Shown: positions 1 through 33,049 of the stretch, in pieces
Layout: each line of letters opens with the position of its first letter
Numbering within the stretch: position 1 is the stretch's first letter
Source of the DNA: Anaerolineae bacterium
GTDB lineage: Bacteria > Chloroflexota > Anaerolineae > B4-G1 > SLSP01
DNA length: 33,049 nt
NCBI GenBank assembly: GCA_003562365.1
Contig: PWVB01000248.1
Location: forward strand, 1-33,049
Reading direction: 5' to 3'
Made by a program: the position numbers and the translations under genes
The notes under the pieces: model-generated
Seen by the model: the letters and a program-made list of their open reading frames with translations, nothing else
Told to the model about the DNA's origin: nothing
Databases searched by the model: none

Positions 1-182
1 CAGCGGAGCCTCCGACAGCCCGTGAGGGAATGGACGAGACTGCACCGGCCGTGGTCGTCGGTGGGCAAGTGCTGACATCTTCACCGGTAGCCCAGCATGG
101 AGACGGAACAGCAGAGGTCGGTGATCGATCGGACAAGCCTCGTGGACCCTGTAGGCTGGAAGATAGATCGAGTCTCGGAGGG

Positions 183-2159
183 ATGGATGTCGCTACCGCT
201 GACCGGCCTATTCATTGCCCCCCGATCACCCAGGTCTTTGACCCGGAGGGGCCGCTGGCTCAAGCACTGGGCGCACACTATCGTCCCCGCACGGGACAGG
301 TGCAGATGGCGGTCTTGGTGCGCGAGGCTCTGCAAGCCCGCCGGCACGCCGTGCTTGAGGCGGGTACCGGCATCGGCAAGTCCTTCGCCTATCTGGTACC
401 GGTGCTCTGGTCCGGCACCTCGGCGGTCATCAGCACCTCCAATAAAGGACTAATGAACCAACTCTGGGAAAAGGACATCCCGCGCCTTCTGCGGGTCGCG
501 CCCCAGCCGGTCACAACCGCTTTGCTCAAGGGGCGCAGCAACTACGTCTGTGCGCTGCGCTTGGATCGTATGAAAAACATCGGAGGGCTACCTGGCCTGG
601 AGCCTGAGCCGGATTTAACTGCCGAGGCACTGGAGAAGGAACCGTCGGGGGATATGGAGCTGATGCGGCTGCCGTCGCGTCTGGCGGCACGCCTGAGCGT
701 GAGCAGCCGGGAGTGCCATGGGCACCGTTGTGACCACTTTTCAGGCTGCTTCTACGAGAAGGCCAAGCGGGAGGCAATCCAAGCTGACCTGGTTGTAACG
801 AACCACGCGCTGCTCTGTCACAACGCACTGCTGGCCGAAAATCACATCCTACCCGTCCGGCCGGTGTTAATCATCGACGAGGCCCACCAGCTACCTCGCT
901 ACGCCGTTGATGCATTAACGCTAGCACTGGGGCAGGATCAGTTCTGGGGATTGATCAACCTGCCACAGGTCCGCGAAGCAGTCGAAGACCAGGAGCTTCT
1001 GGACGAGTTAAGCACCAGCTACGAGGTCTTCTACCGCGCCTTGGCTCGACAACGGCCTGGCCAATCCCATGATGCCCGTCGCCCTACCCGATGGGCCCTG
1101 GTGGGCGAACTCCAGGATGGACTGGCGCTTTGGGCTGCGTTGCAGCAACTGCAGCGCGCGCTGGCGCACACCCGTTCGCTGGCGGAAGGCGATCGGGACG
1201 CGATCTTGATGCAAGCAGAGGCGGTGACCGCCACCGTCGATGTGCTGGCAAGACCCGAGCCAGAGACCCACATCCGTCTTTGCGAGCTGGAGGAAAAAGT
1301 GATGTCGGATGGCGCCGATGCGTATCATGCAAGCTACCGTCCCCTAGAGGTAGCCGATCCGCTGCAGCGGCTGCTGTTTGAGACCTGGCCGCGCGTCATC
1401 TGCACCAGTGCGACCCTCGGCGTTGGCAAAGACCTCGGATGGTTCCAGAGGCAGGTAGGTCTGCCAAGGATCGGGGCGGAGGTGATCGCCGCCACGTTGC
1501 CGGGCCCATTCGATTATGGGCGCCAGATGCTACTCTACACCCCGCGCTCGCTGGTGCCGGTCTACGATGCGGCGCGTCAGGCCTTTGCCGGCGGGTACAT
1601 TGCGCAGCTCACCGAGGAAGTACAGCGGCTGCTGGAGGCCAGTCGCGGCCGCGCACTGGTCCTTTGTACCAGCTACGCGAGGATGCATCAGCTGTATGAC
1701 GCGCTGGCTCCCACGCTACAGCCCCGCTATCCTTGCTATCGTCAGGGCGAAACCGCACAGCCCGAGCTGGTGACACGCTTCAGACAGGCCGGCAACGCGA
1801 TCCTCTTCGCAACCCGAGGTTTCTGGGAAGGGTTGGATATACCCGGCGAGGCGCTGGCCCTGGTTATCCTAGACAAGATCCCCTTTGTACCTTATGACGA
1901 TCCGATCATCCGGCGTCAGGAAGCTCGCATCCAGGCGCGCGGAGGCAACGCCTTCTACGAGCTGCAGATCGGCCCAGCAATCCTCAACCTCCGTCAGGGA
2001 GCCGGGCGCCTTATCCGTACCGAGACCGACCGTGGGGTCATCGCGCTTCTGGATGGACGGGTGCTGCGTAAGACCTACGGTCGCCAGATCATCCAGTCGT
2101 TGCCCGAAGGATGTCACACCACCGATTTCACCGATGTAGCGGACTTTCTCCGCACGTGA
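183..2159 (+). CDS. dinG: DinG-family ATP-dependent DNA helicase (XPD-like, Fe-S)
   Basis: Superfamily 2 helicase of the DinG/YoaA/XPD group, expected to unwind DNA 5' to 3' using ATP and an Fe-S cluster during repair or replication restart in the cytoplasm. The reading frame is open from an ATG at 30. I prefer the ATG at 183 (658 aa) because the DinG-like block starting FDPEGPLAQAL lies about 19 residues after it, as in YoaA-type proteins, and the 51 residues before it look non-conserved. Numbering from position 30: RTGQ at 87-90, Walker A GTGIGKS at 112-118, a four-cysteine Fe-S set C174/C229/C234/C240, DEAH at 283-286, and motif VI QGAGRLIR at about 656-663. All key residues are present and the C-terminus is intact. 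A GGAGGG abuts the ATG at 183, too close to be ideal, so the exact start stays open. It is a single gene, followed by a palindrome and a converging tRNA. Confidence 0.9.
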   Translation: MDVATADRPIHCPPITQVFDPEGPLAQALGAHYRPRTGQVQMAVLVREALQARRHAVLEAGTGIGKSFAYLVPVLWSGTSAVISTSNKGLMNQLWEKDIPRLLRVAPQPVTTALLKGRSNYVCALRLDRMKNIGGLPGLEPEPDLTAEALEKEPSGDMELMRLPSRLAARLSVSSRECHGHRCDHFSGCFYEKAKREAIQADLVVTNHALLCHNALLAENHILPVRPVLIIDEAHQLPRYAVDALTLALGQDQFWGLINLPQVREAVEDQELLDELSTSYEVFYRALARQRPGQSHDARRPTRWALVGELQDGLALWAALQQLQRALAHTRSLAEGDRDAILMQAEAVTATVDVLARPEPETHIRLCELEEKVMSDGADAYHASYRPLEVADPLQRLLFETWPRVICTSATLGVGKDLGWFQRQVGLPRIGAEVIAATLPGPFDYGRQMLLYTPRSLVPVYDAARQAFAGGYIAQLTEEVQRLLEASRGRALVLCTSYARMHQLYDALAPTLQPRYPCYRQGETAQPELVTRFRQAGNAILFATRGFWEGLDIPGEALALVILDKIPFVPYDDPIIRRQEARIQARGGNAFYELQIGPAILNLRQGAGRLIRTETDRGVIALLDGRVLRKTYGRQIIQSLPEGCHTTDFTDVADFLRT

Positions 2160-2160
2160 A

Positions 2161-2190
2161 AGCCGGAGCGCTTAGCTAAGCGCTCCGGCT
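2161..2190. terminator. 30-bp perfect palindrome between dinG and tRNA-Gln
   Basis: Both halves (2161-2175 and 2176-2190) are exact reverse complements, so either strand can form a long GC-rich hairpin. It starts one base after the dinG stop codon and lies just 3' of the converging tRNA-Gln. The plus-strand tail has no U-run. The minus-strand side continues with TTT. I read it as a shared bidirectional terminator, probably more effective for the tRNA; the lack of a proper U-tract keeps confidence moderate. Confidence 0.5.
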
Positions 2191-2195
2191 CGCTA

Positions 2196-2267
2196 CTGGG
2201 GCGGCACGATTCGAACGTGCGATTGACGGATTCAAAGTCCGTTGCCTTACCACTTGGCCACGCCCCA
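2196..2267 (-). tRNA. trnQ: tRNA-Gln (anticodon UUG)
   Basis: On the minus strand this folds as a full cloverleaf. The acceptor arm TGGGGCG pairs with CGCCCCA. A D-arm with GGCCAAGTGGTAAGGC and an anticodon stem ACGGA/TCCGT with loop CTTTGAA (anticodon TTG) follow. The T-arm is GCACG-TTCGAAT-CGTGC and the discriminator base is G. The body closely resembles bacterial glutamine tRNAs, including the U1 at the acceptor start. The 3' CCA is not encoded (TAG follows), so CCA must be added enzymatically. Confidence 0.96.
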
Positions 2268-2276
2268 ACTATGGTA

Positions 2277-2304
2277 ATTATACCCGAAGACAAATCCGAG
2301 GCAA
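2277..2304 (-). promoter_or_regulatory. Sigma70-type promoter of tRNA-Gln
   Basis: The minus strand reads TTGCCT (-35, 2299-2304), a 16-nt spacer, and a perfect TATAAT (-10, 2277-2282). The predicted start falls about 3 nt before the mature tRNA 5' end at 2267, a typical spacing for a monocistronic tRNA gene. Confidence 0.7.
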
Positions 2305-2344
2305 TTACCGGCATAGGCTTGTACAGGCCTGGATGCTATTGGGG

Positions 2345-4120
2345 CTAGAAAGGCCAGATCCAGAGTATGAGCGGGATGCCTACCGCCACGATAATGAGCT
2401 CGATGGGCAAGCCCAACCGCCAGTAGTCACCGAACTTGTAGCCTCCCGGCTCTAGCACCAACACGTTCGACTGATGGCCGATAGGCGTGAGGAACGCACA
2501 AGATCCACCAATCGCCACCGCTACTAGGAAGGGATCTACCGACACGCCCAGGCCCTGTCCCACGCCGATGGCAATGGGCGCCATCAGCACTACCGCTACG
2601 GCATTGTTGACCAGGTCAGAAAGAAACATCGTTGTAAGCAGGAACAGCGCCAGTGTCATAGCGGGCGAAAGGTAGTTGGAGATCATCAGGATCTGATCGG
2701 CGATCAGCTGCGCGCCGCCAGTGCGTTCCATCGCCAGCCCGACTGGAATCACTGCCCCCAACAGTAGAACAATGGGCCAGTTTATGCTCTGGTAGGCTTC
2801 TTGCAGACTGACCAAACCAGTCAAAGCCGTCCCACACGCCGCAAGCGCCATGGCGATCTGCACAGGCAGAATACCTAGCGCCGCTGTGACCATCGCCGCA
2901 GCGAAAATCCCGGAGGAAAGGTAAAGGCTGCCGCCCCGACTCAGCCGCAGCTTGCGCTCCACCAGGGGTAGACAGCCCAGTTCCTGCAGCGTCTCGTGCA
3001 GGGTGTCGCGCCGGCCTTGCAGCAATAGCACATCCCCGGTGCGAAAGCGGATATCGGCCAACTGAGCGCGGAGACGTGAGCCCCGACGGGAGGCTGCCAG
3101 CAAATTCACCCCATAGCGCCACCGCAGGTTCAGATTGCGCGCGGTTCTGCCGACCAGGCGCGAGTCCGGCGCAACCACCACCTCCACCAAGCTGATCTCC
3201 GCGGACTGCAGCGACTCCTCACCCAGTGGTTTGGATTCTGCCAGCTCCAGCTCGGCTTCCTGAAGGAACTCTTCAAGATTTTCAACGTCAGCCCTCACGA
3301 TGAGCACATCCTCGGGCTGGATCATATCAAAGCTCGACGGCGCCGGGTAGCGCTCTCCGTCCCGTACGATGCCGACGATCAGCACATCAGCGTCGGTCAC
3401 CGAGTGCATCATACGCACCGACTTGTTAGCCAGCGGCGAGTCGGGAAGCAACCGTACCTCGCTGAGATAATCGCCGATATCCAACAACCGTTCCACAGCT
3501 CCGCTTTTTTTCCGGTCAGGAATCAGCCGCCACCCGACAAAGGCAATGAATGTGACGCAGAAAAAGGCGATCCCGATGCCCAAAGGGGCGAAGTCAAACA
3601 TACGGAAGGGCTCGCCTACATACTGATCCCGAAAAGTCGCGATGATCACGTTGGGAGGCGTGCCGATCAGGGTCATCATCCCCCCAAAGTGGGCGCTGAA
3701 GGCCAGCGGCATCAGCAACAGCGCTGGGGAGCGCCCGCTTTTGTGGGCTAGGCGGATGGCGACGGGCATAAAGACCGCCAACGCCCCCACGTTATTCATG
3801 AACGCCGAGGCGATGGCGACCAAGCCGCAGAGCGCAAGCAGCTGCAACGTGAGTTGGTCCCCCACGCCGGAGATCCAGCGGGCGAGCACATCGACCACTC
3901 CTGAGTTCTGCAAGCCGCGGCTTACCACCAGCACCGCGGCAACCGTGATAACGGCAGGATGTCCAAACCCCGAGAAAGCCTGCTCAGCAGGCACGATGCC
4001 GAGTACTGCAAGCAACAGCACGGCCATCAGTGCTACAAGATCATAGCGCCACAATCCCGACATCGGGATGGCCAGGATCATGAGCACTACCACGTAGACA
4101 ACCCCTATTTCCAGCGTCAT
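2345..4120 (-). CDS. SLC13/DASS-family transporter with two RCK_C domains
   Basis: Inner-membrane carrier of the divalent anion/sodium symporter (SLC13) type, 591 aa. Hydrophobic helices occupy residues 1-200 and 400-591. They flank a soluble middle (about 220-385) that looks like two successive TrkA-C/RCK_C ligand-sensing domains, a common layout in the bacterial sulfate/dicarboxylate-permease subgroup. Paired transport motifs are visible: MNNVGA at 108-113 with GTPPNVI at 153-159, and LVNNAVAV at 503-510 with TPIGHQSN at 545-552. The ATG at 4120 is preceded by GAGGA at good spacing. It has its own promoter, so it need not depend on the upstream PL22-like gene. Substrate cannot be told from sequence; sulfate, a dicarboxylate or another small anion are options. 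Confidence 0.88.
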   Translation of the reverse strand: MTLEIGVVYVVVLMILAIPMSGLWRYDLVALMAVLLLAVLGIVPAEQAFSGFGHPAVITVAAVLVVSRGLQNSGVVDVLARWISGVGDQLTLQLLALCGLVAIASAFMNNVGALAVFMPVAIRLAHKSGRSPALLLMPLAFSAHFGGMMTLIGTPPNVIIATFRDQYVGEPFRMFDFAPLGIGIAFFCVTFIAFVGWRLIPDRKKSGAVERLLDIGDYLSEVRLLPDSPLANKSVRMMHSVTDADVLIVGIVRDGERYPAPSSFDMIQPEDVLIVRADVENLEEFLQEAELELAESKPLGEESLQSAEISLVEVVVAPDSRLVGRTARNLNLRWRYGVNLLAASRRGSRLRAQLADIRFRTGDVLLLQGRRDTLHETLQELGCLPLVERKLRLSRGGSLYLSSGIFAAAMVTAALGILPVQIAMALAACGTALTGLVSLQEAYQSINWPIVLLLGAVIPVGLAMERTGGAQLIADQILMISNYLSPAMTLALFLLTTMFLSDLVNNAVAVVLMAPIAIGVGQGLGVSVDPFLVAVAIGGSCAFLTPIGHQSNVLVLEPGGYKFGDYWRLGLPIELIIVAVGIPLILWIWPF

Positions 4121-4168
4121 ATCGATGTCCTCAGGAATCCCCCAGTGTCCTTGTTAACACAGAGCGCC

Positions 4169-4196
4169 ATTATAGCGCAGCAGGTCGATGGGACAA
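4169..4196 (-). promoter_or_regulatory. Promoter of the SLC13-type transporter gene
   Basis: On the minus strand, TTGTCC (4191-4196), a 16-nt spacer and a consensus TATAAT (4169-4174) lie about 50 bp before the ATG at 4120. It sits in the gap after the PL22-like gene, so the transporter is probably transcribed independently. Confidence 0.6.
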
Positions 4197-4240
4197 CGCC
4201 CACACCTTGGCGATTCAGGCTATCGCGCCGTCATCGACCC

Positions 4241-5419
4241 CTACCGATCGCTCTGTATGCAGGCCTCCCAAGTTGCTGGCGCCATATACACATCCATGGT
4301 GCCCCCGACATCCGATCCCCAGATCACATGCTGATCATCCGGCGTCAGAATGGGGTGTGGGTGGCTGGCCTTGCGCCAGGAAGTGTCATGGCGGCAAAGT
4401 CGTCCGACGATCGCCCGGTGACTGTCCGCATCGTACTTGATCAGCGAGATATAGCGGCGATACTCAGGATCCTCCAGCAGGATCTGGGCAGTGTCGCCGA
4501 CGGCAATATGCGTCTCATCGTTGGCATAGACATGGACGGGCCGCCGATAAGGATAATAGTAACGGCGCTCGTCGGATCCATCGGGGTTCACGTAGATGTC
4601 CGCGTGAAACAAGTCGTCGATATCAGGACGATAGCGATACGAGTACTGGGTCCCGACCCTGCCGTTGAGAGTGAAAAACTCGTGGCCCACGCGCTCAAGG
4701 TGGCGCTGGGTCTCAATCAGCGGATACACTTCGTCGGTCGCCACCTTAGCGATCCACATCCGCTGGACCAAGCTCCAGGGCCCTTCGTGGCAGAAGAGAA
4801 TCGTGTTCTCATCCTGAGGATGGATAATCACATGGGTCATCCGGCGATGGTCACCCGTCACCGTATAGCCCACCCTGGCCTCGGTATCATAACGGAGGAT
4901 CAGGCTGGTAGGATGACGGTAGAACTTCTCGCGAAAGCCCTTGGAGCCACCGGAGAACTCCGGCTCATAACGGGCGGTGCAGAGTTCTACATCGTTGAGT
5001 TCCACGATGGTGAAGGCCAGATAACGTCCATCAGCGGTGCAGGTGAGGCTAGCAGGGATGAAGCCACTTGGCACATCCATCAGCGCCTCTTCTTCCAGCG
5101 TATCGATCCGCACCGATTTGAGTGTATGTCCGGCGAAATAGTAGAGGATGTGGTTCTCCTGATCAAGACAGCCGCTGTGCACGTTCCCGTCCTGGGTCAG
5201 CTGCACCAGTTTACCGTCGAACAGGCCCAGCGTGTAGAACTGATGCTGGCCCGTCCGATTGGATGTGACGATGACGAAACTGCTGTCCCGGTCCACCTGA
5301 GATGCCGTAAAGTAGGGATGGTTGGTCTCGCCCTCACCGTCGCTCAGCCGCGTGACCTCAACGCCGGTCTCCGGGTCCTCGGCCCGCTGTACATCCGAAT
5401 AAGTGATCGTGCCCTTCAT
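4241..5419 (-). CDS. PL22-like oligogalacturonate lyase family protein (divergent)
   Basis: Beta-propeller protein of the oligogalacturonate lyase (PL22) type, 392 aa. The family cleaves unsaturated or saturated digalacturonate by Mn-dependent beta-elimination in the cytoplasm. Visible family blocks (numbered from the ATG at 5422) are HVIIHP 197-202, CHEGPW 211-216, GHEFF 246-250 and HPHP 354-357. The Gln of the usual Q-x-x-H-x-H metal motif appears to be Lys351 here, although the two histidines (354, 356) remain. Activity or substrate may therefore differ from the copy at 16.5-17.6 kb. Two ATGs stand in tandem; AGGAGG at 5425-5430 is only 2 nt from the first but 5 nt from the second, so I start at 5419. 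No signal peptide. It is divergent from the dehydratase gene at 6602. Confidence 0.8.
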   Translation of the reverse strand: MKGTITYSDVQRAEDPETGVEVTRLSDGEGETNHPYFTASQVDRDSSFVIVTSNRTGQHQFYTLGLFDGKLVQLTQDGNVHSGCLDQENHILYYFAGHTLKSVRIDTLEEEALMDVPSGFIPASLTCTADGRYLAFTIVELNDVELCTARYEPEFSGGSKGFREKFYRHPTSLILRYDTEARVGYTVTGDHRRMTHVIIHPQDENTILFCHEGPWSLVQRMWIAKVATDEVYPLIETQRHLERVGHEFFTLNGRVGTQYSYRYRPDIDDLFHADIYVNPDGSDERRYYYPYRRPVHVYANDETHIAVGDTAQILLEDPEYRRYISLIKYDADSHRAIVGRLCRHDTSWRKASHPHPILTPDDQHVIWGSDVGGTMDVYMAPATWEACIQSDR

Positions 5420-5424
5420 CATAG

Positions 5425-5430
5425 CCTCCT
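5425..5430 (-). promoter_or_regulatory. Ribosome binding site deciding the PL22-like start
   Basis: AGGAGG on the minus strand, 5 nt before the second of two adjacent ATG codons and only 2 nt before the first. This favours initiation at 5419. Confidence 0.6.
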
Positions 5431-5447
5431 CTGGTGTGGGGTGCGCA

Positions 5448-5475
5448 CCGATAGTCAGACGCCTCTGCCTGTCAA
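5448..5475 (-). promoter_or_regulatory. Possible promoter of the PL22-like gene
   Basis: A perfect TTGACA (5470-5475), 16-nt spacer and weak TATCGG (5448-5453) read toward the gene on the minus strand. A second TTGACAGG copy lies 27 bp upstream (TTGACA at 5497-5502). The repeated octamer could be coincidence or an operator. The -10 match is poor. Confidence 0.35.
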
Positions 5476-5502
5476 CAGACCTATGATACTCCGACCTGTC
5501 AA

Positions 5503-6529
5503 AAACGAAACGAGCTGACGAGTCTCTGACGGGGATGCACGATCCGAAACCTATCGTGGATGCACATCGTTATGACCAGTGAATGACGCAGCAACATCCC
5601 CTCGGAGATGACCGGCGCCTGAGACGAGGCGGCGTCAAGATAAGCCCGTAGCAGCTATAGACCGAGACTAACGGCCCAGCTCAGGAGGCGAAGGGATTAA
5701 GACGTTTCATCGGCCCTTAGGGACCTTTGATGATGCAGGGCAGACGCAGCGCACATCTCACAGATCGAGGCTCGCGGCAAAGGATAGAAAGCTCCTGCAC
5801 AGCCACAGCGAGGATGCTGATGTCGTGAAAGGCACCTACACCAACGGTATGGCAGTCTCAGGACTCGGTGTCGTCAGCGCCAATCCTGATATGGCACAGG
5901 CAACCTTGACTCTACTGAAAGAAGGTCGAGAAGTACGAAGAACCTCAGCTCACCCACTACATATACCGTTTTTTTGTATTAGTAAACACAATATAGGACG
6001 CACCGCTGACATACCTGCCTTTTTACAGGGGAGCCAGGCTTAGGTGTGAATCTAAGGAGAAAGAATCTCACCAGCTTTTGTCAGAGGCCGTCCAGAAGAT
6101 GAACCCCTAGATGACCGCTACTCAAAGCTTTGGTGAGTGGAGATCATCCATAACCCTGAGATGAGACGTCCGACAGGCGAGACAATCTAGCACCTGTCCC
6201 ACCAGGTGCAGGTTATGACGGGGAACACCGATGCTGTAGCACGTTACTGGCCGGGATCGTCAACGCCAGCGCCAACGCAGTCTCCGACGTCACCTTCGGC
6301 GCTGGCAATTCGCTGGCCTTGATGAGACAGGCCCACAACAATCAGATGGTCCAGCAGTAAGCCGCCCACTGGATCAGCCGATTCTGGTCACCAATGTCAG
6401 GAACAGCTACCCTGTCTACGCGATTCGCTAGCCTCAGGGGCATCGCAGCTCGCAAGAGGGCCAGCTGACATAGAGCCGGGGCCCATCATCCGTCAGAAAG
6501 CGGGTGCTTTCCTCTTTGCGCGACAGGGC
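5503..6529. other. Gap of about 1 kb without a convincing gene
   Basis: No open frame here looks like a normal protein. A GTG-started frame of 72 codons (5825-6043, +) and a short open stretch ending at the TAA at 6358-6360 (+) have coding-like composition (the latter reads AGIVNASANAVSDVTFGAGN and onward) but no good start. They may be remnants of a decayed gene. The 5960-6000 region is AT-rich with a run of seven T. A perfect 7-bp hairpin lies at 6190-6209, and an inverted repeat CTCACCA/TGGTGAG is at 6067-6073 and 6131-6137. The rest looks like unselected DNA between two divergent transcription units. Confidence 0.5.
6190..6209. repeat. Short perfect hairpin in the intergenic gap
   Basis: GCACCTG (6190-6196) and CAGGTGC (6203-6209) pair exactly around a 6-nt loop. 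No U-run follows on either strand. Could be an operator half-site pair or a structure left from a lost gene. Confidence 0.4.
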
Positions 6530-6535
6530 TACAAT
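6530..6535 (+). promoter_or_regulatory. -10-like box before the dehydratase gene
   Basis: TACAAT lies 66 bp before the GTG at 6602. No good -35 stands at the right distance (TTTCCT at 6508-6513 is the nearest), so this is a weak promoter call. Confidence 0.3.
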
Positions 6536-6601
6536 GGGGCAGGAATTCGTCGTCCCCTTTGAGCCCGCACTGGGCCCTACCGATCATCAAGGAGGTTACT
6601 A

Positions 6602-7648
6602 GTGAAGGTCATTCACCTGCATATCGCAGTTCACCATCGTGAGCCCAACCCCAACCCGATCCGCGACGCGCTGCAGAGCCTGCCCGGCTCAGGGTCCGTC
6701 CAGGTCACAATCGAAACCGACGCCGGTGTCAACGGTAGCGGAGAGGTTGGATTCGGGCGGATTGGCGGTGCCCCAGACGTCCTGGCGGCACTGATCGAGC
6801 AGGAGCTCAAACCCCTAGTCCTGTACACTGACCCAGCCTACGTGCGCGCCACGCACACAGCGATGGTGCAGGAGACCGAATATCACGGCACCTTCGGCCT
6901 GGCGACCTTTGGCATTGCCGCAATTGACACCGCTCTGTGGGACTGTCTGGGCAAGGCGCTGGAGGTCCCATGCTGGCAGCTCTGGGGTGGGGCGCAAACC
7001 CGCATTCCAGCCTACGCAATGGTAGGTTGGCTGAACTACAGCATCGGGCACCTGCAGGAGATCTGTGAACAGGCCGTGAGCCAAGGATTTCGCGGAGTGA
7101 AGATCAAGGTGGGATCGCCCACGCTGAGGAAAGATATCGGCCGAATCAAAGCTGTGCGGGCGGTGATCGGCGACGACATCGACCTTATGGTCGACGCTAA
7201 CCAGTCATTGACCACCGCTGAGGCCATCCGCAGGGGCCGTGCCTTTCAAGACCTGAATTGTACCTGGTGGGAGGAACCCATCGCTGCCGATGACGTCGAC
7301 GGATATGCGACACTGGTACAAGCCCTAGATATCCCCATCGCCACCGGTGAGAACCTCTACACGCGGATGGACTTTGCCCGCTTTCTGCGTCGGGATGCCG
7401 TCGATATCATCCAGCCCGATCTGCGCCGGGCCGGCGGTCCTACAGCGATGCTGCAGATCGGCACGCTGGCTGATGCCTTCCGGCGCACGTATGCTTCGCA
7501 CGGGGGTGGACCAGTACAGCTCAACGTGATGGCCTGTCTGCCCAACGCCGTCTACCTCGAGACCGGCCTTCTGGGCCCGGATTCGCCCTTCAAGCTGGAG
7601 GATGGTTGTGTCCCCATCCCTCAAGGTCCCGGCTTTGCTTGGTCGTGA
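6602..7648 (+). CDS. Enolase-superfamily acid-sugar dehydratase/racemase (MR/MLE type)
   Basis: 348-aa cytoplasmic enzyme of the mandelate racemase/muconate lactonizing group. Members abstract the proton alpha to a carboxylate and commonly dehydrate sugar acids. Catalytic residues all visible: K-x-K lysines K167/K169, metal ligands D198 (in DANQS), E224 (EEP) and E250 (GEN), the D273-H300 dyad (QPD and SHGGG), and E320 near the end. The K-x-K plus His/Asp arrangement fits the mandelate-racemase subgroup rather than enolase proper. Next to pectin genes the likely substrate is a hexuronate-derived acid (galactonate, galactarate, rhamnonate or similar), but this is inference. The start is a GTG with AAGGAGG (6589-6595) six bases upstream. 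Its stop is only 3 bp from the stop of the converging ATPase gene. Confidence 0.9.
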   Translation: MKVIHLHIAVHHREPNPNPIRDALQSLPGSGSVQVTIETDAGVNGSGEVGFGRIGGAPDVLAALIEQELKPLVLYTDPAYVRATHTAMVQETEYHGTFGLATFGIAAIDTALWDCLGKALEVPCWQLWGGAQTRIPAYAMVGWLNYSIGHLQEICEQAVSQGFRGVKIKVGSPTLRKDIGRIKAVRAVIGDDIDLMVDANQSLTTAEAIRRGRAFQDLNCTWWEEPIAADDVDGYATLVQALDIPIATGENLYTRMDFARFLRRDAVDIIQPDLRRAGGPTAMLQIGTLADAFRRTYASHGGGPVQLNVMACLPNAVYLETGLLGPDSPFKLEDGCVPIPQGPGFAWS

Positions 7649-7651
7649 TCG

Positions 7652-8665
7652 CTATTGGTAGAGTACACAGCGCACCCACTGGTCAACGCTGGCCTGGAGC
7701 CACGGCGGCTCAACGCGATCACAGCGTCCGGGGCGCATCTCCTGACAGCGCGGGTGGAAGGGACAGCCCTGAGGAATAACATAGGCATTGGGTACATTGC
7801 CACGGATCGAGGTCAGGCGCTGTCCATGGACCTTCTGACCCAGGCGAGGCACCGAGCGGAGCAGCGCCTGCGTGTAGGGATGGTGTGGACGATGGAAGAT
7901 GTCCTCCACTCTCGCCGCCTCAACGACACGCCCCAGATACATAACGATGACGCGCTCCGTCATCTGGGCGATCACACCCAAGTTATGGGTAATGAAGAGA
8001 ATGGCCATCCCGAACCGATGCTGCAGGTCGCGCATCAACTGCAGGATCTGCGCTTCGGTCGTCACGTCTAGGGCCGTTGTCGGCTCATCAGCGATCAGAA
8101 GGTCCGGATAGCTACATAATGCCATCGCGATCATCGCCCGCTGGCACATTCCTCCGCTTAACTCGTGAGGATAGCGCTGGATAGTGCGCTGCGGCTCCGG
8201 CATACCGACGTTGGCCAGCATCTCGACGGCCTCCTGCCACGCCGCTTCCTTCGTGACATCCTTATGCACATGGATTGCCTCAACAATCTGCTGGCCTATC
8301 GAGTGCACGGGGCTCATCGAGGACATTGGCTCCTGGAAGACCATCGAGATCTCCAGCCCACGGATTGCGCGCATCTCGGTGCCTCGGGGATCAAGCTTCG
8401 TGAGATCAACCGACTCTCGCTGGTTGCCAATGGTGCGGTGATAGAGGATCTTGCCCGCCGTGATATGACCCGGCGGTCGCACGATCCGCAGGATCGACCG
8501 CGCCATCACCGACTTGCCGCAGCCACTCTCCCCCACCACCCCCAACGTCTCGCCGGCACGCACGGTGAAGGTCACGCCATTGACCGCGTGGACAGTTCCT
8601 TCGTCGAGGTAAAAACGCGTCTTGAGACCCTCGACCTCCAATAGCGGCGGGCGAGTCTTGATCAT
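7652..8665 (-). CDS. Oligopeptide/dipeptide-type ABC transporter ATPase (DppD/OppD-like), copy 2
   Basis: 337-aa nucleotide-binding subunit of a peptide-family importer, acting at the inner face of the membrane. Walker A GESGCGKS 45-52, Q-loop Q111, signature LSGGMCQRA 169-177 (Cys where the family usually has Arg), Walker B LLIADEP 189-195, H-loop H227. The OppD/DppD C-terminal motif follows: GCPFHPRC at 300-307, C315 and C333. It is clearly paralogous to the ATPase at 27.7-28.8 kb, sharing for example [15 protein letters not shown] and the F-Y-L-D-E-G start. Both are D-type; no F-type partner is seen. It is the last gene of the long minus-strand series, 9 bp after the 681-residue gene. It may supply the second ATPase half of the transporter encoded at the other end. 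Confidence 0.9.
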
Positions 8666-8674
8666 AATGTGACC

Positions 8675-10720
8675 CTAAGCGCGATCCGTATCGCAGACCA
8701 CCTTCGGCGCGCCGGTCAAGCCAACAGCCTCCACGGTGACCTCGCCACGATCCCACACCACCGTGCCCGTGCCCATCGCCGGGACTTCCACCCGCCCCCC
8801 CGGCACGTTGAGGGTCAGGGGGGCGGGCAGCAGGCCGTGATAGGCAGCTACATACCGCTCGGTCTGAGGGCTGGCGAAGAGCCAACCCGCCTCCCGGCCG
8901 CACGCTAACCGAGCATCACCAACCTGGACGCTGCCCGTTCGCGTCTCCCGCGCCATCGGTGCATCGAGCATCGGCCAGCCCGCGCACTCATCGGCCGCAG
9001 CAGCATCTAGCCCACCCCAGCGCTGCTTGAGCTTCCAGGCCATTAGGTCCACCTCGATCCCCAAGGCCTGTCCCGCGCGCCGGTACTCGACCCGCCAGCA
9101 GCGCTCCTCTTCGCCGGCATAAGTGAAGGGCGCCTCGGTGTACTCAAGAAACGTGCCTGTCGCGACAATCTCGGCAAAAGTCGCACCATCAGGATAAACC
9201 CCACGCTCCGCCATTTCGAGATAGAATCCGCATTGCGGCGCCCCGTGATAGAAGGCCCCCGGCCAAGATAGTTCCCAGAAGCGCTTCTCCGAACCCCGGT
9301 AATTGTAGAGCTCCAGAACCAGATCAGCCCCGTCATCATTGGCACCCTGTCGTTGGATCAGACGGATAGGCGCCTCCCGGCCCAAGTTGGTTCGGGTCAG
9401 CGGCATCACGGCAAACCACACCTCCCCGCTGCCGATCACCACCACATCTCCTGGCGGCACGTCAAAGGGCAGGTCCTCGACGCGCTGCCGGCCTACATAG
9501 ATCTCATCGACCTCGGCGCATTGCGTCCAGATCAAATTCGCCTTGGCACTGTGGAAAGCGCCGCTCCGCCCTAGCGTATAGAGGCCGATCGCCCGCGGAC
9601 CCTGCTGCACGCCGTAGAAGCGTCCCTCCTCAATCAAATTGCGTGACTTGGTGCGATCGGTGGCGTGATAGAAGTCCCCGAGCCACTTATCGTTCAGAAG
9701 ATAGCGCGTGTAGAAAACACCGGGGCGCGCTGCACCAGGCCGCCCGTAATGCGCTAACATCACGTTAGACTGTCCGCCTGCCTCCTTGACCGACACGCCG
9801 AGGGCAAAGGAGGGACTGTGGTATGTAGTGATCCCTAAGTCCCGCTCAGCGCAGGCGGTCTCGACGATCTGGAACGTCTCGGGGCGCTGCGAGAGGGCAT
9901 CAGCAAGCCACGCTGGCAGCGTACCATCCTCAATCCAGCGGCGGAGCAGCGCTCCCTCAGGCTCAGTCTCGCAGACGATGCTGGGGTGGTACGCACGGCT
10001 ATGAGGACCGGCCCACCGGTCGGTCCCACTGTGAATGTGCAGTGCGGCGCTCAGTCCTACGCGCGCTAGCGCCGTCTGGGCCCTGATGCGTGTATCGGCA
10101 TCTTGCACTAACGCCGCTAGCCGCGCCAACGCACGAATGGTCACAGCAGTATACGTTGGGCTGTTGTACTCGAACGGAATGCCGTGCTGATCCGTGAAGG
10201 CCATCCAGGTCACCAGCTTGCGGGCTCCGCGGGCCGCAAGCTCAGCATCCTGAAGCAGCTCGCCACCCAGACAGGTATTGAGGATATCGAGCAACGTGAT
10301 GTTAGTGTAAGCAACCAGCACATCCAGCCGGCGAATCTCATCCAGGCCAAGACGAATCGCCTCCAACACCCGCGTCTGCATCGCAGCGGAAAGTCGTTCA
10401 GCATGCTGTAGCATCATCGGGATCAGATGCTCCAGGTTGAACTCGACAGCATTTAGATCCTGAACTACGTCGTCCTCCAGCATCCACATAAAGTTGCCAT
10501 AGTGAGGATCTTCTGGACGAGTCTCCTGGCAGCTCAAAACGACATCCAGCACCTTCTCGGCCAGTTCAAGATCAGAGGGTGTTCCGTTTGCCACCAGGTC
10601 GGCCGCCAGTCGGGCGCCACGCCTTGACTCGTGGAACACCCCATTCTCGGTCACCTTAGCGATCATATGAGTATCGGGGTTGAAGTCCTCGGGGAGAGAA
10701 AGGGGATGGGTCGATGCCAT
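8675..10720 (-). CDS. Large toroid-like protein of unknown function, candidate polysaccharide-active enzyme
   Basis: 681 aa, no signal peptide. Residues 1 to about 260 look all-helical, as in an alpha/alpha toroid, with conserved-looking aromatic and polar blocks: HYGNFMWMLEDD 73-84, YTNITLLDI 138-146, EYNSPTYTAVT 184-194 and WAGPHSRAYHP 236-246. The second half (about 290-681) is beta-rich with many Trp/Tyr, the usual toroid-plus-beta-sandwich layout of polysaccharide lyases such as the heparinase II/III type. I do not recognise an exact family. His, Tyr and Asn of the toroid blocks are plausible catalytic groups. Its ATG follows the TGA of the 92-residue membrane protein gene after one base, with GAGGG for ribosome binding, so translation is probably coupled. 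A lyase or glycosidase acting on a rhamnogalacturonan fragment would fit the operon. Confidence 0.7.
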   Translation of the reverse strand: MASTHPLSLPEDFNPDTHMIAKVTENGVFHESRRGARLAADLVANGTPSDLELAEKVLDVVLSCQETRPEDPHYGNFMWMLEDDVVQDLNAVEFNLEHLIPMMLQHAERLSAAMQTRVLEAIRLGLDEIRRLDVLVAYTNITLLDILNTCLGGELLQDAELAARGARKLVTWMAFTDQHGIPFEYNSPTYTAVTIRALARLAALVQDADTRIRAQTALARVGLSAALHIHSGTDRWAGPHSRAYHPSIVCETEPEGALLRRWIEDGTLPAWLADALSQRPETFQIVETACAERDLGITTYHSPSFALGVSVKEAGGQSNVMLAHYGRPGAARPGVFYTRYLLNDKWLGDFYHATDRTKSRNLIEEGRFYGVQQGPRAIGLYTLGRSGAFHSAKANLIWTQCAEVDEIYVGRQRVEDLPFDVPPGDVVVIGSGEVWFAVMPLTRTNLGREAPIRLIQRQGANDDGADLVLELYNYRGSEKRFWELSWPGAFYHGAPQCGFYLEMAERGVYPDGATFAEIVATGTFLEYTEAPFTYAGEEERCWRVEYRRAGQALGIEVDLMAWKLKQRWGGLDAAAADECAGWPMLDAPMARETRTGSVQVGDARLACGREAGWLFASPQTERYVAAYHGLLPAPLTLNVPGGRVEVPAMGTGTVVWDRGEVTVEAVGLTGAPKVVCDTDRA

Positions 10721-10721
10721 A

Positions 10722-11000
10722 TCAGCCCTCGCCCTCTTGATTAGCCTGCGCCTCCATCCTCACGATCCCGTGTTGCTGTCCACCGCCGAAGGCCATCGCA
10801 ATCCCGAAGAAGAAGCCGGCGTCGTAGCGGCGGCCCACATTGCACGTTTCATAGATCCGAACACCATCATTGAAGAGACTGACAAAGAAAGTAATGGGCA
10901 CAATTACGCCGTGCCATACACCGGCCCAAAAGCCGGCGGGTTCAGCTCCTTGTTCCCGGTACTTGGAATTGGGGCCCGCAACTGCGAATTTGTTGGCCAC
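10722..11000 (-). CDS. Small conserved membrane protein of unknown function
   Basis: 92 aa. After a polar N-terminus a hydrophobic segment runs from about residue 24 to 42 (GFWAGVWHGVIVPITFFVSL), then a motif DGVRIYETCNVGRRYDAGF and a second hydrophobic, Gly-rich stretch (GFFFGIAMAFGGG). This resembles a widespread family of small bacterial membrane proteins with a W-H-G, F-x-S-L-F and I-Y-E pattern and no assigned role. Start is GTG (11000) with AAAGG upstream. Its stop is one base from the next ATG. It sits after a strong hairpin that separates it from the GH4 gene. Confidence 0.7.
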   Translation of the reverse strand: MANKFAVAGPNSKYREQGAEPAGFWAGVWHGVIVPITFFVSLFNDGVRIYETCNVGRRYDAGFFFGIAMAFGGGQQHGIVRMEAQANQEGEG

Positions 11001-11029
11001 GAGTAAGCCTTTCTTTCCGTATGTTGAGA

Positions 11030-11065
11030 CTCCCTTCCCCCGGCGTGAGTGTCGGGGGAAGGGAG
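11030..11065 (-). promoter_or_regulatory. Strong intercistronic hairpin after the GH4 gene
   Basis: A perfect 13-bp GC-rich stem (11030-11042 with 11053-11065) with a 10-nt loop lies 5 bases after the GH4 stop codon. No U-run follows on the minus strand, so it is more likely an RNA-stabilising, processing or attenuating element than a full terminator. Confidence 0.6.
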
Positions 11066-11069
11066 ATGG

Positions 11070-12443
11070 TCATAGCGTCCAGTTCTTCGGCCAAGCGTAA
11101 TGGTCGTGGATGTCCTCGATGTAAGCCATAGGCTCATTGGGCTCCATATCAAAAAGCGCCTCCAGAGCCACCTCGGCCTGCTCGTAGGAGCGTGTCTGAT
11201 GACTCTCCAGAATACCGTAGAGGAGCATTGACTTATCACCACTGAGCAACGCCTCCAGCGTCTGCTCCATCCTCAACCAGCCCGGATAGATACACTCCAG
11301 CATCACCTTATTGGGCAGGGGCTCGACCCGGATCGGTTGGATGCCGCCACGATTAACGATAGCCGGCACCTCCACCGCAACGTCGTCGGGAAGGCCGGGC
11401 AGCGCTCCATCATTAATCACGTTCACCTGAGCACGATACTCATTGTCGTTGACCAGCGCATCGATGATCGGGACATGCTGCTCCCGCGTCTTCTCAGCAC
11501 CGAAGAGGGTGATCGGACGCACTTCATCGTCGTAGGCAGCGGCCTTCATCTGAGCGTACTTCTCTTCCTTGCCCTTCAGGATACGGTCACGGCCCTCCGG
11601 GGTGTCACCGCCACCGCCGGCCCCATACCAGCGCATCCGCGTCTCAAGATCGGTGTGGAACCACCAACCGCCGCTCCTGGGTGTATCGCCAATAGGGAAG
11701 AGCCCGTAGAGCTTGTACTGACGGATCGCCGAAGGCGACCATTGCGCTGGCACCCCATCCCCCTTATGGTCCTTCCAGTACTGCTCAATGTTCTCCGCAA
11801 TCCACCGATCCAGTAACGGGTAGGCATCCTCACCCTCGTAGAAGAACTGCGTCAACCAGATGTTGTGGTTCAGTCCCGGTGCCTGCCACCGCACCTTGTC
11901 TGGATCCAGCCCGATGGTCTGAGCCACGCGCCGATAGCCGTAGTGTCCGTGACAGAGGCCGCAGACTCGCACATCGGTCTCACGGCCCATCAAGGTCGTG
12001 CCGGCGAAGACCGGATTGCCTGCCAGCAGAATCCAGGCATCGGGGACGATGGCCTCGACATCCTTGGCAACGTCCAGCATCATCTGCAAATTATGGTATT
12101 CGGGCATGCCGGTGTGGCCATAGAAATAACCGTGCTCGGCCATCAGCTCACGACGGCGCTTCATAAAATACTCATTGTGAGTCACCGTGGCGGTGTTTAT
12201 GACGAAGTCAGCCTCCTGCAGCGACTCGGCGCGATCCAGCGTCCGTGCAAAGTTCAGATCCGACCCCAGATCCTCAGCGTAGCGCTGGGCCAGCCGATAG
12301 ACGACATCAAGGCGCTCCTCGTTGATGTCCATGAAATACACCTTGCTGCCCTTAAGATCCTCATTCAGGCAGAGATCTTTGACCAGGCCCAGCGAGAAGA
12401 CGACACTTCCAGCGCCGATAATGGTAACTTTGACTGCTGACAT
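11070..12443 (-). CDS. GH4-family NAD- and metal-dependent alpha-glycosidase, uronide type likely
   Basis: 457-aa cytoplasmic glycoside hydrolase family 4 enzyme. These use NAD and Mn and cleave by an oxidation-elimination-reduction route. Rossmann motif GAGSVVFS at 10-17, GNP at 142-144, active-site motif CHGH at 164-167, and GLNHNIW at 190-196 supplying the second metal ligand (H193). The CHGH motif excludes the phospho-glycosidase subgroups (CNVP, CDMP). From memory, alpha-galactosidases carry CHSV, the alpha-galacturonidase LplD carries CHEV, and alpha-glucuronidases CHG-type. That makes a uronic-acid-specific alpha-glycosidase the best guess. The rhamnogalacturonan context favours galacturonide or glucuronide ends. 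The ribosome-binding site is weak; the ATG is set by the conserved N-terminus. Confidence 0.88.
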   Translation of the reverse strand: MSAVKVTIIGAGSVVFSLGLVKDLCLNEDLKGSKVYFMDINEERLDVVYRLAQRYAEDLGSDLNFARTLDRAESLQEADFVINTATVTHNEYFMKRRRELMAEHGYFYGHTGMPEYHNLQMMLDVAKDVEAIVPDAWILLAGNPVFAGTTLMGRETDVRVCGLCHGHYGYRRVAQTIGLDPDKVRWQAPGLNHNIWLTQFFYEGEDAYPLLDRWIAENIEQYWKDHKGDGVPAQWSPSAIRQYKLYGLFPIGDTPRSGGWWFHTDLETRMRWYGAGGGGDTPEGRDRILKGKEEKYAQMKAAAYDDEVRPITLFGAEKTREQHVPIIDALVNDNEYRAQVNVINDGALPGLPDDVAVEVPAIVNRGGIQPIRVEPLPNKVMLECIYPGWLRMEQTLEALLSGDKSMLLYGILESHQTRSYEQAEVALEALFDMEPNEPMAYIEDIHDHYAWPKNWTL

Positions 12444-12522
12444 AGTGATCTACTTAGAAAGGCAACGGCTAATCACCCATCCCCACACCCTACTTCGGTG
12501 AGGATAGGGATCAGTTTCGGGA

Positions 12523-14421
12523 TTAATTTAGCGGCGAGACAGCCGACTCGGCGTCCTGCCAGGGTTCAAACACGATCTCTACGGTTTTGCCGCCGTGTTG
12601 TATGGTCAGAACAGGCTCACCAAACGAGCACTGACAGTAGGGCGTATCAAAGCGCTCTGTGTCCTTCAAGGGGATTGCTTCACCAGCAACCCGCAGCGGG
12701 CCCTCCCAGCCAAAGGCTATATTGCCCAACGACGGTGAGTCATAAGAAACCTGAAGGCCTTCAGTCTGGAGCGGACTGGAGGTAACTGCATCGACGAAGG
12801 CCGCGAAGCTGCCCCAGTCGGCCTGCCGCCCCATCTCACACACCCAGATGTTGTCCGGTGCCTCGACACGCAGTTCTACGTCTGGCACGTCGCCATCGGG
12901 CAACCAGCGGGATGGGTACTGAGAGTAGAGCGCGATATACCCCTTCCCTTTACGCCCACAGATCCAGTTCGTTCTCACCTCAACTTCATCGAAGGCCGAA
13001 CGGGGAAAATAGGCGTGCGAGAAGGGAAAAGCATCATCCTCTGGCAGGTGGTAGATACAGACGAGCACGTTCTGGTGTTGCGCTGCCCGGGGCATAACGC
13101 CATTACCCGCCCAGAAATTGGGTCGGGAGGTCTCGTCGTCGGCACCAGGGTGGTTGGTAAAGACAACGGCGTCGATGCCCAGTGTAGCCTGCCAAGTGTG
13201 CTGTTGATAACCGGGTTTGCCGGGGCGGTAGTCTTGGGCGCAGCTCAACAGATAGTCCGGCGTCCGGTAAGTCTGGATGTGGACCTCGGTCAGAGCATGG
13301 CAGTCCATGTCAGGATCGACGATCTCGCCATAGGCCTCCTCTTGCCAACGGAAGAGCTGATCGTAGCGTTTCTGATAATCCTCGTGCAGACGCACTCCAT
13401 AGGCTTCAGACATATGCTTCGAGAGCTCAAATACCTTGGGATGAAGGTAGTCTTGAACACTCCAGTAGAGATGCCCGTCCTCCACACTGTCATAGGCCAG
13501 ACCGTGGGCGGGCGCATCCTCGATATCAAGGCTGTGTCGCTCACGGTAGAGCTGCGGCGTTTCCAGGTCTGCAGCGACCTCGGCAATGAGCTCGGGGCAG
13601 CGATAGCCGCTGGTTGCCAGAGGCACCGTCCCCAGGCTGTTGGGACTGTTGAACAGCCCCATGCCAAACATCAGCTTGGCAGTCGATGCCGATCCTTCGC
13701 CCCGCCCTCCTTTGATCAGCCGTGCATATGTCCGACCGTGGGTGGAGCCGAAGACGCCACGGTAAGTGTGCAGGGCCATCTCGAAGAGGATCACATCGAT
13801 GAGCGATCCGGCCTTACGGCGTATCTCCGGATCTTCAGCGAAATCATAAAGATTGACCAACGCGAGCAGATCCTCCTCAAAGTAGCAGTTTGAAAGCCAC
13901 TCGCTGAAGCCGAAGCGCACGCGGAAATCCATCCAGCGGCGGATAAGGTGCAGTGCGTGATCCAAGTGATAACGCCCATCATTGCCGTCATTCGTGAAAT
14001 GGCGGTCTCTATACAGCTGTCCAGCCAGAAGCTCGTCGCTATGAAAGATGATCTGATGGTTCTCTGTGTGGTAGCAGCGGCGATTGTCACCAGCGGGCTC
14101 GTCCCACCAGTACTTAAAGTCCAGCACGCAGCGCTCGATTTCGGCAATCAACTCCGGAGCAATTCCGGGACTCTCCCGGTACTTGTACAAGATGCGCAGA
14201 AGGCCACCCACAGCAAAGTCACAACAGTCCTGGCGCGAGTCAACAAAGTCGATCGCCTCGCGAATCGGCGTCTCATCGACCGCCTTGCCCAGCTCCAGGC
14301 GCGCGATCTGACTGAAGAATCCGGTTCTGCCTCCGGGTGACTGAGCGGCGCAGAAGGCCAAGTACTGCTGCCGCCGCTCGTCATAGGTTTTTTGTGGTTC
14401 CGGCCAATAGACATCTTCCAT
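12523..14421 (-). CDS. Unknown toroid-like protein, short member of a three-gene paralogous family
   Basis: 632 aa, no signal peptide. It is homologous by eye to the proteins at 20.0-22.7 and 22.7-25.3 kb but lacks their roughly 300-residue N-terminal beta domains. Helical toroid region about 1-300 with three motifs: TENHQIIFHSDELL from residue 119 (E120, N121, H122), GFSEWLSNCYFEED 171-184 and GVFGSTHGRTY 222-232 (H228, R230). The C-terminal half carries TYRTPDY and FWAGNGVMPR and ends in beta-rich sequence. Conserved His, Glu, Asn and Arg suggest an enzyme acting on sugars, but I know no assigned family. The frame is open further upstream to 14463; AAGGAGG at 14427-14433 fixes the start at 14421. 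It lies between cupin and GH4 genes. Confidence 0.75.
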   Translation of the reverse strand: MEDVYWPEPQKTYDERRQQYLAFCAAQSPGGRTGFFSQIARLELGKAVDETPIREAIDFVDSRQDCCDFAVGGLLRILYKYRESPGIAPELIAEIERCVLDFKYWWDEPAGDNRRCYHTENHQIIFHSDELLAGQLYRDRHFTNDGNDGRYHLDHALHLIRRWMDFRVRFGFSEWLSNCYFEEDLLALVNLYDFAEDPEIRRKAGSLIDVILFEMALHTYRGVFGSTHGRTYARLIKGGRGEGSASTAKLMFGMGLFNSPNSLGTVPLATSGYRCPELIAEVAADLETPQLYRERHSLDIEDAPAHGLAYDSVEDGHLYWSVQDYLHPKVFELSKHMSEAYGVRLHEDYQKRYDQLFRWQEEAYGEIVDPDMDCHALTEVHIQTYRTPDYLLSCAQDYRPGKPGYQQHTWQATLGIDAVVFTNHPGADDETSRPNFWAGNGVMPRAAQHQNVLVCIYHLPEDDAFPFSHAYFPRSAFDEVEVRTNWICGRKGKGYIALYSQYPSRWLPDGDVPDVELRVEAPDNIWVCEMGRQADWGSFAAFVDAVTSSPLQTEGLQVSYDSPSLGNIAFGWEGPLRVAGEAIPLKDTERFDTPYCQCSFGEPVLTIQHGGKTVEIVFEPWQDAESAVSPLN

Positions 14422-14426
14422 TCGAT

Positions 14427-14433
14427 CCTCCTT
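14427..14433 (-). promoter_or_regulatory. Ribosome binding site fixing the start at 14421
   Basis: A perfect AAGGAGG on the minus strand 5 nt before the ATG. This shows that the 14 codons upstream in the open frame are not translated. Confidence 0.75.
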
Positions 14434-14479
14434 ACTAAGACAGCGCGGCGTGCGAAACACCATCGCGCCGCAGCAGTGT

Positions 14480-14782
14480 CTACTTCCTGATGATCACGAT
14501 GTACCGCAACGGCGTGTCACCGGTGTTCGTAAGGCCGTGGTGCTTTGTAGCTTCCAGCACCGCGGCCTGGTTAGGGCCCAAGGCATACTGCTTCTCGCCT
14601 ACAGCGAGCGTGCCGTGTCCCTCTAGAATGTAGAACGCCTCCACGCCCGCGTGGGTGTGTGGAGGATGAGCCGCCGTACCCGGCCCGATCTCCGAGATAT
14701 GCAGATGCAATGCATCCGGATCAACGTCCGGATCGACGAGGACCTCAGCCAATCCCCTTACTCGCTCAGACACAAGTGTCAT
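14480..14782 (-). CDS. Small cupin-domain protein
   Basis: 100-aa single-domain cupin (conserved beta-barrel), cytoplasmic. Metal-site residues are H42, H44 and E48 in HTHAGVE and H81/H82 later, with the second motif ending in YIVIIRK. In pectin pathways a cupin, KdgF, linearises 4,5-unsaturated uronate, so that role is tempting. This protein, however, has Glu instead of the KdgF Gln ligand and lacks the C-terminal Asp/Phe segment described for KdgF. A sugar-binding or isomerising role is therefore only inferred. GGGGAG stands 5 nt before the ATG, and it begins 25 bp after the GH43-like gene. Confidence 0.8.
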   Translation of the reverse strand: MTLVSERVRGLAEVLVDPDVDPDALHLHISEIGPGTAAHPPHTHAGVEAFYILEGHGTLAVGEKQYALGPNQAAVLEATKHHGLTNTGDTPLRYIVIIRK

Positions 14783-14807
14783 GCAGTCTCCCCTTTTGGC
14801 TTCTGGA

Positions 14808-15782
14808 TTATGCCTCGACCAGATAAGGGTAGCCTCCGGCCCAGTCGATGCGGCGCTGGGACAGATACCACGTCCGGCCTAGATCGTTGTTTCCTTGATA
14901 GAAGAGATACGTCGCTCCATCGTCCGCAGTATCGATGAAGACATAAGGATGCCCCGATTCACAGGCGTTCCAGCTCCCCGGTGTTCCGTTCGGCAGGAAA
15001 GGTTCGCGGGAAAGCCGCTGCCAGTGCAGCCCATCGTAACTCTCCGCACAACCGATCTGCTGCGGCCCGTTGTTGTAAGCTCCACCGTAGAACATAAAGA
15101 ACCTGTCGCCGTACTTACAGACCGCCGGGGCCTCGACACATTCCTGCTCCCAGGGCAGCTCCGGTCTTAGAATCGGGCCTTCACCAAGCTGAGTCCACGC
15201 CGAACGCCTGAACCGCGACACCGGCGATGTCTCCGCGCCCTCAAGCGGGGCCGCTGCAACTCCGAGCATCTGAGTCGTCATCGTCGGATCGCGCGTGGCG
15301 AAGTAGAGAAGCACCCTCTCGCCATCCCGGATCACGTCGGCATCAATGGCCCTCCCACACGTCCACTCACCGTTGGGTGCGAAAACGGGATTGGTGGGAT
15401 TGCGTGAGAAATGCAGCCCATCGCCCGAGACCGCATGACAGATCGCGTCTCGGGGACCATTACCATAGGTTTGGTAGAATAGATGGAGGCTACCATCCAA
15501 CACCAACGCCCCCGGGGCGCAGATACCGTTCTCCTCATATGCTGCACTCGGCAAGATCTCACCGAGCTTGTCCCAATTCTCAAGATCGTCACTGCGAGCA
15601 ATGCCGATGCCCCAACCCCAATTGGGCTGCCAAGCGAGGCGCCCGTCCCAGCTGTTATGCGTGGGTCCGGCGCCAAAAGGCGGCATCGAGTAGTAGAGCC
15701 AGTAGTGATCCGCAAAGCGAACCACTGCAGGGTCCTTGGCAAAGGGACGGCCCTTTCTGGTAGCGTCTCCATACATCATCAT
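14808..15782 (-). CDS. GH43-like five-bladed beta-propeller glycosidase
   Basis: 324-aa protein with the repeating blade pattern of GH43/GH32-type enzymes and the three expected acids: base D17 in KDPAV, D147 or D149 in AIDAD, and general acid E217 in CVEAPAV. GH43 members remove arabinose, xylose or galactose from pectin and hemicellulose side chains; which one applies here cannot be read from sequence. No signal peptide, so it would act on imported oligosaccharides. The frame is open up to 15839. I choose the first of three adjacent ATGs at 15782, preceded by GAGAGGTGG, because the extra 19 residues look unlike the family. The gap upstream is 316 bp, so an internal promoter is possible. Confidence 0.82.
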   Translation of the reverse strand: MMMYGDATRKGRPFAKDPAVVRFADHYWLYYSMPPFGAGPTHNSWDGRLAWQPNWGWGIGIARSDDLENWDKLGEILPSAAYEENGICAPGALVLDGSLHLFYQTYGNGPRDAICHAVSGDGLHFSRNPTNPVFAPNGEWTCGRAIDADVIRDGERVLLYFATRDPTMTTQMLGVAAAPLEGAETSPVSRFRRSAWTQLGEGPILRPELPWEQECVEAPAVCKYGDRFFMFYGGAYNNGPQQIGCAESYDGLHWQRLSREPFLPNGTPGSWNACESGHPYVFIDTADDGATYLFYQGNNDLGRTWYLSQRRIDWAGGYPYLVEA

Positions 15783-16098
15783 CGCTGATCCACCTCTCTC
15801 AGCCGCGGCCAGACATCTTGACGGGCCCTTTCTAACCACCTGTCAGCCCGCTGCGCCAGTGATGCTGGGCACAGTGCGCCATCAACACTGGTATGCCGGA
15901 TGTCAGCCAAAGCTTAGAGTGCCTTTGAAGAGCTCGGATATATGCTCTTAAGCCACTAAGAGCCTACATAACAAACAGCATGGACTCATTTGGCGAGATT
16001 GGGCGTTATGCGCACTGAATATCGCAACTGATGCGGCAATGATGGACAGAGAAGCTCCCCTTTCAAAATGTCTGAGCCGCGGCCCCGATTGATCCTGT
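15783..16098. other. 316-bp gap inside the minus-strand operon
   Basis: No gene seen. It contains a 7-bp hairpin (GCTCTTA 15944-15950 with TAAGAGC 15957-15963). On the minus strand a weak promoter-like pair TTGAAA/CATCAT with a 16-nt spacer lies at about 16030-16060. This is the largest break in the long series and the likeliest place for an internal promoter. Confidence 0.4.
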
Positions 16099-16482
16099 TC
16101 AGCCCATCCGTTCTAACCCATCGGTCAGCCGGTGGTTCACTGAATGGATAGGTTCAGCCAGCAGCACCAATGCCTCTAGTGTCTGAGCATCAGCGATCCT
16201 CTGCAGCAAGCTCTTCAACTGATCAACCCCGTCGATCTGGTCGAGGTCGTTGACCTCCAGAACCTGCAACAGGCGGCGGGCCCGTCCCAAGAGACGTTCA
16301 CGAAAATGGGGCAACGAAGCTGGACTGAGCATCTCGTGCCGCCACGCCGGTTCTAACTCGTGAAAGGCTGTACAGAGCTTCTGGATAAAGATCAGGGCCA
16401 CACCAGGCGTGCCCACCAGGCGCGCCCACTGCAGCTCCTCGTCTCGACCGTGCTCGCTCTGGCTCGTGGGGATGTAAGGCAT
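16099..16482 (-). CDS. Small helical protein of unknown function
   Basis: 128 aa, mostly charged helices and no membrane segment or known motif. Blocks such as LGRARRLLQVLEV and DQLKSLLQRIADAQTLEAL suggest a helical bundle or coiled coil. The frame is open upstream to 16560, overlapping the lyase gene. The ATG at 16482, 4 bp after the lyase stop with AAAGGG upstream, is the natural start and implies coupled translation. Not recognised; it could be a partner or regulator of the lyase. Confidence 0.6.
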   Translation of the reverse strand: MPYIPTSQSEHGRDEELQWARLVGTPGVALIFIQKLCTAFHELEPAWRHEMLSPASLPHFRERLLGRARRLLQVLEVNDLDQIDGVDQLKSLLQRIADAQTLEALVLLAEPIHSVNHRLTDGLERMG

Positions 16483-16486
16483 CGTA

Positions 16487-17644
16487 TCAACCCTTTTTGA
16501 CGCTCTCCAGGTCAGGGAGAGACTCAAACCTGGGCACATCCACAGCGAAGACCTGCCCATACCCCTGAGGATCCGCGGTGTAGATTACCTGGGTACCCTC
16601 GTGGTTGAAACACGGATGCAGGTGCACACGCTGGATGTGGAAGGAGCCACGATGCCAAGCCAGTACCTTGGGTCCCTCAAACTGATCATCCTTGAAGCGC
16701 CAGAGCAACAGGTAAGGATCCTGTGCATCGCCATCCCCCACAACCAAGTCCAGCATATAGCTGTGAAAATGCCAGCAGTGGCCCTCGAAAGGCGCTTCCA
16801 CCTGATTGGCATTATCGTAGCGGATGGCGCCGTAGACCGGTCCCGCTGCCGTCTTACCGTGATAGCCGATGTGCTCGCCATCCTGCAGCCAGTATTCGTG
16901 GCCGATCGCCTCGTCCGGGGCATTGGGCCGGATCTGCCACGTCTTTCCGGTCTCCAGGTCCAACCCCCAGATACGGTTCTCCACCAGGTGCCACGGGCCT
17001 TCATGACAGAAAGTCATGATGTTCGGCAGCTTCGACGAGCAGTTAAGATGGCCCAACCAGTAGTCCTCCTCAAAGACCACCTCCGGCTGACCACCATCGA
17101 TTGGGATCTTGACAATCGTCGAGTGAGGGTGGGCCTCCCAGACCTCCCGGAATCCCACGTAACCGTGCCCCAAATCGATCATAATCTCATCCGACAGGTC
17201 TTTGTGATGCCCGGCACAGATCGTCTGCCCGTCGGCCGTGGGGTTGGAGCTGCCACCCACATATCCCTCAGGCCGCGTGTAGAGCGGGCGCTGCGCCAGT
17301 GTCTCCAGATCCAGTGCCGTCAGAACGCTATTATGGTAGAAGTAGATCTCCTCACGCACTGGATTCTTGCTCAGCCCCCCGATCCGCCCCTGTGCTGGAG
17401 CAAAATCGGTTAGTTGGGTGATCTCACCGCTCCACAAGTCGACCCCAAAGAGATTGGTGCGATTCTCGCGGTCCGAGTAAAAGACAATCTTCCGGCCCTC
17501 ATCATACCAGCACGGATAGGTGAAGTAGAAGTGATTGCTGTGTCCCTTGTAAGCCGTTAGTTGATGAACCGTCGCGCCACTGATGGGATCGGAATAGACA
17601 TCCAACTCCGACTCCCAGCGAGCGCCAACATTCGTCCTAGCCAC
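16487..17644 (-). CDS. ogl: Oligogalacturonate lyase (PL22)
   Basis: 385-aa cytoplasmic beta-propeller lyase that splits digalacturonate and unsaturated digalacturonate by Mn-dependent beta-elimination, giving keto-deoxy-uronate monomers. Signature blocks are GHLNCS 198-203, FCHEGPW 212-218, GHEYW 248-252 and NRIWGLDL 223-230. The metal set of the Yersinia enzyme (one His, then Q-x-x-H-x-H) is intact here as H294, Q338, H341 and H343. H249 sits 45 residues before H294, as the catalytic base does in that enzyme. Length is normal for the family. Start is GTG with GGAGG 6 nt upstream. It follows the exo-lyase gene by 53 bp. Confidence 0.92.
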   Translation of the reverse strand: MARTNVGARWESELDVYSDPISGATVHQLTAYKGHSNHFYFTYPCWYDEGRKIVFYSDRENRTNLFGVDLWSGEITQLTDFAPAQGRIGGLSKNPVREEIYFYHNSVLTALDLETLAQRPLYTRPEGYVGGSSNPTADGQTICAGHHKDLSDEIMIDLGHGYVGFREVWEAHPHSTIVKIPIDGGQPEVVFEEDYWLGHLNCSSKLPNIMTFCHEGPWHLVENRIWGLDLETGKTWQIRPNAPDEAIGHEYWLQDGEHIGYHGKTAAGPVYGAIRYDNANQVEAPFEGHCWHFHSYMLDLVVGDGDAQDPYLLLWRFKDDQFEGPKVLAWHRGSFHIQRVHLHPCFNHEGTQVIYTADPQGYGQVFAVDVPRFESLPDLESVKKG

Positions 17645-17697
17645 AGTGCGCCTCCAGAGTGATGTAATGGATTAGTTGCTCCAACATTGTGCTACGC

Positions 17698-19962
17698 TCA
17701 GTAAGGATACTCGTACCAGTCTAGCAGGCTCAACGGTGTTGCGGCGCCGGCATAGAGCAGGATCGACGTGTACTTGTCAGCGAAGATCCGCCCACCACCC
17801 TCGCCGTCGATAACGGCCCCACTGTCGTCGGCGTATTTCGGGCGCCGACGCACCCCCGTATCCTGATCCATTGCGGCAAACTGGCGGGTCGCGATCTCCA
17901 GATAGCGCTCGTCACCAGTAATACGGAAGGTGTGTGTCAGTGCCTCCAGTAAATGGTAGGTTGGCGACGTGCGCCGCAGCGAAGGCAGCTCCTTATAGTA
18001 GGCGATCCCGTCCGGCCCCATACAGTGTGCCAGCATATCGTCTACGGTTCCGACGATGAGCTGCTTTACGCGCTCGGCCAACTCACCCTGGGGCTCGATG
18101 AGCAGATAGCGGGCAAAGGAGTTGACGGTCAGTGAGATCATAAAGGTCACCCGCGGCATCGTGTGACTGGTGTAGGGGGCCAGCAGCGCGCCGTATTCAT
18201 CAAACCAGTCGAGATACATGCCGACCAACCGCCGCGCCTCCTCACGCCAGCGCTCCTCGCCGGTGCCGATCCACATCCCGACCAGCGCGCGCAGCGCCCA
18301 TCCACCCTCGCGCACCGATGTGGCGCCGGGGGTCTGCATATGGGGACGCGCCAGGTGGCGCAGGATGTTCTCCGCGACCGAACGTGCCGCCGCCAGCGCC
18401 TCGGTGCGCCCGGTAAGGAAATAATAGTCCAGGAAGCCCTCCGTCCATTCATGAGAGGGGGTGACACCGCCGGTGACATGGTAGCGTGTATGGATCTTGA
18501 GGCCTCCGTCGATTAACGGGTCGGGGCTGTAGTGGCAGAAGTCCACATCCAGCCAGTGGCGTGCACTCACCAGCCCTGAATCCAGGACGCGGCGCTGCCC
18601 GGTAAGCGCATAGTAGAGCGCACAGGCATGCGGACGGTCGTATTCGTTGTTGACGAACACGCTGTGCCCCTGCCCGCGTCCCTGGTTAGTGTATCCCGCA
18701 TCCGGCGCATCACCGAAGTGGAACATGCCCAGCGCTTTGGGTCGTCCATCGTGCAACCGGTTCAGGAAAGAGATCAGGCGATCGGGAACCTGTTCGGGGA
18801 AAAAAACCTCCAGCCAGGGATTGTTGTCGCGGAACCAAGCCCGCGACACAGAGGGGCGGTCCGGCAGCTGGAACTGGAGGCTACGGACGCTACTCTCCTC
18901 AAGCGGTGCGTCGGGCCCATGGAAGAGCAGCTGCAGACGATGCGTCTTGGCCATCCCCTGCAGCAGCGGCGCGGGCTCCTCTCCTTCAGGATAGAGTCCG
19001 CAGACGATCCCCTCCTGGGTCACCCGCAGCGCTTTAGGGAAGTTCTGGTGCGCCTGAAAAACGGAGAGAGTCACCCCACCCTGAGCATCCCGCCAGTCCA
19101 CCCAGAAATCGCCGTAAAAACTGTCGATGAAGTGCTCGTTGGCCTGGTAGAGGATCGTCTCAGTATCGATGCCCATCTCCAGCGGTTCGGCGTCTGATTC
19201 CAGGATCGTGGTTCGATAGTAGCCTTGGCCCAGCGCCAGGTGTGGCGGGGCGGGGGCGTCAGACTCGGCAGTGACAGGTGCAAAGGCCAGGGCAAGGCTG
19301 TCCAGCGCCAGCTCCGGCGCGTCCTCTTTGTGAATGAACTGGTGCTCCACCTGCACGTACGGTTTGCCGGCGTAGGCCGTGATGCGCCCCCTGAAGTCCA
19401 GATACCCGCTGCCGTCGGCCTTGCGATGTTGGCCCTCGACAAGAATCACGGCTCTCAGCGGTCCAGCCTCCTCCACAGCGAGCGTCACGGGCCCCGTCGC
19501 CGTGGTAACACGCTGGCCGTCAAATCCAAGCTCGAAGCCGCTGAAAGGGGAAGAGTTCCACAGCGATACGCCCTCCAACACGACATCCCGCAGCGGCAGG
19601 AATCCCTCGTTAGGAACCAGAAACGAGAGCGGGCCCGTATCGACACCGAGGCCGAAGGGCGTCTCCTCAATGCTCACCTGCGCCGGGAGATCGGGAGTCG
19701 GTACGTCCTCGACAATATCGAAGGATAGGATCTTGTCCCGGTTACCGGGCAGGTCCGGCTGCAGATGCAATAAGAGCCACTTGATGGAACCGTCGGGCCA
19801 GGCAGCCAGAACACGGTTCTGACTGGGAACCAGCGCATCATCATCGCGGATGATCAACCGCTCAGGGGCCTCTAACGTGCCGGCCGCAAAGGGAATGCTG
19901 ACACTGACGGGCTCCGCATCGCGATCAAAGCGCGAGATCTTCTCGAAGTTGAGGGTGTTCAT
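17698..19962 (-). CDS. YetA/PcRGLX-type exo-rhamnogalacturonan lyase family protein
   Basis: 754 aa, no signal peptide. The N-terminal block (about residues 18-68) reads VSIPFAAGTL ... LVPSQNRVLAAWPDGSIKWL, the hallmark of the YetA-like family that includes the Penicillium exo-acting rhamnogalacturonan lyase (PL26) and Bacillus subtilis YetA. A beta-rich middle (100-370) is followed by a helical toroid-like C-terminus (380-754). That part contains VNNEYDRPHACALYYALTG 437-455 and a HVTGGVTPSHEWTEGF block near 495-510. The family reaction is beta-elimination removing an unsaturated galacturonosyl-rhamnose unit from rhamnogalacturonan I. In B. subtilis yetA lies beside lplD (GH4), matching the pairing in this operon. 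AAGGA precedes the ATG. Confidence 0.85.
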   Translation of the reverse strand: MNTLNFEKISRFDRDAEPVSVSIPFAAGTLEAPERLIIRDDDALVPSQNRVLAAWPDGSIKWLLLHLQPDLPGNRDKILSFDIVEDVPTPDLPAQVSIEETPFGLGVDTGPLSFLVPNEGFLPLRDVVLEGVSLWNSSPFSGFELGFDGQRVTTATGPVTLAVEEAGPLRAVILVEGQHRKADGSGYLDFRGRITAYAGKPYVQVEHQFIHKEDAPELALDSLALAFAPVTAESDAPAPPHLALGQGYYRTTILESDAEPLEMGIDTETILYQANEHFIDSFYGDFWVDWRDAQGGVTLSVFQAHQNFPKALRVTQEGIVCGLYPEGEEPAPLLQGMAKTHRLQLLFHGPDAPLEESSVRSLQFQLPDRPSVSRAWFRDNNPWLEVFFPEQVPDRLISFLNRLHDGRPKALGMFHFGDAPDAGYTNQGRGQGHSVFVNNEYDRPHACALYYALTGQRRVLDSGLVSARHWLDVDFCHYSPDPLIDGGLKIHTRYHVTGGVTPSHEWTEGFLDYYFLTGRTEALAAARSVAENILRHLARPHMQTPGATSVREGGWALRALVGMWIGTGEERWREEARRLVGMYLDWFDEYGALLAPYTSHTMPRVTFMISLTVNSFARYLLIEPQGELAERVKQLIVGTVDDMLAHCMGPDGIAYYKELPSLRRTSPTYHLLEALTHTFRITGDERYLEIATRQFAAMDQDTGVRRRPKYADDSGAVIDGEGGGRIFADKYTSILLYAGAATPLSLLDWYEYPY

Positions 19963-20025
19963 AGATTGTCCTTGTGATCTCCTAGAGAATACTAGACCGG
20001 GAAGCCAAAGCCCCCCGGTGGATGC

Positions 20026-22656
20026 TTAGCTTGCGTTTTCGGTGAAGTCCAGTCGCATCACTACATCGTCATAGCGGATGTCGATGAGGCCCGCCGGAAA
20101 TTCGGTGACACAGTAGGCGTTGTCGATATGTGTATCCAGCTCGAACGAGATCGGCTCGCCATCGACGAGACAGGAGCCCGTGGGATCCAGGCTCAAAGCA
20201 GCACCACGCAGTGTCGTCCAGCGCACCCCGCTTTCTTCAAAGACGACGGGGAGCGCCAGCACCTGCGCCTGGAATGCAGCAAAATCGCCGTCGGTCGCTG
20301 CGCGGCCCATCTGGCAGCGCCAGACGTTCTGCCGACCTGCCGAGCGCAGTTCTCGATAGGCCGTCTCACCCGTTTGCATCAGTGTTAGCCCCTGCGACGC
20401 AGTAATGGCAAGGTAGCCGTCATCCTTCCGGGCAAAGGCCCACTCATCGCGCAGAACATACTCATCGAAGGCGTGGACCGGGAAGTAGGCGTGAGTGAAG
20501 CCCATCCAGTCATCCTCGGGAAGCTCGTAAAGGGCCACCAGCGCGTCTTCCCACTGAACCACCCGGGGCAGCGCACCGTTGCCGCACCAGAAGTTCTGCG
20601 GATGTGCGTCGTCCAGACTAGCACAGACCGGATGGTTCACGAAGACGGTGGCACCGGGGCCTAAGGTAGCCTGCCAGAGATGTGTCGGGTCGCCACTCTC
20701 TCGCGCATCGTGTGTAGCATCACGCAGCGCGAACGTATCCTGGGCCGCGCAGATCATATAGTCGGGTGTCTTATAAGTGATCGTGCTGACGTCGACCGGG
20801 GCAGCCGCTTCCACAGCAGTGTGGCGTTCTCGGCTCACCAGAACCTCCGGCAGATCGGTGGCGATCGTCTGCAGCATCACCGGAAGCTGATAGTGTTCCA
20901 TCAGCGCCATACTCACCGGCGCATCGATGTGCACGTTGAGGACACCCATTCCGAACACCAGCTTCGCGATACCGGAAGTGCGTTCCAGATAGCCGCCCAG
21001 CAAGCCGCTTGCTGAGGTATATCCACGGCTGGCGCCGAAGACACCCTTAAAGGAGTTAGCGGCCAGCAAGAAGAGCGCCTTATCCAGCAGCACCGTCGCC
21101 GTCTGCCAGACGGGGTCGGCGTCGGCAAGGTCAACCAGATTCGACAGCGCCAGCAGCGTCTCGGCGAAGACGATGTCGGAGTGCCAGGCCTGAAAACCGT
21201 GGGTGCCGCGCGCCCGCATCCAGTCCAGGACGCGCTCCTCCCCCCGCGTCTGGTGCCACGCCCCGTTCTCCCCCGACAGAGCAAAGCTGTCCGACGGGTA
21301 GAGCTGCCCGGCTAACAGCTCACAGGTTGCCATAAGCAACTTCTGGCTCTCCGGCGCGCGATCCGCAACTGTATCGAAACTGGCCCCCAACACCGCCGTT
21401 TTGAGCGTCTTACCTATCTCCGTCGGGAATTGTTCAGCTTCACCGAAGCGGTAAACCATCGCCAGCAGACCGAGTAAGTCTGCATACGTTGAAGGGCCTC
21501 CCTGCGACACTTTGGCGACGGCCTGCTCAATAGCAGTGACATCCACAAACCTCCATAGATCGATGGCCATCTTGGCCAGTTCGGAGAAGATGTTTACCTC
21601 CCGACGCGCTGCGGCCAGCAGGATCTCCTGACGCCGCTCGGGATAGGTGCCGGTAGGAGCTGCCGTGTACTCATTGTTGTCCATTGACCAGAAGGGCACA
21701 GTCCGCGATATCCGCATGTTGCCCTCATAGTACTCTTGCGGACGGGGCATAATCAGCGCCTCCATCGCACCGGTTGGATAGATGTAGGCCGGCTTAATCT
21801 CTGCCTTAGCCTCCCCGGCCGCCGTTCGCTCCGCTTCGCTGTAGACCTTGCCTTCCGGTGTCTGAATGCGGATCGTGAGGGAGATAGAGACCTGCGGCGG
21901 CAATCCGACCTCCGCGGCAGCGGGCCACTCAAACCCGATGGTGTCGCGGCGGGCGAAGACGTACTGCCGCGAGATCGCAGCCTGAAAGACTTCCTCAAGC
22001 AACGCCCGACGGTCGAGTCGTGAGACCAGCGTCGGGAGGGCCACAGCTGGCGAGGGAAGAGCGGCGTTGACAGGGGCCACGCGCAGGGCCATCAGAAAGG
22101 GAATCGGCACAGCACCAAAAGTACCGAAGCGAACCAGGACCTGATTGCGGCCGGTCTGCAGATCGACCTGGAGAACCTGGTGACGGCGGCCGTTGCCCAC
22201 GTGTAGGCTCTGATGGATATGGCGGCCGTTCAGCCACAGATCTGCCGGGCCAGTGGTGGTTAATGTCAGCATCATCGCTTGAGCCTCTGAGCTCTCCAGT
22301 TCGGTGTAGGCCCAGGCCCGAAGGTAGTTCCCCTGGCCTGTGGCGCTGGACAGATCAACGAAATGATCTTCAAGGCAACGCACGTAGCGCCAGCGACCCT
22401 GGTAGTCGCCAATGGTCACGATACCCTCGTTCACCGCCGCCGGCTCAGCTGGCTGATCACCAATCTCGGGCTCAGGGTATGCCAGGGCTTGAGCGATCGC
22501 AAGGCGTGTATCGGGGCCCAGTCGAGTTGCGTCATCCCACTCTGCCGTGGCAGGTGAGTCGGTCAGCGCGTCGACGGGGACGATCTGGGGACCGACCACC
22601 AGCCAGTTATGGACATAGGCATTCTGCAGTTCATAGTTTAAGTAGCCAAGGGACAT
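20026..22656 (-). CDS. Unknown multidomain protein, paralogue with eroded motifs
   Basis: 876 aa, cytoplasmic by lack of signal. Residues 1-200 look like beta-sandwich domains, with a sugar-binding-like block NGRHIHQSLHVGNG near 143-156 and GTFGAVPIPFL at about 178-188. A linker and beta region runs to about 340, then a helical toroid about 345-600 and a beta-rich C-terminus with TYKTPDY, FWCGNGALPR and HAYFPVHAFDEY. It is homologous to the proteins at 12.5-14.4 and 22.7-25.3 kb. The three shared motifs are altered: E-N-H becomes E436-S437-Q438, the E-W-x-S-N-x-Y segment becomes A-W-H-S-D-I-V (490-496), and T-H-G-R becomes S-R-G-Y (543-546). It may be a non-catalytic partner or have a different substrate. 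CTCCTCCTC complement gives a good ribosome-binding site. Confidence 0.75.
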   Translation of the reverse strand: MSLGYLNYELQNAYVHNWLVVGPQIVPVDALTDSPATAEWDDATRLGPDTRLAIAQALAYPEPEIGDQPAEPAAVNEGIVTIGDYQGRWRYVRCLEDHFVDLSSATGQGNYLRAWAYTELESSEAQAMMLTLTTTGPADLWLNGRHIHQSLHVGNGRRHQVLQVDLQTGRNQVLVRFGTFGAVPIPFLMALRVAPVNAALPSPAVALPTLVSRLDRRALLEEVFQAAISRQYVFARRDTIGFEWPAAAEVGLPPQVSISLTIRIQTPEGKVYSEAERTAAGEAKAEIKPAYIYPTGAMEALIMPRPQEYYEGNMRISRTVPFWSMDNNEYTAAPTGTYPERRQEILLAAARREVNIFSELAKMAIDLWRFVDVTAIEQAVAKVSQGGPSTYADLLGLLAMVYRFGEAEQFPTEIGKTLKTAVLGASFDTVADRAPESQKLLMATCELLAGQLYPSDSFALSGENGAWHQTRGEERVLDWMRARGTHGFQAWHSDIVFAETLLALSNLVDLADADPVWQTATVLLDKALFLLAANSFKGVFGASRGYTSASGLLGGYLERTSGIAKLVFGMGVLNVHIDAPVSMALMEHYQLPVMLQTIATDLPEVLVSRERHTAVEAAAPVDVSTITYKTPDYMICAAQDTFALRDATHDARESGDPTHLWQATLGPGATVFVNHPVCASLDDAHPQNFWCGNGALPRVVQWEDALVALYELPEDDWMGFTHAYFPVHAFDEYVLRDEWAFARKDDGYLAITASQGLTLMQTGETAYRELRSAGRQNVWRCQMGRAATDGDFAAFQAQVLALPVVFEESGVRWTTLRGAALSLDPTGSCLVDGEPISFELDTHIDNAYCVTEFPAGLIDIRYDDVVMRLDFTENAS

Positions 22657-22748
22657 CTGGATCGTATCTCCTCCTCTGAAGTGGCCAGCAGCACTGCTTC
22701 AGTCTATGTAAGATTAAGGTGTGTCGTTTCGAATCTCCTCCTACCTCT

Positions 22749-25340
22749 CTATTGATTGAACCACAACTCGTAGGTCTCATCATCATAGCACAGCGTCAGC
22801 TCGCCGGCGCCGAAGTCGGCCTGCGCCCAAGCACTCTCCACCAGAGGGTAGCCGTCGAGCTTCACCGGCTCACCCTCGACCTCCGGGACAACGTCCCACC
22901 CGGTGGTGAATCGCCCAATGGAGGGGGAAACGTAGGTGAGGGCGTCATCCGTCAGACCGATCTCCGCAGCGCTTAAGGCGCGCACAAAAGCATCGAAGGT
23001 GCCCCAGTCCGCCGCACGGCCGCACTCGACCAGCCAGGTGTTGTCCGACGCCGTACAGATCAACTCGCGACCGGCATACTCCCCCTCATCACCGAAGGCC
23101 ATCCCGTGTTGCGAATAGACGCCGATATAACCATCGCCGACCCGGCCGAAGGCCCACTTCTCCTTAATCTCCACCTCGTCAAATCGCGCCGGTTCAAAGA
23201 AGCAGTGTGTCAGCCAGAAGAATTTCCTCAACCAAGTGTGCTCTAGCAACCGCCAGGTCAACGACAGCACGTTCTTAACCTGGATGACTCGCGGCAGAGC
23301 CAGATGTCCCGACCAGTAGTCCGGACGCAGCCCCGACCCCTCACCCGAGGTAAACGGGCAGGACCAGAAGACAACCGCCGGTTGCTCTCCAGATTTCTGT
23401 CCCAACGTTACCTGCGCGACGTGGGAGGAAGACTCCGGCTCGCCCTTACGGTGATCCTGCAGACCAGAAATCATATAGTCGGGCGTACGATAGACGCAGA
23501 AGTTGGCGCTCTGCGCCGATCCTCGCACCAATCCCTGACGCTGGCGTGATTCGATCACAGCCTGATCGTCGTTCGCCATCTTGTGCAGGATCTCCGGCAG
23601 CGCGTAGTCACTGGTCGCCAGCGAGACCGGCGCCATGCCGCTGGTGCCGGCGGTAAGCGCGGCGGTACCATAGAGCAACCAACAGGTCGCCGCCGTCCCC
23701 TCAAAATCCGGGTACTTCAGATTGATGCCGTAACTACGCCCGTGGGTGGTACCGAACACACCGCGATAGGTGTCGGCAGCGAGGTTAAAGAAGATCATAT
23801 CCAGAACGGCTCCCGCCATCTGGCGCAGCTTAGAGTCCTCGTAGATGGCAAAGTCGTGAACGTTGAGCAGGGGAGCAATGTTGACCGGATAGTAAGAGTT
23901 CGAATGCCACTCGTCGAACCCGAAGCGGCCACGTTGGCGCAGCCACTCGGTAATATAGGTGCGCCCCTTGGTTGCGTGGTAGAGGCCGCGCTGCCGGCTG
24001 TTAGTGAACTCCTCCGTCGGGAAGAGCTGCCCCGCCATCCACTCGGCCACGTGAAAGAGCAAACGGTGGTTCTCCGAACCCATATACATCACCGTGTCGC
24101 CCGGCTCGTCCACCCAATACTTGAACCCCAGCACCGTATCCTTCATCATAGCGTGGATCTCTGGACTGAGCAGGGGCCTGTGAGTCCGTTCCCACGCCAT
24201 CATCCGCAGGACGCCCTGGATGACAAAATCCGCGCAGTCCTTGCGAGCCGCGATAAACTCGCACGTCTCTCGAATCGCATTCTCGTCCACCGCCGGTGCG
24301 TCAGCCACACCCGCTTGGTGTAAGGCATAGCGGGCTACCTGGGTCCAGATCGGGCGGCGCTCCTCGTTGGCGGCGTAGTGCAGCAGCACCTGCTGCTTAC
24401 GCGCCTCGTATCGTCCGTATCCGGCCGGCGCGATTCTGGGTGAGGCTCGTTTGAGATCGAAGGTGACATCCGTCATCGACCAGCTGGCGCGCAGAGTGTA
24501 GGCACCATCGGGTAGCGCCTCTGCAGAACACAGCGAGGTCGCGCCGGCGGCGCTCGCCTCAGCCTCCGCCACCACCGCGCCTGCGTCCGAAAGCAGCTGC
24601 AGCAGCACCGCCCCCTGAGGCGCCGACGCCAGCGTCACATCAATGGAATGGTGAGGATAAAAGACATCCCGCGTCAGGCGCAGGCCGCTCACCTCCACCT
24701 CGATCTGGCGCCGACGCTCCTCCGTCATACCTTCCGGCAGCGGGAGGCGTGCCTCGACTTCATCCTCTATCGGCGTCAGGTGCAGTCCCACCCGTGCCAT
24801 TCGGCCTAGGCGGAAGAGCGCTACCGTTAACCGATGGTCGCCATCATCCAAGTCAGCTTCGAACTCATACTGGTAGAGGCCGTCCTGTCGCATCACCGGC
24901 TGCTCGGCGGTGTTAAGAACAAGCTCGCCATTCACGCTGACGATGGCCTGCGACGAGATCTCCGTGGTCAGTCGCCACCGATACGTGCCCGGCTTGGCGG
25001 GACGCACCAACGTGGTTAAAAAGGCAGCGCCCAGATGGTTGGAGATATTGTACTGCCCCCACGAGAGAAAGGGCTCGGGGCGGCGGACCAAGGACCAACA
25101 GGCGGTGTGGCCACGGAAGTCGGCGTGATCCCCCTCGCGGGGGGCAGCGGCTAATACGGGCAGCGCCTGGGCTGCCACCTCCTCCATCACAGTCTTCCCG
25201 ACCGTTGCTCCCGGTCGCTCAAAGAGGGTCAGGCCCTCGACCTGGTCACCCAGATCTTCATAAAAAGGGCCCAGGATCAACCAGGGCCTAAGTGTCTCGC
25301 CGGCAGCGACACGGCGTGGGTCCAAAGTGAGCGTTTGCAT
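22749..25340 (-). CDS. Unknown multidomain protein, full-length paralogue with intact motifs
   Basis: 863 aa, no signal peptide. The N-terminal beta domains (1-300) begin with the WLILGPFYEDL type of sequence (20-30) seen at the start of many sugar-active beta-sandwich modules and contain a binding-domain-like SVNGELVLN (135-143). The toroid (about 310-600) has DCADFVIQGVLRM 368-380, GSENHRLLFH 421-430, FGFDEWHSNSYY 473-484 and GVFGTTHGRSY 527-537. Candidate catalytic groups are E423, H425, E477, N481, H533 and R535. The C-terminal half holds YRTPDY and a beta-rich end. Its ATG directly abuts the TAG of the small membrane protein gene, with AGGAGG 7 nt upstream, so the two are translationally coupled. 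Function unknown; a glycosidase or lyase for rhamnogalacturonan is inferred. Confidence 0.78.
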   Translation of the reverse strand: MQTLTLDPRRVAAGETLRPWLILGPFYEDLGDQVEGLTLFERPGATVGKTVMEEVAAQALPVLAAAPREGDHADFRGHTACWSLVRRPEPFLSWGQYNISNHLGAAFLTTLVRPAKPGTYRWRLTTEISSQAIVSVNGELVLNTAEQPVMRQDGLYQYEFEADLDDGDHRLTVALFRLGRMARVGLHLTPIEDEVEARLPLPEGMTEERRRQIEVEVSGLRLTRDVFYPHHSIDVTLASAPQGAVLLQLLSDAGAVVAEAEASAAGATSLCSAEALPDGAYTLRASWSMTDVTFDLKRASPRIAPAGYGRYEARKQQVLLHYAANEERRPIWTQVARYALHQAGVADAPAVDENAIRETCEFIAARKDCADFVIQGVLRMMAWERTHRPLLSPEIHAMMKDTVLGFKYWVDEPGDTVMYMGSENHRLLFHVAEWMAGQLFPTEEFTNSRQRGLYHATKGRTYITEWLRQRGRFGFDEWHSNSYYPVNIAPLLNVHDFAIYEDSKLRQMAGAVLDMIFFNLAADTYRGVFGTTHGRSYGINLKYPDFEGTAATCWLLYGTAALTAGTSGMAPVSLATSDYALPEILHKMANDDQAVIESRQRQGLVRGSAQSANFCVYRTPDYMISGLQDHRKGEPESSSHVAQVTLGQKSGEQPAVVFWSCPFTSGEGSGLRPDYWSGHLALPRVIQVKNVLSLTWRLLEHTWLRKFFWLTHCFFEPARFDEVEIKEKWAFGRVGDGYIGVYSQHGMAFGDEGEYAGRELICTASDNTWLVECGRAADWGTFDAFVRALSAAEIGLTDDALTYVSPSIGRFTTGWDVVPEVEGEPVKLDGYPLVESAWAQADFGAGELTLCYDDETYELWFNQ

Positions 25341-25814
25341 CTAGCTACCTCCTGTTGGATAGGTCTTGCGTTTTGGACGAGTTATGATTGAGTAAGCAAG
25401 CAACCCTGCCCCAACAACCAACTGGAGGGGCAAGATCACACGGCTCAATGGCCCAATCAGTGATTCTTGGACGACTGACAGGAAAAGATCGGCAGGAAAG
25501 ACGATGAGCAACTGGATGCCGGCGACGTGCGCAAAGCGCCGCAGCGTATCGCGCTCGGGCAGTCCGTCCTGCAGATATCCATAGACGAGAAAGATGAAGA
25601 TCAAGAAGATCAGTCCGGCAATCGGGTAATATAACTGCCCCACGGCCCGAACCCGCCAACGCGGATAGTAGGAGTCACTATCGCCCACGTAGAAGATCGT
25701 GAGCGCAGTCAAAAGAGCCGACTGAATGACGGTCACCATCCAGAAGCCCAGCACCGCGTGGATGGCCCACAGAACAAAGACAAACGCTTGTTCAAGAAGC
25801 TTCTTCACTTTCAT
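25341..25814 (-). CDS. Four-helix small membrane protein of unknown function
   Basis: 157 aa with four hydrophobic segments at about residues 8-42, 62-82, 100-118 and 126-144 and a short basic tail (TRPKRKTYPTGGS). No recognised motif. The frame can start at TTG (25817), but the next codon is ATG (25814) with GAGAGG 4 nt upstream of the TTG, so I use the ATG. It lies 24 bp after the radical SAM gene, and its stop touches the start of the 863-residue gene. The arrangement ties radical SAM protein, membrane protein and unknown enzyme into one unit. Confidence 0.7.
   Translation of the reverse strand: MKVKKLLEQAFVFVLWAIHAVLGFWMVTVIQSALLTALTIFYVGDSDSYYPRWRVRAVGQLYYPIAGLIFLIFIFLVYGYLQDGLPERDTLRRFAHVAGIQLLIVFPADLFLSVVQESLIGPLSRVILPLQLVVGAGLLAYSIITRPKRKTYPTGGS
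25348..25353 (-). promoter_or_regulatory. Ribosome binding site inside the membrane-protein gene
   Basis: AGGAGG on the minus strand, 7 nt before the ATG at 25340 and within the last codons of the upstream gene. It supports the zero-gap TAG-ATG junction and coupled translation. Confidence 0.7.
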
Positions 25815-25838
25815 CAAACCTCTCTCTGCCGAGACAGA

Positions 25839-27563
25839 TCAGGCCAGCCATAGCGGCATTGGCCGTCCCTTCTCCCATAGATCGCTAGCATAGAGAAAAC
25901 GATAGACATCGGTGATATAATACTGCCCGAAGCGTTTCTTGGGAAGCACTTCGACGAGGCGGGAGGCTAGGTTGTCGGCAGCGGCTTCATCAAGCCCGAT
26001 GGAGACCTCATAGTCAAAGTAAATCGCCAGATCCTGAACCGCTGGCTCTGCGATGTGGGTGATCCCATAGGCCTGCGGCGACTGCTGCGCCGGCGCGTAA
26101 CGCTCTAGCAAGAACGCCCCCGGCGAACCCGAGTGGATGGTATCTTGATGAGCGTAGACGAAGTTGACCGTCTCCTGCGCATCATCCAACGTCTCACCGG
26201 GGAAGCCAAAGAAGAAGAAAGTGTGGTTCCAGATGCCGGCAGCGGCGCTGTCGCGCAGAACACGGCTCATGATCTCGCGCCGCGTTCCTTTGTGCATCCG
26301 TTCGATGGTCGATTCTGCAGCGGTCTCCAGCCCAAAGAGCAGCATCCGCCCGCCCGCCTCAGCCACTGCCTCCAGGAGCCCTCGATCGAGCCCGGGATCG
26401 AACCGCACGCACCCACACCAGTGCAGCACCGGATCCGCATCCGCCAGCCGCACCGCCAGTGTCCTGAGCGTCCGCGGCGTCAGCGCCTCATCGGCAAAGA
26501 AGATATGGCGCGTCCCATACCTCCTGTGGAGCGTATGCATCTGTTCAACCACCAGATCGGGATCGATCAGACGAAAATGCTCAGGGCCACCGTACCCTAC
26601 GTTACAGAAAGCACATTTTCCGTGGTAACAACCGTGGGAGCTCAGCAGGGGAAGAACCGGCGTCGGCGTCAGATAACGATCCAGCGGCAGACCATCGAAG
26701 TCCGGTGTCAAATCCGGAGACGAATTAACCGAGCTGGCTTCCACCGGCGTCATCCGCACCTCGCCACCCGACCGGTAGATCAGATTAGGCACCTGCGCCA
26801 GATCGCCGTCCCCATCCAGCATCTCTGCCAACCTTAGAAGTGCCGACTCCCCACTGAAGACAACGGCGCTATCGAACAAGTCAAAGAGGGCCGGAACCCG
26901 CGGGATCTGATCACGCAGCATCGAAACATGCGGACCACCGACCGAGATATGACACGGCAATCCCGCCTCTTTAACCAAGTGCGCCAGCGTCATCGCAGCC
27001 AGCATCTGATCAAGAGTAATGATTGAGATACCGACGATGTCAGGCACTTCTCGAACGATGTCGGGAAGTATCCCTTCGCGGAGAGGCTCATAAACGAGGT
27101 TGCGCTGTGGATCATCCACTATGGGCAGCAGCTGTGTGCTCTGATCGACGGCAACGGGCGGCCTGAAGCTCGTAAACTGAAGATAAGCTGGATAGAACGG
27201 CAACGAAACCAATCCCAAACTCTGTACCAAAATCATAAAGGCCGCGTGGCTCGTCGGCCCATCGTAGAACCGCCCATCACGCAGTACTGCCTTGGCAGAT
27301 TCCACCTGGGACGCATACTTCGGAATCTGTGCTAGGGCCGATGCCGTCTTAGCGGTAGACAGAGCCTCAGGTGGATGCTTTTGCAGGCGCTCAGCGGCTG
27401 CATTCAGTGCCCCTGGGGTCAGCAAGCGGTCAAAGACCTCGAGGTTGAGATCCCGCTGGAGCACCGAAATACTCTGGGACCGCAGGTGCGCAGTCAGCGT
27501 TGGCAATGCCAACTGCGGCATGGTCGGGATCCAATGTGGGGGGGAAACAAGAAGGATCTTCAT
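25839..27563 (-). CDS. B12-binding-domain radical SAM protein
   Basis: 574 aa. An N-terminal region starting MKILLVSPPHW leads into a cobalamin-binding-like Rossmann domain (about 165-250; DIVGISIITLDQ, ISVGGPHVS). A radical SAM barrel follows, with cysteines C312, C317 and C320 (CYHGKCAFC, spacing C-x4-C-x2-C rather than the usual C-x3-C-x2-C, a variant I recall in some B12-type members). Later blocks FADEALTP, FGLETAAESTIERMHKGT and FFGFPGETLDD are typical of the family. Such enzymes often methylate or rearrange unreactive carbons; the substrate here is unknown. The site upstream lacks a clear Shine-Dalgarno. A promoter-like pair lies about 100 bp before the ATG, so it may open a sub-operon running into the sugar genes. 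Confidence 0.85.
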   Translation of the reverse strand: MKILLVSPPHWIPTMPQLALPTLTAHLRSQSISVLQRDLNLEVFDRLLTPGALNAAAERLQKHPPEALSTAKTASALAQIPKYASQVESAKAVLRDGRFYDGPTSHAAFMILVQSLGLVSLPFYPAYLQFTSFRPPVAVDQSTQLLPIVDDPQRNLVYEPLREGILPDIVREVPDIVGISIITLDQMLAAMTLAHLVKEAGLPCHISVGGPHVSMLRDQIPRVPALFDLFDSAVVFSGESALLRLAEMLDGDGDLAQVPNLIYRSGGEVRMTPVEASSVNSSPDLTPDFDGLPLDRYLTPTPVLPLLSSHGCYHGKCAFCNVGYGGPEHFRLIDPDLVVEQMHTLHRRYGTRHIFFADEALTPRTLRTLAVRLADADPVLHWCGCVRFDPGLDRGLLEAVAEAGGRMLLFGLETAAESTIERMHKGTRREIMSRVLRDSAAAGIWNHTFFFFGFPGETLDDAQETVNFVYAHQDTIHSGSPGAFLLERYAPAQQSPQAYGITHIAEPAVQDLAIYFDYEVSIGLDEAAADNLASRLVEVLPKKRFGQYYITDVYRFLYASDLWEKGRPMPLWLA

Positions 27564-27592
27564 CTAGAGGATGCATAAGGGCAGGCTTGCCA

Positions 27593-27614
27593 GCCGAGAT
27601 GAAATCTCGACGGC
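27593..27614 (-). promoter_or_regulatory. Leader hairpin before the radical SAM gene
   Basis: GCCGAGAT (27593-27600) pairs with ATCTCG-A-CGGC (27604-27614) around a 3-nt loop with one bulged base. It lies between the putative promoter and the ATG at 27563, so it would be in the 5' leader. No U-run. Confidence 0.35.
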
Positions 27615-27659
27615 AGATATCCCGCCCACATCAGACCATATCCTTTCAGCCCTGCAAGC

Positions 27660-27688
27660 ATAATACTGCGACCATTCGCCTACGGCAA
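27660..27688 (-). promoter_or_regulatory. Promoter before the radical SAM gene
   Basis: On the minus strand TTGCCG (27683-27688), a 17-nt spacer and TATTAT (27660-27665) form a good sigma70-like pair in the 161-bp gap between the ATPase and radical SAM genes. Confidence 0.55.
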
Positions 27689-27724
27689 TTGAGCGTCGCA
27701 GGCGCGGCAAACTAACGGACCGTA

Positions 27725-28753
27725 TCACCAGATCTCAGTATACCTTGCACACCGGACCTTGTGTCCTGGCTCGACCTCCTGCATAGATGGCGCTGTCGTG
27801 TCACAAAGGCCCGGCTTCATGAAGCTGCAGCGGGGATGGAACGCACAGCCCCTGGGCAGAGCATAAGGATCGGGGACCATCCCGCGGATCGCAGCCAGGC
27901 GTCGTCGATCGCGCGTCTTCTGTCCCAGGCGTGGAATCGACTCCAGCAACGCCCGAGTATAGGGATGCATCCCTCCGTGGAAGATCGTGTCCACATCCCC
28001 TTGTTCCACCACCTTGCCCATGTACATCACAACCACTTTTTCCGTCATCTGAGCAATCACACCCAGGTTATGAGTGATGAACAGGATTGCCATCCCCAGC
28101 TCGTCCTGCAGACGGTGCATCAGCCTCAGGATCTGAGCCTCTGTCGTCACATCGAGAGCCGTCGTCGGCTCATCGGCAATCAGCAAGCTGGGATGGCACG
28201 AGAGCGCCATCGCGATCATCGCCCGCTGGCGCATACCCCCGCTCAACTGGTGAGCATACTGGTCAATCGTACGGTCGGGCAACGGCATTCCAACGAAATC
28301 CAACATATCGATAGTCTTCTGCCGGGATTCATCTTTGTCCACCCCCTGATGCAACCTGATCACCTCTCCGATCTGGTCGCCGATCGTGTGTACCGGGCTC
28401 AAAGACGTCATCGGTTCCTGAAAGATCATCGATATTTCGGCACCGCGGATAGTGCGCATCTCATAGCTTTGCGGATTCAGGCTCGTCAGATCAATCGTCT
28501 GCTGCCGACCATTCCCGTTACCCGGTCGATGATAGAGGATTTGGCCACCCACGATCCTGCCCGGTCGGGCCACGATACGCATAATAGACCGTGCCGTCAC
28601 ACTCTTGCCACAGCCACTCTCACCTACCACACCTAGTGTCTCGCCCCGCCGGATATCGAATGCCGCGCCATCTACCGCCTGGACTACACCTTCATCCAGG
28701 TAGAAATAGGTCTTCAGATCCTTGACTTCAACCAGCAGATCTCGATTGTCCAC
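27725..28753 (-). CDS. Oligopeptide/dipeptide-type ABC transporter ATPase (DppD/OppD-like), copy 1
   Basis: 342-aa nucleotide-binding subunit driving the importer whose permeases precede it. Numbered from an upstream TTG at 28780: Walker A GESGCGKS 53-60, signature LSGGMRQRA 179-187, Walker B LLIADEP further on, H-loop FITHN, and the C-terminal GCAFHPRC zinc-like motif typical of OppD/DppD. I choose the GTG at 28753, since AGGAG (28763-28767) is 9 nt upstream and conserved sequence begins soon after; TTG at 28780 has no good site. It lies 122 bp after the DppC-type gene. Near-duplicate of the ATPase at 7.65-8.67 kb. Confidence 0.92.
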
Positions 28754-28762
28754 GCATCCACA

Positions 28763-28767
28763 CTCCT
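28763..28767 (-). promoter_or_regulatory. Ribosome binding site favouring the GTG start
   Basis: AGGAG on the minus strand 9 nt before the GTG at 28753, inside the longer open frame. It argues against the TTG at 28780. Confidence 0.5.
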
Positions 28768-28875
28768 GTCGCCTGATCAAACGCTACCAAGCCATCAGAT
28801 CTCGAGGTTCGAGAACCCTTTCGCCCAACTACACCGGCGTCGCTCATCATCACAGCGCTCATTCACTCGTCGCCT

Positions 28876-30087
28876 CTACCGCGCATACGGATCGGCCGCA
28901 TCGCGCAACCCGTCACCCACGAAGTTGAATGCGAACACAGTCAGCACCACCGCTGCAGCAGGCCAGAAGACCCATGGCGCCTGTGCCAACGAACGCACGT
29001 TCTGGGCCTCCTGCAGTAGGACCCCCCAGCTGATCGCCGGTGCCCGTAGCCCCAAGCCGATGAAGCTGAGGCCTGTCTCGCCGAGAATCGTTCCCGGAAT
29101 TGCGATAGTCAAGCTGGCAATGATGTGACTCAGGAAGGAAGGTACCATATGGCGCATGATGATCCGGATCTCCCCCGAACCAGACAGGCGCGCGGCCAGC
29201 ACGAAGTCCTCCTCTCGCAGCGACAGGAACCGTCCCCGAACCACTCGCGCCATCCCCGTCCAGCCGATCAGCGATAAGATGATGGTGATCCCAAAGTAGA
29301 CCCGCACAATCGGCCAGTCCGCCGGCAACGCGGCACTCAACGCCATCCACAAGGGAATTGCCGGGATGGTACGGATAAACTCGATCACCCGCTGGATCAC
29401 TGTGTCGATTCGTCCACCATAGTAGCCGGAGACCCCGCCCAGGAAAATGCCCAAGATGAGGCTCAGCAGGACACCGATGAGCCCGATCGAGAGCGAGATC
29501 CGCCCTCCATAGCAGAGACGCGAGAAAATATCGCGGCCCATCCGATCGGCCCCAAAAAGGAAGATCGCCTGCTCCTGCGGTTCGGCATCCAAGCCGAAGA
29601 GGTGTAGATCCATCTCCCAGATCCCCCACAGCCTGTAGGGTGCGCCGCGCACGAAGAAGCGGATCGGATGACGGATGCTGCGGTCTTCGGTGTAAATGTC
29701 ACGCAACGTATCCGGATCCCGGTCGCGCACCCGCTGGTAGACGAAGGGCCAGCGCAGCTGACCTTCGGCATCAATAATACGGATCGGCGTCGGCGGCGCC
29801 ATCTTATAGCGGATGAAGTAAGTCGACGGATCATAGGGAGCTACAACCTCGGCAAAGATAGCCACAACATAGAGCAAGATCAGGACCAAGGCACTAACCA
29901 CCGCCAGTTTGTGCTTGCGGAACTTCCACCACATCAGCTGCCATTGACCGGCGACGTAAAGCTGTTCCTCCTCCTCAGGCAGCTCCATCGTCTCCGTCTC
30001 TATAAGCTCCTGAGCGACCTCGCCCGGTCGCGGCGCCTCATCCAGGTCATCGCTGGGCCCAATGGCGTCGGTCTCTGGTATTGTCAT
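28876..30087 (-). CDS. ABC transporter permease, DppC/OppC-like, with extended periplasmic segment
   Basis: 403-aa inner-membrane subunit. A long acidic cytoplasmic N-terminus (1-60) is followed by the first membrane helix at about 62-83. Then come about 95 residues of polar sequence before the conserved block FGADRMGRDIFSR (178-190), and five further hydrophobic segments. The EAA-type coupling loop is around 292-317 (EEDFVLAARLSGSGEIRII), and the C-terminus DGLRDAADPYAR is typical. In classical DppC proteins the segment between helix 1 and the GRD motif is only about 35-45 residues, so this one has an extra external part, perhaps to contact the binding protein. GGAGGG lies within the end of the upstream permease gene, and the gap is one base. 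Confidence 0.92.
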   Translation of the reverse strand: MTIPETDAIGPSDDLDEAPRPGEVAQELIETETMELPEEEEQLYVAGQWQLMWWKFRKHKLAVVSALVLILLYVVAIFAEVVAPYDPSTYFIRYKMAPPTPIRIIDAEGQLRWPFVYQRVRDRDPDTLRDIYTEDRSIRHPIRFFVRGAPYRLWGIWEMDLHLFGLDAEPQEQAIFLFGADRMGRDIFSRLCYGGRISLSIGLIGVLLSLILGIFLGGVSGYYGGRIDTVIQRVIEFIRTIPAIPLWMALSAALPADWPIVRVYFGITIILSLIGWTGMARVVRGRFLSLREEDFVLAARLSGSGEIRIIMRHMVPSFLSHIIASLTIAIPGTILGETGLSFIGLGLRAPAISWGVLLQEAQNVRSLAQAPWVFWPAAAVVLTVFAFNFVGDGLRDAADPYAR

Positions 30088-30088
30088 G

Positions 30089-31078
30089 CTAGCCCTCCAT
30101 ACGGATGCGCGGGTCCACCCACGCCAACAAGATGTCCGAGATTAACGTTCCGATCACCGTCAAAGTGCTTAGCAGCAGCAGGAAGCTGCCAGCCAGGTAC
30201 ATATCCTGCGAGGTCAGCGCGCGCAGCATCATCGGGCCGATCGTCTGCAGGCTCAAAACCACCGCCACCAGTGTTTGTCCCGAGACCAGGCTCGCCAATG
30301 TCCAGCCGACGGTGCTGAAGAAGGGGTTCATCGCTACCCGCACCGGGTACTTCCAGATCAGCTTGCGCTCTTTAAGTCCTTTAGCCCGCGCCGTCTCCAC
30401 GTAGGGCTTGTTCATCTCGTCCAGCACGTTAGCCCGCGTGGTGCGGATGCTGCCGGCCGTGCTGCCCAGCGCGATCACGACCACCGGGATCCACAGGTGC
30501 TGTAGCAGATCCACGACTTTGGGCCAACTCCAGGGGGCACCGATGAATTCCGGAGAGAACAACCCCCCTACGTTCAGTCCGAACTGACGCATCGCGATCC
30601 ACATCACCACCAGCGCGATCATAAATCCTGGTAACCCTGCCCCAATAAAGCTTAGTGACGAAAAGAGATAGTCCGGGACCGAGTACTGGTGCGTCGCCGA
30701 GAAGACCCCCACCGGGATCGCCACAAACCAACTGACGATAATCGAAATGCTTGAGATGGCCACCGTCAATGCCATTCGCTCCCACAGCAGATCTCTGACC
30801 GGGCGGCGCCACTCCATCGACTGCCCCCAGTCACCGCGCAGGATGATACCCGACACCCACTTATAATATTGCACATAAGCAGGTTGGCCCAAGCCGTACC
30901 GTCGAGCGAGCATCTCCAGTTCGGCCTCATCTACGCGGTCTCCCTCCTGGCGCAAACTTGCCGCGTAGGAAGTCAGATAATCCCCTGGTGGAAGCTGGAT
31001 CACCACAAAGGAGATCATCGAGATGACGATCAACGTCGGAATCATCATCAAGACACGTTTCAAGATATACTTGATCAT
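30089..31078 (-). CDS. ABC transporter permease, DppB/OppB-like
   Basis: 329-aa inner-membrane subunit with an N-terminal helix (MIKYILKRVLMMIPTLIVIS), six hydrophobic segments and the EAA loop NKPYVETARAKGLKERKLIW at 223-242. The ending AWVDPRIRMEG is characteristic of the DppB group. It pairs with the following DppC-like permease to form the channel of a peptide-family importer. In Thermotoga, Chloroflexota and similar bacteria such importers often carry oligosaccharides. The operon suggests rhamnogalacturonan or oligogalacturonide fragments as substrate, by inference. AAGGAGG stands 6 nt before the ATG. Confidence 0.93.
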   Translation of the reverse strand: MIKYILKRVLMMIPTLIVISMISFVVIQLPPGDYLTSYAASLRQEGDRVDEAELEMLARRYGLGQPAYVQYYKWVSGIILRGDWGQSMEWRRPVRDLLWERMALTVAISSISIIVSWFVAIPVGVFSATHQYSVPDYLFSSLSFIGAGLPGFMIALVVMWIAMRQFGLNVGGLFSPEFIGAPWSWPKVVDLLQHLWIPVVVIALGSTAGSIRTTRANVLDEMNKPYVETARAKGLKERKLIWKYPVRVAMNPFFSTVGWTLASLVSGQTLVAVVLSLQTIGPMMLRALTSQDMYLAGSFLLLLSTLTVIGTLISDILLAWVDPRIRMEG

Positions 31079-31204
31079 GGACTGCCTCCTTCATGAAAAA
31101 CCTGCCCAACACTAAGTTGCTGAGATAAGCGGCAAGGAATCCGCGACAGCACCTGAGGACCTGCCTCCGATTCCTTGTCCCTCATCCCCCTAAGGATTCA
31201 GCAC

Positions 31205-31234
31205 CTGGAGGGTGAGTGAGGGCTCACCCTCCAG
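31205..31234 (-). promoter_or_regulatory. Strong hairpin between binding-protein and permease genes
   Basis: A perfect 12-bp stem (31205-31216 with 31223-31234) and 6-nt loop, 28 bases after the binding-protein stop codon, with no U-run. A second, longer-looped stem (9 bp, 31133-31141 with 31169-31177) lies between it and the permease start. Hairpins here commonly protect the abundant binding-protein mRNA or attenuate read-through to the permeases. Confidence 0.6.
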
Positions 31235-31262
31235 AGTATAGCGATGCAAAACCGGACTCAGG

Positions 31263-33049
31263 TCAAGCGGTGTGCTGTTCTGGATTCTCCCAAAAGTAAG
31301 TCTCGGTGTGCAGCAGGTGCTCATCACCGGTAGGATCGTCCAGCGCCATACCGTCAAGATAGTTGCGGAAACCGTTCTTGACGATAATCAGGGCCGGAGC
31401 CTCACCCAGAAGACCGATCATCGGGATTTCCTCCGCCCAGATGTCCAGCATCTGCTCAAACAGCGCATTCTGGCGGTCCGGATCGGGCTCAGCCGCGATC
31501 TCATCCCAGAGCGCCCACAGGTCCCAGATGAAGTGATCGGCTGGCGGTTCTACCGCGTTGGGATCGGTGCCGGCGCTGTTGTACCAGATGCCGTAGCCTG
31601 CTGCCCACGGCCGATCGATCATCGTACCGCGGAAGATCGGCGCGCCCGGCACCAGCGGGACCACAGTCCGATCACCACCCCACGTCGCCGCCTCGATCTC
31701 GTTCGTCTGGAAATGTTCGGTGTAGAGCGAGCGCTCAAAGTAGCGGTAGGTGCCGCGGATGCCGACGGCGGCCAGATACTGGCTCATCAGTTGCGCCGCA
31801 TCCTCACCGGGAGATCCGGGCTCGGCCGTCCCCTCGATAGTGAAGCTGATCGGCCCGCTGCCGTCCTTAAAGAGCCGGAAACCGTCCCGGTCGCGCTGAT
31901 CGTACCCTGCCTCATCCAACATTTGGTTGGCCAGGTCGGGATCGTAGTCGATGTGGGCGTAGGAGAGCTTCGGATAGTAGTTAGGGGAGACCGAAAGCGG
32001 GCTGTACTGTCGCGGCGTCATCAGCCCCATGTGGACCAGCTCGTTGACCTCTTCGCGATTCATCGCGTAGGAGATCGCGATGCGTACGTCCCGGTCATTG
32101 AAGAACTCCCGCAGGTTGTCGTCCTTCGTCGCCAGGTTGAGCTGCAGTGCCACGTGGCCTGAGGATCGACCTATGAAGACCTGGTAGTCACCGCTGTCCT
32201 CGTTCTCCCTAAACAGTGTAAAGTCAGCCAGCGCAACGTGCCGAGCCTGGAAGTCGATCTCGCCGTTGACGATCCACAGGTTGAAGACCTCGCGGGATTC
32301 AAAGAGGCGGTGCGTGCAAGAGTCAAGATAGGGCAACTGGTTACCTTCAGGATCAGTAGCCCAGCAGTAGGGATTGCGCTCCATCCTGAAGATCTCATCG
32401 GCCAACGAGTTCATTGCCAGCCAGGGAGAGACCATCGGGCGGTCGCGGTTCAGATACCACCAGTTACGGTCCTCAAACAGCTCGGTCCAGCTCCCGAATC
32501 CGGCCCTGTCCACCTCGGCCTGCAAAGCGTCCGGGTCCTCGACCACATCGGCGTGATATTGTGCCATATGGTGCCCAGGCGTGTACCATCCGTTGATACT
32601 GCGCAGACCACCATCGTATAAGAAGCGCGGCTTGGGGCGGGCGAACTTGAAGACTACAGTGTGATCGTCAGGGAACTCCATATCACACAGCTCCGGATTA
32701 CCATCTTCGTCGCGTGTGCTGTGAGATCCTGGGGGCGCCGTAAAAATTTCCTCGTTCTTCGCCTGGTGCTCATAGTACCAGCGGAAGGCCTCGGCGTCAA
32801 AGGGCTCCCCATCAGACCACTTCATCCCCTTGCGCAGGTAGATGGTCCACTCCGAAGCGTCGTCATTGGCATCCCAGCTCTCGATGATCCGCGGTTGTAT
32901 CACTAGGTCCTTGTCAAACCAGACGATATTGCGGTCAACCAGCTTAGTGGGTCCCCAACGATCGGCAACGCCACTGTGACCACGGCGGATGTTGCCGCCG
33001 TAGTTGCCGATCATCTCCTGCACCGGGAAGATGGCGGGGTTCAGCGGCA
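31263..33049 (-). CDS. ABC transporter solute-binding protein, family 5 (truncated at window edge)
   Basis: Extracytoplasmic binding protein of the peptide/nickel (SBP_bac_5) family. The visible 595 codons start inside the mature protein (PLNPAIFPVQEMIGNYGGNI). The signal peptide and true start lie beyond the right edge. Family traits include WTIYLRKGMKWSDGEPFDAE, the RDVRIAISYAMNREEV block and NYYPKLSYAHIDYDPDLANQ. The C-terminal half ends in ALIIVKNGFRNYLDG and an acidic tail. Size is that of the long oligosaccharide- or oligopeptide-binding members. It heads the permease genes, with a hairpin in between. A sugar-oligomer ligand is inferred only from the neighbours. Confidence 0.92.
   Translation of the reverse strand, partial: PLNPAIFPVQEMIGNYGGNIRRGHSGVADRWGPTKLVDRNIVWFDKDLVIQPRIIESWDANDDASEWTIYLRKGMKWSDGEPFDAEAFRWYYEHQAKNEEIFTAPPGSHSTRDEDGNPELCDMEFPDDHTVVFKFARPKPRFLYDGGLRSINGWYTPGHHMAQYHADVVEDPDALQAEVDRAGFGSWTELFEDRNWWYLNRDRPMVSPWLAMNSLADEIFRMERNPYCWATDPEGNQLPYLDSCTHRLFESREVFNLWIVNGEIDFQARHVALADFTLFRENEDSGDYQVFIGRSSGHVALQLNLATKDDNLREFFNDRDVRIAISYAMNREEVNELVHMGLMTPRQYSPLSVSPNYYPKLSYAHIDYDPDLANQMLDEAGYDQRDRDGFRLFKDGSGPISFTIEGTAEPGSPGEDAAQLMSQYLAAVGIRGTYRYFERSLYTEHFQTNEIEAATWGGDRTVVPLVPGAPIFRGTMIDRPWAAGYGIWYNSAGTDPNAVEPPADHFIWDLWALWDEIAAEPDPDRQNALFEQMLDIWAEEIPMIGLLGEAPALIIVKNGFRNYLDGMALDDPTGDEHLLHTETYFWENPEQHTA

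Follow-up and report, generated by a model that had tools for sequence, protein, structure and literature searches.

The window analysed here, a 33,049-nucleotide stretch of DNA from an Anaerolineae bacterium, carries three paralogous genes of unassigned function in a gene run without a GH88/GH105 unsaturated uronyl hydrolase, which raises the question of what reaction, if any, their products would catalyze. In the initial annotation they were regarded as candidates for an undescribed glycosidase or lyase family that stands in for GH88/GH105 and finishes rhamnogalacturonan fragments. The lyase side of that proposal agrees with the fold, the Asn-His/Tyr residues and the GH105/KduI/KduD context, while the stand-in role is not supported. 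The three proteins, together with the product of 8675-10720, probably constitute an undescribed lyase family of the (alpha/alpha)-toroid plus C-terminal beta-sandwich superfamily, acting by beta-elimination on imported uronate oligosaccharides. At the family level the term undescribed is provisional, the family being set apart by comparison with Pfam, NCBIfam and PDB and not by CAZy family models, and its fold and chemistry are of an already known kind. The genes concerned are the following.

7652-8665: second ABC ATPase (Pfam).
8675-10720, minus strand: remote fourth member, 681 aa (hhalign; no family match).
11070-12443, minus strand: GH4 family NAD-dependent glycosidase (Pfam).
12523-14463, minus strand: paralogue 1, predicted toroid plus beta-sandwich, catalytic type, without N-terminal domains (open reading frame of 646 codons; AlphaFold2).
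14480-14782, minus strand: small protein of 100 aa with a cupin fold, encoded immediately upstream of paralogue 1 (PDB matches to generic cupins).
14808-15839, minus strand: GH43/GH32-type glycosidase homologue (Pfam).
16487-17644, minus strand: PL22-like oligogalacturonate lyase homologue (Pfam Pectate_lyase22, E 2.5e-28).
17698-19962, minus strand: PL26-like (PcRGLX-like) rhamnogalacturonan exolyase homologue (Pfam PcRGLX_1st/2nd above cut-off).
20026-22656, minus strand: paralogue 2, probable pseudoenzyme, 876 aa, with the sequence architecture of paralogue 3 (open reading frame, alignment).
22749-25340, minus strand: paralogue 3, catalytic type, 863 aa, about 300 residues of predicted beta domains plus toroid plus beta-sandwich (open reading frame, AlphaFold2).
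27725-33023, minus strand: oligopeptide-type ABC importer, whole set (Pfam).
27725-28780, minus strand: ATPase of the importer (Pfam).
28876-30087 and 30089-31078, minus strand: the two permeases of the importer (Pfam).
31263-33023, minus strand: binding protein of the importer (Pfam).

The open reading frames of the three paralogues are intact, all on the minus strand, and their kinship, as originally described, is evident in pairwise BLASTP comparisons (E 2e-101 for paralogues 1 and 3, 6e-68 for 2 and 3, and 1e-43 for 1 and 2). The conserved start of paralogue 1 is probably Met15, giving a protein of 632 aa. The additional N-terminal residues of the two long proteins, about 300 in each and absent from paralogue 1, were also recovered, and those of paralogue 3 are predicted to be beta-rich in the AlphaFold2 model. 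Over the catalytic part, none of the three proteins matches Pfam or NCBIfam, where all matches are below threshold, the best of them being to an Ig-like domain within the N-terminal part of paralogue 3; in Pfam, neither PF07470 (GH88/GH105) nor the Hepar_II_III/alginate-lyase families (PL12, PL15, PL17, PL21) match any of them, and the PcRGLX domains (PL26) are found solely in the neighbour at 17698-19962. Among PDB sequences there is no relative of paralogue 1 or paralogue 3, and a profile of 19 members, the only form in which paralogue 2 was compared with PDB sequences, yields PA14-like and CBM-like matches restricted to the N-terminal region, plus one chance-level match. Literature searches found no characterized relative with measured activity. 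The expectation that the catalytic part has no clear match to a characterized family thus held for Pfam, NCBIfam and PDB sequences.

The protein encoded at 8675-10720, in the same gene run, has no match in Pfam, NCBIfam or PDB sequences either, and profile comparison shows it to be distantly related to the three paralogues (hhalign probability 95.5, E 1.4e-8, 230 columns). A homologue with 74% identity lies near a family gene in another Chloroflexi genome (locus L009), and a further one occurs in genome G153.

Regarding the setting, the label of rhamnogalacturonan operon is reasonable in view of the PL26-like gene and two PL22-like genes detected with Pfam in the window, that at 16487-17644 being one of the two. 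The ABC importer would bring in uronate-containing oligosaccharides, and the catalytic members, 12523-14463 and 22749-25340, which show no evident export signal, are probably cytoplasmic.

AlphaFold2 models cover paralogues 1 and 3, the former built from a ten-sequence alignment. The model of paralogue 1 (pLDDT 79.6, pTM 0.85) is helical up to about residue 380 and beta-sandwich after it, that is, an alpha/alpha-toroid followed by a C-terminal beta-sandwich; in that of paralogue 3 (pLDDT 71.9, pTM 0.68) the first hundred residues are unreliable, and the N-terminal part is similar to beta domains of the GH2 and CBM6/PA14 types. The best Foldseek match in PDB is, for both models, the PL15 enzyme Atu3025 (3.4e-5 for paralogue 1); PL33 BT4410 (4.4e-5), heparinase III, a chondroitinase and a PL8 hyaluronate lyase are also among the top matches of paralogue 1. 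In VIA-align, toroid lyases or dermatan sulfate epimerase occupy every one of ranks 1-40 for paralogue 1 (Z 8.2-10.8, with alignments of 351-437 residues that span approximately residues 25-615), and the top 35 rows for paralogue 3 are lyases and the same epimerase (Z 9.2-11.2, over residues 308-832); across both models 351-457 residues are aligned at Z 8.2-11.2. The best structural matches of paralogue 1 are therefore spread over PL15, PL33, PL12, PL8 and PL17, together with the mechanistically related epimerase. These matches are remote (rmsd 5.5-8 A, Z around 8-11, middling Z values being common), although consistent and spanning both domains. The toroid-like character originally attributed to the proteins is accordingly seen in the models of paralogues 1 and 3, and it is PL toroids, not GH88/GH105 or GH127, that overlay best in Foldseek and VIA-align. 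A GH127/GH146-like toroid glycosidase was rejected, since such proteins appear at Foldseek ranks 16-25 only, with E around 0.03 or worse.

The predicted superfamily would be that of heparinase II/III, PL8, PL15, PL17 and PL33, and the comparison with its members is instructive. The exotype oligoalginate lyase Atu3025 (3a0o/3afl), an Agrobacterium enzyme working at the oligosaccharide level, shares the toroid followed by a C-terminal beta-sandwich, whereas it has other motifs and no detectable sequence similarity to the family (around 10% in the structural alignment). Its N-terminal beta domain, comparable to that of the long paralogues, is missing from paralogue 1. The PL12 heparinase III and the PL17 enzyme Alg17c have the two domains in the same order, and the PL8 hyaluronate, chondroitin and xanthan lyases, PL33 and the GAGases align in toroid and beta-sandwich over most of the protein but have no sequence match to the family. 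The PL27 L-rhamnose-alpha-1,4-D-glucuronate lyase, which also combines a toroid with a beta-sandwich and desaturates GlcA, has the beta-sandwich at the N-terminus and the barrel at the C-terminus (PMC8377490); PL27 identity was rejected on account of this opposite domain order, the model of paralogue 1 having the reverse arrangement, and the paralogues have no sequence match to a solved structure.

The presence of human dermatan sulfate epimerase (6hzn) among the best matches of both models (Z 10.2 for paralogue 1 and 11.1 for paralogue 3) is what a uronate C5-epimerase, with the same fold and the same abstraction of the C5 proton, would predict. Nevertheless, the gene setting is catabolic (importer, GH105, KduI, KduD) and biosynthesis genes are absent, which makes an epimerase very improbable.

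At the sequence level, the six motifs noted earlier (DCxDF, ENH, EWxSN, THGR, TPDY and FWxGN) are all present in paralogues 1 and 3, the last one reading YWSGH in paralogue 3. The motif order had been considered common to all three proteins, which is correct for these two and not for paralogue 2, where four of the six are altered: DCxDF is gone, ENH has become ESQ, EWxSN has become AWHSD and THGR has become SRGY, so that TPDY and FWxGN are the sole motifs kept. The residues of paralogue 1 on which the reading of the active site depends are the following.

14059-14061, minus strand: Asn135 of paralogue 1.
14056-14058, minus strand: His136 of paralogue 1.
13882-13884, minus strand: Tyr194 of paralogue 1.
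13732-13734, minus strand: Arg244 of paralogue 1.

Their equivalents are Asn424-His425, Tyr483 and Arg535 in paralogue 3, and Asn140, Tyr190 and Arg242 in the remote member at 8675-10720, which has Ile at the His position. In the alignment of 30 members, Asn, His, Tyr and Arg244 are all present in 23, one sequence is incomplete at the Asn-His region, and in the remaining six Asn, His and Tyr are lost together; at the position of His422, five otherwise intact members have Thr and one has Asn. From their sequence pattern, Asn135-His136 and Tyr194 are placed as the Asn-His and Tyr of heparinase III, the spacing being 59 residues in the family and 54 in heparinase III. The corresponding pattern of Alg17c is Asn201-His202...Tyr258, and the H202L and Y258A mutant structures of this enzyme are among the VIA-align matches of paralogue 1. 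Unlike heparinase III and Alg17c, the family carries the extra motifs DCxDF, EWxS, GR and FWxGN, and its profile-profile match is not significant: against a heparinase alignment (A4) built from the same phylum, which matches solved heparinase III and PL17 lyases, hhalign gives E 0.17, and the single segment aligned, not significant by itself, is the Asn-His helix.

The simultaneous loss of the three residues is confined to one clade of the maximum-likelihood tree (support 100/99), in which paralogue 2 groups with five other members and which adjoins the intact Chloroflexota members. Paralogue 2 has Ser437, Gln438, Val496 and Tyr546 at the Asn, His, Tyr and Arg positions, and is probably a pseudoenzyme that has apparently lost the active site and kept the fold. 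The members of this clade have long open frames in several genomes, one being cut by a contig end, and the pattern fits a single loss, after which the long frames were maintained over a long period; because of this, pseudoenzymes explain the clade better than decay does, and paralogue 2 would be a probable binding or assembly partner. The same retained frames could suggest that the whole family consists of non-enzymatic binding proteins, but every other complete member, from archaea to Chloroflexota, keeps the residue set, and such a general role has very little probability.

Relatives of the paralogues are scattered. Further copies occur in the window genome (contigs C114, C434, C495 and C143), a relative with 76% identity is present in the Chloroflexi locus L009, and others were found in Paraflavitalea, Mucilaginibacter, Devosia, Flavimaricola, Lelliottia and another enterobacterium, as well as on 199 plasmid records, mainly from rhizobia and Pseudosulfitobacter but also from the archaeon Haladaptatus; none of the related loci is in viral contigs or in E. 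coli. Intact members span archaea, Bacteroidota, Bacillota, Pseudomonadota and Chloroflexota, and, where annotation is given, it reads 'hypothetical protein'. The family is sparse, with 3 of 201 genomes of the phylum, 1 of 149 around Paraflavitalea (family level) and 1 of 240 around Flavimaricola (class level), and because of this rarity in the genome samples the neighborhoods were drawn mostly from plasmid records.

Across these neighborhoods, a GH88/GH105 gene lies near the family gene in 13 loci, ranging from Rhizobium to Subdoligranulum. It follows the family gene directly in Lelliottia, the other enterobacterium, Flavimaricola, Rhizobium, Sinorhizobium sojae, Subdoligranulum, Catenovulum and Thioclava; it is just upstream, with kduI alone in between, in Pannonibacter, Shinella and Sinorhizobium chiapasense; and it is located about 6 kb away within one cluster in Pseudosulfitobacter and Salipiger. 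In Paraflavitalea (L010:9914-13060) the family gene is fused to a C-terminal GH88/GH105 domain (E 9e-56) as a separate module; this fusion protein has a lipoprotein-like signal, and GH125 and GH97 genes come after it. Of the 15 bacterial loci that lie outside Chloroflexota and whose flanks are both known, 14 have a GH88 neighbor or fusion, the exception being Devosia and the Mucilaginibacter locus, which ends at a contig end, not being counted; Devosia and Haladaptatus have intact members without a GH88 neighbor. In four of these genomes there are 2-12 GH88 genes in 4.5-8.8 Mb, so that proximity below 10 kb would be expected by chance in a few per cent of cases per locus, although the loci are partly related by descent and not all independent. 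Moreover, six loci have kduI, kduD or both in the cluster, those with annotation showing no further lyase, and GH28 genes are found in the Rhizobium and Sinorhizobium operons.

Of ten partner genes tested, nine are assigned to a single GH105 equivalog model, and the one compared with structures is closest to a solved GH105. The GH105 partners (L042, L013, L030 and others) also exceed the cut-off set for NCBIfam NF051900, 'beta-galactosidase BglB' (Agrobacterium). That function was not accepted for the partners, a literature follow-up of the name having been without success, and the name may mislead, as the kduI/kduD neighbors in several loci point to unsaturated uronides. In two enterobacterial genomes, a protein of 557-566 aa is encoded directly upstream of the family gene (L013:7151-8824 and L015:7123-8820), and the cluster also contains GH105 and a PTS EIIBC gene; the L013 copy has no Pfam match.

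In view of the lyase fold, the Asn-His/Tyr residues and the GH105 neighbors and fusion, the most likely role of the family is to generate unsaturated uronyl groups, upstream of GH105. The suggestion that it replaces GH88/GH105 was abandoned as a general role: relatives encoded together with GH105, and once fused to it, imply that the family acts before this enzyme. The narrower possibility of a glycoside hydrolase, such as a hydratase-hydrolase of GH88 type taking the place of GH105 in Chloroflexota, would suit the five Chloroflexota genomes examined, all of them devoid of GH88, where uronides, unsaturated or saturated, must be processed by other means, but besides this coexistence with GH105 the nearest folds are lyases, not GH88/GH105 or GH127, and a hydrolase is decidedly improbable.

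The main rival of the lyase reading is an oligosaccharide dehydratase, which would eliminate water across C4 of a saturated terminal uronate and so create the end used by GH105 without cutting the chain. The ulvan oligosaccharide dehydratase P29_PDnc offers a precedent, since it is cofactor-independent, acts by C4 elimination and feeds a GH105 (PMC8511951), as proposed for the family. The fold, the Asn-His/Tyr residues and the close coupling to GH105 would be explained equally well by a dehydratase, which would also suit the operons with GH28, an enzyme that would leave saturated ends, in Rhizobium and Sinorhizobium. Nevertheless, P29_PDnc uses Asp248 and Lys303 and stays active without Tyr306 (PMC8511951), in contrast to the Asn-His/Tyr of the family, which gives no sign of kinship, and homology is not evident. 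Dehydratases of this kind are also rare, and all the solved proteins of the same fold in the top rows are lyases or the epimerase, so that this alternative is considered unlikely, if less so than the others.

The preferred reading, a lyase, is based on homology, predicted fold, residue conservation and co-loss, and gene context. The roles of single residues are taken from the known mechanism of the toroid lyase superfamily. Asn135, with His136, would neutralize the C5 carboxylate, and Tyr194, assisted by Arg244 and a beta-sandwich histidine (His422 or His483), would take the C5 proton and protonate the C4 leaving group, yielding a 4,5-unsaturated uronyl product; the enzyme may act on its oligosaccharide substrate in an exo mode. 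In most bacteria the GH88/GH105 hydrolase, whether co-encoded or fused, would take over this product, and KduI/KduD would follow.

This scheme does not fit the lineage of the window. The absence of GH88/GH105, already noted for the operon, extends to the whole 97%-complete window genome, where KduI was not found either, and GH88 is also absent from four Chloroflexota genomes with this family or that of 8675-10720 (G201, G065, G145 and G153). Because the window genome lacks both enzymes, the expected downstream route is absent from the very genome in which the paralogues were noticed, and the lyase reading leaves the fate of the product unexplained in this lineage. The cupin gene at 14480-14782 is a candidate for the missing product-processing step, its order with paralogue 1 being kept in the 76%-identical locus L009, where the cupin has 70% identity; its matches are to generic cupins only, and a KdgF-like role is a guess. 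A fuller scenario, in which a new lyase family has a dead sister clade in Chloroflexota, catalytic and dead paralogues cooperate, and the product follows a route needing neither GH88/GH105 nor KduI, is put forward tentatively and is more doubtful than the lyase assignment itself.

If the assignment is correct, it would provide a function for the 'hypothetical proteins' encoded beside GH105 in rhizobia, roseobacters, enterobacteria, Bacteroidota and Bacillota, and would explain the source of the unsaturated substrates for those GH105 enzymes, and the pectin/uronate toolkit would gain a sequence family whose active site is open to testing. The Chloroflexota loci, in turn, raise the questions of what becomes of the product when neither GH88 nor KduI is present and of what maintains the dead paralogues. 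The gene run of the window also includes a radical SAM protein with a B12-binding domain (25839-27563, minus strand), encoded between the importer and the paralogues.
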